Shown one piece after another: positions 1 through 64,000 of a stretch of 64,000 bases of DNA. The position numbers and the translations under genes were made by a program. Each line of letters begins with the position of its first letter. Position 1 is the first letter of the stretch. Source of the DNA: Stigmatella ashevillena (GTDB lineage: Bacteria > Myxococcota > Myxococcia > Myxococcales > Myxococcaceae); assembly GCF_028368975.1 (NCBI RefSeq), contig NZ_JAQNDM010000002.1, positions 3,714,425-3,778,424 of the forward strand. Reading direction: 5' to 3'. A model generated the notes under the pieces. The model did no database searches. It worked only from the letters and a program-made list of their open reading frames with translations, and was not told where the DNA came from.

Positions 1-258
1 CGCTACACGCCCCAGGCGTTGCGCGAGGTGCTGGAGGCCGGTGGCTTCACGGTGGACACGCTGGAGTGGATGAACCTGGTGGGCATCCCAGGCTGGTTCG
101 TGAACAGCCGCCTGCTGCGCCGGCGCGCGATGCCCAGGTTCCAGCTCAAGCTGTACGACCGGCTGGCGCCTCTGCTCGCACAGACGGAGCAGCACGTGAA
201 GCTGCCGGTAGGCATGAGCCTGTTCGCCGTGGCCCGCGTCACGGAAGAGGCCAGATGA
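1..258 (+). CDS. C-terminal end of a probable class I SAM-dependent methyltransferase (5' truncated by the window)
   Basis: Only the last 85 codons are present; the frame is open from base 1 to the TGA at 256-258, so the gene begins left of the window. The visible part starts RYTPQALREVLEAGGF, a typical last-helix segment of small-molecule or sugar methyltransferases, continues with WMNLVGIPGWFVNSRLL, and ends with the strand PVGMSLFAVAR. This pattern is common in the C-terminus of Methyltransf_11/12-type enzymes, sometimes fused to glycosyltransferases. The SAM-binding motif itself lies outside the window, so the call rests on the tail only. The next gene starts 4 bp downstream on the same strand, so the two are probably co-transcribed; a membrane glycosyltransferase neighbour fits a polysaccharide or lipid-modification setting. 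Confidence 0.6.
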   Translation, partial: RYTPQALREVLEAGGFTVDTLEWMNLVGIPGWFVNSRLLRRRAMPRFQLKLYDRLAPLLAQTEQHVKLPVGMSLFAVARVTEEAR

Positions 259-262
259 GGCC

Positions 263-1936
263 GTGAACCCGGGCCCCTCCCAACCCCCTCCCGCCTCCCC
301 CCACGAGCCCCCGGCGAGTCCCGCGCCGGTCCGGACCTCTCGTGTGCTCTGGGCCGTGCTGGCGGGGCTGTACGTGCTGGCGTTTCCCTACCACCCCGGC
401 CTGCGCTCGCCCAACGAGCTGTGCCGGCTGTGGCAGACCCGGGCGCTCGTCGAGTACGGCACGCTGGACATCAACCAAGCGCTGCGGGACTACGGCTACG
501 TGGGGGACCTGTCGGTGAAGGATGGGAAGTACTACCCCTCCAAGGCCCCGTTGATGTCCTTCGCGGCGGTGCCCCTCTATGCGGTGTTGAGGGCCGCGGG
601 CGGCGGGTTCCGGTACGCGGTGCCCGAAGTCCCGCTCGTGTTCTTCAGCCGGCTGCTGCTCACGATCCTCCCCACGCTGGCGATGCTGTGGGGCGTGCGC
701 CGCTTCCTGAACGCGTACGTGAGCCCCCCTGTCGCGGACGGAGTAACGGTCACGTACGGGCTGGGCTCGTTGGCCTACAGCTACTCCCTGCTCTTCATGA
801 GCCATCAGGCCACGGCGGTGCTGCTCTTCGGAGGCTTCTACGCGCTGTGGCGGTGCGCGCGAGGCGAGTGGCGCGAGCGGGGCTATGCGGTGGCCGGAGC
901 CTTCGCGGGCGCCACGGTGGCGGCCGAGTACACGGGCGCGCTGGGGGTGCTGGGCCTGGTGCTGTACGCGGCGCTGAGCCTGCTGTGGCGGCCCGAGCCC
1001 CTGCGCGTCCGGCTCGCCCTCCTGGGACGCGCCGCGGGACTGGCCACGCTGGGAGCCTTACCCTTCGTGGCCACGCTGATGCTCTACCACCAAGCGGCCT
1101 TCGGACACCCGCTGGCCAGCGGCTACAAGTACCTCAACGACGCGGCCTACCAGCCGTGGCACCTGGGGGGCTTCCTGGGCATCCGCTATCCGGATCCCCG
1201 CGCCTTCCTCCTTTCCTTCTTCTCGCCGCTGCGCGGGCTGTTCACCCTGTCGCCCTTCCTGCTGCTGGCGCTGCCGGGCCTGCTCCTGATGCGGCGCGAA
1301 GGACGGGCCTCCAGGGAATGGCGAACGCTCTGCTGGCTGTCGGCGGCGTTGCTCGCCGGGTACACGTACTTCACCTCGTCCTTCTCCTATGACTCGTGGG
1401 GGTGGACGACCGGGCCCCGGCACCTGACGGGGCTGGTGCCCTTCCTGCTGCTGCCCGTGGCCCTGGTGCTGGAACGGCTGCGCGCAGGACGCCATCCCTG
1501 GCTGCTGGGCGGAGCCGCAGCGGTATGCGCGGTGTCCATCCTCATCACAGGCGTGCTCACGCTCATCAATTACATCCCAGACCTGGTCTCCAGCGCGCTC
1601 CTCTCCCTGGCCCTGCCCCTGCTGAAGGCCGGGTATCTGACGCCCACCGTGCTGAGCTTCTGGGGAATTCCCCAACCGCTGGCGGGCGCACCCCTGCTCC
1701 TGGCCTTGCTCGCGCTGGCGGGGTGGACCTTCGTGCGGCTGGGCTCACCCGAGCACGCCTGGCCCCCTCGGGCCGTGCTGGCGGGAGGCGCCCTCATGGC
1801 GGTGCTGCTGCTGGGCGCCCAGGTCCCGGGCGCCGCCCATCATGCGGGTGACCAGGAGTCCCTCCGCCTCCTCAAAGCCGTCTGGCTCACGCCGCCCGGC
1901 AAGGCGGTGTCCTTCTGGCCTGCCCCGCCCCGTTGA
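263..1936 (+). CDS. Polytopic membrane protein, probable lipid-carrier-dependent (GT-C/ArnT-like) glycosyltransferase
   Basis: A 557-residue protein starting at a GTG 4 bp after the upstream methyltransferase stop. After a proline-rich cytoplasmic leader of about 27 residues there is a first membrane helix (VLWAVLAGLYVLAF), then a hydrophilic segment with SPNELCRLWQTRALVEYG and KYYPSKAPLMSFAAVPLYA. An acidic/aromatic first external loop followed by about ten more hydrophobic helices is the layout of GT-C enzymes of the PMT/ArnT type, which move a sugar from a polyprenyl-phosphate donor. I see no unambiguous DxD pair, so the substrate is unknown. The coupling to a methyltransferase supports a role in glycan or glycolipid assembly. 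An uncharacterised membrane protein of another family remains possible. Confidence 0.55.
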   Translation: MNPGPSQPPPASPHEPPASPAPVRTSRVLWAVLAGLYVLAFPYHPGLRSPNELCRLWQTRALVEYGTLDINQALRDYGYVGDLSVKDGKYYPSKAPLMSFAAVPLYAVLRAAGGGFRYAVPEVPLVFFSRLLLTILPTLAMLWGVRRFLNAYVSPPVADGVTVTYGLGSLAYSYSLLFMSHQATAVLLFGGFYALWRCARGEWRERGYAVAGAFAGATVAAEYTGALGVLGLVLYAALSLLWRPEPLRVRLALLGRAAGLATLGALPFVATLMLYHQAAFGHPLASGYKYLNDAAYQPWHLGGFLGIRYPDPRAFLLSFFSPLRGLFTLSPFLLLALPGLLLMRREGRASREWRTLCWLSAALLAGYTYFTSSFSYDSWGWTTGPRHLTGLVPFLLLPVALVLERLRAGRHPWLLGGAAAVCAVSILITGVLTLINYIPDLVSSALLSLALPLLKAGYLTPTVLSFWGIPQPLAGAPLLLALLALAGWTFVRLGSPEHAWPPRAVLAGGALMAVLLLGAQVPGAAHHAGDQESLRLLKAVWLTPPGKAVSFWPAPPR

Positions 1937-2785
1937 TCAGCCGCGCGCCGCCGCGTGCTCCGCATCCAAGCGGGCCTTCTCTGCGATCATGAGGTTCCGC
2001 ACGTGCTCCAGCAGGGCGGGCACGCTGTTGCCGTGCTCCGCTGGGTTCACGGGAGGCAGCACCCTCACGTGGCACCGGGCCGTGGTCTGAAGCTTCAGAC
2101 CGTGCTTGGGCAGGGTCCGCGCGGTTCCCGTGAGGACCATGGGAATGACGGGGCACTGCAACTTCACCGCGAGGTGGAAGGCCCCTTCCTTGAAGGCCTT
2201 GATGTTCCCATCCGGAGAGCGCGTCCCCTCGGGGAACATGAGAATGGGCACACCCCGGAGGAGCCACTTCTCGCATTCCACCATCATCCGCCCGACACTC
2301 TCCCGGTCGCCTCGCACCAGCGGCACATAGCGGTTGAGCGTCATGTTCCAGCCGATGAAGGGCAGCCGGAAGTTGGCCGCCTTGGACACCCACTTGAAGG
2401 GACGGTAGAGGCCAAAGAGCACCAGGATGTCGCCCAGCGACTCATGGTTGGACACCAGCACCGCGGCGCCGCGCCAGGGCAGGTGTTCCCGGCCCTCCAC
2501 CCGCGAACTCCAGAGCGGATTCGCATAGATGTAGAGCTGGGCCCAGAAGCACGAGTACAGGTGCAGGATGCGCCCATTCCGGTCAAACGGGAGCGTGAGC
2601 GCCCAGAGCACCACCGCCCCCAGGTAGAACACCAGGCTGGAGAGCGCGAAGAACGACCAGAAGGCGATAGAGAAGAGGAGTCGAATGGTGCGGCGCAGTG
2701 TGCCACACGCCTGCCTGCCTGGCAGCGAAAAGGCGGGCGCTGCCCTCTGCCAGGGCCGGTGTGGTACTCGCTCGTGCCATGGCAC
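1937..2785 (-). CDS. 1-acyl-sn-glycerol-3-phosphate acyltransferase family protein (PlsC-like)
   Basis: Lysophospholipid acyltransferase family, acting at the cytoplasmic membrane to make phosphatidic acid or a related acylated lipid. The catalytic HX4D motif is in SNHESLGD, the acyl-acceptor motif in FPEGTRSPDG, and a hydrophobic anchor (FSIAFWSFFALSSLVFYLGAVV) precedes them, all in the family order. The stop lies next to that of the convergent membrane protein gene. The start is uncertain: the longest frame begins at a GTG at 2785 with an AGGAG directly abutting it and would overlap the divergent alkB-like gene by 7 bp. The family-like sequence only begins about 30 codons in, and no ATG is available there, so a non-ATG start nearer 2700 is possible. 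The function call is secure; the N-terminus is not. Confidence 0.85.
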   Translation of the reverse strand: MPWHERVPHRPWQRAAPAFSLPGRQACGTLRRTIRLLFSIAFWSFFALSSLVFYLGAVVLWALTLPFDRNGRILHLYSCFWAQLYIYANPLWSSRVEGREHLPWRGAAVLVSNHESLGDILVLFGLYRPFKWVSKAANFRLPFIGWNMTLNRYVPLVRGDRESVGRMMVECEKWLLRGVPILMFPEGTRSPDGNIKAFKEGAFHLAVKLQCPVIPMVLTGTARTLPKHGLKLQTTARCHVRVLPPVNPAEHGNSVPALLEHVRNLMIAEKARLDAEHAAARG

Positions 2786-3744
2786 CTCCTCCCCGCCGGG
2801 GCCACGCGCTGGCGCTCAAGTCTCGCCAGCGCACACCGGGCCACCACTACAACGCGAGCTTCCTCTCCGCGGCCGACCGCGCGGAAATCATCGCCTGGCT
2901 GACGGTCTTGAGGCCGCTGTGGGAGGAGCGCTACTCGAAGCACTTCCCACCTCCCCCAGGCCAGAGCCAGCGCCGGCTCCTGCGCCCCGTCTATTGGCTG
3001 GGCAACTGGCAGTTCGCATGCCTCGACTACTACCGGCCGCCCAAGGGGGTGAAGAACCGGTGTGTGCAGGCAGAGCCGTTTCCCCCCGTCCTCCAACGCC
3101 AGGTGAAGAAGGTGGAGGAGCTGGCGCGCCGCATGTTCCGAGGGCCGGACATGCCCCCGAGCTGGCACCTCAACACCTGCCTGGTGAACTTCTACGGCAA
3201 CCGGCTGGAGGACGGGCGCTGGGTGGACACCGCCCGTGTGGGCGAGCACAAGGACTTCGAGCCCGGACCCGTGGCCTCGCTCTCCCTGGGGGAGCGCGCC
3301 CTCATCCAATTCGTCACCTCCACGCGCCCCGGCGAGCGGGACGAGGTGGTGCTGGAGCAGTGGCTCGACGATGGCGCGCTGCAACTCTTCGGAGGCGCCC
3401 AGTGGAAGGAGAAGACCTTCCACCGGGTGCAGCGGGTGGACACCCGCGCGGGGCACCTGCTGCCCCCCGAGATTCCCGGCTTCCAGACGCGCCGGGTGAA
3501 CTTCACCTTCCGCTACGTGCCCGACGAGCACGTGATGCCCTTCGCGCAGCTGTCACCCGAGGCGCGTGAGGACGTGACGCCCTACGTCCGCACGCTGGCC
3601 GAGGGCAGCGCCTTCTTCCGCGAAGCCCTCGAGCGCGCAGCGTCCCTCAGCCGCACGCCTCCACGCGACGAAGAGGCTCCGGAGCGAGCTCCGGAGCGGG
3701 CTCCGCCTGACCCGCTCCCGCCGCCTTCGAAACCTGGGAGGTGA
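2779..3744 (+). CDS. AlkB-type 2-oxoglutarate/Fe(II)-dependent dioxygenase
   Basis: A 321-residue protein starting at the ATG that precedes APPPRRGHALAL. The AlkB fold is recognisable from NTCLVNFYG, followed by the iron-binding HxD in GEHKDFEPG, and the distal part of the site in RRVNFTFRYVP, where an Arg binds 2-oxoglutarate. Members oxidatively remove alkyl groups from nucleic-acid bases, and some act on RNA or protein. The C-terminal 35 residues are a low-complexity Pro/Glu/Arg tail (ERAPERAPPDPLPPPSK) that is read across the end of the convergent methyltransferase gene, giving a 98-bp antisense overlap. Whether this protein repairs DNA or modifies something else cannot be told from sequence; no adjacent gene points to an adaptive-response operon. 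Confidence 0.85.
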   Translation: MAPPPRRGHALALKSRQRTPGHHYNASFLSAADRAEIIAWLTVLRPLWEERYSKHFPPPPGQSQRRLLRPVYWLGNWQFACLDYYRPPKGVKNRCVQAEPFPPVLQRQVKKVEELARRMFRGPDMPPSWHLNTCLVNFYGNRLEDGRWVDTARVGEHKDFEPGPVASLSLGERALIQFVTSTRPGERDEVVLEQWLDDGALQLFGGAQWKEKTFHRVQRVDTRAGHLLPPEIPGFQTRRVNFTFRYVPDEHVMPFAQLSPEAREDVTPYVRTLAEGSAFFREALERAASLSRTPPRDEEAPERAPERAPPDPLPPPSKPGR

Positions 3745-4525
3745 GCACCACCATGCCGCCCATGTTCTTGAAGCCTGGGAGCGACAGGAGCGCATAGTCC
3801 GCCGCGTGGAGCAGCTCCGTGGCGAACCGCCGGACCGATGATGCCCGCTCGTAGGTGGTGCCCTTCATCACGAAGCGGTTGAACCAGCTGAGCAGCGAGA
3901 AGTGCCGCATCCGCGTGCCGGGCAGGCGTTGCAGGATGAGGTTCAGCTCGGCGGACTCCAGCGGACGCTCGTCCGGAGTCGCCCCCTCGTGAATGGGGAT
4001 GTGCGAGCGAAGCCGCCGGAGCATCGGACTGAGGCTGAGCGGCTCGGAGAAGACGACCCGGGCGCCCGGCTTGGCCCACCGCTCCAACTGGCTCAGCACC
4101 CCCTCCAGCTCGGGAATCAGGTGGTGAAGGATGCCATCTCCCCAGATGACATCGAAGGTGTTCTCCGGGAAGGTCGCCAGCTCCAACGGCGAGCAGTGGA
4201 AGACGACCCGGTCCTGAACACCTGCCCGCCGGGCCCGCTCGGTCGCCAGCTCGATCGACCGCGGCGAAATATCGATGCCCGTCACCCGGGCGCCCCGGCT
4301 CGCCAGCAGCACGCTGTTGGAGCCGTCACCGCACCCCACATCCAGCACGTGCTGGCCGCTCAAGTCTCCCAGGCTCTCGAACCGGAACTCCTTGTTGAAC
4401 CAAGGACGCAACCGGCCACTGTACCGCTGGAGGATGGCTGGATCCATCCAAGGAATCTTTCCGAGCTGGGACTCCGCCAACCGATCGAAGAACTCCGCCT
4501 CGGATGCCCACCGCTTCGACCTCAT
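3647..4525 (-). CDS. Class I SAM-dependent methyltransferase
   Basis: A 292-residue protein with an intact SAM-binding motif I (HVLDVGCGDGSNSVLLA), an acidic end of strand 2 (VTGIDISPRSIELA) and motif-II-like DVIWGDGILHHL. This is the ubiE/Methyltransf_11 type. A basic N-terminus (MRSKRWASEAEFFDRLAESQ) precedes the domain. The C-terminal 25 residues (beginning about SKAAGAGQAEPAPELAPE) are low complexity and overlap the convergent dioxygenase gene. The substrate is unknown; the family includes quinone, lipid and natural-product methylases. No operon partner is evident on this strand: the next feature upstream is an AT-rich intergenic stretch. Confidence 0.85.
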   Translation of the reverse strand: MRSKRWASEAEFFDRLAESQLGKIPWMDPAILQRYSGRLRPWFNKEFRFESLGDLSGQHVLDVGCGDGSNSVLLASRGARVTGIDISPRSIELATERARRAGVQDRVVFHCSPLELATFPENTFDVIWGDGILHHLIPELEGVLSQLERWAKPGARVVFSEPLSLSPMLRRLRSHIPIHEGATPDERPLESAELNLILQRLPGTRMRHFSLLSWFNRFVMKGTTYERASSVRRFATELLHAADYALLSLPGFKNMGGMVVLTSQVSKAAGAGQAEPAPELAPEPLRRVEACG

Positions 4526-4844
4526 GTCTCACCCGCCCATCCAATTGTCTCAGCGCGAAGAACGTAGGGCCTGGGATCTGTGGACGAAACTTCCTACGGC
4601 GCCGGTAGGGCTGCCCCGTGTTGCTCGGCCGACAGAACCCCACCGCCTCAAGCACCGGTACCGGACACTGTCGCCCCCCTCACCTCTGTCCGCGACCGCA
4701 GGGCGACTTGAAGTTTTTCCTGATTTACAAAGAAAATCTATTTTTCTTATTCTACCGGGATCCCGAGAAATCTCGACGCATCAACATCTATTCAGTAGCG
4801 GCCGACATCCGTCGGTCCATGCCCGGAATTCAAGGAGGCGCGAC
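4526..4844 (+). promoter_or_regulatory. 319-bp divergent intergenic region with an AT-rich promoter-like segment for the FG-GAP lipoprotein
   Basis: No gene is seen here. Within otherwise GC-rich DNA, 4710-4760 is strikingly AT-rich. A candidate -35 TTTACA (4724-4729) and -10 TATTCT (4748-4753) are separated by 18 bp, about 90 bp upstream of the start codon at 4845. An inverted repeat AAGAAAA (4730-4736) / TTTTCTT (4742-4748) fills the spacer and could be an operator or simply part of the AT tract. A strong ribosome-binding site AAGGAGG at 4832-4838 precedes the ATG. The promoter assignment is inference from base composition and weak consensus matches. Confidence 0.4.
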
Positions 4845-7697
4845 ATGGAGCAGCGACGAGGCAACCCTGGCTGTGGAAGGGGAGCAGGTCACCACTGGCG
4901 CAGACGGCTGTGGGCTGCACTGATGGCCCTGGGGGTAAGTGGATGTGATGAAACCACGGCTCCCCTGGCGGACACGGCCGGCCAGAAGGCGAGCCCCCTG
5001 TCGGAGGCTTGCGATGCGCAGCCGCCCTTCGAGCCGAACTTCGAGCCGGAGCTCCAGTGGGCGTGGACGGGGAGCCCGCAGGCCTCCGAGTTCAACCAGG
5101 TGATGATGACGCCGGTGGTGGTGGACGTGAACGCCGACGGCGTCCCGGACATCGTCTTCAGCACCTTCAAGAACGGCACCGGCGAGGCCATCTGGAAGGA
5201 GGGGGTGCTGCGGGCCATCAGCGGCGATGACGGCCGGGACTTGTGGGCGAACACCGAGCCTGCCCACCGCATCAAGGCGGCCTCCAGCATCGCCGCGGGC
5301 GACATCGACAACGATGGCCTGGTGGAGATCTGCGGCATCCCCTCGGATGGCCGGGGCATCATCTGCTACGAGAACGACGGCACCTTCAAGTTCCGCACGT
5401 CCCCGGATGCGTTCGATTACAACGAGTGGGGAGGCCCCTCGCTGGCGGATCTCGACGGCGATGGCCTCGTGGAGATCCTCGACGGCAACCGCGTCTACAG
5501 CCACACGGGGGCGCTGAAGTGGGTGGGAGCGGACGGCATGGGCGGCGCCGAGTACACGGGCCCCGTGTCCTTCGCGGCCGACCTGGACGGGGATGGCAAG
5601 CAGGAGGTCATCAACGGTCGCTCCATCTACAAGCACAACGGCACGCCCTATTGCCCTTCCGCGCCAATTCCCCACGGCTTCGCGGCGGTGGCCAACTTCG
5701 ATGAGGATTCGAAGGCGGAGATCGTCGTGTCGGGCTACGGCCAGGTGAGCCTGCTCGATGACAACTGCCAGGTGCTCTGGACCGTCCCCGTGCCCGGGGG
5801 CGGCCATGGGGGCTCGCCCAACATCGGGGACTTCGACAATGACGGCGCGCCGGAGATCGGCCTGCCCGGCACGAACTTCTACAGCGTGCTGGATTCCAAT
5901 GGCACGCTGCTGTGGAAGCGCCCCACCCAGGAGCTGAGCTCCGGCAAGACGGGCTCCACCGCGTTCGACTTCGAGGACGATGGCAAGCTCGAGATCATCT
6001 ACGCGGACGAGGTGCGGCTGCGCATCTACGACGGTGCCACCGGCCAGGTGCGCTTCGAGACGGCCCACAGCTCCAGCACCACCCACGAGAACCCCGTCAT
6101 CGCGGACGTGGACAACGACTTCGCGGCGGACCTGGTGGTGGCCACGAATGACACGGCCTATCCGGGCTTCCACGGCATCCGCGTGTACCACGACAAGAAA
6201 GAGGGCTGGGCGCACACGCGGCGCATCTGGAACCAGCACGCCTACTCCATCACCAACATCAACAACGATGGCACGGTCCCCGCCGAGCCCCTGCGCCCCT
6301 GGTTGCAGTCCTTCCTCAATGTCTTCCGCTCCAACGTCGCCGGCTACCTGGGCGACAACCCCTTCCATTTGCCGGATCTCCTCGCGTTCAACCTGTCCGC
6401 CCAGTGCGGTGAGGAGGGGACGCTGACGCTGTCCGCGACCGTCATGAACCTGGGCGCCGGCACGGCGGCTTCGGGCTTGAAGGTGGCCTTCTACAAGGGC
6501 GACCCGGCTTCGGGCGGAACCCTCCTGGGCGTGGCCACGCTCGATGCGGCGCTGCCCTCGGGCGGCACCCTCACGGCCCAACTGCCGTTGAGCTCCGCGC
6601 TCCAGGGAGCCCATGAGGTCTTCGTCGTCGTGGATGACGATGGCACGGGCACCGGCCGCGATACCGAGTGCGACGAGTTCAACAACAGCGCCTCCTCCAC
6701 GATTGAGCTCGGCTGCCAGGAGACGCCGGCCAACCTGCCGCCCGTCGCCCTCTGCCAAGACATCACCGTCTCCGCGGACGCCGCTTGCCAGGCGAGCGCC
6801 AGCATCAACCACGGCAGCCATGACCCGGACCATCAGCCCGCTCCCCTCTCGGTCTCCGAGGCCCCTGCGGGCCCCTTCGGCCTGGGCACACACGCCGTCA
6901 CGTTGACGGCCTCCGACGGGGATGCCAGCGCGCAGTGCGAGGGCACCGTCACCGTGGTGGACACCACCCAGCCGGCGGTGAGCTGCCCGGCCCCCACCCC
7001 CCTCCAGAGCTGCTCGCCCCAGGGCACCGCCGTCACGTTCGCGGCCGCCACGGCCTCGGACAACTGCGGCGCCTCGCCCGTGTCCTGCTCCCACGCCTCG
7101 GGGTCCACCTTCCCGGTGGGCACCACGCCCGTGACCTGCTCGGCGCAGGATGGCTCCGGCAACACGGCCAGCTGCGGCTTCGCTGTGACGGTGGTCGGTG
7201 ACACCACGAAGCCGGCCGTGAGCTGCCCGGCCTCCCGGACGGTGGAGAGCTGCTCTCCTACCGGCGCCGCCGTCACGTATGAGCCGGCCTCGTCCACCGA
7301 CAACTGCGGCGCGGCGCCCGTGTCCTGCTCCCACGCCTCGGGGTCCAAATTCCCGGTGGGCACCACGCCCGTGTCCTGCTCCGCGCAGGATGCCTCGGGC
7401 AACACGGCCAGCTGCGGCTTCGAGGTGAAGGTGAAGGGGGACACCACGCCTCCGGTCATCAGCTGCCCGCTCTCGGTGGAGGCCAAGGTGGGGCTGGGAC
7501 AGATCGGCGTGGCGGTCCAGTTCGCCACCTCGGCGCAGGACACCTGCGGCCCGGCCACCATCACCTGCTCGCACGCCCCCGGCCTCCTCTTCCTGCTGGG
7601 GCTGACGCCGGTCACCTGCACCGCAAAGGATGCGTCCGGCAACCAGGCTTCGTGCCAGTTCGGGGTCCGGGTGAGCCTGGATCTCAGCCTGCCGTAG
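4845..7697 (+). CDS. Large surface lipoprotein with FG-GAP/VCBS-like repeats, a CARDB-like domain and three HYR (hyalin) repeats
   Basis: The start is placed at the ATG (MEQRRGNPGC) because an AAGGAGG lies 6 bp upstream; the frame is open further left without support. The 950-residue product has an arginine-rich N-region, a hydrophobic core and a lipobox-like LGVSGC, so it is probably lipidated. Residues about 70-500 carry at least eight calcium-binding-like blades of the FG-GAP/VCBS type (for example DVNADGVPDIVFS, DLDGDGLVEILDG, DFDNDGAPEIGLP), predicting a seven- or eight-bladed propeller. A CARDB-like adhesion domain follows, then three HYR-type Ig repeats, each with paired cysteines (SCSPQGTAVTF, SCSPTGAAVTY). 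This is the architecture of a secreted adhesin or surface-binding protein. No catalytic motif is seen. A bidirectional terminator follows. Confidence 0.8.
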   Translation: MEQRRGNPGCGRGAGHHWRRRLWAALMALGVSGCDETTAPLADTAGQKASPLSEACDAQPPFEPNFEPELQWAWTGSPQASEFNQVMMTPVVVDVNADGVPDIVFSTFKNGTGEAIWKEGVLRAISGDDGRDLWANTEPAHRIKAASSIAAGDIDNDGLVEICGIPSDGRGIICYENDGTFKFRTSPDAFDYNEWGGPSLADLDGDGLVEILDGNRVYSHTGALKWVGADGMGGAEYTGPVSFAADLDGDGKQEVINGRSIYKHNGTPYCPSAPIPHGFAAVANFDEDSKAEIVVSGYGQVSLLDDNCQVLWTVPVPGGGHGGSPNIGDFDNDGAPEIGLPGTNFYSVLDSNGTLLWKRPTQELSSGKTGSTAFDFEDDGKLEIIYADEVRLRIYDGATGQVRFETAHSSSTTHENPVIADVDNDFAADLVVATNDTAYPGFHGIRVYHDKKEGWAHTRRIWNQHAYSITNINNDGTVPAEPLRPWLQSFLNVFRSNVAGYLGDNPFHLPDLLAFNLSAQCGEEGTLTLSATVMNLGAGTAASGLKVAFYKGDPASGGTLLGVATLDAALPSGGTLTAQLPLSSALQGAHEVFVVVDDDGTGTGRDTECDEFNNSASSTIELGCQETPANLPPVALCQDITVSADAACQASASINHGSHDPDHQPAPLSVSEAPAGPFGLGTHAVTLTASDGDASAQCEGTVTVVDTTQPAVSCPAPTPLQSCSPQGTAVTFAAATASDNCGASPVSCSHASGSTFPVGTTPVTCSAQDGSGNTASCGFAVTVVGDTTKPAVSCPASRTVESCSPTGAAVTYEPASSTDNCGAAPVSCSHASGSKFPVGTTPVSCSAQDASGNTASCGFEVKVKGDTTPPVISCPLSVEAKVGLGQIGVAVQFATSAQDTCGPATITCSHAPGLLFLLGLTPVTCTAKDASGNQASCQFGVRVSLDLSLP

Positions 7698-7710
7698 CCC
7701 TCGCTTCATG

Positions 7711-7756
7711 AAAAAAGGGCCCGGAACCGTGCTGGGGTTCCGGGCCCTCCTTTTTT
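7711..7756. terminator. Strong bidirectional rho-independent terminator between convergent lipoprotein genes
   Basis: A perfect 12-bp stem (7717-7728 pairing with 7736-7747) with a 7-nt loop is flanked by six A on the left and, three bases after the stem on the right, six T. It therefore has the U-tract needed to stop transcription in both directions. It lies 13 bp after the FG-GAP gene stop and about 60 bp beyond the end of the convergent VWA gene. It is the clearest intrinsic terminator in the window. Confidence 0.92.
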
Positions 7757-7819
7757 CCAGGGGCCGCTCAAGCCCGGGAGGCGCTCCGGCTCAACCGCCC
7801 GGAGCCCCCCGGCCCTGCA

Positions 7820-10621
7820 TCAGCCGATGGTCGGCACGCAGGCGCACAGCGCCTCGTCGCACCGGGTGCCCGCGCCGCAAGTGTCATTGCAGTTGGCCGG
7901 GCAGACACACGTGTCCGTGGTCTCGTTGCACGTCAGGAGCTCATCGCAGTGATCCGGCTCGGTCTCGTCGTAGTCAGGGTCGTCCTGGCACGGCACGCCA
8001 CCGTTGGGATCCTTCTCCTGGTCAATCCAGTACTGGTACGACACCGCGGCCTGGGAGTTCTCGTTCGCCGGACGGCACGCACCAAACAGGGAGAGCGTGC
8101 GCGCACTGCCGTCGAAGTCGAAGCCATTGACGGTGCTGCGCGGCACGTTGTTCGCGTTGCAGGTATTGGCATCGCGCACCTCGCTCAGCGCCACCTTGAG
8201 GGACGCGCCAATGGGCGGCTTGAGGGTCTTGTAACCCGCGTTGCCGATGGCGTCCGCGATGATGGCATCCATCGACGTCCGGATGGAGTCATTGTCGATG
8301 ATGGAGCCCAGCACGCCACCCGTGGCGTTGACCACCGAGCCATTGCGCGCCTTCGAGACGCCTCCCGCCTGCGGGTTGAACTCACGTCCCGTGTTCGTGC
8401 TGTTGCAGGTCTGCCCCGTGCCGCATCCGCAGTAGCTGCCACCCGGGCAGATGATGCCGTGAACGGTGATGAGGCTGCCCGTCTTGTTGGTGGGAGTGAC
8501 CGGCGATACCACGCTTCCGAAGAAGTTGATGTAGGTCTGCACCGGCTCACAGCCAGTCCCCTCCTTCTCCTTGTTCCCTCCTTGGCCGCAGTTCTCGCTG
8601 CCATTGTTCACGCCTCGAGCGGTCTGGTCATCCGCGTCGCCGAGCAGCACGACCACCAAGGTGGCATCCCGACGGGCAAGGGTGGTCGACTCGGTCTCGG
8701 TCGGCGCCGTGCCAGGGGTGATGTCGTCAATGGCCTTCCGGGCCGCGCCGAGCACGCCTTCCGCGCCGTTGCCCGCGAGCCCTACCCAGCACCCGCCGCT
8801 CGCGCCTTCAATGGACTTGCCGTTGCTGTCCTCGCTGGGAGGCTTGAGCGCTCCGGGGCAGCTCGGGGCTTCCGGAGTCGACGGCACCAAGCTGCAGACA
8901 TTGTTCACGCAGTTGCTGTTGGTCGTGAGCCACGCCTTCACCTTGTTCACGTTCCGGGTGAAGCGCCGCAACGTGCTCGCGTTCGACCACGTCGTCCCGA
9001 AGTGGTAGGACGAGGAGACCATCGCCATGCGCCAGTCCAGGGACGAGGCGTTGAGCGAGTCCACCGCGGCGCTGGCCGTCGCGGCCAGGGCGTTCTGGGA
9101 GCTGGCCATCGAGCCGCTGTCATCCACGACGAAGAGGAAGTCCACCTTCGCCGCGGCCAGCTTGAACTGCTCGCACTGCACCGCCGTGGGCTCGCCAAAC
9201 TGCGCGAGCGCGGAGCCATCGGACAAGTCCTTGGCGGAGAAGGCCGCATCCGAGCTGCGGTTGGTTCCCGTCACGTTGGCCAGAGGCACCACCGCGACGA
9301 GCACCACGACGCTGTCGTTCGAGCGGTGCACGAAGAGCGCCTGGAGGCGGAAGTCACCCCCCACGCCCGCGGCTTCCGCGCTGAGCCGACCCGTGGAGTT
9401 GGGCACCAGTGCATTCACCAAGGCGTCCGTGCGGCGCTTGAGGTCCGTACCGGCCCCCGCCTGGTCATAGAACGCCTGCACGGCGTTGAAGCCGTCCCAC
9501 GTCTTGAACACCTGCGCGGTGCGGTTGGTCAGGTTGCCCGTGCCATTGATGGCGGCCCGCAGATCCTCCTCATCACCGAGCGGATCGGTGGAGCCCACCG
9601 GCGCGGCGCTACGGAAGGCCAGGAAGGCCACCTTGGTGGTGTTGTCGTAGCCCACCAGGCCCTTCACCTCGGCTCCGACCTTGATCTGCGTCACCTCCGT
9701 GAAGGTGGGCGGCAGAGCCAGCTTGAGGTCCGCGCCATCCTCGGCCTGGAAGGTCACCGGGCGCAGGTTGTTGATGGTGCACACCTGGCCCACGGGGCCG
9801 TTCGCGTCCCCGGCGTTGGGATCCAGCTCGCCCTGGTCCACCCCGCCGTTCTGGTTGGTGTCCTCGGCGCCATCGGGGATGCCATCGCCGTCCGAGTCCG
9901 GGTTCGTCGGGTTCGTCGTCGAACCTGGGTTCGAGTCCGGGATGAAGATGTTGGCGCAGGTGACCGGATCCGGGCTCACGGTGACCCCCGACTCCACGCC
10001 GTCCGAGATGCCGTCCCCATCGGTGTCGAAGCTGCGGGGATCGGTCTCGTTCGCGTCCTTCACGCCGTTGGCGTTCTGATCCTCGCCCTTCAGGGCGCCC
10101 TGGGTGGGGCCATCGATCAGACCGTCACAGTCCGTGTCCTTGAGCAGCGGATTGGTCTCGCCATCGTCCGCCTTGCCATTCTTGTTGGCATCCTCCACCC
10201 CGTCCCACAGCCCATCGCCATCCGTGTCATACGCGAGCGGGTTCGTCTGCCGCCGGGGATCCGAATCCAGCAGGAGATTGGGGCACGAGGTGCCCGCGAC
10301 CGCCTGCGTGACACCCACCTCGAGCCCGTCGGGCAGCCCGTCGTTGTCCGTGTCCGCGATTCCGGGATGCGTCTTTCCGCCTTCGCGCACCGTCTCGAAC
10401 TCGACCTTGTCGCTCAGGCCGTCACAGTCGGTGTCCTTCGTGTCGTTCTTGGGATCATTCGGATCCGTGGGCAGCGGCGGCGGTGGCGGCGGCGGCCCTC
10501 CTCCATCGGGGGTGCCAGTACCTCCGTCCGGTTTGGCGTCGGGGGAGTCCGAGCCGCAGGCAATCGCGGTCACCAGGACCGAGAGCAGCAGCGAGGCATG
10601 TAGCAATCTTTTCATTTTCAT
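7820..10621 (-). CDS. VWA and thrombospondin type-3 repeat lipoprotein, similar to adventurous gliding motility protein CglD
   Basis: A 933-residue exported lipoprotein: signal peptide ending in VTAIAC, then a Gly/Pro-rich linker with a run of seven prolines. Six aspartate-rich thrombospondin type-3 (calcium-binding) motifs span residues about 60-275 (DTDCDGLSD, DTDNDGLPD, DTDGDGLWD, DTDGDGISD, DSDGDGIPD and others). A von Willebrand A domain follows, with a MIDAS motif in DFLFVVDDSGSMASS and a long insert rich in paired cysteines. The tail is Cys-rich (CPANCNDTCGAGTRCDEALCAC). In Myxococcus xanthus, CglD is a contact-stimulatable gliding lipoprotein with the same TSP3 plus VWA combination, as I recall; the match here is by architecture, so orthology is not proven. 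An AGGAGGG precedes two possible starts (MKMKRLL, two codons apart). Confidence 0.75.
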   Translation of the reverse strand: MKMKRLLHASLLLSVLVTAIACGSDSPDAKPDGGTGTPDGGGPPPPPPPLPTDPNDPKNDTKDTDCDGLSDKVEFETVREGGKTHPGIADTDNDGLPDGLEVGVTQAVAGTSCPNLLLDSDPRRQTNPLAYDTDGDGLWDGVEDANKNGKADDGETNPLLKDTDCDGLIDGPTQGALKGEDQNANGVKDANETDPRSFDTDGDGISDGVESGVTVSPDPVTCANIFIPDSNPGSTTNPTNPDSDGDGIPDGAEDTNQNGGVDQGELDPNAGDANGPVGQVCTINNLRPVTFQAEDGADLKLALPPTFTEVTQIKVGAEVKGLVGYDNTTKVAFLAFRSAAPVGSTDPLGDEEDLRAAINGTGNLTNRTAQVFKTWDGFNAVQAFYDQAGAGTDLKRRTDALVNALVPNSTGRLSAEAAGVGGDFRLQALFVHRSNDSVVVLVAVVPLANVTGTNRSSDAAFSAKDLSDGSALAQFGEPTAVQCEQFKLAAAKVDFLFVVDDSGSMASSQNALAATASAAVDSLNASSLDWRMAMVSSSYHFGTTWSNASTLRRFTRNVNKVKAWLTTNSNCVNNVCSLVPSTPEAPSCPGALKPPSEDSNGKSIEGASGGCWVGLAGNGAEGVLGAARKAIDDITPGTAPTETESTTLARRDATLVVVLLGDADDQTARGVNNGSENCGQGGNKEKEGTGCEPVQTYINFFGSVVSPVTPTNKTGSLITVHGIICPGGSYCGCGTGQTCNSTNTGREFNPQAGGVSKARNGSVVNATGGVLGSIIDNDSIRTSMDAIIADAIGNAGYKTLKPPIGASLKVALSEVRDANTCNANNVPRSTVNGFDFDGSARTLSLFGACRPANENSQAAVSYQYWIDQEKDPNGGVPCQDDPDYDETEPDHCDELLTCNETTDTCVCPANCNDTCGAGTRCDEALCACVPTIG

Positions 10622-10912
10622 CGAGGCCCTCCTCTTCAGGATGGCATCACAGCGGGAGCCAGCCCTCCCGCGCGAGGCGTGGAACTCGCAACCATACGAC
10701 CCTCACAGGATGCCGCAATGTGCTCTCTGATGAGTTTCGTTGACATCACGATTTTACGATTTCAGCCGAGTTTTAGGCCTCGGAGACCGTTTGCTGTCAC
10801 GCACCTGTATCACCCCCTGAGTCGTTGACGGGGGCGGATCCAGGCCGATGTCACCTGAGCGACCCTGCGTCTATACTCGGCGCAGGTTTCCCCCGCCGAA
10901 AGAGGAGTCCCA
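10622..10912. other. Divergent intergenic region, AT-enriched, no gene seen
   Basis: These 291 bp separate the leftward VWA lipoprotein from the rightward cytochrome gene and must hold both promoters. The stretch 10731-10790 is AT-rich compared with its surroundings. A TTGACA occurs at 10740-10745 on the plus strand but has no good -10 at normal spacing. A TATACT at 10872-10877, about 36 bp before the cytochrome start, is a plausible -10 without a recognisable -35. I see no hairpin, repeat or small open frame with a ribosome-binding site. Confidence 0.4.
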
Positions 10913-11230
10913 ATGAAGACGCGGTATGCCCTGGTACTGGCCCTCAGCCTCGCCGCGAGCGCGCAGGCCGACGAGGTGGCCGATGTATGGAAGGCTAAGT
11001 GCAAGTCGTGCCACGGCGACGACGGCAAGGCCAAGACCAAGGTGGGCGAGCGCGAGAAGATCGATGATCTCTCCCTGCCCGAGTGGCAGAAGAACCACTC
11101 GGACGCCCGGATCCGGGAGGTCATCACCGAGGGTGTCGCTGACACCAAGATGAAGGGCTACAAGGACAAGCTCTCCTCGGAGGAGATTGACGCGCTGGTG
11201 AAGTACGTCCGAGGGCTCCAGGCGAAATAG
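10913..11230 (+). CDS. Small periplasmic class I c-type cytochrome
   Basis: A 105-residue protein with a cleavable signal peptide (MKTRYALVLALSLAASAQA) and one c-heme attachment site CKSCH in WKAKCKSCHGDDGKAK. A methionine in ADTKMKGYKDKL is in the right place for the distal iron ligand, and the ending EEIDALVKYVRGL is the usual C-terminal helix of this family. It would carry electrons in the periplasm. An AGAGGAG lies 8 bp upstream. It is single-domain and not tightly linked to an oxidase or reductase, so its partners are unknown. The next gene is 71 bp downstream on the same strand. Confidence 0.9.
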   Translation: MKTRYALVLALSLAASAQADEVADVWKAKCKSCHGDDGKAKTKVGEREKIDDLSLPEWQKNHSDARIREVITEGVADTKMKGYKDKLSSEEIDALVKYVRGLQAK

Positions 11231-11301
11231 TGGACCCCGGCGCGAACGAAGCCCGCAGAGGGTGCCCCACGCGCCCCCCCCACACGCTACGATAGGGCGG
11301 C

Positions 11302-12894
11302 ATGTGGCTCATCGTGAACCCAGGGCTGTCCAATGAGCAGCCGCTCCAGCTGCCCGAGGGACACTCCACCATTGGACGCACCGGAGAGAACACCTTCCGG
11401 GTGCTCCACCTGAGCCTGTCCCGGCGCCACGCACGGCTGGAGCGGATGGGCACACGCGTGGTGCTGGTGGACCTGGGCAGCAAGAATGGGACGCTCGTCA
11501 AAGGCACCCGCGTCGAGCGCTATGATTTGCGCGACGGGGACTCGTTCCAGTGTGGCGACGTGCTCTTCAAGCTCGCGTCCGTGCCGGAGGTGGTGGAGCC
11601 CACCCACGTCCAGGACTTGAAGACGCGCTTCTCCCTGCCCGCCATGGAGGATCTGCTGGAGCGCGAGCGGACCGCGGGGAGCCAATCCGCGCTGAAGGTC
11701 CGGCAGGCCCGGCAGGCGGCGCTCCGCTCCGCGGAGAAGTTGGAGGTGCTGCTCAAGGTGAGCCAGCTGCTGTCCTCCGCGGGCCCCATCGACGGACTGC
11801 TGGAGCGCATTGCCCAGCTCGTCTTTCAAATCCTGGATGTGGACCGGGTGGTCATCCTGCTGGTGGACCTGCCCAGCGGCGAGCTGCGCCCCCGGGTGGC
11901 GCGCTTCCTCACCGGCGAGGTGCCTTCCGGGCCCTTCTACAGCCAGCACGTCGTGGACTACGTGCGCACCCACTCGGTGGCGGCGCTCTTCGCGGATGCC
12001 CTGGATGATCCCCGGCTGACCGGCGCCGACTCCGTCATGTTGCAGTCCATCCGCTCGGCCATGTGCGTGCCGCTCAAGCCCCAGGACACGGTGCTGGGCG
12101 TGCTGTACGTGGACAACCTGGCCCGGGTCAACGGCTTCACCGAGGAGGATCTGGAGTTCCTCACCGCCTTCGGCAATCAGGCCGCCATCGCCCTGGAGAA
12201 CTCCCTGCTGTCCGAGCGGCTGGCGGAAGAGGCCGCGCTGCGCACCGCGTACCTGCGCTTCTTTCCGCCTCCGGTCATCAAGAAGCTGCGCAGCGCGCGC
12301 GGCGCCCCGCTGGACATCGTCGAGACGGAGGTGACCGTCCTCTTCTCGGACATCACCGGCTTCACCTCCTTGTCCTCCTCCCTGAACCCCCGCCAGGTGG
12401 TGGACCTGCTCAACGAGTACTTCCCCGTCATGGCCGACATCGTCTTCCGCCACGAGGGGACGCTCGAGAAGTACATCGGCGATGCGCTGATGGCGGTGTG
12501 GGGCGCGCCGTTCTCCCAGCCGGATGACGCGGACCGGGCCCTGCGCGCCGCGGTGGAGATGCAACGCGCGCTGGCGGACCTGAATGCCCACTGGCGCGAG
12601 CAGGGCCGGCCCGAGATCCAGATCCATGTCGGGCTCAACACGGGCCGGGTCGCCGCGGGCAACATCGGCTCGGAGCATTACCTGCAATACGCCACCATCG
12701 GAGATGCCACCAACGTCGCCAGCCGCGTCTGTGACGCCACCCACCCCTCGGAGATCTGCCTCTCCGAGGCCACGCTCCAGCGTTGTCAGGCATGCACCTG
12801 GCCCCTGACGAAGCTGCCGCCCATCCAGGTCAAGGGCAAGACGGAGCCCCTGACGCTGTACCGGCTGGAGTGGCGGGACGCGGCCACGCGCTGA
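11302..12894 (+). CDS. FHA-GAF-class III adenylate/guanylate cyclase
   Basis: A 530-residue cytoplasmic signalling enzyme. Residues about 20-95 form an FHA phosphothreonine-binding domain (HSTIGRTGENTF, LSRRHARLE, DLGSKNGTLV). A GAF domain occupies about 155-310. The class III cyclase catalytic domain (about 335-510) has the first metal Asp in VLFSDITGF, the second in YIGDALMAVWG, the purine-binding Lys in LEKYIGD, and the transition-state Asn/Arg in GDATNVASR. FHA input suggests control by a Ser/Thr kinase, a common theme in myxobacteria. The position that usually carries Asp or Thr for adenine recognition reads Ala in LQYATIGDATN, so ATP versus GTP preference should not be assumed. It ends 22 bp from a convergent histidine kinase. 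Confidence 0.9.
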   Translation: MWLIVNPGLSNEQPLQLPEGHSTIGRTGENTFRVLHLSLSRRHARLERMGTRVVLVDLGSKNGTLVKGTRVERYDLRDGDSFQCGDVLFKLASVPEVVEPTHVQDLKTRFSLPAMEDLLERERTAGSQSALKVRQARQAALRSAEKLEVLLKVSQLLSSAGPIDGLLERIAQLVFQILDVDRVVILLVDLPSGELRPRVARFLTGEVPSGPFYSQHVVDYVRTHSVAALFADALDDPRLTGADSVMLQSIRSAMCVPLKPQDTVLGVLYVDNLARVNGFTEEDLEFLTAFGNQAAIALENSLLSERLAEEAALRTAYLRFFPPPVIKKLRSARGAPLDIVETEVTVLFSDITGFTSLSSSLNPRQVVDLLNEYFPVMADIVFRHEGTLEKYIGDALMAVWGAPFSQPDDADRALRAAVEMQRALADLNAHWREQGRPEIQIHVGLNTGRVAAGNIGSEHYLQYATIGDATNVASRVCDATHPSEICLSEATLQRCQACTWPLTKLPPIQVKGKTEPLTLYRLEWRDAATR

Positions 12895-12916
12895 GGGCTG
12901 CTTCCCGTGGGCCCCC

Positions 12917-14455
12917 TCAGCTGGCCGCCGCGCCACACTCCTGCTCCACGGAGGCGCCCTCATCCACCATGCCCCCGGCCGCCGGGACCGAGCGCGGCAG
13001 CAGCACGATGAACCGGGTTCCCTCCTCGAGCGTGGAGGAGACCTCGACGCCTCCTCCATGGGCCTGGATGATCTGCGCGACGATGTAGAGCCCCAGCCCC
13101 AGCCCCAGTCCGGACTGCGGCGCGGGTCCCCGGCCGGCCCGGAAGAAAGGCTCGAAGAGCCGCGGGCGCAGCTCCTCGGGAATGGGCTGCCCCACGTTGT
13201 GCACCTCGATGCGCTGGAGGACTTCCAAGCCCTCCAGGCGCACCCGGATGGGCGTCCCCGCGGGGCTGTGCTGGAGGGCATTGGCCACCAGGTTGGAGAG
13301 CACCTGGGCCATCCGCTCCGGATCCCAGAAGCCCCGGCAGTTTCCACGCACCTCCAGGTGGATGGACCGGCCCGGAGAGGCCAGCTCCAGCTCGCCGATG
13401 ACCTGCCGGCACACTTCGTCCAGGGCAACCTCTCCGGGGCGCAAGGGGATGCCTCCGCCCATGCGCGCGCGGGTGAGATCCACCAACTGCCTCACCATCC
13501 TCGCCATCCGCCCGGCGCTGCCCTCGATGCGCTCCAGCCCCCGCCGCGTCTCGGGCGGAAGGGTGTCCCGGGCCAACAGGGCCGCCGAGGTCAACCGGAT
13601 GGCCGCCAGCGGATTGCCCAGATCGTGGCCCAGCATCCCGATGAAGCGCTCGCGGCAACGGCCCTCCTGGGCCTGCTGCAGCTCCTGGCGCCGCTGCACG
13701 GTGACATCCCGGCTGATGCCGAACACCCCGTACCGCTCTCCTTCCGGGCCCCGGAGCACGCCCCGGCTCGACTGCCAGATGCAACCGAACCCCGGGCCGC
13801 TGTCGGCCCCCTCGAAGAGGGCCGTCTGACCCGAGGTGAGCACCGCCAAGTCCTGGCACGTGACCGCGGTGGCGGCCTCGCTTCCGGCCAGCCCTCCCAG
13901 CAGTTCCTTGTCCGTGCGCCCCAGGATCTGCTCCGGGGGCTGCCCGAAGGCCCTCGCCGCCGCGGGGTTGAGCAGGATGTACTGCCCCGCGAGGTTCTTC
14001 GCGAACACCGCATCCGAGGTGTCCTCGATGATGGCCTTCAGGATCTCCCAGCCGTGGGCCGAGTCCTGCGTTGCCCCGTCTCGCGGGGAGAGGTCCTCCA
14101 GAAAGAGCGTGAGGCCCCCCTCACAGGGAGCCGCCCGCGCCACCCACCTCCCCGCTCCAGGAGGCGCCGCGCGGGAGAACCGCCTCACCTCCGGCACCTG
14201 GCACTCCGTGACCCGCACGCATGTTTCGAAGAGGCCGCACTCGGCGCCCCAGGGGGAGGCCTCCAACAACCGGTCTCCTGGCAGCGGCAGGCCGCGGGCG
14301 CCTCCCTCCCGCGCCAGCCCGGGCGAGGCGTCCACGCACTCGAAGTCAATGAGGGCCCCTTCGGGAGAACGAATCTCCCGGAGCCTCATCCAGTCTTCCC
14401 CTGCGGCCGACCCTCTTCCCTCCGAAAGCGGCTTCGTCTGTCTCCGGAATCGCAT
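12917..14455 (-). CDS. PAS-domain sensor histidine kinase (cytoplasmic)
   Basis: A 512-residue protein with no membrane segment. The first 140 residues are unassigned and may be a degenerate PAS-like fold. A PAS domain follows (EILKAIIEDTSDAVFAKNLA). A HisKA dimerisation domain carries the phospho-acceptor His in FIGMLGHDLGNPLAAIRL, and an HATPase domain has the N box LSNLVANALQHSP and G boxes (GLGLGLGLYIVAQII). The glycine box has an unusual triple GLGLGLG. No cognate response regulator is adjacent, so it is an orphan kinase, as is usual in myxobacteria. It is divergent from mfd across 183 bp with no other feature seen. Confidence 0.9.
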   Translation of the reverse strand: MRFRRQTKPLSEGRGSAAGEDWMRLREIRSPEGALIDFECVDASPGLAREGGARGLPLPGDRLLEASPWGAECGLFETCVRVTECQVPEVRRFSRAAPPGAGRWVARAAPCEGGLTLFLEDLSPRDGATQDSAHGWEILKAIIEDTSDAVFAKNLAGQYILLNPAAARAFGQPPEQILGRTDKELLGGLAGSEAATAVTCQDLAVLTSGQTALFEGADSGPGFGCIWQSSRGVLRGPEGERYGVFGISRDVTVQRRQELQQAQEGRCRERFIGMLGHDLGNPLAAIRLTSAALLARDTLPPETRRGLERIEGSAGRMARMVRQLVDLTRARMGGGIPLRPGEVALDEVCRQVIGELELASPGRSIHLEVRGNCRGFWDPERMAQVLSNLVANALQHSPAGTPIRVRLEGLEVLQRIEVHNVGQPIPEELRPRLFEPFFRAGRGPAPQSGLGLGLGLYIVAQIIQAHGGGVEVSSTLEEGTRFIVLLPRSVPAAGGMVDEGASVEQECGAAAS

Positions 14456-14638
14456 GGCTCGCCTCGTGGCGTCTCCAAACCTGGGGCCTCAGCCTATCGC
14501 TCGTTTCAAGCCAATAAACCGCCCTGCTCCTCCAGGTGTCAGGCATCCATCGGGTGGCAACATCCACCGAACAGTCGAACCTTTCCGGGGTGCGCCCGGC
14601 GACAGGTCTCCCGTTGACCCCGGCCCCAGGCGGCCCCT

Positions 14639-17600
14639 ATGACGCGAGGCCTCAGGAATCCCGGAATGGATACCCCCTTCAGCCAGACAGCCGGTTCAGA
14701 GGCGTTGCGCGGTGTCACCCCTCCCACCGGAGATCCTTTCGCCCGGCTGCTGGAGCGGCTTCAGCCGGGCCACCGCGGCCGGACCCAGGGGCTGCACGGC
14801 GCCGCGCGCGGCCACGTGCTGGCCCGCCTCTCCCGCACCCTCCAGGCACCGCTCGTCTGCGTGGCGGTGGACGAGGAGGCGGCGGACGCCCTGGCCAGTG
14901 ACCTGGCCTTCTTCCTGGGAGGCAGCGGCACGCTGCTCGCCCCCCATGTGCTCCGCCTGCCCGCGGACGAGGTGCTCCCCTACGACGAGCTGTCGCCGGA
15001 ACCGCACATCGTCAGCGAACGGTTGGGGAGTCTCTTCCACCTGAGCCAGGGCACGCGCTTTCCCGCCCTGGTGCTCTCGCTGCGCGCCCTGCTGCGCCGG
15101 GTGTTGCCCGTGTCCACGATGGCCGGGCTGGCACAGCGCATCACCACGGGCCAGGACTTCGACCGGGATTCCCTGGCCCGCCAGCTCGTCCTCATGGGCT
15201 ATCAGTCCAGTCCGCTCGTGGAGGATCCGGGCACCTTCTCCGTGCGCGGCGGCATCCTGGATGTGTTCAGCCCGATCTACGAGCGCCCCGTGCGGTTCGA
15301 GTTCTTCGGCGACACCATCGAGTCCATCCGCCTCTTCGAGCCGGACAGCCAGCGCACCGTGGACTCACTCAAGGCGGTGGACCTGGTGCCCGCGCGCGAA
15401 CTGCTCCTCACCGAGCAGACCCGCGCGAAGGCCGAGGCCACCGCCCGCGCCGTGGCGGATCACATCAACCTGCCCACCACCAAGCTCCGGGAGCGCCTGG
15501 AGGCCTTGCGCGAAGGGCTGCCGGGCTTTGGCCTGGAAGGGCTGCTCCCAGGCTTCTTCGAGGGAGGACTGGCCACCCTCTTCGACTACCTGCGCCTGTG
15601 GAGCCGCGAGCCCGTCTTCTACTTCGATGATCCCGTGGGGTTGGACCGGGCCGCCACCGACCTGTGGGAGGAGCTGGAGCGCTCCCACCAGGAAGCCGAC
15701 GCGCGGCAGGACCTGACGCTCCCCCCGTCCGAGCACTTCCTCACCCGCGAGCAGGCCGATGCGCAGCTGGTCGGCTTGCGCGTGGTGGAGGGCGGGGGCC
15801 TGGCGTTGACCCCCAGCGAGCAGCCTCCCGTCCTCTTCTCCTTTGGAGGCACGCAGGACCTGCGCGAGGCCATCCTTGCCCACCACGGTGAGGAGGGCGC
15901 CCTCACCCCGCTGGTGGAGCGGCTCCAGCGGTGGCGGGACATGCACGTGGCCTGCGCCATCGCCTGTGGAACCCTGAGTCAGGCGGACCGGCTCAAGCGC
16001 CTGCTGCTGGACCGGAACCTCATGGTCCGCATCCACGAGGAGCCCCTGAAGGACGCGGCCAAGCTCTACGAGCCCTCGGTCTACGCCCACCTTTATACGG
16101 GCGAGGTGAGCCACGGCTTCGTGGATGGTGCCGGGGGGCTCGCGGTGCTCGCCGACGAGGAGATCTTCGGCGTGCGCGCCCGGCGCCGCGTGCGCCGCTC
16201 CAAGAAGTCGGAGGCCTTCGGCGCGGGCTTCAAGGACCTCAAGGAAGGCGACCTCATCGTCCACACCGACTTCGGCATCGGCCGCTACGCGGGCCTGACG
16301 AAGATGCAGGTGAACAACGTGCCCGGCGACTTCCTCGTGCTGGAGTACGCGGGGCGGGACAAGATCTACCTGCCCGTGGGCCGCATGCGGCTCATCCAGA
16401 AGTTCACCGGCGGAGACCCCAGCCAGGTCCAGCTCGACAAGCTGGGCACCCCCGGCTGGGAGAAGACCAAGAAGCGCGTCAAGGAGCAGTTGCTGAAGAT
16501 GGCCGCGGAGCTGCTCCAGCTCGCCGCCGCCCGCAAGGCCCACCCAGGCCATGCCTTCTCCGCGCCCGACCGCTACTTCGCCCAGTTCGAGGCGGACTTC
16601 GAGTTCGAGGAGACGCCGGACCAGGCCAAGGCCATCGAGGATGTGCTCGCGGACATGCAGAAGGCCATCCCCATGGACCGGCTGGTCTGCGGAGACGTGG
16701 GCTACGGCAAGACGGAGGTGGCCATGCGGGCGGCCTTCAAGGCCGCGCTCGACCGCAAGCAGGTGGCGGTGCTGGTGCCCACCACCGTGCTGGCCCAGCA
16801 GCACTTCCTCTCCTTCAAGAAGCGCTTCAAGGACTACCCCATCACCGTGGAGGTCATCTCCGGCCTGAAGAAGGCACCCGAGGTGCGGGAGCTCCTCAAG
16901 CGGGCCAAGGAGGGCCGGGTCGACATCCTCATCGGCACGCACAAGCTGCTCGGCGGCGATGTGGCCTTCAAGGACCTGGGCCTGCTCATCGTCGATGAGG
17001 AACAGCGCTTTGGCGTGAAGCAGAAGGAGCAGCTCAAGCGGCTGCGGACTCAAGTGGATGTGCTCACGCTGACGGCCACCCCCATTCCGCGCACGCTCCA
17101 CATGTCCATGTCCGGCGTGCGCGACATGAGCATCATCGCCACCCCGCCGCAGGACCGGCGCGCCATCCGCACCTTCGTGATGAAGTTCGATCCCCAGGTC
17201 ATCCAGGAGGCCATCCAGCGCGAGGTGGCCCGCGGCGGCCAAGTGTTCTTCGTGCACAACCGCGTGCAGTCCATCGCCTCCATGGAGAAGCTGCTCCGGG
17301 AGCTGGTCCCCAAGGTCACCATCGGCGTGGCCCACGGGCAGATGGGCGAGGGCCAGCTCGAGAAGGTCATGCTGGCGTTCACCGAGAAGCAGTACCAGGT
17401 GCTGCTGTGCACCTCCATCATCGAGAGCGGCATCGACATCTCCAGCGCCAACACGATGATCATCAACCGCGCGGACGCCTTCGGCCTGGCGCAGCTCTAC
17501 CAGTTGCGCGGGCGCGTGGGCCGCTCCAAGGAGCGCGCGTACGCGTACCTGCTGGTGCCTGCCCGGCGCGCCGTGACGCGCGATGCGCAGCGCCGCCTGG

Positions 17601-18250
17601 AGGTCCTCCAGAACTTCACCGAGCTGGGCGCGGGCTTCTCCATCGCCAGCCATGACCTGGAGATCCGCGGCGCGGGCAACCTCCTGGGGGACAAGCAGTC
17701 CGGGGCCATCGCGGAGATCGGCTTCGACATGTACGCCCAGCTCCTGGAAGAGGCCGTGTCGGAGATGCAGGGCCAACCGCCCCGCGTGCAGATCGAACCC
17801 GACATCACCCTGCCCATGCCCGCCCTCATCCCGGACGACTACGTGCCGGATGTGCACCAGCGGCTCGTCTTCTACAAGCGCTTCAGCCAGGCCAGCCACC
17901 CGGACGAAATCACCGATCTGCGGGCCGAACTGGTGGACCGCTTCGGCGAGGCCCCCGACGAGGTGGACAGCCTCTCGGAGGTGACGCTGCTGAAGATCGA
18001 CATGAGGGATCTGCGGCTCCGGGCCCTGGAGGGGACGGCCGGGCGGCTGGTGGTGACGCTGGGGGCCGATGCCCTCCTGGATGGCCCCAAGGTGGCGGCG
18101 CTGGTGCAGCGCTCCAAGGGCGTCTACCGGCTCACCCCGGACATGAAGCTCGTCACCCGGGTGCCGGAAGGAACCCAGGGCCCCGCCCTCATCGTCGAGG
18201 CCAAGAAGGTGCTGAAAGACTTGAGCGCCTGCGCGCTTCCCCAGGCGTAG
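14639..18250 (+). CDS. mfd: Transcription-repair coupling factor Mfd
   Basis: A 1,203-residue ATP-dependent translocase that removes RNA polymerase stalled at lesions and recruits UvrA. Order of parts: UvrB-homology region (about 30-350, ending in the YPREPVF-like [10 protein letters not shown] area); a CarD/RNA-polymerase-interaction domain (about 530-600; [20 protein letters not shown]); RecG-like SF2 motor with Walker [17 protein letters not shown] (about residue 685) and Walker B DEEQRFG (about 785); motif VI region [19 protein letters not shown]; and a C-terminal TRCF domain ([14 protein letters not shown]). Length is as expected for the family. A second ATG nine codons in (MDTPFSQ) is an alternative start. 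It stands alone, without an operon partner. Confidence 0.98.
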
Positions 18251-18276
18251 GCGACCCTGCCGCCCGCCTCACGGGC

Positions 18277-18729
18277 TCAATGCTGGGGGGCGAGCTTCCA
18301 CATGCGGACCTCTCGCGGCTCGCGCCGGACGAGCCCCAGGCCCTCCAGCTCCGCCAGCCACTGCTCGAGCTCACGCTCGTCGTCCGTCAAGAATTCCCGA
18401 GCCCCCAGGTGGACGACACTCACACCGATGGACTCGAGGTACAGCATCAACCGCCACGCATCGAAGGCCTCGGGGGTGCCCATGGCCCGGTGCGCATCCA
18501 CCACCCGCCGGGAGGCTTCTCCCTCGAAGCCCACGCCCACGCCATGCCGGTGAAAACGCCAGCGCTCTCCCCGGACGAGCAGCTCCCCGTGACGGGGCAA
18601 CCGCTGGGCTGCCCGGAACGCTTCGTCACCGATTCTGCCCTGCATCAGCGTCCGCAACAGCTCGGTCTGAAGCGTGACGAACCGGCTCAGCATCGTCCAG
18701 CCTTCCGCAGCAGACCGTCCCTCATCCAT
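18277..18729 (-). CDS. Conserved-looking hypothetical protein
   Basis: A 150-residue protein of unknown function, with the start taken at the ATG of MDEGRSAAEGWTML, where GAGGCG lies just upstream; a GTG eight codons earlier (VLDVSRRAM) is an alternative. The middle section has a recognisable rhythm, WRFHRHGVGVGFEGEASRR and VDAHRAMGTPEAFDAWRL, with a conserved-looking HG and a D-x-H, which recalls small DUF6896-type proteins, though I am not certain of that match. It is on the same strand as the giant protease and 80 bp downstream of it. There is no signal peptide or membrane segment. Codon usage looks typical of the region, so I believe it is a real gene. Confidence 0.65.
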   Translation of the reverse strand: MDEGRSAAEGWTMLSRFVTLQTELLRTLMQGRIGDEAFRAAQRLPRHGELLVRGERWRFHRHGVGVGFEGEASRRVVDAHRAMGTPEAFDAWRLMLYLESIGVSVVHLGAREFLTDDERELEQWLAELEGLGLVRREPREVRMWKLAPQH

Positions 18730-18809
18730 GGCGCGCCTCGATACGTCGAGCACTGCCTCGAAGAAGGAGGGCCCGGGCACCCGCCCAGGCCCTCCCGCTC
18801 GCTTCAGGA

Positions 18810-21800
18810 CTACCGCGCGAACAACCGGCGGCGGCCCAGGAACGCCATGGCCAGCATGAGCAGCGGCATGATCGGCCCGGCGCCCGAGTCGGTGGCGCAA
18901 CCGCAGCCACCATCATCGTCGTCGTCACCGCCGTCACCACCGCCATCGCCGTTCTTCGGCGTCACCGTGATGGAGATCGAGTCCTCACTGCTCAGACCCT
19001 TGGCATCCGTCACCGTGAACGTGAAGGTGAACACCGTCTCGGCATCCACATCCGGCGCGGTGAAGGAAGCGCCCGCCGTGGTGTCCCCGGAGATGGTCAC
19101 CGCTGGACCCGCCGTCTGCGTCCACTTGTAGGTCAGCGCGTCCCCATCCGGGTCCGTGGCGGTGCCCGCCAGGCGCACCGACGAACCCTCTTCGACCTTC
19201 TGGTCGGCGCCCGCGTCGGCCACCGGCGCACGGTTCACGTCGCGCACGGTGATGGTCACCGTGCTGGGCTCGGAAGAGACGCTTCCATCGCTCACCACGA
19301 GCTGGAAGGTGATCGCCGTATCCGCCGCCACATCGGGAGCCGTGAAGGTGGGCTTGGCGGCCGTGGCGCTGCTGAGCGTCACCGTCGGGCCCGCCGTCTG
19401 CGTCCACGCGTACGTCAGCGTGTCCCCATCCGCGTCCGTGCCACTGCCATCCAGCGTCACCGTGGCACCCTCGTCCACCGTCTGGTCGGCGCCAGCGCTG
19501 GCCACGGGAGCCTGGTTCACGTTGCTCACGGTGATCGTCACCGTGTCGGAGTGGGTCAGCTCGCCGTCGCTCACCGTGAGCTGGAAGGTGAAGGCCGTGT
19601 TGGCCGACACATCCGGCGCGGTGAAGGTGGGCTTGGCCACCGTGGTGCTGCTGAGCGTCACCGTCGGACCGGCCGTCTGCGTCCACGCGTACGTCAGCGT
19701 GTCCCCATCCGGATCCGTGCCGCTGCCATCCAGCGTCACCGTGGCACCCTCGGTCACCGTCTGGTCGGCGCCCGCGTTGGCCACCGGCGCCTGATTCGCG
19801 TTGCGCACGGTCAGCGTCACCGTGTCAGCGGCGCTGGTCAGCGTGCCGTCGCTCACCACGAGACGGAAGGTCAACGCCGTGCCACTGGCCACATCCGGCA
19901 CGGTGAAGGTGGGCTTGGCGGCCGTGGCGCTGCTGAGCGTCACCGTCGGGCCCGCCGTCTGCGTCCACGCGTACGTCAGCGTGTCCCCATCCGGATCCGT
20001 CGAAGCACTGCCATCCAGCGTGGCCGTGGTCAGCTTGGTGACCTGACGGTCCGGGCCCGCGTTGGCCACCGGAGCGCGGTTCACGTTGCGCACGGTGATC
20101 GTCACCGTGTCGGCGGCGCTGGCCGTCGCGCCGTCGCTCACCACGAGGCTGAAGGTGACCGCCGTGTTGGCCGTCACTTCCGGCGCGGTGAAGGTGGGCT
20201 TGGCGGCCGTGGCGCTGCTGAGCGTCACCGCCGGACCGGCCGTCTGCGTCCACGCGTACGTCAGCGTGTCCCCATCCGCGTCCGTGCCACTGCCGTTGAG
20301 CGTCACCGTGGTGCGCTCGTCCACCGTCTGGTCGGCGCCCGCGTTGGCCACCGGAGCGCGGTTCACGTTGCCCACGGTGATCGTCACCGTGTCGGAGTGG
20401 GTCAGCTCGCCGTCGCTCACCGTGAGCTGGAAGGTGAACGCCGTGTTGGCCGTCACTTCCGGCGTGGTGAAGGTGGGCTTGGCCACCGTGGTGCTGCTGA
20501 GCGTCACCGTCGGACCGGCCGTCTGCGTCCACGCGTACGTCAGCGTGTCCCCATCCGGATCCGTGCCGCTGCCGTCCAGCGTCGCCGTGGTGCGCTCTTC
20601 CACCGTCTGGTCAGCGCCCGCGTTGGCCACCGGCGCCTGGTTCACGCCACGCACGGTGAGGGTCACCGTGTCGGCGGCACTGGCCGTCGTACCGTCGTTC
20701 ACCACGAGGCTGAAGGTCAGCGCCGTGCCATCCGCCGCATCCGGAACGGTGAAGGTGGGCTTGGCGACCGTGGCGCTGCTGAGCGTCACCGTCGGGCCCG
20801 CCGTCTGCGTCCACGCGTACGTCAGCGTGTCCCCATCCGCGTCCGTGCCGCTGCCATCCAGCGTGGCCGTGGTCAGCTTGGTGACCGGCCGATCCGCGCC
20901 CGCGTTGGCCACCGGCGCCTGATTCGCGTTGCTCACCGTGATGGTCACCGTGTCGGCAGCGCTGGCCGTCGTGCCGTCGCTCACCACGAGACGGAAGGTG
21001 ACCGCCGTGTTGGCCGTCACTTCCGGCGCGGTGAAGGTGGGCTTGGCGGCCGTGGCGCTGCTGAGCGTCACCGTCGGGCCCGCCGTCTGCGTCCACGCGT
21101 ACGTCAGCGTGTCCCCATCCGCGTCCGTGCCGCTGCCATCCAGCGTCACCGTGGCACCCTCGGTCACCGTCTGGTCGGCGCCCGCGTTGGCCACCGGAGC
21201 GCGGTTCACGTTGCGCACGGTGATCGTCACCGTGTCGGCGGCGCTGGTCAGCGTGCCGTCGCTCACCACGAGGCTGAAGGTGAGCGCCGTGTTGGCCGTC
21301 ACTTCCGGCGCGGTGAAGGTGGGCTTGGCGGCCGTGGCGCTGCTGAGCGTCACCGCCGGACCCGCCGTCTGCGTCCACGCGTACGTCAGCGTGTCCCCAT
21401 TCGCGTCCGTGCCACTGCCGTTGAGCGTCACCGTGGTGCGCTCGTCCATCGTCTGGTCAGCGCCCGCGTTGGCCACCGGCGCCTGGTTCGCGTTGCGCAC
21501 GGTGATGGTCACCGTGTCCGAGGCCGTCAGCGTGCCGTCGCTCACCGTCAGCCTGAAGGTGAAGGCCGTGTTGGCCGACACATCCGGAGCGGTGAAGGTG
21601 GGGGTGGCCGACGTGGTGCTGCTGAGCGTCACCGCCGGACCGGCCGTCTGCGTCCACGCGTACGTCAGCGTGTCCCCATCCGGATCCGTGCCACTGCCCG
21701 CCAGCGTCACCGTGGTCAGCTCGGTCACCGTCTGGTCCGGGCCCGCGTTGGCCATGGGCGGAGCGTTCGCCGTGCACTGATCCGCCTCCACGACCAGCTC

Positions 21801-24800
21801 GCTGAACGGCGTGTTGGTGATGCCCGAGACGCTGACGTTGTTCACATCCCAGCCCACCGAGCCCACCGCCAGGTCCGTTCCGATGCGGAAGCGGATGCGG
21901 ACGGTCTGGCCCGCGAACGACGAGCCCAGGCTGACCGTGGAGGTGATCCACGCCGGGTAGCCCTCGCTCACGCCACCGAAGGCCTCGCGCCCCTCGATGG
22001 GGTTGTCTCCGCCTTCCGCGATGAGCACGTCGTAGCCCGGCGAGGCCTGCGCGCCGATGTCCGCCCACGTGTGGCCGTCGTCGGTGCTGATCTCGACGAC
22101 GCCGCCGTCGAAGAAGTACAGGTCGCCCAGGTAGTCGAGGTACTCGAAGGCGTAGCGGTGATCGAACGTGAAGCTGAAGTTCCCCGACGCGGCAACCTGC
22201 AGGGGCGGAGAGATGAGGTAGATGTCCGCCGTCTCGGGCGCATCCACGCCATAGAAGAAGTGCTCGTCGGCCGCTTCCTCGTACCGGAACCAGGGGTAGT
22301 AGTTGCCCAGGTTGGGATCCCGTCCCACCGTCCAGGGGCCGATGTTGGCCTCGAAGTCATCCGAAGCGGAGACATTCTGGGCGTCATCGGTGTTGGCGCG
22401 CACCTGGAAGGCCGCCTGCCGGTCACCCGGGATGGTCTGGCCCGCATCGCGGTAGGCGATGAAGAAGGTGAGGATGCGGATCTCCTGGGGGCCATTGAGC
22501 GCCACACCCACGTCCACCGTGGCCGAGCCGAACGGAGCAATCGTGGGGAAGCTGACGTTGCCACCGTTGGCCAGCGTGACGCCCGCATCCGTGCTGGTCA
22601 CGGTCGCGGTGGTCGCGGACACCGGCTCGTTGCCCGTGTTGTACATGGTCAACCGGACGACACCGGTCTCGCCGTTGTCGAGCACCCCGTCCTCGTCGCA
22701 GGTGGCCACGTTCTCGATCACCTCGGCGCCACCCAGCTCCACGTCCTTGCCCGCGACGAAGCTCTCCACCACGCCCGCATGCGTCGTCGAGCCGGCGGAG
22801 GGGGACTGCGCCCGCAGACCCGCGCCGCGGCGGGCGAAGGCGGCGTGGAACAACTTGAAGTCCGCCACATCTCCCAGGTACGCGGCCGCCAGCAGGGCGT
22901 CACGCGCATCGGTGAAGGTGGGCTGGGCCGGGGTCAGCTTGTAGCCCGCCACGACGTAGGCCTTCATCCGCTGCTGGGCCTGAGCGAACGTCAAGCGCGA
23001 CTTGTCCTTGAGCAGCGACGTGTAGCACTCCCACAGCATCGAGGCCCACACTTCGCCGGAGTTGTGCACCTCGGCGTTGCTGAGGCCCACCAGGTCCGGG
23101 TTCATCGGAGCGGTGGTGGGCAGGGCCACGCCCGCCTGGATGTGCTTGAAGGTCAGCGGGTTGCGGGTGAAGTCCGTCGAGTACGGGTAGCGACGCAGGC
23201 CGAAGTAATACCCGTTGTTGCCACCGCCCCCGGAGACGAAGCCGGCCTCCGCATAGGAGCCCTTGAAGCCCTCGTTGCCCGGCAGGGCTTCATCCGACTC
23301 GCGCACCGTCATCAACAGCGCGTGGAAATCACCCCACCCCTCGCCCAGCGAGCGGCCCTGGTTGTTCGACAGACCGTTGCCGTCGGCGATGAGCCGGTTG
23401 CTGATGTAGTGGCCCCACTCGTGCGCCACGATGCTGTTGTCGAGCGTGCCATCGCGGTAGACCGCCGCCTCGCGGAACATCACCACGGACACCGGGCCGG
23501 AGCCCAGCGCGCCCTTGAGGGTGGTGCCATCCGCCTGGCTCACCGAAAGCGTGGGGGTGGTGATGGTCGGATCGGCGCCGCCCAGGCCCGGCGCGGGCCC
23601 CGCGGCGTTGTTGGCGATGAGGACGCCGATGGCCCCCGCGGCCTGCGCGTTCGCCGCCTTCACGGCGAAGTTGCAGCTACCGCGATCGATCAGGGCGATG
23701 TTGCCCGCCACCGCCGCGGCGTTGGCGAATGGCACCTCGCAGCCATCCGTGGGCGAGGCCCCGCCCCCGTCCTGCACGAGGACGACGTTGCCCGAGGTGC
23801 TGAAGGCCGTGGGACCGAAGTCCGCCACGCCCGGCGCGTACTGGCCCGCGATGGACGCCGGCGCGGTCACCGTGAGGGTGTTCATCGTGTTGGGGGTGAA
23901 CAGGAACATCTGCATGCGCGGCGAGGCACCATCCGCCGGCGTGGCCATGTTGGCGTTGTTCAGGCCGCTGGAGTCCTGCGCCTCGGCCAGCAGCACGTCG
24001 CTGGCGTAGCCGCCCCGGCCAAAGTTGTCCTCCTGCGCGTTGCCGGCCGCCTCGTTGAAGCCCGAGTCGTAGTACCAGTCGTGGAAGAAGTTGTTGGCGA
24101 AGAAGAGCTGCGTGACCGCCGCCATCTGCTGGTTGGTGCTGGCATCCGGATCCTGGGTCACGTCGTAGACGCGATCAAAGACCTTGGGGGCGGTGACGGT
24201 GGCGCGGAAGTCCACGTCATCCAGGCCGTCATCGCCCGAGATGTCCGCGTACGCGTCCACGTTGTTGCCGACCGTCTCGGTCGCGGTGGCCGGCAGCCAG
24301 GGATCATTCCGGCTGAAGGGCGAGTTCTGCAGGGTGACGAGGCTGGGGGCCGCGAAGGGCGGCTGGTAGCCGTCCGGCATGCCGGTGGGGTGCGGGGTGC
24401 CCACGGTTCCCTGCGGACCATCGTCCGGCAGGTAGGGCGCCGTGGTCTGCGCCCACACGCGGTAGGAGAAGGAGTCCGCGACGGTGAGGTTGTTGCGGAA
24501 CAGCAGCTTCCCATCATCCGCGGCGACGACGTAAGCGTAGTAGTCGCCGTCGGGGTTGCCCACCAGGCCCGTGTTCAGCTCCACGTACCAGGCGGGGACC
24601 AGCCGCTCGGCGACCGGGAAGAAGACCTTCTTGACGCGCGCGGGCGAGGCCAGCTTCGCCGAGTACCGGGCGCTGGCCACCGAGGAGAAGCGGTAGAAGC
24701 GGTAGGGCCCCTGCGACTGGCCCATCGGCTCGAGGCTGATGGCGTCAATGGCCTGGCCGTTGAGGTCCTCGTAGGCGATGGAGATGGCCCGCGGGGCGTC

Positions 24801-25331
24801 CAGGGAGAAGCGCATCTTGCGGGCCTTCGTCCCCGCCGAAGCATGGGGGGAGAAGGCGCCCGAGACCGAGATGAGCTCGTGGCGATCATTGAGCGCCAGG
24901 GTCAATGCGCTGCGGAAGACCTCGATGCCCTCCACGTTCTGCTGGAAGGTCACCAGGGCGGCATCCCGTCCCGAGAACAGGGGCTGCACGCTGGCCGGCG
25001 CCGAGGTGGCCACTTCGGGCGACAGGTTGTAGAGCGAAGCAATCCGGCCCAGGTGCGTGCGCGCCGCCTGCTCCGGTGACATTCGCCGCAGGGCCGACTG
25101 GAGCCGCTCGTCCACCGCGGACCGGTTTCCCCACAGGAACGCGGGCGTCCCCGTGCGCGAATCCAGACGAGAGACCCGCAGGCCAGACGCCTGCATGAGG
25201 CCACGGCCATCCTTGCGGGGAGCCGATGCGCCCTTCGCGGACACATCAATATTGGGAAGATCCTTCCCACTTGCCGCCGTCCCAGAGACGGCAAGCACCA
25301 GGCCTGACAAGGCCGAAACCCATTGCTTCAC
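18810..25331 (-). CDS. Giant secreted M36 (fungalysin) metalloprotease with PA domain, ten tandem PKD/Ig-like repeats and MYXO-CTERM anchor
   Basis: A 2,173-residue exported protein with signal peptide MKQWVSALSGLVLAVSGTAA and a propeptide to about 300. The M36 catalytic domain has its zinc motif HEWGHYISN at about residue 637 and the third-ligand region HNSGEVWASMLWECY. A protease-associated (PA) domain is inserted around 490-580 (GNIALIDRGSCNFAVKAA). A CUB/MAM-like jelly-roll follows (about 985-1185). Ten repeats of 93-95 residues come next (about 1188-2125), each opening like APVANAGADQTV and closing DTVTITV. The end is an Asp/Gly run, a GCGCATDSG cysteine motif, a hydrophobic helix and RRRLFAR, which is the MYXO-CTERM sorting signal. 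It is expected to be processed and displayed on the outer surface or released, where it degrades protein, perhaps prey. Confidence 0.93.
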   Translation of the reverse strand: MKQWVSALSGLVLAVSGTAASGKDLPNIDVSAKGASAPRKDGRGLMQASGLRVSRLDSRTGTPAFLWGNRSAVDERLQSALRRMSPEQAARTHLGRIASLYNLSPEVATSAPASVQPLFSGRDAALVTFQQNVEGIEVFRSALTLALNDRHELISVSGAFSPHASAGTKARKMRFSLDAPRAISIAYEDLNGQAIDAISLEPMGQSQGPYRFYRFSSVASARYSAKLASPARVKKVFFPVAERLVPAWYVELNTGLVGNPDGDYYAYVVAADDGKLLFRNNLTVADSFSYRVWAQTTAPYLPDDGPQGTVGTPHPTGMPDGYQPPFAAPSLVTLQNSPFSRNDPWLPATATETVGNNVDAYADISGDDGLDDVDFRATVTAPKVFDRVYDVTQDPDASTNQQMAAVTQLFFANNFFHDWYYDSGFNEAAGNAQEDNFGRGGYASDVLLAEAQDSSGLNNANMATPADGASPRMQMFLFTPNTMNTLTVTAPASIAGQYAPGVADFGPTAFSTSGNVVLVQDGGGASPTDGCEVPFANAAAVAGNIALIDRGSCNFAVKAANAQAAGAIGVLIANNAAGPAPGLGGADPTITTPTLSVSQADGTTLKGALGSGPVSVVMFREAAVYRDGTLDNSIVAHEWGHYISNRLIADGNGLSNNQGRSLGEGWGDFHALLMTVRESDEALPGNEGFKGSYAEAGFVSGGGGNNGYYFGLRRYPYSTDFTRNPLTFKHIQAGVALPTTAPMNPDLVGLSNAEVHNSGEVWASMLWECYTSLLKDKSRLTFAQAQQRMKAYVVAGYKLTPAQPTFTDARDALLAAAYLGDVADFKLFHAAFARRGAGLRAQSPSAGSTTHAGVVESFVAGKDVELGGAEVIENVATCDEDGVLDNGETGVVRLTMYNTGNEPVSATTATVTSTDAGVTLANGGNVSFPTIAPFGSATVDVGVALNGPQEIRILTFFIAYRDAGQTIPGDRQAAFQVRANTDDAQNVSASDDFEANIGPWTVGRDPNLGNYYPWFRYEEAADEHFFYGVDAPETADIYLISPPLQVAASGNFSFTFDHRYAFEYLDYLGDLYFFDGGVVEISTDDGHTWADIGAQASPGYDVLIAEGGDNPIEGREAFGGVSEGYPAWITSTVSLGSSFAGQTVRIRFRIGTDLAVGSVGWDVNNVSVSGITNTPFSELVVEADQCTANAPPMANAGPDQTVTELTTVTLAGSGTDPDGDTLTYAWTQTAGPAVTLSSTTSATPTFTAPDVSANTAFTFRLTVSDGTLTASDTVTITVRNANQAPVANAGADQTMDERTTVTLNGSGTDANGDTLTYAWTQTAGPAVTLSSATAAKPTFTAPEVTANTALTFSLVVSDGTLTSAADTVTITVRNVNRAPVANAGADQTVTEGATVTLDGSGTDADGDTLTYAWTQTAGPTVTLSSATAAKPTFTAPEVTANTAVTFRLVVSDGTTASAADTVTITVSNANQAPVANAGADRPVTKLTTATLDGSGTDADGDTLTYAWTQTAGPTVTLSSATVAKPTFTVPDAADGTALTFSLVVNDGTTASAADTVTLTVRGVNQAPVANAGADQTVEERTTATLDGSGTDPDGDTLTYAWTQTAGPTVTLSSTTVAKPTFTTPEVTANTAFTFQLTVSDGELTHSDTVTITVGNVNRAPVANAGADQTVDERTTVTLNGSGTDADGDTLTYAWTQTAGPAVTLSSATAAKPTFTAPEVTANTAVTFSLVVSDGATASAADTVTITVRNVNRAPVANAGPDRQVTKLTTATLDGSASTDPDGDTLTYAWTQTAGPTVTLSSATAAKPTFTVPDVASGTALTFRLVVSDGTLTSAADTVTLTVRNANQAPVANAGADQTVTEGATVTLDGSGTDPDGDTLTYAWTQTAGPTVTLSSTTVAKPTFTAPDVSANTAFTFQLTVSDGELTHSDTVTITVSNVNQAPVASAGADQTVDEGATVTLDGSGTDADGDTLTYAWTQTAGPTVTLSSATAAKPTFTAPDVAADTAITFQLVVSDGSVSSEPSTVTITVRDVNRAPVADAGADQKVEEGSSVRLAGTATDPDGDALTYKWTQTAGPAVTISGDTTAGASFTAPDVDAETVFTFTFTVTDAKGLSSEDSISITVTPKNGDGGGDGGDDDDDGGCGCATDSGAGPIMPLLMLAMAFLGRRRLFAR
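18957..21770 (-). repeat. Ten tandem ~282-bp coding repeats (PKD/Ig-like domains)
   Basis: Inside the M36 protease gene, ten consecutive copies of a 279-285 bp unit encode Ig-like domains. Copies 1 to 9 (counting from the protein N-terminus) are nearly identical at the DNA level over long blocks, such as the segment encoding GDTLTYAWTQTAGP, which recurs with few synonymous changes. The last copy (RAPVADAGADQKVEEG) is clearly more diverged. Sub-variants (TVTEGATV, TVDERTTV, TKLTTATL) recur in a mosaic order, the mark of unequal crossing-over or gene conversion. Copy number may therefore vary between strains, and short-read assemblies could collapse it. Confidence 0.95.
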
Positions 25332-25476
25332 GGTCTACCCCTGTGGAGAAAAAACGGTGAGCCACCGTCCCCTGGCCCAAACCCCAGGCACCATCCGCCC
25401 GAAGTACGCAGACACCAGGGACGGGCAAGTGTACGCAATGTGACGTCCCGGTAAAAGTCACCCCGGGAAATAATGT

Positions 25477-26481
25477 CTAACGCACGGGTTGGGGCGCCGG
25501 GAGGTAGCCGGGGACAGGGCCCGTCGAGGCTTCTTGAGGTGCTTGAATGTTGACCTGAAGTTTCTCAAGGGCTGCTGTGTCTGTCTTGAATTGAGCTTGT
25601 TCCTGGAGTTTCACGGTGTATGCGCTCACGCTCGACTCCCGCCGTTCGCGGGCAATGCGCGCTCGCAGCATGGAGGAGACGGCGTCCAGGGGCTGGTTGC
25701 GCTCGGGGCGCAGGTCCGTGAGTTTCAGCAGATGAAAGCCTTTGGGGGACTCCACCACCGCCGAGGTGTCTCCCACGCGCTGAAGCTTGCCTGCCGCCGT
25801 GGCCACCTCCGGCCCCAGCCGCTCTTTCAATTCCCCGGCGGTGACCAGGTGGGTGTCCGCGGTGTCGGGTTTGGCTTCGGGGTTGCCCGAGGCCTCTTTC
25901 TCCAAGGCATCGAAACCATCGAAGTCCAGGGGCTGGAGCTTGCGCGCCTTCTCCAGCAGCGCCTGGGCCAGCTTCTTCTTCGCGGCGCGATCCGCGCTGC
26001 CCTGGGGCGCGGGCACCAGCAGGTGGGAGTAGCGCCAACGGGCCGGGGAGACGAACTCGGCCTTGTTCGTCTCATAGTAGGAGGCGATGTCCTCGGGGGT
26101 GACCGGCGCCGCCTTCTCCTCGAACTCCTTGTGGAGCAGCCGCTGCACCATGGCGCGCTTGGCCGCTTCGAGCACCTCGGGGTCCTTCTCCAACCCCTGG
26201 CGCCGGGCCTCGCGCACGAAAAGCTCGAAGCGCGCCAGGCCTTCGGCGTACTCCTGCCGCTGCTCCACGGACTGCACCCGGGTGCGTGCAGCTGGGTTCA
26301 TCTGCGAGATGTAAGTCTGGAGTTGTTCGAGGGTGATGGCCCCTCCCTCGAACGAGACCACCGGCGTGCCTTTGACCTGCGCGGCCGACGGGGAAGACAC
26401 GGCTCCCGGGCTTTCTTTGCCACAGCCAGAGAACAGGAGGACCGAGAGGGCTGGAAGGAAGAGGGCACGTGAGAGGCGCAT
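25477..26481 (-). CDS. Lipoprotein peptidyl-prolyl cis-trans isomerase (parvulin/PpiC-SurA type)
   Basis: A 334-residue protein starting at the ATG of MRLSRALFLPALSVLLFSGC, which gives a normal lipoprotein signal peptide with lipobox LFSGC; the longer frame adds 14 residues that spoil it. An N-terminal SurA-like chaperone segment (about 45-150; GGAITLEQLQTYISQM) precedes one parvulin domain (about 155-290) with RWRYSHLLVPAPQ and the closing SPKGFHLLKLTDLRP. Such proteins assist folding of outer-membrane and exported proteins in the periplasm. It sits 145 bp downstream of, and on the same strand as, the start of the giant protease, so joint expression with that exported protein is possible but not shown. 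Confidence 0.88.
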   Translation of the reverse strand: MRLSRALFLPALSVLLFSGCGKESPGAVSSPSAAQVKGTPVVSFEGGAITLEQLQTYISQMNPAARTRVQSVEQRQEYAEGLARFELFVREARRQGLEKDPEVLEAAKRAMVQRLLHKEFEEKAAPVTPEDIASYYETNKAEFVSPARWRYSHLLVPAPQGSADRAAKKKLAQALLEKARKLQPLDFDGFDALEKEASGNPEAKPDTADTHLVTAGELKERLGPEVATAAGKLQRVGDTSAVVESPKGFHLLKLTDLRPERNQPLDAVSSMLRARIARERRESSVSAYTVKLQEQAQFKTDTAALEKLQVNIQAPQEASTGPVPGYLPAPQPVR

Positions 26482-26625
26482 GGGACAAGGCGACTCGCTA
26501 GCACCCTGTCCCGAGGGCAGCAAGGCGCCCCCTCTCGATTCGCCTCACACCGGGACGGCCAGTCCAAAACATTCACAGGCACTTTCAGACCTAGCCATGT
26601 TTGCCGAATAAGTTAGAATGTCTTC

Positions 26626-27321
26626 ATGATCAAACAAATCACTTCTGTTGGGACAAAACGTGGATTTCTGGTCTCTGTCATGGCGTGTGGGGCCGTAGGC
26701 CTGGGCTCGCTCGCCGCGTGTGGCCCGGCGGACGCCACCGAGGCCGCCCCTGCTTCCACCGCCCACACGGCCGACGCGCTGGCCGGTGAGGCGCCCTGTG
26801 CTTCCCTGCCTGCCACGCTGACGGTCAACGGCGAGGTGAACTGGACGGTGGAGTGCTCGGCGTCCGCCACGTACAGCGATCCGGGCGCGGTGGCCGTGGA
26901 CGGGTGTGGCAATGCCCTGACCGTCCACTCCTACAACTCCGGCCAGAACCCCACCCCCAGGGAGCCCGGACCGAACCCCAAGGTCGAGGGCGACTACGCG
27001 GTCTCCTACTGGGCCCAGCCCCCGGGCGGACATGCGGTGGCCGCCACGCGCTGGGTGAAGGTGGATGACCGGACCGCCCCCACGCTGAGCCTCAAGGGCG
27101 CCGCGCACATCGTCCACACCTGCAATCGGCCGTTCGTGGACCCCGGCGCGGAGGCCACGGATGCCTGCTACGGCCCCCTCTCGCACGTCATCTGGCGCAC
27201 GGGCGAAGTCAACGCGTGGGCCGAGGGCACCTACACGGTGACCTACACGCTCACGGATCCGGGCGGCAACGTCGCCACCCCGCTGACCCGCACCGTGGAA
27301 GTGGTCGACTGCCCCTGGTAG
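26626..27321 (+). CDS. Secreted lipoprotein with two DUF5011/Ig-like domains
   Basis: A 231-residue protein with a basic start (MIKQITSVGTKRG), hydrophobic stretch and lipobox-like SLAAC at about residue 33. Two Ig-like modules of the DUF5011/HYR kind follow: one with CSASATYSDPGAVAVDGCG, the second with CNRPFVDPGAEATDACYG, each with a conserved cysteine pair and a closing TYTVTYTLTDPGGN pattern. These are usually structural or adhesive modules, and there is no catalytic motif. The ribosome-binding site is weak, and the DNA just upstream (26570-26625) is AT-rich, consistent with a promoter between this gene and the divergent isomerase. It ends in a GC-rich hairpin shared with argE. Confidence 0.75.
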   Translation: MIKQITSVGTKRGFLVSVMACGAVGLGSLAACGPADATEAAPASTAHTADALAGEAPCASLPATLTVNGEVNWTVECSASATYSDPGAVAVDGCGNALTVHSYNSGQNPTPREPGPNPKVEGDYAVSYWAQPPGGHAVAATRWVKVDDRTAPTLSLKGAAHIVHTCNRPFVDPGAEATDACYGPLSHVIWRTGEVNAWAEGTYTVTYTLTDPGGNVATPLTRTVEVVDCPW

Positions 27322-27328
27322 CCGCCTC

Positions 27329-27357
27329 GCGGCGCGCCCCCGCTCAGGGCGCGCCGC
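27329..27357. terminator. Hairpin between convergent genes (possible terminator)
   Basis: A perfect 11-bp inverted repeat, GCGGCGCGCCC at 27329-27339 with its complement at 27347-27357, has a 7-nt loop that contains the stop codon of argE. The right arm therefore encodes the last residues of ArgE (CGAP). There is no U-tract on either side, so it may act as a bidirectional barrier or 3'-end stabiliser rather than a classical intrinsic terminator. Confidence 0.5.
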
Positions 27358-28483
27358 AGAAGTGCTGAATGGCCTGGGAAAGCGCCGCCTCGCAGCGCAC
27401 CAGGTCCTCCACCGGCACGTACTCCCCGGTCTGATGGGCCACCCGGATGTCCCCGGGGCCAAACACCACCGCCTCGGCCCCCAGCTCCGTGAGCTGCGGG
27501 GCCTCGGTGCCGAAGGAGACCGTGGCCGGTGCGTTTCCGGACACCTTCGCCAGCAAGCGCACCACCTCGGCGTCCGGCCGCGTGCTCACGCCCCGGTCCG
27601 TCCGGATCACCCGGATGCGCGCCTCATACCCGGATTCCTGCTTCACCAGCTCCTGGCGGATGCGCTCCAGCATCTCCGCCACCCGCTCGGGGGACTGCCC
27701 GGGAATGGGCCGCCACTCCACCGCGAAGCGGCACGCGCCGGGGATGACGTTCTTCGCCTTGCCCCCCTGGATGAGCCCCACATTCACCGTGGTGAAGGGC
27801 GGCTCGAAGCCTTCATCTCGCTCTTCGCGCAGCGTGGTGAGCGCCAGCTCTTCCAGCCGGTGCAAGAAGCGCCCGGCGCGGAAGATGGCCGAGGCGCCCG
27901 AGTCCGGGTAGGCGCTGTGCCCCTCCTTGCCCTGCACCTCTACCTCGGCCAGGCAGTAGCCCTTGTTGGCCCGCACCGGCCGCAGCGACGTGGGCTCCCC
28001 CACGATGGCATGCCGCGCCCGGCCCAGCCCCGCCTCCACCAGCCGCTTGGCGCCGATCAGCCCCACCTCCTCGTCCGCGGTGAGCACCACCAGCAGCGGC
28101 GCGCGAAGGCGCTCCGCGTGGGTGGCCGCATGGAGCGCGCAGGCGATGAAGCCCTTGGTGTCGCACGCGCCCCGCGCATACAGCCGCCCCTCCTTCTCCG
28201 TCAGCCGCAGCGCCTCCGTCCACGCCGCGTCATAAGGGACGCAGTCCGAGTGCCCCACCAGCGCCAGCGCGGCGCGGCCCTCCTCCCCGCCCTTCACCGC
28301 CACCAGGTTCACCTTCTCTACCCCCGCCTCATCCGTGTAGCGCTGGCGCTGAGAGGAGAAGCCCGCCTTCTCCAGCAGCCCCTGCGCGCAGTCGATGAGC
28401 GGGGCGTTGGGGCGGGACGAAGTGGTGTCCAGCGCGACCAGCTCCGTCAGGGTGGCTCGCAGCGCGGGCAGGGTGTCGTTCAC
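27344..28483 (-). CDS. argE: M20-family deacylase, acetylornithine deacetylase (ArgE)-like
   Basis: A 379-residue zinc amidohydrolase of the M20/ArgE/DapE family, usually removing the acetyl group of N-acetylornithine in arginine synthesis. Metal and catalytic motifs are in order: VGHSDCVPYD (zinc His), YARGACDTKGF (bridging Asp), TADEEVGLIG (catalytic and metal Glu), and EPTSLRPV. The dimerisation insert is present (EVQGKEGHSAYPDSGASA). It starts at a GTG that overlaps the hutF stop as GTGA, so it is translationally coupled to a histidine-degradation gene. That context leaves open that its real substrate is N-formylglutamate or another N-acyl amino acid rather than acetylornithine. The family call is secure; the specific substrate is inferred. 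Confidence 0.85.
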   Translation of the reverse strand: MNDTLPALRATLTELVALDTTSSRPNAPLIDCAQGLLEKAGFSSQRQRYTDEAGVEKVNLVAVKGGEEGRAALALVGHSDCVPYDAAWTEALRLTEKEGRLYARGACDTKGFIACALHAATHAERLRAPLLVVLTADEEVGLIGAKRLVEAGLGRARHAIVGEPTSLRPVRANKGYCLAEVEVQGKEGHSAYPDSGASAIFRAGRFLHRLEELALTTLREERDEGFEPPFTTVNVGLIQGGKAKNVIPGACRFAVEWRPIPGQSPERVAEMLERIRQELVKQESGYEARIRVIRTDRGVSTRPDAEVVRLLAKVSGNAPATVSFGTEAPQLTELGAEAVVFGPGDIRVAHQTGEYVPVEDLVRCEAALSQAIQHFCGAP

Positions 28484-29865
28484 GGGTACAGTCTCCGGGC
28501 CAGGGTGTGGAAGGCGCGTCCAGTTTCCTCCGCCCGCGGATGGAGTCCATCGCGAACCACGAGTTTTCCGTCCACGGCCACGTCCCGCACCGCCGATTTG
28601 TCCGTGCCGAGCACGATGCCTGAGAGCAGCGACGCGGGGCTGGCCCCCACGAGCGAGGGGTGGTTCAGGTCCACCGTGAAGAAGTCCGCGGGGGTGCCCG
28701 GCTCCAGCGTGCCCGAGCTCAGCCCCAGGCTCCGCGCGCCGTTCACCGTGGCCAGCTCCAGGAGCCTCACCCCCAGCCCGTCCACCGCCCCCGTGCCCGG
28801 GTCCATCACCGCCCGCCGCAGCCGGCGCAGCCGCAGGTGCCCCTCGAGCTGCCGGGCCTCATCGAGCAAGTCCACCATCGCCTGGCTGTCCGAGCCCAGA
28901 CTCAACCGGACGCCCTGCCCCACCAGCATGTCCGCGGCGATGATGCCATCGCCCAGGTTGCGCTCGGTGGAGGGGCACGCACACACGCCCGCCGACACCT
29001 CGCCCAGCATCCGCGCCTCGTCCTCCGTCACGTGCACCGCGTGCACGGCGGTGAACCGGGTCTCCAGCACGCCCAGCTCCTCGAGCAACTCCACCGGGCG
29101 CCGGCCGTGCTCGGCCAGGCAGACCTCCACCTCGCGCAACTGCTCCGCCACGTGCATGTGCACCGGCATGTCCGTGCGCACGCCGGCCAGCACCGTCAGC
29201 CACTCCTTGGGCACCGCGCGCACGCTGTGGGGCGCCAGCCCCACCGTCACCGCAGGGTCCCCCCGCGAGGCCCGGGCCAGCTCCGCCACCGCCGCGAGGA
29301 ACATGTCCACGTCCGGCTCGATGAACCGGCGCTGCCGGGGATTCTCCGGGACCCGGAAGCCCGCGCGCGCGTAGCCCACCCGCAGCAGGACGATGCGCAG
29401 CCCCACGTCCCGCGCGGCGCGAATCACCGCGCGCGCCAGCTCGTTGCGATCCTCATACGGGGTGCCATCCGGCTGGTGGTGCAGGTAGTGGAACTCGCCC
29501 ACCGCCGTGATGCCCGCCAGCACCATTTCGAGGAACGCCTGCCGGGAGGCGGTGTACACCTCCTCGGGCGTCAGCGACTCGGCGGCGCGGTACATGGCCT
29601 CGCGCCAGCTCCAGAAGTCATCCGTGCCATGGCCCGCGGCCACGTACTCCGTGCGCCCGCGAATGAGCCGCTGGAAGGCATGCGAATGCCCGTTGACCAG
29701 CCCTGGCAACAGCACCCGCCCTGGCAGCCGGACGAGCCGCGCCCCGTCCGGCACGGGTCCCGGCTCCAGAATGCGGCCATCGGCGCCCACCTGCAGGGCG
29801 CCCCCCTCTTGGAGCCGACCCTTCATATAAAGGAGGTCCGGCTGGTAGACCGTGGTCTCGTTCAC
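28480..29865 (-). CDS. hutF: Formimidoylglutamate deiminase (HutF)
   Basis: A 461-residue amidohydrolase that converts N-formimidoyl-L-glutamate to N-formyl-L-glutamate and ammonia in histidine degradation. Family marks: the metal site VNGHSHAFQRLIRGRTE, a later GEFHYLHHQPDGTPY that is characteristic of HutF, and metal-ligand regions GLAPHSVRAVP and LGSDSQAMVDL. The start is taken at the GTG of VNETTVYQPDLLY because the longer frame adds an unlike N-terminus; no better Shine-Dalgarno is seen. Its TGA overlaps the GTG of the following argE-like gene by 4 bp. No hutH, hutU, hutI or hutG is visible nearby, so the rest of the pathway must lie elsewhere. Confidence 0.92.
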   Translation of the reverse strand: MNETTVYQPDLLYMKGRLQEGGALQVGADGRILEPGPVPDGARLVRLPGRVLLPGLVNGHSHAFQRLIRGRTEYVAAGHGTDDFWSWREAMYRAAESLTPEEVYTASRQAFLEMVLAGITAVGEFHYLHHQPDGTPYEDRNELARAVIRAARDVGLRIVLLRVGYARAGFRVPENPRQRRFIEPDVDMFLAAVAELARASRGDPAVTVGLAPHSVRAVPKEWLTVLAGVRTDMPVHMHVAEQLREVEVCLAEHGRRPVELLEELGVLETRFTAVHAVHVTEDEARMLGEVSAGVCACPSTERNLGDGIIAADMLVGQGVRLSLGSDSQAMVDLLDEARQLEGHLRLRRLRRAVMDPGTGAVDGLGVRLLELATVNGARSLGLSSGTLEPGTPADFFTVDLNHPSLVGASPASLLSGIVLGTDKSAVRDVAVDGKLVVRDGLHPRAEETGRAFHTLARRLYP

Positions 29866-30006
29866 CCTCGGAAGCCTACGCCACCGCCCCAGCCCTCGCA
29901 GCAGCGGCGGGGATGACAGGTACACAGGTCAACGCCACCCCCGCCCCCAAGGCCTTGGTGCTGTTCACGGGGCGGAAATTTGGACTCTCGCGAGACGGGG
30001 CCGCCC

Positions 30007-30492
30007 TCAAGAGGTGATTTCCGAACCCTCCGCGGCGCGGGCCGCTTCGCGCAGCCACGGGCGGGTGCGCACCGCGTCACGAATCCACGTCAGGTGGCGG
30101 CGCTCGTCTTCCCGGTTCTTCTGGATGAGCTGGAGGACCTCGGGGCTCCAGTCGAACTGGAGGGCGAGATCATACGCACGGTTGGCGAACTCCTCGTTGC
30201 CGAGCATGGCCACCAGGGCGGCCTCCGTCCCCATCATGCTCGTCACCGCCGTCAGGCCCTTCATCGCCGCGCCCTTCAGGTCCGGGCTCAGCGCCACGGC
30301 TTCTCCCCCGGCGCGTTCGATGAGCAGGTTGAGGTCCTGAATGTGGCGCACGTGGTCCACCCGGAACTCATTGAGCCGCTCACGCACCAGCGGCTCGGCG
30401 ATCCGCGAGAGCGCCGCGTCGTACGTTCCCACCGCGTCCGCGTCGAGTTGAGCCAGGCTCCGCAGCTTCACCACCTCGGACTTCACTTCCAT
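30007..30492 (-). CDS. Ferritin-like four-helix protein (DUF2383/DUF892-like)
   Basis: A 161-residue, entirely helical protein starting at MEVKSEVVKL, with an AGGAGG 8 bp upstream. It has ferritin-like metal-binding-style helices: ALSRIAEPLVRERLNEFRVDH and VRHIQDL with E and H ligands, LGNEEFANRAYDLAL, and KNREDERRHLTWIRDA with an E-x2-H ending. These are the features of PA2169/DUF2383 and related families, linked with stress and oxidative conditions in other bacteria. No signal peptide is present. It is divergent from a small membrane protein across 189 bp. The exact DUF is uncertain; the ferritin-like fold is more secure. Confidence 0.7.
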   Translation of the reverse strand: MEVKSEVVKLRSLAQLDADAVGTYDAALSRIAEPLVRERLNEFRVDHVRHIQDLNLLIERAGGEAVALSPDLKGAAMKGLTAVTSMMGTEAALVAMLGNEEFANRAYDLALQFDWSPEVLQLIQKNREDERRHLTWIRDAVRTRPWLREAARAAEGSEITS

Positions 30493-30681
30493 GCCGAACC
30501 TCCTCGAAGAGTGACGTCCGGGCAATGTGGGGAGAGGCCCCGCATCAGCCAACCCACTTTGACGCAGGGCGCCATTCATGGCTCCTCCCTGCCCGGGGAG
30601 CAGACAAGGGGCCTTGGAGTGCAGGGGGTGACGCAGTGCGCACCTTCACCTGCACACCGCTGTTTCCAAGGGGTTGAAGCC

Positions 30682-30990
30682 ATGAAGAACGAAGACAAGG
30701 CCACCACGAGCATCGAGCAGGTGACGAAGAAGGTTCCCTCGGTCAGCTTCTTGGGGCTGGCCATTGGTGCGATGGCCGTGAGCGCCACGCTGATGGTGTT
30801 CAACCGGAAGCCCTGGGCCCAGTTCATTGGCCAGTGGGCACCCACCCTCCTCATTCTCGGCACCTACAACAAGATCGTGAAGACGTTGGATGATGCCAGC
30901 GAGGCGCAGAGCGTCGGCCCCAGCCGGCTCGTTCCCGCGCTCAAGTCCGCGGACGAGCTGAACCGTCCGACGCCGCTGCCCTTGAGCTGA
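30682..30990 (+). CDS. Small membrane protein of unknown function
   Basis: A 102-residue protein starting at the ATG of MKNEDKATTSIEQVTKK, with AAGGGG 12 bp upstream. There is one clear hydrophobic helix (VSFLGLAIGAMAVSATLMVF) followed by a second weaker one (FIGQWAPTLLILGTYNKIV). A charged tail has SADELNRPTPLPLS. I do not recognise a named family. Its pairing with the divergent ferritin-like gene hints at a shared stress regulon; this is context only. A GC-rich hairpin follows the stop. Confidence 0.75.
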   Translation: MKNEDKATTSIEQVTKKVPSVSFLGLAIGAMAVSATLMVFNRKPWAQFIGQWAPTLLILGTYNKIVKTLDDASEAQSVGPSRLVPALKSADELNRPTPLPLS

Positions 30991-30996
30991 GCGGTC

Positions 30997-31029
30997 TCAC
31001 CCCTCCCCGGCCAGACTGGGGAGGGGTGA
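30997..31029 (+). terminator. Probable terminator hairpin after the small membrane protein
   Basis: A perfect 12-bp stem (TCACCCCTCCCC at 30997-31008 with its complement at 31018-31029) and a 9-nt loop begins 6 bp after the stop codon. Only two T follow the stem, so it is a weak intrinsic terminator by sequence, but its position and perfect pairing support a role at the transcript end, just before ligD. Confidence 0.6.
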
Positions 31030-31064
31030 TTGCACAGGCCACCCACGGTGCGAATCGTGGGTGA

Positions 31065-33566
31065 GTGAAAACCCAACGCTCCCTCCGCACCTACCGCGCC
31101 AAGCGCGACTTCCAGAAGACCTCCGAGCCCGCGCCCAGCGACGAGGTTCCGCGCCGGCGCGGTGAGCCGCCGATCTTCGTCGTGCACAAGCACGATGCCA
31201 CCCAGCTGCACTATGACTTGCGCCTGGAGATCGACGGCGCGTTGGCAAGCTGGGCGCTGCCCAAAGGACCCAGCTTCGACCCGAAGACGAAACGCCTGGC
31301 GGTGGAAACGGAAGACCACCCGCTGGCCTACGCCGGGTTCGAGGGGCGCATTCCAGATGAGGAATATGGCGGAGGAGATTCCCTGCTGTGGGACCGGGGC
31401 ACCTACGAGACGGTGCCGCCCGGAGAGGCCCCCGCGCAGCGGAAGAAGGGCCACCTCACGGTGCAGCTCCATGGGGAGAAGCTCAAGGGCCGCTGGCACC
31501 TCATCCGGACGAAGCCGCAGGGCAAGAAGGCCCAGTGGCTGTGCTTCAAGGCCATGGATGGCGAGGCGGACGCGGACTACGACGTCACCGCCGAGCGTCC
31601 CGAGTCCGTGAAGTCCGGCCGCAGCGCCACCCGGGGGCCCGTGCGCAAAAGAGCGCTCCCGCAGCGCCCCGCCTCAACGGAGCAGATCCTCCAAAGCGTG
31701 TGGCCGCCCATGCTCGCCCAGCTCTCCGTCCCCGAGCAGGCCGATGACGCCACCCACGTCTACGAGGTGAAGTACGACGGCTTTCGCGCCCTGGCCTCTG
31801 TCTCCTCGGGCTCGCTGACGCTGCACAGCCGCAACGGGAATGATCTCTCCGCCCGCTTCCCTCCACTTGCCGAGGCGCTGCGCCAGTTGCGCGTCACCGA
31901 GGCCGTCTTGGACGGAGAGATCATCGCCTTGGACGCGCAGGGCCGCTCCCGCTTCCAGCTGCTCCAGAAGGGGAGCGATGCGGAACAGCGCTTCGTGGCC
32001 TTCGATCTGCTCTGGCTGGATGGGGAAGATCTGCGCCAGCGCCCCCTGGAAGCCCGGCGCGAGCTGCTGGAGCAACTGCTCTCGGGCGTGAAGCCACCGC
32101 TCCAGATCTCCGAGCGCCTGGAGCTGCCCGCGGACAAGGCCCTCGCGAAGGCGCGGAGCCAGGGGTGGGAGGGGCTCATCGCCAAGCGCCGGGGTTCGCC
32201 CTATGTGGGCTCACGCTCCAGTGACTGGCTGAAGCTCAAGGTCCAAGCGGGCCAGGAGGCCGTCATCCTCGGGTACCTGCCCATCAAGAATGCGCGGGCC
32301 CAGGAACAGATCGGCGCGCTGCTGGTGGGCGTGCACGGACCGGACGGCTACCACGACGTGGGCAAGGTGGGCACGGGCTTCTCCTCGGAAACGCGGCGCG
32401 AGCTGCGGGCCCTGCTCGACCGGCAGCGTGTCAAAGCGCCCGTCGCGGTGGATGCACAGCCCCGCCCCGGGGCTGTCTGGGTCAAACCGAAGTACGTGGC
32501 CCAGGTCCACTTCACCGAGTGGACCACCGATGGCCGGCTGCGACACCCGGTGTTCCAGGGCCTGCGCACGGACAAGAAGCCGCAGGAGGTGGTGCGCGAG
32601 CAGGTGCCTTCTCCCAGGAAAGCGGCCACGAAGTCCAAGGCCCCTCGCAAGTCGGGCGCTCGCCGAGCGCCCTCGGCGCTCTCGGCCCGCGCCACACGCG
32701 CGAAGGCCCCCCCGGAGACCGAGGAACTGGCACGGCTGACCCACGGGGAGCGGGTGCTCTTCCCCCAGGAGGGGCTCACCAAGCGGGACGTGTTCGAGTA
32801 CTACCGCGAAGCCGCGCCCCTGCTCCTGCCCGTGCTGGCGAACCGGCCCCTCGCCGTGCAGCAGTGGCCCGCGGGCATCCAGGCCCCTGGCTTCTTCCGG
32901 CACGAGCTCTCCGGCATGCCGGACTGGTTGCCCACGCTGCGCGTGAAGCATGAGGCGAAGATGCTGGAGCACGTGAATGTCCAGAGCCTCGACGCGCTGC
33001 TCTGGCTGGCGAACCAGTCCGCCCTCACCCTGCACATCTGGTCCAGCCATGCGCCAAAGCTCGCGCAGCCCGACTGGGTGGTGTTCGATCTGGATCCGGG
33101 CAAGGGCCGCTGGGAGGATTTAATCTCCGTGGCCACGGCCCTGCGAGAGAAGCTGGAGGAGCTCGGGCTGGAGAGCCTGCCGAAGACTTCCGGCAAGCGC
33201 GGCCTGCACGTGCTCGTCCCCCTGGCCCCAGGACATACCTACGCGCAGACCCAGCGGTTCGCGGAGAAGATCGCCGCCGAGTTGGAAACAGAGCTGGGCA
33301 GCATCGCCACCACCGAGCGCACCATTCAGAAGCGCCGCGGGCGGCTCTATCTGGACGTGGGCCAGAACGGCCGGGGGAAGACCGTGGTGGCGCCCTACTC
33401 GCTCCGCGCCATTCCAGGCGCTCCGTTCTCCGCCCCGCTCTCCTGGAGCGAGGTGACGCGGAAGCTGGATCCCCTGCGCTTCAACCTGAAGACGCTGTCC
33501 CAGCGGCTGGAGGCCGTGGGGGACCTGTTCGCGCAGGCCCTCCAGGGCAAACAAACGCTGGCGTGA
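31065..33566 (+). CDS. ligD: Multifunctional DNA ligase D (phosphoesterase-ligase-polymerase)
   Basis: An 833-residue enzyme of bacterial non-homologous end joining. Order of domains as in the Pseudomonas type: 3'-phosphoesterase (about 30-165; FVVHKHDATQLHYDLRLE with the metal His/Asp residues), ATP-dependent ligase (about 210-510; nucleotidyl-Lys in YEVKYDGFRA, then VLDGEIIALD and WEGLIAKRRGSPY), and an AEP-type primase/polymerase (about 550-815; LWLANQSALTLHIWSSH, WVVFDLDPGKG with the catalytic Asp pair, SGKRGLHVLVPL). A Lys/Arg/Ala-rich linker joins ligase and polymerase. It starts at a GTG with no strong Shine-Dalgarno. All three active sites look intact. Its Ku partner is not in the window. 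Confidence 0.95.
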   Translation: MKTQRSLRTYRAKRDFQKTSEPAPSDEVPRRRGEPPIFVVHKHDATQLHYDLRLEIDGALASWALPKGPSFDPKTKRLAVETEDHPLAYAGFEGRIPDEEYGGGDSLLWDRGTYETVPPGEAPAQRKKGHLTVQLHGEKLKGRWHLIRTKPQGKKAQWLCFKAMDGEADADYDVTAERPESVKSGRSATRGPVRKRALPQRPASTEQILQSVWPPMLAQLSVPEQADDATHVYEVKYDGFRALASVSSGSLTLHSRNGNDLSARFPPLAEALRQLRVTEAVLDGEIIALDAQGRSRFQLLQKGSDAEQRFVAFDLLWLDGEDLRQRPLEARRELLEQLLSGVKPPLQISERLELPADKALAKARSQGWEGLIAKRRGSPYVGSRSSDWLKLKVQAGQEAVILGYLPIKNARAQEQIGALLVGVHGPDGYHDVGKVGTGFSSETRRELRALLDRQRVKAPVAVDAQPRPGAVWVKPKYVAQVHFTEWTTDGRLRHPVFQGLRTDKKPQEVVREQVPSPRKAATKSKAPRKSGARRAPSALSARATRAKAPPETEELARLTHGERVLFPQEGLTKRDVFEYYREAAPLLLPVLANRPLAVQQWPAGIQAPGFFRHELSGMPDWLPTLRVKHEAKMLEHVNVQSLDALLWLANQSALTLHIWSSHAPKLAQPDWVVFDLDPGKGRWEDLISVATALREKLEELGLESLPKTSGKRGLHVLVPLAPGHTYAQTQRFAEKIAAELETELGSIATTERTIQKRRGRLYLDVGQNGRGKTVVAPYSLRAIPGAPFSAPLSWSEVTRKLDPLRFNLKTLSQRLEAVGDLFAQALQGKQTLA

Positions 33567-33593
33567 GGTCTCCTCTCCAGGAGGCTCCGCCGC

Positions 33594-36500
33594 TCAGGGC
33601 CCCAGCGGCAGGGCGAACGCCGTTCCGTTCTGCGTCCCCGTGCGGTAGCTGGTCGGCGCTCCGATGACGAGCGTCGGGGGCACCCCCGTCGCGCCGGGGG
33701 ACAGCGACAGGTCCTGTCCGAGGTTGGAGCGCTCGTTCACGTCCCCCACCGCGATCATCCAGGGCGTGAGCGCGCCCTTCGACTGGGCGCCTCCCGCGTA
33801 GAGGAACACCGCGCCGCCGCCGTCCGAGGCCACCGACGCCCCGGGCGCGCTGATGATGAGGTCCGGGATGCCATCCCCCGTCCAATCCTTGCCGCCTTCC
33901 ATCGCCCGTCCGAAGTTCACCGCGCGCGTGCGGTGCACCAACGTCACCGGGGGCGTCGTGCCTCCCAGGGCGCTCATCAGCTTCTCGCCCGAGGCGGGGA
34001 TGTTCTCGAGCAGCTCCGTCGTCTCGAACAGGAGCACCACGGGCTGCGTCACGCCCTCGAAGGGCACGCTGGAGGCGCTGATGGCCACGCGGTCCTTCTT
34101 GTCATTCAGGAAGTTGCCCGCGCGCGCCATCGCCACGCCGAGCCCCAGGTTGTTGGTGCCCACCTCCGCGTCCGCGGCCACACGCACCCAGGAGGCCTCC
34201 TTGCGGCCACCGCACCGGGTCCCCCCGGCGTCATAGCCCAGAAGGATGATGACGCCCGCGCGGCCCGACTCCGTGTAGCGCCAGCCCACCTCATCGCAGC
34301 CGTCCGCGTTCAGGTCCCCCAACACCGCCGTCGCCGAGGTCTGCCGCACCGTGGAGGGCTGCGTGGAGTAGACCGGATCACACCCCATCGACAGCTTCGC
34401 CAGCGAGCCGTCGTCCGGAGCGCGCCCCAGGAAGACCTCGAAGCCATTGTTGCGCAGTGCGCCGATGTCCTCCTTGCCGTCTCCATTGAAGTCGAAGCCG
34501 CCTACCAGGCCCCGACCAATCTGGCTGCGCCGGCACAGCCCGTCCGTCTCCGGCGTGCACGTGCCGATGACCACCGGCGCCCACAGCCGGTAGGCATCCT
34601 TGAAGGAGCCATCCGCCTGCCCCAGCGACACGACGAGCCCGCCCACGGCCTGGTTGCTGGCCTGGACGCAGCCCGTCTTGGGGGCCGTGGCGTACACCGC
34701 CAGCTCCGCCGTTTGCGAAGTGTTCGGCACGGACAGGGCGGGCGAGCCCACCACCAGATCCTGGCGGCCATCGCCGTTGAAGTCCGTGAACGTCACATCC
34801 GTGCCCACGTTGCGCCCGTTCGTCAGGGGCGCGGTGGCCCCTTCCACCACGAGCGTGGCCGCCGTCTTCCGGGTCACGTCGTAGACATAGGCGCGGCCCG
34901 AGCTGAAGTCGTTTCCACTGTTGGCCATCCCGGCGTAGCCCGGCATGCCGACCAGCGCCATCGTCCGGTTGCCCGCCCCCACCGCCGCCGCCACCACCTC
35001 GCCGAAGCGCTCCACCGCGGGCCTGGCCAGCACGACGTGGGCCTTGCGCGTCCACTCGGCCAGCGAGGCACCCGAGCGGGCGAAGGACTCCACCCGGCCC
35101 ACGAACGCGCCCGCCTCGGAGGTGGAGCGTCCCGAGAAGGCCACCAGCCCCGGGCCTCCCGGGCCACTCCACGGCGCCAGCCCCGCGCCCAGCACGTCCA
35201 GCGCGTTCTGGCCTTGGAGCACCGACAAGGGCTTGTTGAGGATGCTGCCCTGGGTGAGCGTCGCCAGCGGGTACGCCAGCAACCGGCCCGCGTTGCCCAG
35301 CGAGGGAGTCGTGGGGGTGGAGGCATAGGGCGCGCCGAGCACCAGTTCGGGCCCCGGCTGCCTGTCCACGTCCACCACCGCCCAACTGCGGCCTGCATTG
35401 ATGTTGGCCGCCTCACCATAGATCTGCGCGAAGGCCTCGGTCCGGAGCATCTGCACGGGCTTCTCCGGGGGCTCCCCCGTGGGCTGGAAGGCGGAGAGGT
35501 TGAAGAGCAGCACCCCGCCGGAATCCGCGCCCGACCTCACCCCGCCGCTGGAGCTCAAGTCCGGCGAGTTCGCCCGGTCCGACAGCACCATCAACAAGGG
35601 CGGCCGACCACCCTCGCCCGGCACCGAGCCCAGGCGCCAGGTGCCCTCGTTGGAGTCCGCCGTGTTCGACGGCAGGAGGTACACATCCGGGTTGGCCCGG
35701 AAGCGCTGCCCGTCCGCCCGCCCGAAGTGCACCGAGACCGCCGTCAACACCGTGGCGGAGACGCTCCCATCCGAGTTGTACCGGGACACCTTGCTCTGCC
35801 CCGCGATGTCCGCCCGTCCATCTCCGTTGAGGTCCGCCACCACCAGCGTCCGGCCGAAGTCCGTGTTGCTGCGGGACATCGTGCCGCCTTCCTTGGCCAG
35901 ATCGTTCCCGCCCAGCCGGATCGACGGCAGGTCCGGCACGGGCTGTCCCGGTGTCAACGTGAAGATGTCCACCGTGCCACGGCGGCTCACCGACGAGGAG
36001 GGGGCCAGATCGCCCGCGGGGGCACTGGCGATGATGTCCAGGTCCCCATCTCCATCCGCGTCCGCCAGGGCCAGGCCCGCGCTGAACACCCCGCCGCGTG
36101 TGACGCTCGTCAGCGGCGAGCGCATCAACTCCGGGCCACTGCCGCCCCAGCGGTAGAGGTACACCGCCCCCGAGTCCGCGCCGGTGATGTCCGCGCCCGG
36201 AGAGCCCACCGCCAGCTCCGCGCGCCGGTCACCATCGAGGTCTCCCGCCGCCAGCGTCTCGCCAAAGCTCGCCGTGTCCGTCACCCCGGCGAGGACCCAC
36301 GTGGGCTCGCGGGGCAACCCGTCGGCACTGCCCCGGTAGATGAACACCGCACCGCCCGAGGGGCGGCCCAGGTCGCTCTCGCGCCGGCCCACCGCCACAT
36401 CCTCGAAGCCGTCTCCATCGAAGTCCGCGGAGACGAGCGCCGCCACGTCCGTGAGGCGCCCGTGGGGCTGCGAGGGGCGCGTCAGCTCCTCCATCACCCG

Positions 36501-37328
36501 CACGGTGGCCTGGACCTTGTCTCCGGTGAAGGGGTCCACCGCCTCCAGGAGCACGGGCTCCCGTGCCCCCGGCTCGGTGACGATGCGGTTGCCGGACACC
36601 ACGCCGGGGCCGGACACCTTCGTCCACACCACCCGGTCACTGCCTCCGGTGGTGTCCAGCTGCGCGGAGGAGCCCGGCGGCAGCGCCAGCACCTGGGGAT
36701 TGGCGCGCAGCTTCGCGTCCTTGCTCACCTCGAACTCGAGCAGGGCCTCGTCCCCCGTCCGGGTGTCGCGCACGCGAAGCTGATCCAGCCCCTGCCCCGT
36801 CCCGGCCTTGTAGACGCCCTCCGCGGACAACGTGCTGCCTGCCTGGGTGCGCAACAGCGTGAACTCGGCGCCGCCAATCAGCCCCTGGGTGGCCACCTGG
36901 AACGTCGTCCCCGGGCGCACCATGGCGCGGCCCGGGGCCACATCGAACGCCGCCACCACCTGCACCGTGGCGCGCGCGTCCGCCACCTGCACGCCCTGGG
37001 CATTGCCCGAGCACCGCGCATCCTCCACCACCAGCGTGTCCGTGCCCGGCGTGCGCCCCGCGATGAAGCTGCTGCCGATGAGCTGGCCCGAGGACCCTCC
37101 TGCCTCGGCACGGAAGCGGTAGGCGCCGCTGCCGCCCTTGGCGGTGAGGGCCACCGGCTCCAACACTCGCACTTGCGTGGAAGACACGGTGAGCGACAGC
37201 GGGCTCAGCCCCTCGCACGGATCCAGGACGGGCGGCTGCTCCAGGGGAGGCAACTCGTCCTCCGCGTTGCAGGCCAGGGTCAGGAGGGCGGCGAGGGGCA
37301 CCGCGCGAAAGAGCAGTCGGGATGGCAT
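33594..37328 (-). CDS. Very large FG-GAP repeat lipoprotein, last gene of a five-gene operon
   Basis: The start is the ATG of MPSRLLFRAVPLAALLTLAC, giving a 1,244-residue lipoprotein with lipobox LTLAC. An N-terminal Ig-like region (about 50-300) is followed by many FG-GAP/calcium-binding blades spread over the rest: for example DFDGDGFEDVAVG, DLDGDRRAELAVGSPG, DADGDGDLDIIAS, DLNGDGRADIA, DFNGDGRQDLVVGSP, DFNGDGKEDIGAL and DWTGDGIPDLIISAPG, enough for two propellers. Two cysteines in PKTGCVQA and IGTCTPETDGLC suggest disulfides. There is no enzyme motif. It lies 17 bp after a c-heme lipoprotein gene, so it is very probably co-transcribed with it. A surface-exposed binding or scaffolding role is inferred. 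Confidence 0.82.
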   Translation of the reverse strand: MPSRLLFRAVPLAALLTLACNAEDELPPLEQPPVLDPCEGLSPLSLTVSSTQVRVLEPVALTAKGGSGAYRFRAEAGGSSGQLIGSSFIAGRTPGTDTLVVEDARCSGNAQGVQVADARATVQVVAAFDVAPGRAMVRPGTTFQVATQGLIGGAEFTLLRTQAGSTLSAEGVYKAGTGQGLDQLRVRDTRTGDEALLEFEVSKDAKLRANPQVLALPPGSSAQLDTTGGSDRVVWTKVSGPGVVSGNRIVTEPGAREPVLLEAVDPFTGDKVQATVRVMEELTRPSQPHGRLTDVAALVSADFDGDGFEDVAVGRRESDLGRPSGGAVFIYRGSADGLPREPTWVLAGVTDTASFGETLAAGDLDGDRRAELAVGSPGADITGADSGAVYLYRWGGSGPELMRSPLTSVTRGGVFSAGLALADADGDGDLDIIASAPAGDLAPSSSVSRRGTVDIFTLTPGQPVPDLPSIRLGGNDLAKEGGTMSRSNTDFGRTLVVADLNGDGRADIAGQSKVSRYNSDGSVSATVLTAVSVHFGRADGQRFRANPDVYLLPSNTADSNEGTWRLGSVPGEGGRPPLLMVLSDRANSPDLSSSGGVRSGADSGGVLLFNLSAFQPTGEPPEKPVQMLRTEAFAQIYGEAANINAGRSWAVVDVDRQPGPELVLGAPYASTPTTPSLGNAGRLLAYPLATLTQGSILNKPLSVLQGQNALDVLGAGLAPWSGPGGPGLVAFSGRSTSEAGAFVGRVESFARSGASLAEWTRKAHVVLARPAVERFGEVVAAAVGAGNRTMALVGMPGYAGMANSGNDFSSGRAYVYDVTRKTAATLVVEGATAPLTNGRNVGTDVTFTDFNGDGRQDLVVGSPALSVPNTSQTAELAVYATAPKTGCVQASNQAVGGLVVSLGQADGSFKDAYRLWAPVVIGTCTPETDGLCRRSQIGRGLVGGFDFNGDGKEDIGALRNNGFEVFLGRAPDDGSLAKLSMGCDPVYSTQPSTVRQTSATAVLGDLNADGCDEVGWRYTESGRAGVIILLGYDAGGTRCGGRKEASWVRVAADAEVGTNNLGLGVAMARAGNFLNDKKDRVAISASSVPFEGVTQPVVLLFETTELLENIPASGEKLMSALGGTTPPVTLVHRTRAVNFGRAMEGGKDWTGDGIPDLIISAPGASVASDGGGAVFLYAGGAQSKGALTPWMIAVGDVNERSNLGQDLSLSPGATGVPPTLVIGAPTSYRTGTQNGTAFALPLGP

Positions 37329-37345
37329 GCGTTGACCTCGTCGCC

Positions 37346-38896
37346 TCAAGGGTTGGCGCCAGAAGACGCCCAGCGCTGAATGACGTTGATGAGCTGCGGA
37401 TCCAAGGGGCCGTCCGCCGGCATGCGCTGATCCCTCACCGCCTTGACGATGAGCTCGGCGTTCTCTTTCCACAGCGCATAGGTGGCCAGCGACCGCCCAG
37501 GGCCCGAGACGTGGCACTGGGCACACCGCGACTCATGGATGGCCCGGACGTTCTGCTCCCAACTGAGCACCGTCGTCCCGACGGGCTGGTAATCGAAGTG
37601 CACCACCCGGCGCGTCTCGGTGCCATCCAGGAAGCGCGCCACCACGCTCAGCGACTGCCTGCCGGGCTCCAGCGCCGCGAAGGAGAAGGCCCGGGGCGTT
37701 CCGTCCGCCTCGGCGCCCCCCAGGCTGTAGGTGGGCCCCTCCGAGAGGATGTCCGTTCCCCCCAACTGGAAGAGCAGGGCCGCAGGGGCCGGGCCCGCCG
37801 GAGGAACGGCGCGCACCACCAGCCCATCGGCCACCACCTTCTGCCCCTGGTACAGCCCATTGACCCGCGCCACCGCGCCCCAGCTGATCGCCGCGGACTG
37901 CCCGCCCACCACCACCCAGGCACAGCCGCTCTCGTCGGCCGCCAGGAAGCGGAACTCGCGCATGTCCACGCCCATGGCCTCGCCCCACCGGTCCGCGTCC
38001 GCGTCATACGAGAGCAGCTGATCGCTGGACTTCACCCACAGGAACCGCCCCGCCGCCAGGAGCTGCGCGGGCCGCTGGGCGAACTCCACCCGCCGCCACC
38101 GCCGGTCCTTGAGGCGGAGGATCCGCTCCGTGGTGAGCGCCCACAGCTCCGCGCTCTGATCCTTCGAGGCATCCAGGGACACCAGGGACACCAGCGCCTC
38201 GTTCTCGTCCAGGGGAATGTCCGCTGCACGCACCTGATGCACATGGGCCGAGAGGGCCACCGCCACGTAGGGCTGGCCATCGCGCAGCATCCACAGGCCG
38301 GGGGCCGCATCCTCCACCGCGGGCGCCGCCGCCAGCGTGGTGATGCCCGTCAGCGACTCACCGCCCACCTTGAGCTCGGTGAGGTTCCCCTCCTGCAACC
38401 GGTACAGCCCCGAGGTGTGCGCCAGCCACACCGCGCCATCCGCCGTCTGCGCCGTGGCCACCAGCCCGGGCCCCAGCTTCGCCCGCCAGGACGGGGCAAT
38501 CATCCAGCCGGAGTCCGCGATGAACAGGCCCGTATCCGCCTCCACCAGCGCGGTGCGAGGCCCGGTGCGGAACACGGCGCGCACCCGGCCCGGCACCACC
38601 GGATTGCCCGGATGGCTCACCAACTGCGCGCGCGTGCCATCCAGCCGGACGCGGACCGCTTCTCCCGCCGCGGTGACGAAGACGCCGCCTCCCGCTTGAT
38701 CCGCGAAGCCGGAGCCGGGCGCCAGCGCCTGCGCCGAGGCGACATGGGCAGGCTGAAACGGAGCCGGCCGGGGCCGTTCCAGCGGGAGGGAGGAGGACGA
38801 ACAGCCGCCAGTACCTGCGGCAGCTGCCAGGACGAGAAGGATGGGGAGGATGGCCTTCGCCCCACCCTTCTCCCGCGAGAAGGCTGTCATCTTCAT
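37346..38896 (-). CDS. Lipoprotein with a beta-propeller-like sensor region and C-terminal c-type cytochrome domain
   Basis: A 516-residue protein with a signal peptide ending AAGTGGC (lipoprotein). Residues about 60-330 show short repeated strands typical of two-component-regulator or WD-type propellers (GLFIADSGWMIAP, GAVWLAHTSGLYRLQEG, GLWMLRDGQPYVAV, ELWALTTERILRL). The C-terminal 70 residues hold one c-heme site, ESRCAQCHVSGPGR, and a probable distal Met in RDQRMPADGPLDPQ, ending with the usual last helix. It is therefore an outer-envelope redox protein joined to a propeller. It lies 11 bp downstream of the DUF1501 gene and 17 bp before the FG-GAP gene. I know no characterised homologue of this exact fusion. 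Confidence 0.75.
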   Translation of the reverse strand: MKMTAFSREKGGAKAILPILLVLAAAAGTGGCSSSSLPLERPRPAPFQPAHVASAQALAPGSGFADQAGGGVFVTAAGEAVRVRLDGTRAQLVSHPGNPVVPGRVRAVFRTGPRTALVEADTGLFIADSGWMIAPSWRAKLGPGLVATAQTADGAVWLAHTSGLYRLQEGNLTELKVGGESLTGITTLAAAPAVEDAAPGLWMLRDGQPYVAVALSAHVHQVRAADIPLDENEALVSLVSLDASKDQSAELWALTTERILRLKDRRWRRVEFAQRPAQLLAAGRFLWVKSSDQLLSYDADADRWGEAMGVDMREFRFLAADESGCAWVVVGGQSAAISWGAVARVNGLYQGQKVVADGLVVRAVPPAGPAPAALLFQLGGTDILSEGPTYSLGGAEADGTPRAFSFAALEPGRQSLSVVARFLDGTETRRVVHFDYQPVGTTVLSWEQNVRAIHESRCAQCHVSGPGRSLATYALWKENAELIVKAVRDQRMPADGPLDPQLINVIQRWASSGANP

Positions 38897-38907
38897 CTGC
38901 TTCCGGT

Positions 38908-40290
38908 TCAGGCCAGGAGGGGCCGCAGGGGATCCACCCGGGTGATGCTGTAGTCGAGGTTCGCCGAAGCCAGCACCGTGGCGATGATGTGCTCGGGCAG
39001 GATGTTTTCCCCCCGAGGATCCGATGCTCCGGTCCGAAGGTCAAACGTGCCCGGGGACATGCCGATGTCACCGCTGCGGCCCAGCACGAAGTTGTGCTTC
39101 ACCCCTGCCCCCATGAGCAGGCAGCTGTTGGAGAGGTGGTGGTCGCGTCCCCCCGAGGTGTTGATGGTCGGGGTGCGGGAGAACTCGGAGAACACCATGA
39201 TGGTGGTGTGGTCCATGAAGTTGCCCCCGGACGGATGGTTGCTTGCCCGGAGGTCGTCCACCAGCGTGGCCAGCGCGTCGAAGCCGCGGCGCTGGTTGTT
39301 GGCGTGGGTGAGCTGGGTGCCGAAGTGCGTGTCCAGGCCGCCCGTCATGTTGATGGTGACGCACTGGCTGATGCCCTGCTTGAGGGCGGTGGCCACCAGC
39401 GCCGCGCGGCCCGCCTCGTTGTCGTAGGGCCCCGAGCCCGGCAGGCCGTACTTCTGGCGCAGCTCGGCGTGCTCGGGCCGCTCGAAGCGAAACGCGTTGT
39501 CCAGCCGGTTGGAGAGCACCGAGCGCATCTGGTCCTGGCTCGTCGCGTACGTCTGCCCCACCCCACGCGCCCCGTAGGCCGCCGCCTCGCAGGAGATGGG
39601 CTGGCCCCGGAAGTCCAGCAGCTCCTTCTCGATGTCGCTGTCCAGCGTCCGGGTGCTGGGCGACAGCGTCAGCAGCAGGTCCGCCGAGCGGCTCACCCGC
39701 AGGGCGTTGGCCTGGCCGGGGTAGCGGTCATTGTACGTCTCGATGTTGTAGGCGACCGAGGGGATGGGCACCGCGGGCTTGAACTGCCCGACGATCTCCG
39801 TGGCGGTGGACGAGCCGCGCGCCGCGCTGCCGATGGGCTGCTTTCCCGTGAGGAAGTAGCGGTAGCCCACCTCGTGGCCCAGCGTGTTCATGTTGATGCC
39901 GCGCACCACCGACATCAGGTCGAAGTGGTTCGACAGCCGACCCACCGCGGGACCGAAGTGGATGTTGGAGAGGACGCCGTTCTTCTCCGGCACCAACGGC
40001 CGCGACTCGAAGCGCGCGTCGTTGATGAGGTTGTAGCCCGGGAGGATCTGCGTGCTGGTGACCCGCTCCGGCGTGAACACGTCCGGGTCCTTCGGGTCGA
40101 ACGCCAGCAGCTGATCCCAGCCACCGTTGAAGTACACGAAGATGAAGCAGCGGTCCGGCGGCGCCAGGTTCGTCGCGTCGGCGAAGGCACGGAAGGGCAG
40201 GCCTCCGAAGACGCTGGCCCCCATGAAACCGGCGGCGGCCTTGAGGAGGTTGCGGCGTCCAGGGCTGGGGGGAGTTGGGTTCTTCTTCAT
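38908..40290 (-). CDS. Tat-exported DUF1501 family protein (alkaline-phosphatase/sulfatase-like fold)
   Basis: A 460-residue protein with a twin-arginine signal (RRNLLKAAAGFMGASVFGG). The mature part begins RCFIFVYFNGGWDQLLAFDP, the typical DUF1501 opening, and continues with NMTGGLDTHFGTQLTHANN, TTIMVFSEFSRTPTINTSG and GRDHHLSNSCLLMGAG. The closing motif with H-H and the D-x-H are conserved features of this family, which shares the metal-dependent sulfatase/phosphatase fold. The catalytic activity of DUF1501 proteins is unproven. In planctomycetes, DUF1501 genes pair with cytochrome-linked DUF1549 genes, and that pairing recurs in this operon. It is exported folded, suggesting a cofactor or metal is loaded in the cytoplasm. 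Confidence 0.88.
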   Translation of the reverse strand: MKKNPTPPSPGRRNLLKAAAGFMGASVFGGLPFRAFADATNLAPPDRCFIFVYFNGGWDQLLAFDPKDPDVFTPERVTSTQILPGYNLINDARFESRPLVPEKNGVLSNIHFGPAVGRLSNHFDLMSVVRGINMNTLGHEVGYRYFLTGKQPIGSAARGSSTATEIVGQFKPAVPIPSVAYNIETYNDRYPGQANALRVSRSADLLLTLSPSTRTLDSDIEKELLDFRGQPISCEAAAYGARGVGQTYATSQDQMRSVLSNRLDNAFRFERPEHAELRQKYGLPGSGPYDNEAGRAALVATALKQGISQCVTINMTGGLDTHFGTQLTHANNQRRGFDALATLVDDLRASNHPSGGNFMDHTTIMVFSEFSRTPTINTSGGRDHHLSNSCLLMGAGVKHNFVLGRSGDIGMSPGTFDLRTGASDPRGENILPEHIIATVLASANLDYSITRVDPLRPLLA

Positions 40291-40308
40291 GATCGAGTTC
40301 CCCGGGGT

Positions 40309-40989
40309 TCAGTAGGTGATGAAGCGCGCGTCCGTCATCATGGCGATGCACATGACGGCGAAGGCCTGATCTGGCTTCTTGAGGGTCACTGCCCGGGCGG
40401 AGGCCTTGTTGAAGAGCCCCTTCCACTTCGGCAACTCTTCGCCCGCGAGCGGGGCCCCCCAGAAGCGGGTGGAGAGGTAGACGAGCAGCTCTTCCACCTG
40501 CGCATCGCTGAGCGCCTTCATGTCCTTGATGGCGCCGGGCACCGTGCGGCTGAGCACCCGGGCGTTGGGGTCCGTCTGGGTCAGCTCGGCGGCGGCCTGG
40601 TCCAGGCACACCTTCCGGGCCCCATCCTCCATGAACTTGGCGAACACCAGGTTGGGCTCGGTGTTCTCGGTGACGATGTTGGCGTAGTCCGCGCGGCCCA
40701 GGGAGGGCGCCAACGTTTCGAGCTCGTCCCAAGGACGGCCCACCGTCGTCTGAATGGACGTCTTGAGCTGGGCCACGGTGAGCCGGCGCGGGGCACGGCC
40801 CACGGAGCCACCCTGCTCCTCGGGATCCGGCAGGGGGATCACCCCTCCTTCCCCTCCCTCTTCCCCCTCATGTGGGTTGGGGATGGGATCCAAGGTCCCT
40901 TCTTCCGGCGGAGGACGGACGGGCTGTTCATCGTTACTGGAGCAGGCGGGGGCAAGCGCGAGCAGCGCGAGGGCGACGAAGCGGCGCAT
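40309..40989 (-). CDS. Lipoprotein of unknown function, coupled to the DUF1549-type gene
   Basis: A 226-residue protein, MRRFVALALLALAPAC with a clear lipobox. An acidic Pro/Glu/Gly linker follows (EEGTLDPIPNPHEGEEGGEG), then a helical domain RRLTVAQLKTSIQTTVG, the sort of segment found near heme-bearing DUF1587/DUF1592-like proteins. Near the end AFAVMCIAMMTDARFITY resembles the closing motif of DUF1549/DUF1592-type domains. No CxxCH is present. Its ATG overlaps the upstream stop by one base (TGATG), and its stop lies 18 bp before the DUF1501 start. The gene may represent part of a larger domain architecture split into two proteins here. The function is unknown. Confidence 0.7.
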   Translation of the reverse strand: MRRFVALALLALAPACSSNDEQPVRPPPEEGTLDPIPNPHEGEEGGEGGVIPLPDPEEQGGSVGRAPRRLTVAQLKTSIQTTVGRPWDELETLAPSLGRADYANIVTENTEPNLVFAKFMEDGARKVCLDQAAAELTQTDPNARVLSRTVPGAIKDMKALSDAQVEELLVYLSTRFWGAPLAGEELPKWKGLFNKASARAVTLKKPDQAFAVMCIAMMTDARFITY

Positions 40990-42998
40990 CAGTCGATCCT
41001 CCGGTAGGCATTGGTCATCACCAGCGTCTCGATGAGTGACTTCAGACTGTGGTGGTTGCTGGCAAAGTTCTTGGACAACGAGTCGAGGTACAGCTGCTGC
41101 TCCTGGGTCGTCATGGCCCTCCCCAGGAACTCGTTCCAAATGCGCTTCACGGTGCAACGCTCCATGTCGCCCGTCTGCATCATCCGCTGCACCAGCAGGG
41201 CAGGGCCTCCCTCGATGTTCGGCTCCTCGGAGGACGTGCGGTACAGGTACGTCTTGAGCATGCCCAGGGAGTTGGCCCCGTCCTCGTCGAACGCCTGCAT
41301 GACGTAGGCGCCGCACTCGCCGCCGCAGGAGGTGTCCCCGTTCAGGGCGCACGTCTGGCACTTCGGATCAAAGCGCGGGTAGCGCTCCGGCGAGAGGAAC
41401 AGCGAGTTGCGCTCGTCGAAGCGGCCCCAGTGCGCGCCCGTGGGCTCGATGGTGGCGTGGCAGTAGTTGCAGCCGGCGCGCCGCGCGAGGTTGTTGTCGC
41501 GGTGGCTGGGGTCCTCCGGCGGGGGCAGCGGGTCCTTCGACGGCACGAACGTCTTGCAGAGGAAGGCCTCGTAGAACTCGTTCACCCGGGCACGCTGCGT
41601 GGGGAACCGGTACAGGAAGGACGGGGTGGTGAGCACGCCCGAGTGGAACGCGCTGCGCGTGTACTCCTGCCAGGTGCCCGGCTGGTTGTACGCGAGGGCC
41701 GGCACCGTCTCCAAGGGGGCGGGCGCCGTGACGTTGAAGATGCCCACGCCCTGCCGCTGCCGGTAGAACTCGGACAGCGTGCCGTTCACGAACGAGCGGC
41801 GCGTGGTGAGCAGGTTGTAGTAGGGCTCGTCGTTGCGCACCACCGAGTCGGCGATGAGCTCCGGCTCCAGGTTGAAGGCGTCGGTCCGCTCGGTGTACGT
41901 GTTGGCATAGGTGTCCGCCACCCCGCAGCGGCGCATCTGGACGCCGCACCCGCAGCTGCGGTCCGCCGCGAAGCGCGCCGTCTCGCACGACTCCAGCGTC
42001 CACGGGTTGACGTCCCGCTCCTGTGCGTCATAGGCGCACACAGCCACCTGCCCGGCCTGCTGCGCCGTGGGGCTCACGGGGAAAAACGGCAGGGGCTTCA
42101 TCAGATAGCCCTCGCGCTGGACGCAGCCGCGCGGGGCCGCATAGCTGCCCTTGACGCCGTTGCGCAGCGTGGGCTCCAGGGTGCAGCGGTCCAGCCGGAG
42201 CAGCGCCTTGGGGTCCGTCGAGGTGGGGTGCTTGAAGGCCACCACCTTGCCCGAGCCGTCCAGCTCCTCCAGCGTCAACGCGCCGGTGGTGTTCTTGGCC
42301 GGGTCCGGCACACAGGCGTGCGGGTGAAGCTTGCCGTCGCTCAGCCGCCGCATGTCGCAGAAATACAACCGCTTGGCCGACAGCAGCCCCTTGGTCACCG
42401 CCACCTCGCACGAGGTGACGCTGTCATCGGTCGCATCCAGCCGCGTGCAGGCGAAGTAATTGGTGTCGTAGTCGTAGCTCACCGGCAGCGGCACCCCCCG
42501 CTCATCGGCACACTTCTTGTTGGCCGGCTCCGCGTGCGGGTCCTGCGACGTGGCGTTGCAGGCGGACTGCTCGATGTAGCCGTCACACGCCTGTCCGTTC
42601 ACCCCGCGGAGCCCAGTGGCGGTGTTGCCCCGCATGCCGAACGGGTTGTTCAACGCCCCGGTGCCCTGCACCCGGTAGTCGCCGTTGTCGTTGACGCTGG
42701 CCTTGATGTTCGAGCGCAGCAGCGCGCGGTGGAAGCCACGCATCCGCAGGTAGAACTCCTCCGAGCGCATCATCTGCCGGATGTCTTCAGAGGTGATGGA
42801 GCCCTGGGCCTGGATGGCCTGGTACTCCTCGATCGTGGGCGGGCGGCCGAGCAGATCCAACGACAGCTGACGCAGGTGCCGCTGCAAGGGAACCTGCTCA
42901 ATGGGAGCACAAACGGCCTCCTCGGCAGAGGCTGGAGCCACCGCCATAAGCAAGGCTAAAGCCGCGAGGGCGGTGAAGCAGCGACGCGCGCGGGGCAA
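40989..42998 (-). CDS. Exported DUF1549-type protein with a c-heme motif, first gene of the operon
   Basis: A 669-residue protein with signal peptide (CFTALAALALLMAVAPASA). The N-terminal module VPLQRHLRQLSLDLLGRPPT matches the start of DUF1549, a domain common in planctomycete cytochrome proteins. A single CxxCH site is in RRAGCNYCHATIEPTGAHWG, a motif style shared with cytochromes of that group. There are further cysteine clusters (CGCGVQMRRC; CQTCALNGDTSCGGEC), suggesting disulfides or another metal centre. The last third (TRRSFVNGTLSEFYRQRQGV; SEEPNIEGGPALLVQRMMQ; RIWNEFLGRAMTTQEQ) resembles DUF1585/DUF1588-like tails. It leads a tight five-gene unit reading left. The 153-bp upstream gap holds the promoter shared divergently with the DUF420 gene. 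Confidence 0.78.
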   Translation of the reverse strand: MPRARRCFTALAALALLMAVAPASAEEAVCAPIEQVPLQRHLRQLSLDLLGRPPTIEEYQAIQAQGSITSEDIRQMMRSEEFYLRMRGFHRALLRSNIKASVNDNGDYRVQGTGALNNPFGMRGNTATGLRGVNGQACDGYIEQSACNATSQDPHAEPANKKCADERGVPLPVSYDYDTNYFACTRLDATDDSVTSCEVAVTKGLLSAKRLYFCDMRRLSDGKLHPHACVPDPAKNTTGALTLEELDGSGKVVAFKHPTSTDPKALLRLDRCTLEPTLRNGVKGSYAAPRGCVQREGYLMKPLPFFPVSPTAQQAGQVAVCAYDAQERDVNPWTLESCETARFAADRSCGCGVQMRRCGVADTYANTYTERTDAFNLEPELIADSVVRNDEPYYNLLTTRRSFVNGTLSEFYRQRQGVGIFNVTAPAPLETVPALAYNQPGTWQEYTRSAFHSGVLTTPSFLYRFPTQRARVNEFYEAFLCKTFVPSKDPLPPPEDPSHRDNNLARRAGCNYCHATIEPTGAHWGRFDERNSLFLSPERYPRFDPKCQTCALNGDTSCGGECGAYVMQAFDEDGANSLGMLKTYLYRTSSEEPNIEGGPALLVQRMMQTGDMERCTVKRIWNEFLGRAMTTQEQQLYLDSLSKNFASNHHSLKSLIETLVMTNAYRRID

Positions 42999-43151
42999 AT
43001 GGAACCTCCAGGGGGTACGTGATGACTCGTAGTGAACGGTACCTGGAATTCCGACTTTTTACCATTCCCCGGTACTTTGAGAGGGGTACGAGAAACACGC
43101 ACACGACGCCGAGAGATTGCAAGCATGCATGTTTCAAGACATTCAGGAGGC

Positions 43152-43715
43152 ATGTCGAACGCCGCCCCTGCCTCTACGTCGCGAGTCAGCGACAGAACCT
43201 TTTACGTCTTCACAGCGGTGGTCTCGGCGGCGGCCCTCTCGCTGCTGGCGTATCTGCTGTTGATCCGGCGAGGCGGGGCCACGGGCGTGGATCTGCGCTT
43301 CATGCCGTCGGTGAATGCCAGCCTCAACGCGCTCTCGGCGAGCCTGCTGCTCGCGGGCTGGGTGGCCATCCGGCGCAAGGCCCAGCGGGTGCACCAGTAT
43401 CTGATGGTGTCCGCCTTCGCGTCCTCAGCGCTCTTCCTGGTGGGGTATCTGGCGTATCACTACGTGCACGGAGACACGCGGTACGCGGGCAGCGGGCCGT
43501 TGCGCGGGGTGTATCTGGTGATCCTTGCCAGCCACGTGTTGCTGTCCATCCCCGTGCTGCCCATGGCGCTGGTGTCCTTCTACTTCGCCTGGCGCAAGAC
43601 GTTCCGAAGGCACCGTCAGGTGACGCGGTGGCTGGCCCCCATCTGGCTCTATGTGTCGGTGACGGGCGTGGTGGTCTACTTCATGCTGCGCGGCAGCCTG
43701 CCCGCGGTGCCCTGA
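43152..43715 (+). CDS. DUF420 family membrane protein (CtaM/YozB-like)
   Basis: A 187-residue protein starting at MSNAAPAS with a strong CAGGAGG 1-7 bp upstream. Five hydrophobic helices are evident (FYVFTAVVSAAALSLLAYLL; LNALSASLLLAGWVAI; YLMVSAFASSALFLVGYLAY; VYLVILASHVLLSIPVLPMA; APIWLYVSVTGVVVYFML), with histidines near membrane faces (KAQRVHQY, AYHYVHGD, LASHVLLS). In Bacillus and Staphylococcus the DUF420 protein CtaM is needed for aa3-type oxidases. Here it is next to, but divergent from, an operon with two c-heme proteins and 1 kb from a heme-oxygenase operon; the link to heme-copper oxidase maturation is known for the family and only inferred here. Confidence 0.85.
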   Translation: MSNAAPASTSRVSDRTFYVFTAVVSAAALSLLAYLLLIRRGGATGVDLRFMPSVNASLNALSASLLLAGWVAIRRKAQRVHQYLMVSAFASSALFLVGYLAYHYVHGDTRYAGSGPLRGVYLVILASHVLLSIPVLPMALVSFYFAWRKTFRRHRQVTRWLAPIWLYVSVTGVVVYFMLRGSLPAVP

Positions 43716-43722
43716 GGACACT

Positions 43723-44916
43723 TCAGCGCGCGTCCTGCTCCGGGCCGGGCCCCACCTCTTGAGGGACCGTGTCCACGGGCATGTCCTGGGGCAGCATCAC
43801 GGTGAACGCCGAGCCGCGGCCGGGCTGGCTCTTCACTTCGATGGTGCCGCCATGCAGCTCCACCAGCCGGCGCACGCTCGCCAGCCCGACGCCGGAGCCC
43901 GCGATGGAGGTCGGCACATTGCTGGCCCGGTGGAACCGCTCGAAGATGCGCGGCAGATCCTCCGGGGGGATGCCCAGCCCGGAGTCCTCCACACACAGCC
44001 GCACCTGCCGCTCCAGGGCGGTGGTGTCCGCGGCCAGCATCACGAGGATGTCGCCCCCGGCGGGGCTGTACTTCACGGCGTTGCTCAGCAGGTTGTCCAG
44101 CACCCGCTCCAGGCTCTTGGGATCCCAATTGCCCATGAAGTCCTTGCCCTTCACGTTCAGGTGAAAGGCATGGCGGTTGGACATGAGTTCCAGCTCGCGC
44201 ACCTTGGTGTGCACCAGGGCGGCCAGGTCCATCCGCTCCCGGTGCAGCAGTTGCTCACGGCCCCGGGTGGCCACCAGGAACTGATCGATGAGTTCGCCCA
44301 TCCGCATCGCCGCATGGCTGATGCTGGACAACCTCGTGGTGAGCGCCGGCGTCATGACCTCGGCAGGCAACTTGACGCGCAGGAGCTGGGCGTTGAGGGT
44401 GATGATTTGCAGAGGCCCCTTGAGGTCGTGCGTGGCCAGGGAGAACAGCTCGTCCCGGACGGCCAGGGCCTCGCGGGCCTCCCGCTCGGCGTTCTCGGTC
44501 TGGAGCCGCCGCGCTTCCAATGCCCGCGCCAGCCGCACCGTCTCCAGCGCCGCGCGCAAGCTTTGGCGCAGGCGCTCCGGGGTGAAGGAGCCCTTGACGA
44601 GGTAGTCCTGGGCACCGGAGCGCATGGCCTCCACCGCCAGACGCTCGTTGCCGGTCCCGGTGAGGATGACCGCGGCGGGGACGCGCTCGGCACAGCGCCC
44701 GCGCAGGGCGCGCAGCAGCTCCACCCCATTCATGCCCGGCAGATGAAAATCCATCAGCACCACGTCCGGAATGGACGCGGTGGCCCGCTCCAGCCCCTCC
44801 TCCGCGGTGGAGACCTGCTCCACCGTCCAGCGCGTGTCGGGGTCGCGCTCCAAGGCGCGACGAACCACCAATTGGTCAGCGGCGCTGTCATCGACCTGGA
44901 GGACGCGCACACTCAC
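43723..44916 (-). CDS. Receiver-histidine kinase (REC-HisKA-HATPase), last gene of the phytochrome operon
   Basis: A 397-residue cytoplasmic protein with an N-terminal receiver domain (about 1-125: LQVDDSAADQL, phospho-Asp in VVLMDFHLPGMNG, Lys in DYLVKGSF). A short coiled-coil leads to HisKA with phospho-His in LFSLATHDLKGPLQIITL and HATPase with N box LDNLLSNAVKYSP and G boxes (DSGLGIPPED; GSGVGLASVRR). The receiver-first order means the kinase is probably switched by phosphoryl transfer from another protein, fitting a relay from the upstream phytochrome or single-domain regulator. It starts at a GTG whose first bases overlap the TGA of the regulator gene (GTGA). Confidence 0.92.
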   Translation of the reverse strand: MSVRVLQVDDSAADQLVVRRALERDPDTRWTVEQVSTAEEGLERATASIPDVVLMDFHLPGMNGVELLRALRGRCAERVPAAVILTGTGNERLAVEAMRSGAQDYLVKGSFTPERLRQSLRAALETVRLARALEARRLQTENAEREAREALAVRDELFSLATHDLKGPLQIITLNAQLLRVKLPAEVMTPALTTRLSSISHAAMRMGELIDQFLVATRGREQLLHRERMDLAALVHTKVRELELMSNRHAFHLNVKGKDFMGNWDPKSLERVLDNLLSNAVKYSPAGGDILVMLAADTTALERQVRLCVEDSGLGIPPEDLPRIFERFHRASNVPTSIAGSGVGLASVRRLVELHGGTIEVKSQPGRGSAFTVMLPQDMPVDTVPQEVGPGPEQDAR

Positions 44917-45353
44917 CGGGGCGGCTCCTTGTCGCCCGGTAAGAGGGCGGCGGTGAACCAGAACGCCTGGAGCGCCTGCGCCGCGGTCTGGAGCCGGATT
45001 CCCCCGGGCGGCTTGTGCAGGTAGCTGTTGGCACCGCTCGCGTACGCCTCCTCCACGTCCAGCGGCTCCTCGGAGCTGGAGAAGATGATGACGGGGATGG
45101 AGCGCAACTCGGGATCCGCCTTGAGCAAGGAGAGGACCTCCCGGCCCCCGATTCCGGGCAGGTGCAGGTCCAACAACACCAGCGCCGGACGCAGCGCGTT
45201 CACGTGCTCGCCCCGCCGGTGCAGAAAATCCAATGCGCTCTCGCCGCTGTGCACGCGGATGATGGGGGGACTCAAAGGGAGCTGCCGGGAGAGCCGCAGC
45301 AGGGCCTCGGCGTCCGAGTCACTGTCCTCGACCAACAGAAGCGGCCGGGCCAT
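44913..45353 (-). CDS. Single-domain response regulator (Rcp1-like) of the phytochrome operon
   Basis: A 146-residue receiver-only protein starting at MARPLLLVEDSDSDAEALL. The acidic pocket is EDSDSD, the phospho-acceptor Asp is in ALVLLDLHLPGIGG, the switch Thr/Ser is in IPVIIFSSSEEP and the Lys in NSYLHKPPGG. Sequence and length match the Rcp1 type that accepts phosphate from bacterial phytochromes. Its ATG overlaps the stop of bphP by one base (TGATG) and its own stop overlaps the kinase start, so the three are translated in sequence. There is no output domain: it likely passes phosphate on or acts by binding. Confidence 0.93.
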   Translation of the reverse strand: MARPLLLVEDSDSDAEALLRLSRQLPLSPPIIRVHSGESALDFLHRRGEHVNALRPALVLLDLHLPGIGGREVLSLLKADPELRSIPVIIFSSSEEPLDVEEAYASGANSYLHKPPGGIRLQTAAQALQAFWFTAALLPGDKEPPR

Positions 45354-47596
45354 CAACCCGGTCCTCGTCCAAGCGTGAAATAGAAGGTGGCGCCCTGTTT
45401 CGGAGCGGAGTCCACCCAGAGCGCCCCTCCATGGAGTTGAACCAGACGGCGTGCGATGGCCAGCCCCACCCCGGTTCCGCCCCCATAGGCCTTCGTGGGG
45501 TGCAGACGGCGGAACATCTCGAAGATGGCTTCGTGGAATGGGGCTGAAATGCCGATACCGGAGTCCCTCACATAGAAGACAGGGGCGGACGGGGAGCGCC
45601 CCGCGGCCTCGGGCCGGGGTTCGCCGGGCCCGTAAAAGCCCACCTCCACCCAACGCTCCGAGCCCTCCTGATATTTGGCCGCGTTCGACAGAAGGTTTGC
45701 CCACACCTGCGCAATGCGGACCTCATCGCACCACACAGTGGGCAAGCGCCGAGGCAGGCGCACCGCCACCTGACTCTCCGTCAGCCGGGCGGACAAGGTT
45801 CGCAGCACCTTGTCCACCAGTGCCTGCATGTCCACCTCGCCCCAGGCGAGATCCACGCGGCCCGCGCGGCTGTACTCGAACAGCCCGTCCAACATGTCCC
45901 CGGAGCGCTGCGCGAGCCAGTCCAGGGCCTCCACGTGCGAGCGGCCCTCCGTTCCGAGCGCGGCGCCATGGTCCTCCAGAACGAAGGCCGCGTACTGCCG
46001 AATGCCCCTCAAGGGCTCCTTGAGATCATGCGCGACGGTATGACCGAAGGCATCCAGCTCCGCGTTGGAGCGGCTCAGGGCCTGCGAGAGGCGGGAGAGC
46101 TCCGTGGCCTGGCGCAGCACCACGCCGATCAGTGCGCCCCGGAACCCCTCCGCCGCGCCGAGGTCCGCGCGCTTCCAGGGCAGGCTGGTGTCCCGGACCG
46201 TCTCCTCCCAGGCCTGGAACGAGCCCCGGGGGTGGAGGCGCTGGTGGCCCGGCTCGGGCTGGGCGGGCTTCCGCGGGTCGCCCGCCCAGGTGAGGGTGCG
46301 CGCCACCTCTGGACGGAACCAGATGGCCAAACGCGTCGAGGCAGGCGCCAACCGCACCGCCAAGACTCCCGCGGCCACGTCGGCGCGAGCGGCCAAGGGC
46401 GGGTACAGGGCCCCGAGCCGCTCGGTGTAAAAGGACGTCTGGAAGGACTGGGTCGCCAACCAAGCGGCCAAGGCTTCCACCTCCTCCGCCCCAGGCGTAC
46501 GCCCCACGAGCAGTGGCTTTTCCCCGAGCAACAGCGCGGCGCCCGAGGCCTCCGCCAGGGCCAGCACCCGCGCACGCTCTTTCTCCAGGATGTCCCCCAG
46601 CGTCCCTCCATCGCCCAGCGCCGTGGCGAGCTGGCCCAGGAGCGCGGCGCGGCGAGAGTCCTCGGAGGCCTCGGCCGCCCGCTCCTCGGCGGAGAGCTGC
46701 AGCGCCAGCAACTGGGTGAGCACCTCACAGGCCCGGCGCCGCTCGTAGGTGACGTGCAGCGGCGCCATGTGGTGGCAGGCGATGAGGCCCCACAGCACCC
46801 CGTCCTTGAGCAGGGACAGCGAAAAGGAGGCGCCCACGCCCATGTTGCGCAGGTACTCCAGGTGCACCGGGGAGACACTGCGCAGGGCCGAGCCGGAGAG
46901 ATCCAACGGACGGCCCAACGGTTTGAGCACCGGCGGCAACAGCGGCACGGGCAGCGCGCGGGCATCGGCGATCAACCGAAGCGGGTTGCGCGCATAGAGC
47001 GCCCGCGCCTGCACGGGGATGTCGGTGGCCGGAAAGTGCATGCCGAGAAAGCCATCCACCCCTTCTCGCTTGGACTCCGCCAGCACCTCGCCGTGCCAAT
47101 CCGCATCGAAGCGGTACACCATCACCCGGTCGAAGCCCGTGAGGGCCCGCACCGTCTCCGCCACCGTCTGGAGCAGCGCTTGGGTCCCCTTCACCCCGGC
47201 CAGCGGAGAGACCAGTTGCCGGACCCGCTCCAGCGCCGTCTCCTCCATGTCCGGCTGAAGCTCCGCGGGCTCCAGCTCCAGCACGCTCAGCCCATCGCTC
47301 TCGTGCAACAAGGCCCGGTAGGCACCCGCGGGCAGCACCACGCGCACCGAGCCCCGGGCCGCCAGCAGCTCCCACTGGGCCAGCACCTCGGCGGGGAGCA
47401 CCCGGGCGGCCGGTTGGCCCAGGAGGGCCTCCGGGGGGTGCCCCAACAACGCCTGGGCGTTGGCACTCACCACGTCGAGGATCCGCTCCGGTCCACGAAA
47501 GGCGAGCAGCACGCCATAGGATTGGATCCCTCCCAACAGGTGGATGGGCTCCCGGTCACACTGGCTCAGATCGAGTTCAGGGCCGGACGGGCGCAT
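45353..47596 (-). CDS. bphP: Bacteriophytochrome histidine kinase (PAS-GAF-PHY-HK)
   Basis: A 747-residue red/far-red photoreceptor. The biliverdin-binding cysteine is Cys13 in LSQCDREPIHLLGG. A PAS domain (about 10-115) is followed by GAF (about 140-300) with the chromophore motif FPATDIPVQARALY (Thr replaces the usual Ser of PASDIP). The two conserved chromophore histidines are both present: SPVHLEYLRNMGVG and GLIACHHMAP, the latter equivalent to His290 of Deinococcus BphP. PHY (about 310-480) has the tongue motif HPRGSFQAWEE. HisKA has VAHDLKEPLRGI and HATPase has WANLLSNAAKYQ and GGGTGVGLAIARRL. All photochemical and kinase residues look intact. Its 5' end overlaps the heme oxygenase gene by 20 bp. 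Confidence 0.97.
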   Translation of the reverse strand: MRPSGPELDLSQCDREPIHLLGGIQSYGVLLAFRGPERILDVVSANAQALLGHPPEALLGQPAARVLPAEVLAQWELLAARGSVRVVLPAGAYRALLHESDGLSVLELEPAELQPDMEETALERVRQLVSPLAGVKGTQALLQTVAETVRALTGFDRVMVYRFDADWHGEVLAESKREGVDGFLGMHFPATDIPVQARALYARNPLRLIADARALPVPLLPPVLKPLGRPLDLSGSALRSVSPVHLEYLRNMGVGASFSLSLLKDGVLWGLIACHHMAPLHVTYERRRACEVLTQLLALQLSAEERAAEASEDSRRAALLGQLATALGDGGTLGDILEKERARVLALAEASGAALLLGEKPLLVGRTPGAEEVEALAAWLATQSFQTSFYTERLGALYPPLAARADVAAGVLAVRLAPASTRLAIWFRPEVARTLTWAGDPRKPAQPEPGHQRLHPRGSFQAWEETVRDTSLPWKRADLGAAEGFRGALIGVVLRQATELSRLSQALSRSNAELDAFGHTVAHDLKEPLRGIRQYAAFVLEDHGAALGTEGRSHVEALDWLAQRSGDMLDGLFEYSRAGRVDLAWGEVDMQALVDKVLRTLSARLTESQVAVRLPRRLPTVWCDEVRIAQVWANLLSNAAKYQEGSERWVEVGFYGPGEPRPEAAGRSPSAPVFYVRDSGIGISAPFHEAIFEMFRRLHPTKAYGGGTGVGLAIARRLVQLHGGALWVDSAPKQGATFYFTLGRGPG

Positions 47597-48245
47597 CCGC
47601 TACCTCCTGAGACAGCCACGCCACGAAGGCCTCGAAGGTGTCGCGGGCCCCCTGAATCACGCGTGCGTCAAACAGCTCGGACGCCGCTTCGGCGGAGGCC
47701 CGGGTGACGGTCTCTCCAAAAGCGCGCCACATCGGGCCCGTCTGTTCGCCATAGGCCCGGAAGAAGGCGAAGTCCCCCACGGGGGTGCCCTCGAAGTGGC
47801 GCGAGAGGTGGCGCAGGAGCACCTGTCCCCCCAGCGTCGAGCCCTCCAGCACATAGCAACAGCCCAGCGCCTCGGGCACCCCAGGCAGCGGAGGCAGACA
47901 CGCCGCGCGGGGCAGACGCGCCAGGGAGGCCGCATCATGCCCCAGTGCCTGGAGATCCGCCGCCAGCAGGGACGCCTTGCGGCGCTCGCCGATGCGCAGC
48001 CCGGGCAAGGGCCCCGCCAGCCGTTCCGCGAGCCGTTCCTCCAAGGGCGCATGAAGCCCCCAGAGCGCTTCCAAGTGAAGCCGGTATGCCTCCGGGGTGA
48101 GCGCCGGATCCTGCAGGCGTACGGCCCGCTCGGCCCGCTCATGGTGGGGGCGTGTTTCCGACTTCAAGCGCTGAAGAAGATTCGCAGGATCTGAGAACAA
48201 GCTCCTGCGAGAATGCGATGCCCGGAGAAACGAAGGAACCTTCAT
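47577..48245 (-). CDS. bphO: Biliverdin-producing heme oxygenase (BphO), first gene of the phytochrome operon
   Basis: A 222-residue enzyme that opens heme to biliverdin, the chromophore of the downstream phytochrome. The proximal heme ligand is His35 in ETRPHHERAE, aligned with T-x3-H-x3-E of the family; the distal helix glycines appear in CCYVLEGSTLGGQVL. A late conserved segment reads RAYGEQTGPMWRAFGE. It starts at MKVPSFLRASHSRRS, and its last 20 bp overlap bphP. It is the promoter-proximal gene of a leftward unit of four overlapping genes. Only 104 bp separate it from the subtilisin-like gene on the same strand; an imperfect hairpin (arms 48299-48305 and 48320-48326) there may mark the boundary. 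Confidence 0.95.
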   Translation of the reverse strand: MKVPSFLRASHSRRSLFSDPANLLQRLKSETRPHHERAERAVRLQDPALTPEAYRLHLEALWGLHAPLEERLAERLAGPLPGLRIGERRKASLLAADLQALGHDAASLARLPRAACLPPLPGVPEALGCCYVLEGSTLGGQVLLRHLSRHFEGTPVGDFAFFRAYGEQTGPMWRAFGETVTRASAEAASELFDARVIQGARDTFEAFVAWLSQEVADAPVRP

Positions 48246-48349
48246 TTCCCGGAAGTGTCCACCAGCTACCGGGAGCAGGTCCGGCTCCCGTCCGCGGAAG
48301 GGGCGCCCCCGGACGAGGACGCCCCTGACTGGGAGTCTCCCTCGGTCCG

Positions 48350-50863
48350 TTACTGGCAGTACCCGCGGGAATCACAAGAGGTGCGGCAAATGTTCGCCTG
48401 CTCGCGGCAATCCGGCAGACACAGGCCGACGCCCGTGTTGTCGTCGTAGCAGACGTAGTCGGTCCGGCAGGTGCTCTGCCCTGCACTGGGCCCTGTGCAC
48501 GTGGCCAGGCAGGAGTTGTTGAAGCACTTGGAGCCCACGGGGCAAGGCTGTCGGCTGTCACACGCGAACGTGCAGTAGCCCCCCAGGTAGTCCAGGTTGC
48601 ACCGGGCCCCGTTCAGGCAGTCCGAGTTGGAGCTGCACGGGGCACCCACCACCGGCTCCGGATCGTCGTCAATCGGTGCCAGCGGCACCAGGTCGAAGCT
48701 GATGCCCGTCACCGTCTGCTTCGCCGCCAGCGGAATCCCTTCGAAGGAGTCCACGTTCCGCCAGAAGCCCGTGCGATCGCTGTCCTCGAAGAACTCCCCA
48801 TTCTCGTCATCGTCGATGGTGGCCAGGGCGTAGTACTCGTGCGGATCCAGATCGAGGGAGTACTGGTAGTTCCGGGAGGCCAGCACCTCCACCACGGCAT
48901 CATCGTCCACCTGCCAATCCCCGAACGTGTCCTGCCACGCGAAGCCAATGAACGCGTTCTTGTCCTCGCGCACGCCCACGCGGATCTTCACCGCCACCGA
49001 GGCGGTGCCCGCCCCGGTCGAGCCCGCCAGACTGAGCATGGCCGAGTACTCGCCATTGGCCAGCCCCGCCGCATTCACCGTCACCGTCACCACGCTGGAG
49101 CCATAGGCCGGCACGGACACCGAGCCCGGCGAGAGGCTCACCGCGGAGGCCTGCGTGCCCGAAGCCGTCACCACCGCCTGGAGGGTGCCACCGCCCAGGT
49201 TGGAGATGACGAGTTGCTGCGAGCCACTGCCCAGGAAGGACAACTGCGAGGTGGTGACGCCCAGCTTCGGCGGATCGTTCTGGGTGCCGCCCTGGAGCTT
49301 CTTGAGCGCCGCGAGGGCATTCACCAGGCCCGCGCCGCACCCCTCGTTGCACTGGCTGCTGGCGCCGGCCGTGGTCTTCAGCAGGCTCTCGGCCTGAGCC
49401 CGCGTCACGCCCGGGGTATGGCGGGCCAGCAACGCCACCACGCCCGCCACGTGCGGAGAGGCCATGCTCGTGCCCTGGTTGAAGACGTAGGCCGGGTTGC
49501 CATCCTCGTCGAACGAGGTGGACAGCACGCCGTCCGCATACCCATCGCCGTTGAGGTCCTCGCGCATCTCACCGCCGCTGGCCATCACGTCCACGGGGGT
49601 GCCAAAGTTGGAGAAGCTGCTGCGCTTGCCGGCGAAGTTCGTCGAGCCCACGCAGATGACGTTCTGCTGGTTGCACGGCGTGGTGCCCGTGGCATCCACG
49701 TTCTCGTTGCCCGCGGCGATGACGAAGATGGTGTTGGGGAAGGCGTCGATGACGTCCTGGTACGCCTTCTGCGGCGGCGCGGCGCCTCCCAGGCTCAGGT
49801 TGACGACTTTGGCCGGATTGGGATTGGCGGGCACGCCCGTCACGGTGCCTCCCGCCGCCCAGGCCATCGCCGCGACGATGTCCGCGCTGCTGCCGCCCAG
49901 CCTGCCGAGCGCGCGCACCGGGACGATCTTCGCGCCCCAGGACACGCCGGCCACGCCACTCTGGTTGTTGGTGGCCGCCCCGATGGTGCCCGCCACGTGC
50001 GTGCCATGGAACGAGGAGCCACCGCCGGGCTCATCCCCTCCCTCGTCGGTGGGATCATTGTCGCGTCCGTTCTTGTCCCCTGCGTTGGAGGCGTCGGAGA
50101 TCATGTCGTAGCCGGGCAGGAGCACGCCCTGGAGGTCCGGATGAGAACGGATGCCAGTGTCGACGACGGCCACCACCACCGGAGTGGCCTCGTTGGTCAC
50201 CACATCCCAGGCGGACGACAGGTTGAGCGAGGAGTAGTGCCACTGGAGCGCGTAGCCCTTGTCATTCGGCGTCTTGAAGGCGTGCATGCGGAGGTTCTTC
50301 TCCGCGAAGCGCACGCCCGCCATCTTCTCCACCTGCGCCACGAGCCGACCCGTCTCGGCCAGCGTCGTCACGTGGCCATCGAGCGGCTCGTAGGCAATCA
50401 CATGCAGGTACTCGCTGGAGTAGCCCTTGTGCACCGCGCGATAGCCGGGCCGCTGCACCCGCTCGAGCGCCGTCTCCGCATCGAGCCCTGCCTCCTCGAA
50501 GCGGACGATCATCTCTCCTTCGAGGGAAGGCTCTTCCTGGGGCAGCCGGGCCAGGGCCTTGGCCCCCGCGGGAGGCATGAGGATGGGCAGCCCCGCGTCC
50601 GTCAGCCCTTGCTCCGCGGCCTTGCGCTGCTGCTTCTTCTGGGCGAACGCCCGGGAGAAGGCCTGTTCGAGCTTGCGCGCCTGCTCTCCCTGGAGCGCCG
50701 ACGGCCGCTGAGAGGCACCTCCCACGGAGGAGCTCGAGCCCTGGAACGGGCTGAGCTGCCCCTGGATCCGGCCCTTGCGGGAAGAGGGAGGATCATCCGG
50801 GCCACTCCCCGAATCCTCACAAGCAGTGAGAAACAACAACCCCAAGACGAGCAGACGGCGCAT
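48350..50863 (-). CDS. Subtilisin-like (S8) serine protease lipoprotein with Cys-rich tail
   Basis: An 837-residue exported protein: lipobox LGLLFLTAC, a basic/Gln-rich pro-region, then the S8 domain with catalytic Asp in VVAVVDTGIRSHPDLQG (about residue 235), His in FHGTHVAGTIGA (about 287) and Ser in GTSMASPHVAGVVALLA (about 463). An Ig-like region follows (SVSVPAYGSSVVTVTVNAA), then a C-terminal domain of about 100 residues with about 20 cysteines (CSSNSDCLNGARC, CPVGSKCFNNSC, CRTDYVCYDDNTG) that resembles secreted myxobacterial disulfide-rich modules. It probably degrades protein outside the cell. A 78-bp gap separates it from the upstream lhr-like gene on the same strand. Confidence 0.92.
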   Translation of the reverse strand: MRRLLVLGLLFLTACEDSGSGPDDPPSSRKGRIQGQLSPFQGSSSSVGGASQRPSALQGEQARKLEQAFSRAFAQKKQQRKAAEQGLTDAGLPILMPPAGAKALARLPQEEPSLEGEMIVRFEEAGLDAETALERVQRPGYRAVHKGYSSEYLHVIAYEPLDGHVTTLAETGRLVAQVEKMAGVRFAEKNLRMHAFKTPNDKGYALQWHYSSLNLSSAWDVVTNEATPVVVAVVDTGIRSHPDLQGVLLPGYDMISDASNAGDKNGRDNDPTDEGGDEPGGGSSFHGTHVAGTIGAATNNQSGVAGVSWGAKIVPVRALGRLGGSSADIVAAMAWAAGGTVTGVPANPNPAKVVNLSLGGAAPPQKAYQDVIDAFPNTIFVIAAGNENVDATGTTPCNQQNVICVGSTNFAGKRSSFSNFGTPVDVMASGGEMREDLNGDGYADGVLSTSFDEDGNPAYVFNQGTSMASPHVAGVVALLARHTPGVTRAQAESLLKTTAGASSQCNEGCGAGLVNALAALKKLQGGTQNDPPKLGVTTSQLSFLGSGSQQLVISNLGGGTLQAVVTASGTQASAVSLSPGSVSVPAYGSSVVTVTVNAAGLANGEYSAMLSLAGSTGAGTASVAVKIRVGVREDKNAFIGFAWQDTFGDWQVDDDAVVEVLASRNYQYSLDLDPHEYYALATIDDDENGEFFEDSDRTGFWRNVDSFEGIPLAAKQTVTGISFDLVPLAPIDDDPEPVVGAPCSSNSDCLNGARCNLDYLGGYCTFACDSRQPCPVGSKCFNNSCLATCTGPSAGQSTCRTDYVCYDDNTGVGLCLPDCREQANICRTSCDSRGYCQ

Positions 50864-50941
50864 GCGAAGGTTCCCCCTTCGTTTGGAAGGGCACGAACCC
50901 TATCAGCCTTGGAGGCGCCGTGCGCCCCTTCCTTGCCCGGC

Positions 50942-53900
50942 TCAGCTCGTGGCCGCCTGGCCCTCGTCCTCCTCGCCTTCCGTGTCTTCGCCGCTTTCCT
51001 CCCCGAGGGCATCGACGCCCTGGGGAATCCCGTCGATCCAGGTGACGATGTTGCCCACCGTGGCAGGCACACGAGGGCCTGGTGTCACCACGCCCGTGAG
51101 GTTGAGCGGATCCACCGCGGACAGTTGCACCCGCACGCCCGACGGCGCGTGACGGCGCACCGACCGCGCCACATCCACCGCCTCCGGCAACGCGAACTGC
51201 TCGCCCACGAAGCCAGACACGAATCGGCCACCGCGCACTTCTCCACGCGCCTCCATGCGCCGGTACACGAACAGCAGCTCCCTCCAGGAAGGCGCCAACG
51301 CCTCGCGCATCACCAGATCTCTCCAGACGACGCCGTAGCGCTGGAGGAACAGGCGCGCGAGCGCGTCGGTCACCTCCTCCACGGGCTTCGGCTCGGAGGG
51401 CACCAACAGGCTCCAGCGCCCCGGGCCCCCGCGCTGCAACAGCTTCTGCCGCCGGCGCTGCGCCGGGCTCTGCAACACGCGCAGGTTCTGCACCGCATCG
51501 GCCGTGACGAGCCCTCGCGCCACCAACTCCCACAGCGCATCCTCGATCTCCGCCGGCAGGCGCCGCGCACGGGCCACCAGGTCGTTGAAGAAGCAGGCGC
51601 CGCGCTGCTCCAGCACGGCCACCACATCCCGCGCCCCGGCGGACAGATCCGCGGGCAACCACACGCCCCCGTCCGAGAGCACGGCGTGGGGGCGCGCGGC
51701 GGCCAACATCCAGTCCAGGTTCTCCCGCCGGGCAAAGGTGAGGCTGGCGTTGCGCGTGGGCTGAGGCGCGCGCGTCCGCGGGGCCTCGGGCTCGGGCGGG
51801 GGCACCGGGGCGCCCCGGCGAGGCCCGGGCGCAGGCCGCGCATCCTTCACGGTGAGCCGTCCCCAGGCCACCTCGCCGCCGTAGCAGACGTGCTCCAGCA
51901 GATCCGGCGTGTAGCCCTTCATGCGTGCGGGCAGCAGGAAACGCTCCCAGGCAGAGGCTGGGGCCTCGTAGCCCTGAAGCAGGCTGACGGCCTTGAGCAG
52001 GCCGGTGGAGCCCCGCAGCGCATCCAGCTCTTCCAGGTGGTGCCACCGGAAGAGGAAGCGCATGAAGTCCTGCGCGCTCAGGGGCTCGATTTCCTTGCGC
52101 AGCCGTCCCACGGTGAGGCGGTGGATGCGTTGGAGCAGGCGCCGGTCACACCACTCGAGCGGCGGAGGCGGAGACTCCGGCGAGCGCGGGGTGAGCATCG
52201 GCCGGAACTGCCCGCGCAGCACGTTGCCCGAGCCCTCCAACTGGTGCAGGGCGATATTCACCTCGGTCTCATCCAACAAGACGAGCCGGGCCAACTCCCC
52301 CACCGTGGTGGGCCCCAGCATCTCCATGTAGCCGCGCACCACCTGGAGCGTGGCGGCCTCGCGCTCCACGGGCCGGTCTCCCTCCAGCACCGGCAGCGGC
52401 GGCTGCAACTGCGCCTCGGGGAAGAGGGCCCGCACCGCGTTGCCCCGCTCGGCGGGCACCAGGAAGCGTCCACCCGGCCGCTCCAGCCACGCCACCCGTC
52501 CCTGCTGGAAGAGCGGCACCTCCAGGCCCCGGGGCACCTCGGCGGCGCGCAGCAGCACCAACTGGAGCAGCGCATCGTGCAGCTCGTCCGAGTCCCGCAT
52601 GGGCGGCGCCGCGTCCTCCACCACCTGGGCGATGGCGTCCGCATCCAGCGAGCCGAAGGACGCGGCATCCTCGGCCGGCATTGCCCGGCGCAACGCCACG
52701 TTGCGCACCCGCCGCTCCTCCGCGGGCGCATCGTCCAGGAAGGTGTACGGCATGCTGTGGATCATCTGGTGCGCGAAGACGCTGGGCTCCGGAACATCCC
52801 GCGCCTCCAAGCGGATGCGGCCGTCCTTCATGCGGCGCAGCACCTCGCGCAGCCCTTCGATGTCCATGGCCTCGCGCAGGCAGTCATCCATCGTCTGCTT
52901 CACCAGCGGATGGTCGGGCAGCTCGATGTCCCCACCGCCGTGGTTGTCCTGGCACCCCACCTGCGCCGGGAAGACGGCCGCCAGCAGGTCTTCACTGCGG
53001 GCACGCTGGAGGTTGGGCGCCACGCGCTTGCCCCCCATGAACCGGTTGAGCGCCAGGGAGCGCGTGGCATTCCACCGGAAACGGGTGCCGAAAATGGGCG
53101 CCTGGAGAATGGCCTGGGTCAGCACCTCCTCCGCACGGTCCGGGTGGACGAAGTCGAAGATGTCCGCCAGGGGGAACGAGTGCTGATCCCCCAGGGAGAG
53201 CAGGATGCCGTCCTCGGTGGCCGCGGCTTGCAGCTCAAAGTCGAAGGAGCGGCAGAAGCTCTTGCGCAGCGCCATGCCCCAGGCCCGGTTGACGCGGCTG
53301 CCGAAGGGCGCATGGATGATGAGCTGCATGCCGCCCGCCTCGTCGAAGAAGCGCTCGGCCACCACCGTGGTGTGGGTGGGCACCACGCCCAGCATCTTCT
53401 GCCCCAGCCGCAGGTAGCCCATCAGCGCATCCACCGCGGGCGCGGGCATGCGCAGCTCCTTCTGGAGGAAGAGGGCCGGGTTCTCGTGCCCCAGCAGCGC
53501 CTCGCGCAGCCGCCCCACCTGCAAGGACAGCTCGTCCGTGCGGCCCGGGGCCTCGCCGCGCCAGAAGGGCACATTGGGCGGCGCGCCCTTGGCGTCCTCC
53601 ACCTGCACCGTGCTGCCAATAACGCGCTGGATGCGCCACGCCGTGGAGCCCAGGAGGAAGATGTCCCCAGGAGAGGACTCCACCGCGAAGTCCTCGTCGA
53701 GCTGCCCCACCACCTTGCCCTCGGGCTCGGCGGTGACGGAGAAGGTGAAGGTGTCCGGGATGGCCCCTCCGTTGGTCAGCGCGGTGATGCGCACCCCGCG
53801 GCGCGCCTTCAGCCGGTGGTTCACCCGGTCCCGGTGCAGGTGCACCCCACTGCGGCCCCGGCGCAGCGCCACCCCCTCGGAGAGCATCTCCAGCACCGTC

Positions 53901-55285
53901 TGGTACTCCTCCCAGGTGAGCTCCCGGTAGGGGTGCGCGCGCTGGAAGAGGGCGAACAGGGCCCGCTCATCCCATTCCTCGCAGGCACACGCGGCGACAA
54001 TCTGCTGCGCCAACACATCCAGAGGCTTCTCCGGCATGCGCACCGCGTCCAGATCCCCCTCGCGCACGGCGTTGAGCAGCGCAGCGCACTCCATCAGCTC
54101 GTCGCGCGTCATCGCGAAGAGGATCCCCTTAGAGATGCCTCCTTTATAGTGACCCGCGCGGCCCACCCGCTGAAGCAGCACGGAGATGGCGCGCGTGCTG
54201 CCCAGCTGCACCACCATGTCCACGTTGCCCACGTCGATGCCCAGCTCCAGCGACGCGGTGGCCACCATCGCCGCGAGCTGGCCCGACTTGAGCCGCTCCT
54301 CCGCCGAGAGTCGGATCTCCCGGGACATGCTGCCGTGGTGCGCCGCCACCTTGTCGTGGCCGAGCCGCTCCCCCAGGTCATGCGCCACGCGCTCGGCCAG
54401 CCGCCGCGTGTTGACGAAGATGAGCGTGGTGCGGTGCTCGGAGGTGAGCTGCACCAGTCGGTCGTAGACCTGGCCCCACATCTCGTGGGTGGCCAGCGAG
54501 CCCAGCTCCTCGTCCGGAATCTCGACCGTCAGCTCCCACGGCCGCTGGTGCCCCACCTCCACCCGTCGGCACTCCGCGAGCGTGGCGCCGGTGAGGAAGC
54601 GGGCGATCCTGTCGAGGGGCTTCTGCGTGGCCGACAAGCCGATGAGCTGCGGGCGCACCTCGGTGAGGGCCTTGAGACGCTCCATGGAGAGCGCGAAGTG
54701 GCTGCCCCGCTTGTCGCGCGCCAGCGCGTGGATCTCATCCACGATGACGGTGCGCACGGAGCGCAGCGTGCCCCGGGCCCGCTCGGCGGTGAGGTACAGG
54801 TAGAAGGACTCCGGCGTGGTGATGAGGATGTGCGGGGGATGGCGCAGCATCCGCGCCCGCTCGGAGGCGGAGGTGTCCCCCGTGCGAACCTGCACGCGCA
54901 ATTCCTGAGGCCGGTAGCCCTCCGCCCGGGCCCGGGCCAGCAGCTCCTCCAGCGGCTGGAGGAGGTTCTTCTGCACGTCGTTGCCCAGCGCCTTGAGCGG
55001 CGACACGTACAGCACCTGGGTGCTGTCCGGCAGCGAGCCCTCCAAGGCCAGACGGAAGAGCTGATCCAATGCGGCCAGGAAGGCGGTGAGCGTCTTGCCA
55101 CTGCCGGTGGGCGCGGCGATGAGGACATCGGCCCCGGTCTGAATCAGAGGCCAGCCCTCGACCTGGGGACGGGAAGGCTCTCCCAGGCGCTCGGCGAACC
55201 AGCGCCGAACCACGGGGTGAAACGGCTCCAACGCCGGGTGTGCCGCCGGGGCGGCGAGAAAGTCGATGGAGATCTGGGGGGCCAT
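50942..55285 (-). CDS. Lhr-family superfamily 2 helicase (long helicase-related)
   Basis: A 1,447-residue helicase; the start is the ATG of MAPQISIDFLAAP. Walker A is APTGSGKTLTAF (about residue 60), Walker B is DEIH in VDEIHALARDKRG, motif III region SATQKPLDRIARFL, and motif VI QRVGRAGHYKGG. The remainder comprises winged-helix and Lhr-core regions (RWNATRSLALNRFMGGKR), plus an extra C-terminal region (TRNASLTFARRENLDWMLAAARPHA) with Lhr-CTD-like character, giving the long form. Lhr helicases take part in DNA repair and are typically stress-linked. No phosphodiesterase or nuclease partner is adjacent. The gene lies 78 bp upstream of the S8 protease and 74 bp downstream of the DUF2378 gene. 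Confidence 0.93.
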   Translation of the reverse strand: MAPQISIDFLAAPAAHPALEPFHPVVRRWFAERLGEPSRPQVEGWPLIQTGADVLIAAPTGSGKTLTAFLAALDQLFRLALEGSLPDSTQVLYVSPLKALGNDVQKNLLQPLEELLARARAEGYRPQELRVQVRTGDTSASERARMLRHPPHILITTPESFYLYLTAERARGTLRSVRTVIVDEIHALARDKRGSHFALSMERLKALTEVRPQLIGLSATQKPLDRIARFLTGATLAECRRVEVGHQRPWELTVEIPDEELGSLATHEMWGQVYDRLVQLTSEHRTTLIFVNTRRLAERVAHDLGERLGHDKVAAHHGSMSREIRLSAEERLKSGQLAAMVATASLELGIDVGNVDMVVQLGSTRAISVLLQRVGRAGHYKGGISKGILFAMTRDELMECAALLNAVREGDLDAVRMPEKPLDVLAQQIVAACACEEWDERALFALFQRAHPYRELTWEEYQTVLEMLSEGVALRRGRSGVHLHRDRVNHRLKARRGVRITALTNGGAIPDTFTFSVTAEPEGKVVGQLDEDFAVESSPGDIFLLGSTAWRIQRVIGSTVQVEDAKGAPPNVPFWRGEAPGRTDELSLQVGRLREALLGHENPALFLQKELRMPAPAVDALMGYLRLGQKMLGVVPTHTTVVAERFFDEAGGMQLIIHAPFGSRVNRAWGMALRKSFCRSFDFELQAAATEDGILLSLGDQHSFPLADIFDFVHPDRAEEVLTQAILQAPIFGTRFRWNATRSLALNRFMGGKRVAPNLQRARSEDLLAAVFPAQVGCQDNHGGGDIELPDHPLVKQTMDDCLREAMDIEGLREVLRRMKDGRIRLEARDVPEPSVFAHQMIHSMPYTFLDDAPAEERRVRNVALRRAMPAEDAASFGSLDADAIAQVVEDAAPPMRDSDELHDALLQLVLLRAAEVPRGLEVPLFQQGRVAWLERPGGRFLVPAERGNAVRALFPEAQLQPPLPVLEGDRPVEREAATLQVVRGYMEMLGPTTVGELARLVLLDETEVNIALHQLEGSGNVLRGQFRPMLTPRSPESPPPPLEWCDRRLLQRIHRLTVGRLRKEIEPLSAQDFMRFLFRWHHLEELDALRGSTGLLKAVSLLQGYEAPASAWERFLLPARMKGYTPDLLEHVCYGGEVAWGRLTVKDARPAPGPRRGAPVPPPEPEAPRTRAPQPTRNASLTFARRENLDWMLAAARPHAVLSDGGVWLPADLSAGARDVVAVLEQRGACFFNDLVARARRLPAEIEDALWELVARGLVTADAVQNLRVLQSPAQRRRQKLLQRGGPGRWSLLVPSEPKPVEEVTDALARLFLQRYGVVWRDLVMREALAPSWRELLFVYRRMEARGEVRGGRFVSGFVGEQFALPEAVDVARSVRRHAPSGVRVQLSAVDPLNLTGVVTPGPRVPATVGNIVTWIDGIPQGVDALGEESGEDTEGEEDEGQAATS

Positions 55286-55359
55286 GGCGCGCACAGGCCA
55301 GCCTGAACACAGGTGCAGGCCGCCGTCAACGCATGGCGCGTGCCTCCCCCGCCAGCCGG

Positions 55360-55953
55360 TCACCCCACGGCGGCGTGCGGCGCGGAGGCAGGCCTCCGGG
55401 CGGCCTGAGCCCAGGACACCCGGAAGATGGCCGAGGCGTCCTCGAAGGCCATGGGCTCCACGTGGATGTCCAGGGCGCCGGCCCCCCGGAGCGTCTCCGT
55501 CAGGAAGCCCGCGCTGAAGAACGGATTGTCCGCGGCCACGTCCTTCAGCCACAACGTGGCGGAGCGGTCCTTCAGCTCGTCCACGCGCGCCGCATTGAAG
55601 TTGTTGCCAGCCCGGAAGTTGTGGGAGATGCGCTCGAGCGTGCCCCGGGGCCCCATCTGGGAGATGAGCGACATGCTCGCGCGTCCCACCGCCGTCTGCC
55701 GGTAGCCCTGCACGAAGTGCTCGCCGAGCGCGAAGTGCGCGGCCTCAATGGAGTTGGAGGGAAACACCGCCGCCGCCCCCACCCTCAAAAAAGTCCGCCA
55801 TTGCTCCAGCAGATACGCGGGCCGCAAGGGCTCGGCCAGGTCCAACCCGGCTTCACGCAACCGGCGGCGCTCCTCGCGCATGATGCGTGGCCCCAGAGAT
55901 CTCACGAACAGGGCTTCCACGGACTGAGCAAAGACAAGCTTCTCGTTCGCCAT
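55360..55953 (-). CDS. DUF2378 family protein, Myxococcales-restricted
   Basis: A 197-residue protein starting at MANEKLVFAQSVEALFVRSL. The opening, the central GEHFVQGYRQTAVGRASMS and the glycine-containing LISQMGPRGTLERISHNFR match the DUF2378 (TIGR02265) family, which as far as I know is multi-copy in myxobacteria and largely confined to them. It has no signal peptide or enzyme motif. The role is unknown. It ends 74 bp upstream of the helicase on the same strand. Its 5' region is divergent from a small lipoprotein gene; the intervening 178 bp carry the two promoters with no other feature seen. Confidence 0.85.
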   Translation of the reverse strand: MANEKLVFAQSVEALFVRSLGPRIMREERRRLREAGLDLAEPLRPAYLLEQWRTFLRVGAAAVFPSNSIEAAHFALGEHFVQGYRQTAVGRASMSLISQMGPRGTLERISHNFRAGNNFNAARVDELKDRSATLWLKDVAADNPFFSAGFLTETLRGAGALDIHVEPMAFEDASAIFRVSWAQAARRPASAPHAAVG

Positions 55954-56131
55954 GCCCACCACCTTGGCAGGCCTTGGCAATCCGGCGCGAGCCGGCCCCA
56001 CCCCCATCCGTTCGCTGGTGGAAGCTTGGGGGCTGCTGTCCATCCTGGAAAAAACAGTCTCCTGGGCTGAGACGTCCTGTGACACGCTCCGTGACGCCCC
56101 TGATTCGGGCACGAGACACCAGGAGGACCGC

Positions 56132-56446
56132 GTGGCTTTGAACTTCAAGAAGGCGATGGGGAGCCGTTGGGTTCTGGGGGCCGGGCTGGGATTGCTGCTG
56201 CTGGGAGCGCCCGCATGCGGGACCGAGGAGCCGCAGGAAGCGGTGGCCCCCCTGGCCCCGGAGCACGAGGCGCAGGCGCGCATTCCTCCAATCCAGCCCT
56301 ACTGCTGGAACCTCGACCACACCGCCTGCACCTTGGTGGGCTCGACCCTGGGCTGTACGGATGGAATCTTCACCGACTACGTGTGTATCTGTCGGCTGAA
56401 CACGGCGAACAACGCGCGGACCTGGGACTGCCCCGAGGTTCGCTGA
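56132..56446 (+). CDS. Small Cys-containing lipoprotein
   Basis: A 104-residue protein starting at the GTG of VALNFKKAMGSRW, with a perfect AGGAGG 6 bp upstream. The signal has a basic N-region and LLLLGAPAC as lipobox. The mature part is short, Pro-rich, then holds six cysteines in CWNLDHTACTLVG, GCTDGIF, DYVCICRLN and DCPEVR. This suggests a disulfide-stabilised mini-domain. I do not recognise a family. It sits 9 bp before the cysteine-synthase-like gene on the same strand, so the two are almost certainly co-transcribed. Confidence 0.75.
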   Translation: MALNFKKAMGSRWVLGAGLGLLLLGAPACGTEEPQEAVAPLAPEHEAQARIPPIQPYCWNLDHTACTLVGSTLGCTDGIFTDYVCICRLNTANNARTWDCPEVR

Positions 56447-56455
56447 AGGCCCACC

Positions 56456-57412
56456 ATGCCCCCTCGCCTGCCCTGCCGCCCCCTGCCCGCCGACGGCCGT
56501 TTCCTCCAGGCCATTGGCCCCACCCCGCTGGTGCCGGTCCGGCTGCGCGAGGAGAACCCCACGCTCTGGTGCAAGCTGGAGTTCCTCAACCCGAGCGGCT
56601 CCACCAAGGACCGCATCGCCCGCTACATGTTGGAGAAGGCGTGGCGGCTGGGCGAGCTGAGCCCCGGCGGCGAGGTGGTGGAGGCCTCCAGCGGCTCGAC
56701 GAGCATCGCCCTGGCGCTCGCCTCGGCACAGATGGGGGTGAAGTTCACCGCGGTCATGCCCGAGGGCGTCACCGGCGAGCGCGTGCTCACCATCCGGGCC
56801 TACGGCGGCAACGTGGTGCTCACCCCCCGCGGCGAGGGCATCCGGGGCGCCATTGCTCGAGCGGAGGAGCTGGCGCGCGAGCGGGGCGCCTTCGCGCCGC
56901 GTCAATTCGAGAACCTGGACAATGCCGAGGCCCACCGGGTGTGGACGGGCCAGGAGATCCTCTCCCAGATTCCGGGAGGGCTGGTGCACGGGGTGGTGAG
57001 CGGCGTGGGCACGGGCGGCACGGTGGTGGGGCTGTACCAGGCCTTCGCGGAGGCAGGCTGTCCAGTGACGCCCTTCGTGGCCCGGCCCATCTCCAGCCTG
57101 GGCACCGACATCGAATGCTGTAGCTTCAGCTCGCGGGTGCCCGGCGTGGTGGAGGGGCTGTCGCGGCTCTACCGGGAGGCGGACCTGCCGGGGCTGGTGG
57201 AGCTGAACATCTCGGACGAGGTGGCCATGAACACGGCGCGGGCCCTCATCCAGCGCGGCTTTCCGGTGGGGCCCTCCTCGGGACTCAACTACGCGGCGGC
57301 GGTGGAGGCGGCGAAGCGGCTGGGGCCCGGAGCCCAGGTGGTGACGGTGTTCCCGGACCGCATGGAGCGCTACTTCTCCACCGAGCTTCTCCAGCCGAGA
57401 GAGCCCTCGTAA
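56456..57412 (+). CDS. PLP-dependent cysteine synthase/beta-replacing family enzyme
   Basis: A 318-residue fold-type II PLP enzyme. The Schiff-base Lys is in LNPSGSTKDRIARYML, the substrate carboxylate loop is VVEASSGSTSIALA, and the phosphate-binding glycine loop is GVVSGVGTGGTVVGLYQ. A late GPSSGLNYAAAVEAAKRLG holds the family's C-terminal serine. All required motifs are present, so an active O-acetylserine sulfhydrylase-like or cystathionine-type enzyme is expected, but the acceptor loop is not diagnostic. It is not linked to cysE. Its closeness to a secreted Cys-rich lipoprotein gene (9 bp) is unusual. The stop codon lies inside a short tandem repeat. Confidence 0.85.
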   Translation: MPPRLPCRPLPADGRFLQAIGPTPLVPVRLREENPTLWCKLEFLNPSGSTKDRIARYMLEKAWRLGELSPGGEVVEASSGSTSIALALASAQMGVKFTAVMPEGVTGERVLTIRAYGGNVVLTPRGEGIRGAIARAEELARERGAFAPRQFENLDNAEAHRVWTGQEILSQIPGGLVHGVVSGVGTGGTVVGLYQAFAEAGCPVTPFVARPISSLGTDIECCSFSSRVPGVVEGLSRLYREADLPGLVELNISDEVAMNTARALIQRGFPVGPSSGLNYAAAVEAAKRLGPGAQVVTVFPDRMERYFSTELLQPREPS

Positions 57413-57450
57413 AGAGCCCTCGTAAAGAGCCCCCGTAAAGAGCCCTCGTA
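57401..57450. repeat. 13-bp tandem repeat spanning the stop of the cysteine-synthase-like gene
   Basis: Four successive units of GAGCCCTCGTAAA (copies at 57401, 57414, 57427 and 57440; the third has C for T, the last is cut short). The TAA of the first unit is the actual stop codon. Because 13 is not a multiple of three, each added unit would shift any read-through frame. The repeat fills the gap between this gene and the convergent Rieske gene. It is probably a replication-slippage product. Confidence 0.9.
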
Positions 57451-57457
57451 GCGCCGC

Positions 57458-58540
57458 TCACACGAGCATCTTCATCCGCGTCTCCTGCACCGCCTCCAGC
57501 GCGGGCGCCGTCTTCTCCCGCTCCGCGGAGCGCAAGAGCCGGAGGATGGCGGGGCCGAGCACGTCCAGCTCGGTGGAGACATACATCTCCGTGCCGAACC
57601 GGTGGATGGAGTCCGTCTGCTGCCTCAGGATGCGCGAGTCCTGCGAGAAGATGTGCATCGCCACGGGGGTGAGGAACGGCTTCACCAGCCAGTGGGGGAC
57701 GGGCAGCCGGAACGTCACCACCGCGTAGATGAGCGTGTCCCAGTCCGACACCGGCGTCATCGCGGAGCTCACCATCAGGTGGCTCTCCTGGCCGATGCGG
57801 TACTCCACCTGGGCGATGGACGGCATCAAGAAGCGGTCGAAGTGCTGCACCACCCCACCGCCCGGCGCCAGCACCCGGCCCACGAGCCCCTTCGGGCGCG
57901 GCTCGCCAATATACTCGGCCTCCACTCGGTCCGGGCCCCGGCGCACCACCACCTCGATTTCGTTGCTCTTCTTCGCGGTGCGGAACAACCCGCCGTGGAG
58001 AAACGCGGTGTGCGGCACATCCAGCGTGTTCTCCAGCGAGGCATGCAGCGAGCCCGGGGCGCGCACCACGCGGCGCACGGAGCTGTAGCCGGGCGCATCC
58101 AGCAGCGGAAAGCGGTAGGGCTCCGAGGTGGGCTCCACGCCGGGCGTCGAGTACACCCACACGAAGCCGTCCTGCTCACGCGTGGCATACGAGGCGGCGC
58201 AGCGGGCCTTGGCGCGCGTCTCCCCCGTCAGCCCGGGAATGGCGCGGCACTCCCCGGCCGCGTCGAACCGCCACCCGTGGTAGCCACACTGGAGCTGGCC
58301 TTCGACGACGCGCCCCAGCGACAGCGGCACGTTGCGGTGGGGACAGCGATCCAGCAGCGCGGCGGGCCGCCCTCCCTCCCCTCGAAACAGCACCAACGGG
58401 GTGCCCTGAAGGGTGCGCATGAGCGGCTTGCCGCCCAGCTCGCCCGAGGTGCTGAGAATGAACCAGCTGTTCGGCAGCCGGACCACCGAAATGTTTCCGG
58501 CCGGCGCGCCTGGCGCCCGCGCCTCGTCACGAGGACTCAT
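57458..58540 (-). CDS. Rieske [2Fe-2S] ring-hydroxylating oxygenase, PaO-like
   Basis: A 360-residue protein starting at MSPRDEARAPGAPAG. The Rieske cluster motif is complete: CPHRNVPLSLG followed by CGYHGWRFD (C-x-H ... C-x2-H). The catalytic domain (about 150-340) has the mononuclear iron region with ENTLDVPHTAFLHGG; the D-x2-H pattern fits the family. It resembles pheophorbide-a-oxygenase and related monooxygenases that act on bulky hydrophobic rings, using a separate reductase. No reductase or ferredoxin gene is adjacent. The start is chosen because the longer frame adds an unlike 42 residues. The substrate is unknown. Confidence 0.9.
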   Translation of the reverse strand: MSPRDEARAPGAPAGNISVVRLPNSWFILSTSGELGGKPLMRTLQGTPLVLFRGEGGRPAALLDRCPHRNVPLSLGRVVEGQLQCGYHGWRFDAAGECRAIPGLTGETRAKARCAASYATREQDGFVWVYSTPGVEPTSEPYRFPLLDAPGYSSVRRVVRAPGSLHASLENTLDVPHTAFLHGGLFRTAKKSNEIEVVVRRGPDRVEAEYIGEPRPKGLVGRVLAPGGGVVQHFDRFLMPSIAQVEYRIGQESHLMVSSAMTPVSDWDTLIYAVVTFRLPVPHWLVKPFLTPVAMHIFSQDSRILRQQTDSIHRFGTEMYVSTELDVLGPAILRLLRSAEREKTAPALEAVQETRMKMLV

Positions 58541-58677
58541 GGCGTGAAGTCTATCGATGCAGGCCCGGCCAGCGCCACGCTCCTGGCCGCAGAGCGGGCG
58601 GCCTGTCTGCCGGGCCAGACATGGGTGTTCGCGGTGCACACCTTCGGTCCAGCAACGGACCTTCAAGGAGACAGACC

Positions 58678-58914
58678 ATGGTCGACGCCAAGCAGGTGCA
58701 GCCCAAGATGCCGGTGATTTGCTCCAACAACGTCCCCTTTGCCCGGGTGGACCACATGGATGGCAGCGACACCATCAAGCTCACCCGCGATGAGAACGGT
58801 GAGCACCACTACATCCCCCTGTCCTGGGTCCAGTCGGTCGATTCGGCGGGCATCCACATCGACCGCCCCGGCAAGGATGCGATGCAGCAGTGGTCGACCG
58901 AGCCCCTGCATTGA
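58678..58914 (+). CDS. DUF2171 family protein
   Basis: A 78-residue protein starting at MVDAKQVQPKMPVIC, with AAGGAGA 8 bp upstream. The whole length fits DUF2171: an opening VDAxQ, a central VDHMDGSDTIKLTRDENG, and the diagnostic HHYIPLSWVQSVDS followed by DAMQQWSTEP. DUF2171 is a small PRC-barrel-like cytoplasmic domain, often stress-induced in other bacteria. It is divergent from the Rieske gene. The function is not known. The following 130 bp hold the xylanase promoter region. Confidence 0.9.
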   Translation: MVDAKQVQPKMPVICSNNVPFARVDHMDGSDTIKLTRDENGEHHYIPLSWVQSVDSAGIHIDRPGKDAMQQWSTEPLH

Positions 58915-58956
58915 GGCTCCCCGGGCGCGGGACCCTGGAAACAAAACCGAGAGGGC

Positions 58957-58995
58957 TTGTCTTTCCTGATTTTCGTGTTACAACTAAACACGAAA
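58957..58995 (+). promoter_or_regulatory. Candidate promoter with a perfect 9-bp inverted repeat upstream of the xylanase gene
   Basis: Plus-strand -35-like TTGTCT (58957-58962) and -10-like TACAAC (58979-58984) are separated by 16 bp, each matching the vegetative consensus at four of six positions. A perfect inverted repeat, TTTCGTGTT (58971-58979) with its complement at 58987-58995 around a 7-nt spacer, spans the -10. The region is AT-rich against a GC-rich background and ends 49 bp before the xylanase start. An operator that blocks the promoter when bound fits a substrate-controlled gene. The alternative is a terminator for the DUF2171 gene, but there is no U-tract. Confidence 0.5.
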
Positions 58996-59044
58996 CATCT
59001 GCCCTGGCTGTACACACAGCCGTTCCCGGTCTCCGGAGGTCCCG

Positions 59045-60550
59045 ATGTCCCGCCCCCTGCCCCTGCTCGTCACGCTCTGCCTTGCGGCCTGCGGAGGGCC
59101 GGAGGGCCTTCCGGACACGGACTTCCCGGACGCGGTGGGACAGAGCCCGGCGGCCGCAGTGGCGGTGGGCGGCGGGCTCAAGACGCTGGCGGCCACCCAC
59201 GGCATCACCTTCGGTGGAGTGGCCAAGCGCTCGGCGATCGACAACGACGCCTCTTTCCGAACCACGTTGACGCGCGAGTTCAACCTGGTCACCCCCGAGA
59301 ACGAGCTGAAGATGAAGTTCATCCAGCCCAACCGGAAGGACGAGTTCCTCTGGGGGGACGCCGATGCGCTGGTGAACTACGCCCAGAACAACGGCCTGGC
59401 CCTGCATGGCCACACCCTCGTCTGGTACAAGGTCCCCCCCTGGGTCGACAGCACCGCGCTCGGCGAGCGCGAAGCGGTGATGAAGAACTTCATCACCACC
59501 GTGGCCACCCGCTACAAGGGCAAGGTCTGGGCGTGGGATGTGGTCAACGAGGTCTTCAACGATGATGGCTCGTACCGGAACTCCGTCTGGTACCAGGCCA
59601 TGGGCACGGGCTTCATCGACAAGGCGTTCTGGACGGCACGCACCGCGGACCCGGCCGCGAAGCTCGTCTACAACGACTACGGCATCGAGACCGTCAACGC
59701 CAAGTCGAACGCCGTCTACGCGATGATCAAAGGCCTCCAGGCCAAGGGCGTCCCCTTCGATGGCCTCGCCTTCCAGATGCACATCAAGCAGAAGGGCCTC
59801 GACTACCAGAGCTTCGCGGACAACATGCGGCGCTTCGCCGCGCTGGGCATCCAGCTCTACGTCAGCGAGATGGACGTCGCGACCGACAGCCACCCGGCCA
59901 CTGCCGCGGACCTGACGGCCCAGGCGGACGTCTACTGGAACATCCTCGACCGGGTGCTCCAGCAGCCCGCCGTCAAGGCCTTCCAGCTCTGGGGGGTGAG
60001 CGACAAGTACACCTGGCTGCCGGAGAACGACCCCCTCATCTTCGACGCGGCCTACAACGAGAAGCCTGCCTACGCGGCGCTGGAGCACCGGCTCCAGACC
60101 GGCGGCTTCTCGGGCCGCTACACCCTGGTGAACAAGCGGACCGGCAAGGCCCTGCACGTGGCCGGCAGCGCGCAGACCAACGCGGCGGCGGTGGTGCAGT
60201 ACGATGTGCACGAGGACTGGGCCGCCCAGCAATGGAGCTTCAACTACGTGGGAGGCCGTTCCTACCAGCTCCTCAACCACCACAGCGCGCTGGCATTGAA
60301 GGTCAAGGAGGGCTCCACCCTGGAGGGGGCCGTGCTCGAGCAGTACTCCCCCGATGTGTCGATGGACAGCGAGCAGTGGGAGCTCATCTATGCGGGCAAC
60401 GGCTACCATGCCCTGCGCAACAAGCGCAGCCAGCGCCTGATGGTGGCCTTCCCGGGGGACAACAACACCCCGGTCCAGCAGTACAGCCCCTACGTGCCCA
60501 CGGCGGAGTTCACGGACAGCCAGCTCTGGACCCTGCGCCGCGTGCCGTGA
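59045..60550 (+). CDS. GH10 endo-1,4-beta-xylanase with C-terminal ricin-type lectin domain
   Basis: A 501-residue exported enzyme; the signal ends LCLAAC, so it may be lipidated. The GH10 catalytic domain spans about 45-350: acid/base Glu in WDVVNEVFND (about residue 169), nucleophile Glu in YVSEMDVATD (about 275), and substrate-site motifs TPENELKMKF, GHTLVWYKVPPWV and KAFQLWGVSDKYTWL. The tail (about 357-501) is a ricin B-type lectin with QxW-like repeats (AQQWSF, SEQWELI, SQLWTL), suited to carbohydrate binding. It should cleave xylan outside the cell. A candidate operator precedes it. No transporter or regulator is adjacent. Confidence 0.95.
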   Translation: MSRPLPLLVTLCLAACGGPEGLPDTDFPDAVGQSPAAAVAVGGGLKTLAATHGITFGGVAKRSAIDNDASFRTTLTREFNLVTPENELKMKFIQPNRKDEFLWGDADALVNYAQNNGLALHGHTLVWYKVPPWVDSTALGEREAVMKNFITTVATRYKGKVWAWDVVNEVFNDDGSYRNSVWYQAMGTGFIDKAFWTARTADPAAKLVYNDYGIETVNAKSNAVYAMIKGLQAKGVPFDGLAFQMHIKQKGLDYQSFADNMRRFAALGIQLYVSEMDVATDSHPATAADLTAQADVYWNILDRVLQQPAVKAFQLWGVSDKYTWLPENDPLIFDAAYNEKPAYAALEHRLQTGGFSGRYTLVNKRTGKALHVAGSAQTNAAAVVQYDVHEDWAAQQWSFNYVGGRSYQLLNHHSALALKVKEGSTLEGAVLEQYSPDVSMDSEQWELIYAGNGYHALRNKRSQRLMVAFPGDNNTPVQQYSPYVPTAEFTDSQLWTLRRVP

Positions 60551-60581
60551 GCCGCCGGGCCGGGCAGGACAGGGCAGCCCT

Positions 60582-63500
60582 TCACCGGAGGCTGGCCACC
60601 TGCTCCAGCGCCTGCTGAATCTGGGACAGCGCATAGGGCTTGGTCAGCACCACCACCCCCGCGAGGCGCGCGCCCCCATCGTCGAGCGCCGCGCGCCCAT
60701 GCCCCGAGGCGATGATGATCCGCAGCCCGGAGCGCCGCCGCACCGCCTCGCGCGCCAGCTCCACCCCGGACATCCCCGGCAGCGTCACGTCCGTGAACAA
60801 CACGTCGAAGGCCTCCGCCACCAGCGCCCCCCGCGCCTCCTCCGCGCTCTCCACCGCCAGCACCTCGTGGCCCAGGACGCTCAGCAGCTCGCTCGCCGAG
60901 GCGCGGATGTCCTCATCATCCTCCACGAGCAACACGCGCAGCCTCCGCGCCTTGTCCAACCCCTGGACCTGCTCGGGCCGATAGGGCTCCCGCTCCACCC
61001 GCGGGGCCTGGGCCGCCAGCCGCTGACGAACGTTGAGCAGGCTGCGCACCTTGCGCGCCAGATCCTCCCGCCGGTAGGGCTTGCTCAGCAGGTGGACGCC
61101 CGGGTCGAGCCGTCCCCCGTGCACGATGGCGTTCTCCGAGTAGCCCGAGGTGAAGAGCACCTCCATCCCCGGCAGGAGGACCTTGGCCTGCCGCGCCATG
61201 TCGGGGCTGCGCAGCGGGCCGGGCATCACCACATCGGTGAGCAGCAGATCCACCTGCACCCCGCTCTGGACGATGGCCAGCGCGCTCTGCGCATCGACGG
61301 CCTTGAGGATGCAGTAGCCCAGCTCGCTCAGCATCTCCACCACGGTGGCCCGCACCGCGGCGTCATCCTCCACCACCAGGATGGTCTCGGAGCCACCCTC
61401 GATGGGCCCCTCCGCGGCTTCGGTGCGGGGCGTCTCGGCCAGGAACGCGCGGGGCAGGTAGACCTTCACGGCCGTGCCATGGCCCAGCTCGCTGTAGATC
61501 TTCACGTGGCCACCGCTCTGCTTGACGAAGCCGTACACCATGCTCAGCCCCAGGCCCGTGCCGCGGCCCTCGGACTTGGTGGTGAAGAAGGGCTCGAAGG
61601 CCCGCGCCACCACCTCGGGCGGCATGCCGCTGCCCGTATCGGAGACCGCCAGCATCACGTACTCCCCGGGGACCGCCTCGGGGTAGAGCTGGCCGTAGCG
61701 CTCATCGAGCACGGCGTTGGTGACCTCGATCGTCAGCCGCCCATGGCCCGTCATGGCATCCCGGGCGTTGATGGCCAGGTTGAGGATGACGTTCTCGAGC
61801 TGGTTGGGGTCCGCGAACGTGTTCCACAGGCCCCCCGTCACGACGGTCTCCACCTCGATGCTCTCGCCCAACGAGCGGCGCAGCAGATCATCCATGCCCC
61901 GCACCAGCCGGCCCAGGTGGAGCACCATGGGTTGCAGGGGCTGCCGGCGAGAGAAGGCGAGCAACTGGGAGGCGAGCTTGGCGCCCCGCTCGACGGCTCC
62001 CAGGGCGGTCTGCACCCGGCGGAGGCCCCGCTCGTGGGACGCCATGTCACGCTCCAGCAACTGGAGGTTGCCGCCGATGATTTGCAGCAGGTTGTTGAAG
62101 TCGTGCGCCACGCCGCCCGTGAGGTTGCCCACGGCCTCCATCTTCTGGGCCTGCCGCAACTGCTCTTCGATCTGGCGCTGCTCGGTGATGTCGCGCGCGA
62201 CGGCGTAGAGCAGCCCGTCCTCGGGCACGGGCACCGCCATCCACGACAGCAGGCGGTAGGAGCCATTCTTGTGGCGCATGGAGTTCTCGAAGGCCACCGT
62301 CCGGTGGCCCTCGGCCAGGCGCGCCACCTCGGCCCGCGTCCTCGCATGGTCCGCGGGGTGCTCGATCCACGCGGTGGTCTTTCCCAGCAGCTCCTCCTGC
62401 GTCCACCCGAGAATCGCCGTCCACGCCGGGTTCGCGCTGATGAACCGGCCCTCCAGGTCCGACACCATCTGCAAATCCTGGGAGACGTTCCAGATGCGGT
62501 CCCGCTCCCGCGTTCGCTGCGCCACCCGCTGTTCGAGCGTCTCGTTGGCCCGCCGCAAATCCGCCATCACCCGGACGCGCTCGCTGGCCACCCAGATGCG
62601 GTCCGCCACGGCGTTCATGAATTGGACCTCGTCCCGCGACCAGTGGCGAACCTCCGAGTGGTGCAGGTACAGCATGGCCACCATGCGCCCCTGCTCGCGC
62701 AGCGGCACATCGAGCAGCGCCCGGACGCCGAACCTCCGCAAGTGCCCCACCTGCCCCGCGGTCCTCGGATCGGCCTCCACGTCCGGGATGATGACGGGCT
62801 CGCCTCGCTTGAGATCCTCGATGTAGGTGCCGTGGTTCGTGAACAGGTGAGTGCCCGACACGCTGATGACCCCAGGCCCGGACACCCAGTCCCGTTCGAC
62901 CTCGACGCGCTCCTGGGACGCGTCCACCCGGCCGTACCCCGCGCGCAGGACGCCGAAGAGGCGCCCGACTTGTTCCATGGCCACGCTGGCAATGTCCGCC
63001 GTGCTGTCCAGCGCCCTCAGTTGCTCGCCGATCTCCGCGAGGACTGCCTGGCGAAGCTCTGCCCGCTTCCGCTCGTCGATGTTGAGCAACACCCCTGGGA
63101 AGCGGAGCGGCTTGCCCTCCGCGTCATGCTCGCAGTGGCCGTTGGCCTCCAGCCACAGGTAGGAGCCATCGAACTGCCGGGCGCGCAACTCGACGCGCAA
63201 CGGCTTGCCCTCCTGCAACGTCTGGAGGACGAGCGCCTCGACACGGGGGTAATCCTCGGGATGAATGGAGGAGGAGAGCTCCTGGGGCGTCACCTCCTGA
63301 GAGACCGCCTCGGGCGCCAGCCCGAAGGACTTCGAGAAGCGCTCATCAACGGTGATCCGGACGGAGGGAATGTCCCAGACCCAGGTGCCGAACACGGCCC
63401 CCGCATTCAACGCGAGTTGGATGCGCTCATTGGCCGCACGGAGCGCGTCCTCGGCGTGCCTTCGCTCGGTCACGTCTTGGACGACGCCAATCAGCCGGAC

Positions 63501-63977
63501 GGCCCGTCCCTGCGCATCCCGGACGAACTCGGCGCGCCGGGAGATCCACCGCAGCTCGCCCGTGCGGGCATGGCGAATCCGGTACTCCGCGTGGGCGGAC
63601 GCACGGCCCTGGAGCCGGGTATCCGCGCTGGAGGCAACATTCCGGTCCTCCGGAACGATGAGCGTCTCGACCTGGGTGGCGGACACGGACGCCACCACGT
63701 CAATGCCGAACAGCCGGCAGAACTCCGGGGTCACGGACATCGCATCGGTGGCGATCTCCACCGCGAACGCGCCAATGCCCCCGGCCTCCTGGGCGATGCG
63801 CAGCTGCTCCCCCTGCTCCCACGAGCCGCCCTGGGCCGAGGCGAGGAGCCGCGCCGCGGGCGAGGCCCCCATCGCCGCCGGGCCCGCGTCGATCCCCGCC
63901 TCCTGGAGCAGCCGCCGCAAGCGCGCGACCTCGGCCTCGAGGACCTGTTCCTGGGTGGGCGGGGAAGGACTCGGCAT
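60582..63977 (-). CDS. Large hybrid sensor histidine kinase (PAS-PAS-GAF-PAS-HK-REC-REC)
   Basis: A 1,131-residue cytoplasmic protein. The start is taken at the ATG of [11 protein letters not shown]; a GTG seven codons earlier, or a start beyond the right edge, is possible. An N-terminal coiled coil ([12 protein letters not shown]) leads to two PAS domains with PAC motifs ([20 protein letters not shown]), then GAF ([18 protein letters not shown]), a third PAS, HisKA with [15 protein letters not shown] (phospho-His about 625), HATPase ([26 protein letters not shown]), and two receivers ([26 protein letters not shown]). No transmembrane segment is seen, so it senses internal or diffusible signals. 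Two tandem receivers allow a branched phosphorelay. Confidence 0.92.
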
Positions 63978-64000
63978 GTGGTACGGGGAGCGTGTCACAT

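What the first reader, a model, noticed from the sequence alone, without database searches (positions are those of the whole stretch)
33594..42998. Five-gene envelope operon joining DUF1549-type c-heme, DUF1501, a propeller-cytochrome lipoprotein and a giant FG-GAP lipoprotein
Seen: five genes in one direction with junctions of -1, 18, 11 and 17 bp; all five products have export signals (Sec, lipoprotein or Tat), and two have CxxCH motifs. Known: DUF1501 and DUF1549 genes pair in planctomycetes, where their role is unresolved. Inference: this could be a redox-dependent assembly or surface system in which heme proteins act on the Tat-exported DUF1501 protein and the FG-GAP protein provides the outside binding surface. 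The combination with a propeller-cytochrome fusion is not one I know to be described, and this is my best candidate for an undescribed system.
Basis: partly seen in the sequence, partly recalled or inferred. Interest (0 to 1): 0.8.

Follow-up and report, generated by a model that had tools for sequence, protein, structure and literature searches.

The report
Conserved myxobacterial heme–DUF1501 envelope operon
Five neighbouring genes that encode exported proteins, two of them probably carrying heme and one built like a phosphatase, form a unit kept across many myxobacteria and related to a widespread but still unexplained gene family first noticed in planctomycetes.

Summary
Five minus-strand genes (42998..33594) have junctions of -1, 18, 11 and 17 bp, and the order is not chance: g1-g2-g3-g4-g5 is colinear in 69 of 81 Myxococcaceae loci; 11 of the other 12 are cut by contig ends. 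The core g1-g2-g3, usually with g4, recurs in 19 selected diverged loci, 11 of them from outside the family.

Corrections: g1 is not simply DUF1549-type. Its C-half matches DUF1592/1588/1585 proteins, and g2's C-terminus their DUF1595 region, so g1+g2 look like a split PSD protein. g3 is a Tat-type DUF1501 protein with an alkaline-phosphatase-superfamily fold (VIA Z 20.9). Its metal-site-like residues are conserved, but by motif spacing a histidine stands where relatives carry their nucleophile (inference). g1 gives a confident model (pLDDT 91.5) without a PDB match.

Most likely this is a split, myxobacterial variant of the PSCyt/PSD–DUF1501 module: a surface-anchored, heme-bearing complex around an exported metalloenzyme acting on an envelope or external polymer. 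Substrate and chemistry are unknown. The ingredients are known; the arrangement is a new variant, testable in Myxococcus xanthus.

The parts
40989..42998 (-). g1: 669-aa Sec-type exported, Cys-rich (24 Cys) protein with one c-heme motif (CNYCH, residues 510-514); DUF1549-like N-terminus, DUF1592/1588/1585-like C-half
   Evidence: CxxCH in 80 of 80 complete family proteins (window included) and in 19 of 19 diverged loci
40309..40989 (-). g2: 226-aa putative lipoprotein, C-terminus DUF1595 (PSD5)-like
   Evidence: no Pfam hit at E<=5 on its own
38908..40290 (-). g3: Tat-type DUF1501 protein, alkaline-phosphatase-superfamily fold
37346..38896 (-). g4: 516-aa putative lipoprotein with a C-terminal mono-heme c domain (CAQCH, conserved later MP) and a putative beta-propeller before it
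33594..37328 (-). g5: 1244-aa FG-GAP (integrin-alpha-type repeat) putative lipoprotein
42999..43151 (.). divergent intergenic region between g1 and DUF420, with the ribosome-binding site of g1
   Evidence: sequence; distance to the divergent DUF420 frame about 93-329 bp across loci; the DUF420 start at 43152 is my choice
43152..43715 (+). divergent neighbour: DUF420 membrane protein; conserved neighbour, not claimed as part of the system
   Evidence: Pfam 144 bits (given the longer frame 43032-43715); divergent in 75 of 78 family loci with room

Best explanation
The operon encodes a myxobacterial, split variant of the planctomycete-type PSCyt/PSD-DUF1501 module: a cell-envelope complex built around an exported metalloenzyme. 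g3 folds in the cytoplasm, leaves by Tat (which fits a protein loaded with metal before export) and has the alkaline-phosphatase-superfamily fold. g1 and g2 are two parts of a PSD-type partner that dock on g3 and bring one c-heme. g4 is a lipid-anchored heme protein that exchanges electrons with g1. g4's putative propeller and the FG-GAP lipoprotein g5 hold the complex at the membrane and bind a polymeric ligand (exopolysaccharide, envelope glycan or prey material), on which g3 acts, gated or driven by the heme pair. Shown: gene set, conserved order, conserved heme motifs, conserved DUF1501 residues, predicted g3 fold, relation of g1/g2 to PSD proteins. Inferred: co-transcription, complex formation, heme attachment, electron transfer, metal, location, ligand and chemistry.
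For: Colinear 5-gene set in 69 of 81 family loci; junction medians -1 (79 loci), 17 (78), 12 (74), 28 (69). g1-g2-g3 consecutive in 17 of 19 diverged loci, the other two ending at contig ends; g4 directly upstream of g1 by profile in 14 of 17 with room, and by eye also in L206. Sequence distances of g1, g2, g3 go together over 35 loci, r 0.94-0.95; 0.70-0.83 within 17 diverged loci (shared descent alone also gives correlation). CxxCH in g1 80/80 and 19/19; CxxCH plus MP in g4 73/73. Profile-profile: g1 C-half to DUF1592-type proteins prob 97.9, E 3e-13; g2 to their DUF1595 region prob 95.8, E 8e-9. g3 model pLDDT 84.5; AP superfamily Z 20.9, rmsd 3.1, 244 aligned. D320, H322, D383, H384 in 40/40 and D59 in 39/40 aligned DUF1501 sequences. 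Precedent: a cytochrome domain of Cbp2D, a protein also annotated with DUF1587, reduces LPMOs in vitro (PMC8981238, passages).
Against: No expression, interaction, metal, heme or activity data. The nucleophile-equivalent position seems to hold His139, so an ordinary phosphatase or sulfatase mechanism is doubtful (spacing inference). D59 is not general in DUF1501: the seven DUF1501 proteins of the L003 type listed have Arg there. A sequence-profile comparison with NPP-type enzymes found no match. g2's N-terminus shows no significant DUF1587 match, so the 'split' is shown only for C-terminal parts. In G015 the diverged copy's g1 is closer to the diverged set (0.41 against 0.33), but its g2 and g3 are not (0.27 against 0.29; 0.35 against 0.37). 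No polysaccharide gene was recognised in the operon; g5 is detected in only 2 of 19 diverged loci; L209 and L218 have no g4-like neighbour by profile, and L113 has no CxxCH frame on the gene strand in the 2.5 kb after g3. The g4 piece of L222 has CxxxCH, not CxxCH. g4's propeller is weakly supported.
Confidence: 0.5

Rival explanations
1. Electron delivery is the main job: g1 and g4 pass electrons to an extracellular oxidative enzyme encoded elsewhere (as the Cbp2D cytochrome domain does for LPMOs in vitro), and DUF1501 is an accessory that prepares or binds the polymer.
For: Two conserved mono-heme motifs; PSD-type domains occur with a carbohydrate-binding module and cytochromes in Cbp2D and with carbohydrate-binding modules in Verrucomicrobia.
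Against: No further gene family is shared by more than 3 of 13 diverged neighbourhoods in my clustering, so no oxidase is a fixed neighbour. DUF1501 also stands beside DUF1800 proteins (L001 by Pfam, L004 by eye) in whose stretches held here no CxxCH was found.
Confidence: 0.17
2. One reading: a redox-dependent assembly system in which the heme proteins mature or regulate the Tat-exported DUF1501 protein and g5 is the outside binding surface.
For: Same gene set and conserved order; g1 is Cys-rich (24 Cys, many invariant).
Against: DUF1501 proteins in the same genome stand beside partners without a CxxCH in the stretches held (L001, L004); g5 was not found in 17 of 19 diverged loci. Nothing shows heme acting on g3.
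Confidence: 0.15
3. Sensor or adhesin: heme and propellers form a redox or gas sensor at the surface, g3 is a catalytically dead AP-fold binder, g5 is an adhesin.
For: The canonical Thr/Ser/Cys nucleophile motif seems absent from g3; FG-GAP and putative propeller domains suit binding.
Against: D320, H322, D383 and H384 are kept even in the DUF1501 proteins L001 and L003, 26 and 21% identical to g3, which is not expected of a dead enzyme; the histidine kinase upstream is kept in only 38 of 77 loci.
Confidence: 0.1
4. Mere neighbours: conserved backbone order without shared function.
For: Flanking DUF420 is also conserved (75 of 78), so backbone order is well kept in this family.
Against: The g4-g1-g2-g3 set recurs as a unit in second-type copies and in other families, with other flanks and another order.
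Confidence: 0.03

Closest known systems
PSCyt/PSD proteins and their neighbour families in Verrucomicrobia/Planctomycetes (He et al. 2017, PMC5615132, passages; that the neighbours are DUF1501 and DUF1552 is my reading of the search listing and recall; the 'DUF1501 module' of Kamneva et al. 2012 seen only as cited in PMC4452313 and PMC4960237)
   Same: DUF1501-family protein encoded beside PSCyt/PSD proteins; function unknown; WD40 among the extra domains of PSCyt genes
   Different: PSD part spread over g1 and g2; g1 mixes a DUF1549-like N-terminus with a DUF1592/1588/1585-like C-half; heme lipoprotein g4 and FG-GAP g5 are separate genes; all PSD hits are below Pfam cut-offs
DUF1592-type proteins of the same genus (L225-L236), followed in the four loci read (L225, L226, L234, L236) by an RR-bearing reading frame that I take for DUF1552-type
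   Same: C-half of g1 and C-terminus of g2 are homologous to them
   Different: Single chain with one CxxCH; their neighbour was judged by eye only
DUF1800-DUF1501 pairs (beside bacterial chitin synthases, PMC5122149, passages; L001 and L004 here)
   Same: Twin-arginine-type DUF1501 protein encoded next to a partner
   Different: Partner is DUF1800 (L001 435 bits; L004 by eye), no CxxCH in the stretches held; g1 and g2 give no DUF1800 hit
Alkaline phosphatase superfamily, nucleotide pyrophosphatase/phosphodiesterase branch
   Same: Fold of g3 (Z 20.9 to 7mw8_C); D, DxH and DH residues conserved
   Different: No recognisable Thr/Ser/Cys nucleophile motif; DxH spacing differs from the DxxxH that I recall for NPP
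Cbp2D of Cellvibrio japonicus (PMC8981238, passages)
   Same: PSD-type domain (DUF1587) with c-type cytochrome in an exported protein
   Different: Multidomain protein with a carbohydrate-binding module; the paper is not among the ten that hold the term DUF1501

Membership tests
PSCyt/PSD-DUF1501 module | DUF1501 gene adjacent to a PSCyt/PSD-type gene | tested here: met
PSCyt/PSD-DUF1501 module | PSCyt/PSD domains above Pfam gathering cut-offs | tested here: not met
   all five hits of g1 below cut-off, g2 none; only profile-profile links. Hence filed as a variant, not as a plain member
PSCyt/PSD-DUF1501 module | c-heme motif CxxCH in the PSCyt part | tested here: met
   g1 80/80 and 19/19, g4 73/73 in the family; one diverged g4 piece (L222) has CxxxCH
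DUF1592-DUF1552 unit | single chain with DUF1587/1595/1592/1588/1585 and a DUF1552 partner | tested here: not met
   two chains; partner g3 is DUF1501 (99 bits) with DUF1552 only 16 bits, below its cut-off 30
DUF1800-DUF1501 pair | DUF1800 partner | tested here: not met
   no DUF1800 hit for g1 or g2 at E<=5
Alkaline phosphatase superfamily | alkaline-phosphatase-like fold | tested here: met
   predicted model; best Foldseek E 3.9e-4, TM-score only 0.36; Z 20.9
Alkaline phosphatase superfamily | bimetal-site Asp/His set | tested here: inconclusive
   D59 39/40; D320, H322, D383, H384 40/40; equivalence to metal ligands inferred, no residue superposition was available
Alkaline phosphatase superfamily | Thr/Ser/Cys nucleophile at a helix start, nine positions before the T of TG | tested here: inconclusive
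   that spacing gives His139 in g3 (helix 139-148); register not verified by superposition
c-type cytochromes | covalent heme | not testable with these tools
   motif only
Porin-multiheme extracellular electron conduit | multiheme cytochrome plus porin | tested here: not met
   one CxxCH each in g1 and g4, none in the other three; no porin family among the Pfam hits of the five proteins

The most novel reading that the evidence does not exclude
DUF1501 proteins are a new catalytic branch of the alkaline phosphatase superfamily in which a histidine replaces the covalent nucleophile, and in this operon the metal site is wired to a dedicated heme pair (g1, g4) through a PSD partner of unsolved fold: a redox-coupled or oxidative metalloenzyme made from a hydrolase fold, acting on surface polymers.
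Probability: 0.15. Interest if true: 0.85.

Novelty: new variant of a known kind. Interest (0 to 1): 0.57.

Why it matters
PSCyt/PSD and DUF1501 genes have been named for years without a function (stated in PMC5615132 and PMC4452313, passages), and many Verrucomicrobia genomes carry large numbers of PSCyt genes (PMC5615132). That Planctomycetes do too, and that both groups are harder to manipulate, is my recall. Here a related set is one conserved operon in 81 of 96 Myxococcaceae genomes searched, one per species, including a Myxococcus xanthus strain (L196), where gene removal and motility, matrix, predation and development assays are routine (recall). One g1 match was found in G078, the genome whose contig length agrees with that strain. 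It also offers a confident model of a PSD-type protein without a counterpart in the PDB search, and a concrete catalytic question (His139).

Tried and rejected
Sequence search of solved structures: g3 best E 0.62, g1 none at E<=5. Profile alignment of g3-type DUF1501 with NPP-type proteins of the genus: no match, so active-site residues were compared by motif spacing only. g2 N-terminus against the DUF1587 part of DUF1592 proteins: not significant. g1 against g2: no detectable relation. g1 N- against C-terminus: weak (prob 30, E 5e-4). A sigma-54-type pattern in the window: 0 matches; a looser one upstream of g1 in 9 of 80 loci, not pursued. Plasmid records: no tblastn match for g1 or g3 at 1e-5. 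Foldseek/VIA on g1: best E 3.2 and best Z 5.6 (phycobilisome linker), too weak to name a fold, and an unlisted fold is not excluded. Histidine kinase and DNA-ligase neighbours rejected as parts: kinase in 38 of 77, ligase in 32 of 65 loci with room.

Diverged loci were a selection: I fetched 19 (11 from 9 of the 14 genomes outside the family with a match, and 8 second-type copies inside the family). The five other outside genomes had only weak matches (best E 9e-8 to 4e-5); further second-type copies in the family were not fetched. The list of matches was cut. L217 and L224 were left out of the g1 alignment A8, and L217 and L211 out of the g3 alignment A7; L222 was left out of the g4 alignment A9.

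One search also checked the DUF1800 stretches, the L222 piece and L113.
Full report
What is there. On the minus strand, 42998..33594, five reading frames follow each other with gaps of -1, 18, 11 and 17 bp: g1 (669 aa, Sec-type signal, one CNYCH), g2 (226 aa, putative lipoprotein), g3 (460 aa, twin-arginine signal, DUF1501 99 bits), g4 (516 aa, putative lipoprotein, one CAQCH near the C-terminus) and g5 (1244 aa, putative lipoprotein, FG-GAP 138 bits). Signals were read by eye and from conservation. The window is part of a 10.95-Mb genome in a family whose named members include Myxococcus, Corallococcus, Archangium, Pyxidicoccus, Citreicoccus and Hyalangium; the same-genus genome G006 has the contig length of Hyalangium versicolor (L179), so the host is a Myxococcaceae member close to Hyalangium. 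I suspect Stigmatella from genome G002, whose contig of 10,260,756 bases has the length I recall for S. aurantiaca; that is recall, not a result.

Is it more than chance. In 96 genomes of the family, g1 has a match in 84; 81 of these carry the long main-type match (in G050 split over two contigs). I took stretches around all 81 (the window plus L048-L127). All five genes are present, on one strand and in one order, in 69 of 81; 11 of the other 12 end at a contig end within 130 bases of the last gene found, and one (L113, a metagenome-assembled genome by its named twin L177) has 2.5 kb after g3 without g4. Junctions are tight: medians -1 bp (79 loci, range -1 to 1), 17 (78, 11 to 21), 12 (74, -1 to 208) and 28 (69, -4 to 95) (starts chosen by a heuristic; window counted). 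The heme motif is in 80 of 80 complete g1 proteins and in 73 of 73 g4 proteins, there always followed by MP; the twin arginine is in 75 of 75 g3 proteins. The 12 family genomes without any match have 2.1 to 6.9 Mb; holders have 4.8 to 13.8 Mb, some of them incomplete.

Beyond the family. A profile search of the 195 genomes returned for the phylum (400 asked) found matches in 99, of which 14 lie outside the family. I fetched 19 diverged loci: 11 from nine of those outside genomes and eight second-type copies inside the family. g1-g2-g3 are consecutive in 17; L206 and L213 end at contig ends before g3 or g2. g4 lies next to g1 in 14 of 17 loci with room, but upstream of it (order g4-g1-g2-g3); in one of these, L222, it is a piece with CxxxCH. 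By eye L206 also has a heme-motif protein there, while L209 and L218 do not. An FG-GAP protein is detected in only two (L207, L211), divergently oriented. In my clustering no other gene family is shared by more than 3 of 13 diverged neighbourhoods. So the core is g4+g1+g2+g3, and the position of g4 and the addition of g5 in line are marks of the Myxococcaceae operon. Sequence distances of g1, g2 and g3 go together (r 0.94-0.95 over 35 loci; 0.70-0.83 within 17 diverged loci), as expected for a co-inherited unit, though shared descent alone also gives correlation. Of five genomes compared with both types, the copy in G015 is less clear: only its g1 is closer to the diverged set.

What the proteins are. 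g1: Pfam gives only sub-threshold hits, a mosaic of DUF1549 (25-97), DUF1592 (364-412), DUF1588 (471-529), DUF1585 (598-664) and DUF1553 (613-667). Against DUF1592-type proteins of the genus (A6, 12 sequences) its C-half aligns with probability 97.9, E 3e-13, and g2 aligns with their DUF1595 part with 95.8, E 8e-9. g1 and g2 show no relation to each other. So g2 and g1 carry parts that belong to the front and the back of one chain elsewhere. g2's N-terminal likeness to DUF1587 was tested and is not significant. Across 52 g1-type sequences the CxxCH and a further set of cysteines are invariant. The g1 model is confident (pLDDT 91.5, pTM 0.85) but no PDB chain matches (Foldseek best E 3.2; VIA best Z 5.6, phycobilisome linkers); this does not prove a new fold.

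g3: the model (pLDDT 84.5) matches the alkaline phosphatase superfamily, best the nucleotide pyrophosphatase/phosphodiesterases (7mw8_C, Z 20.9, rmsd 3.1 over 244 residues; Foldseek best E 3.9e-4 to a carrageenan sulfatase with TM-score 0.36). In 40 aligned DUF1501 sequences, D320, H322, D383 and H384 are invariant and D59 is in 39; these look like the metal site of that superfamily, by inference. The exception at D59 is L003, and all seven DUF1501 proteins of the L003 type listed have Arg there. NPP-type enzymes of the same genus show T-x-P-x-H-x4-TG in 6 of 11 and T-x-(P/A)-x-H-x4-TG in 9 of 11 (that the first T is the nucleophile is established for NPP, recalled); it stands nine positions before the T of TG. 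The same spacing in g3 lands on H139 (39 of 40), where the predicted helix 139-148 starts. The H-x8-(T/S)(G/S) pattern also appears in DUF1501 proteins of other partner types: in 19 of the 22 proteins listed, of 24 loci given to that script; four of the 19 are g3 itself and its orthologues, and many of the rest are orthologues of each other. The residue before it varies (A/T/G/S in the g3 type). I could not superpose coordinates, so this stays a hypothesis.

g4: 28 of 31 members match a cbb3-type cytochrome c domain at E<=0.1 (17.3 bits for the window's, below its cut-off of 27). The beta-propeller is only weakly supported: a profile hit to 3v9f, a hybrid two-component sensor structure (E 0.016; that it is a propeller is recalled), and single-member hits to PQQ_2, Reg_prop, WD40 and RCC1_2. 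g5 is an FG-GAP protein; nothing further was tested.

Other DUF1501 genes in this genome. Of four DUF1501 places, L001 follows a DUF1800 gene (435 bits); L004 follows a gene that I judge DUF1800-like by eye; neither partner stretch held here has a CxxCH. L003 is a sister arrangement: a DUF1553-like gene (28.4 bits, cut-off 28.5), a DUF1501 gene and a lipoprotein with a PSCyt1 domain (30.2 bits, cut-off 22) and one CxxCH. So DUF1501 is the constant member and the partner varies, apparently with or without heme.

Neighbourhood. A DUF420 membrane-protein gene (Pfam 144 bits) stands divergently next to g1 in 75 of 78 family loci with room, while the histidine kinase upstream is kept in 38 of 77 and the ligase downstream in 32 of 65. 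From recall, DUF420 proteins include an oxidase-maturation factor (CtaM); I attach no weight to that. No promoter-like site was found and terminator-like sites are at chance level in 33000-44000.

How it most likely works. A Tat-type AP-fold protein with conserved Asp/His residues is best read as a metalloenzyme; the PSD parts g1/g2, encoded directly before it wherever the contig allowed a look, are the likely partner; g1 and g4 each bring one heme motif and could pass electrons; lipid anchors and repeat domains of g4 and g5 suit a surface complex that binds a polymer. Chemistry, substrate and electron direction are unknown. The nearest experimental precedent is Cbp2D of Cellvibrio japonicus, annotated with a DUF1587 domain, whose isolated cytochrome domain reduces LPMOs in vitro (PMC8981238, passages). 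For Verrucomicrobia, a role of PSCyt proteins in carbohydrate metabolism has been proposed without proof (PMC5615132, passages).

What is known. Ten papers of the library contain the term DUF1501. I read passages of six (PMC5122149, PMC4452313, PMC4982196, PMC5615132, PMC4960237, PMC5587647); four were seen only as listings (PMC5418858, PMC5888151, PMC6329079, PMC6653060). Of the papers found by the DUF1592-type terms I also read single passages of PMC6004670 and PMC7789669, which list such domains without function, and only the listing of PMC2754498. The single paper with both DUF1501 and Myxococcus xanthus concerns other matters in its passages. None of the passages describes this operon. 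Searches used for this statement; subscription papers are mostly not held, and Kamneva et al. 2012 was not available. Planctomycete DUF1501 genes near WD40 genes are reported (PMC5587647, passage), so heme, propeller and DUF1501 as a theme is not wholly new.

Verdict. Real, widely conserved and, as far as these searches show, uncharacterised; a new variant of the PSCyt/PSD-DUF1501 kind rather than a new category. Its main value is that it puts an old unexplained family into a tractable host.

Noticed in passing
window 43152-43715 (+): A DUF420 membrane-protein gene is divergent to the operon and is kept there in 75 of 78 family loci with room.
   Followed up: partly
L003 (G000:C2:7511464-7515534): Sister arrangement in the same genome: DUF1553-like gene, DUF1501 gene and a lipoprotein with a PSCyt1 heme domain, one after the other.
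   Followed up: partly
L222 (G052:C381): Two g1-like genes in one locus, at 250-2220 and 4486-6252, on either side of g2 and g3; the g4-like piece before them has CxxxCH instead of CxxCH.
   Followed up: no
L207:4329-5531 and L210:3454-4740: Related lipoproteins that look like calcineurin-type metallophosphatases (by eye) lie near the diverged clusters of two genomes from different families.
   Followed up: no
L176 (BNCN01000002.1): The record is titled 'Comamonas sp. KCTC 72670', yet it carries the myxobacterial g1 (59%) on a contig as long as that of G066, a genome in the same genus group as the one that matches Myxococcus xanthus AM003: the title is probably wrong.
   Followed up: no
window 43723-47596 (-): Upstream lie a response-regulator/histidine-kinase hybrid, a further response regulator and a protein that looks like a bacteriophytochrome kinase (the last two by eye).
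   Followed up: no
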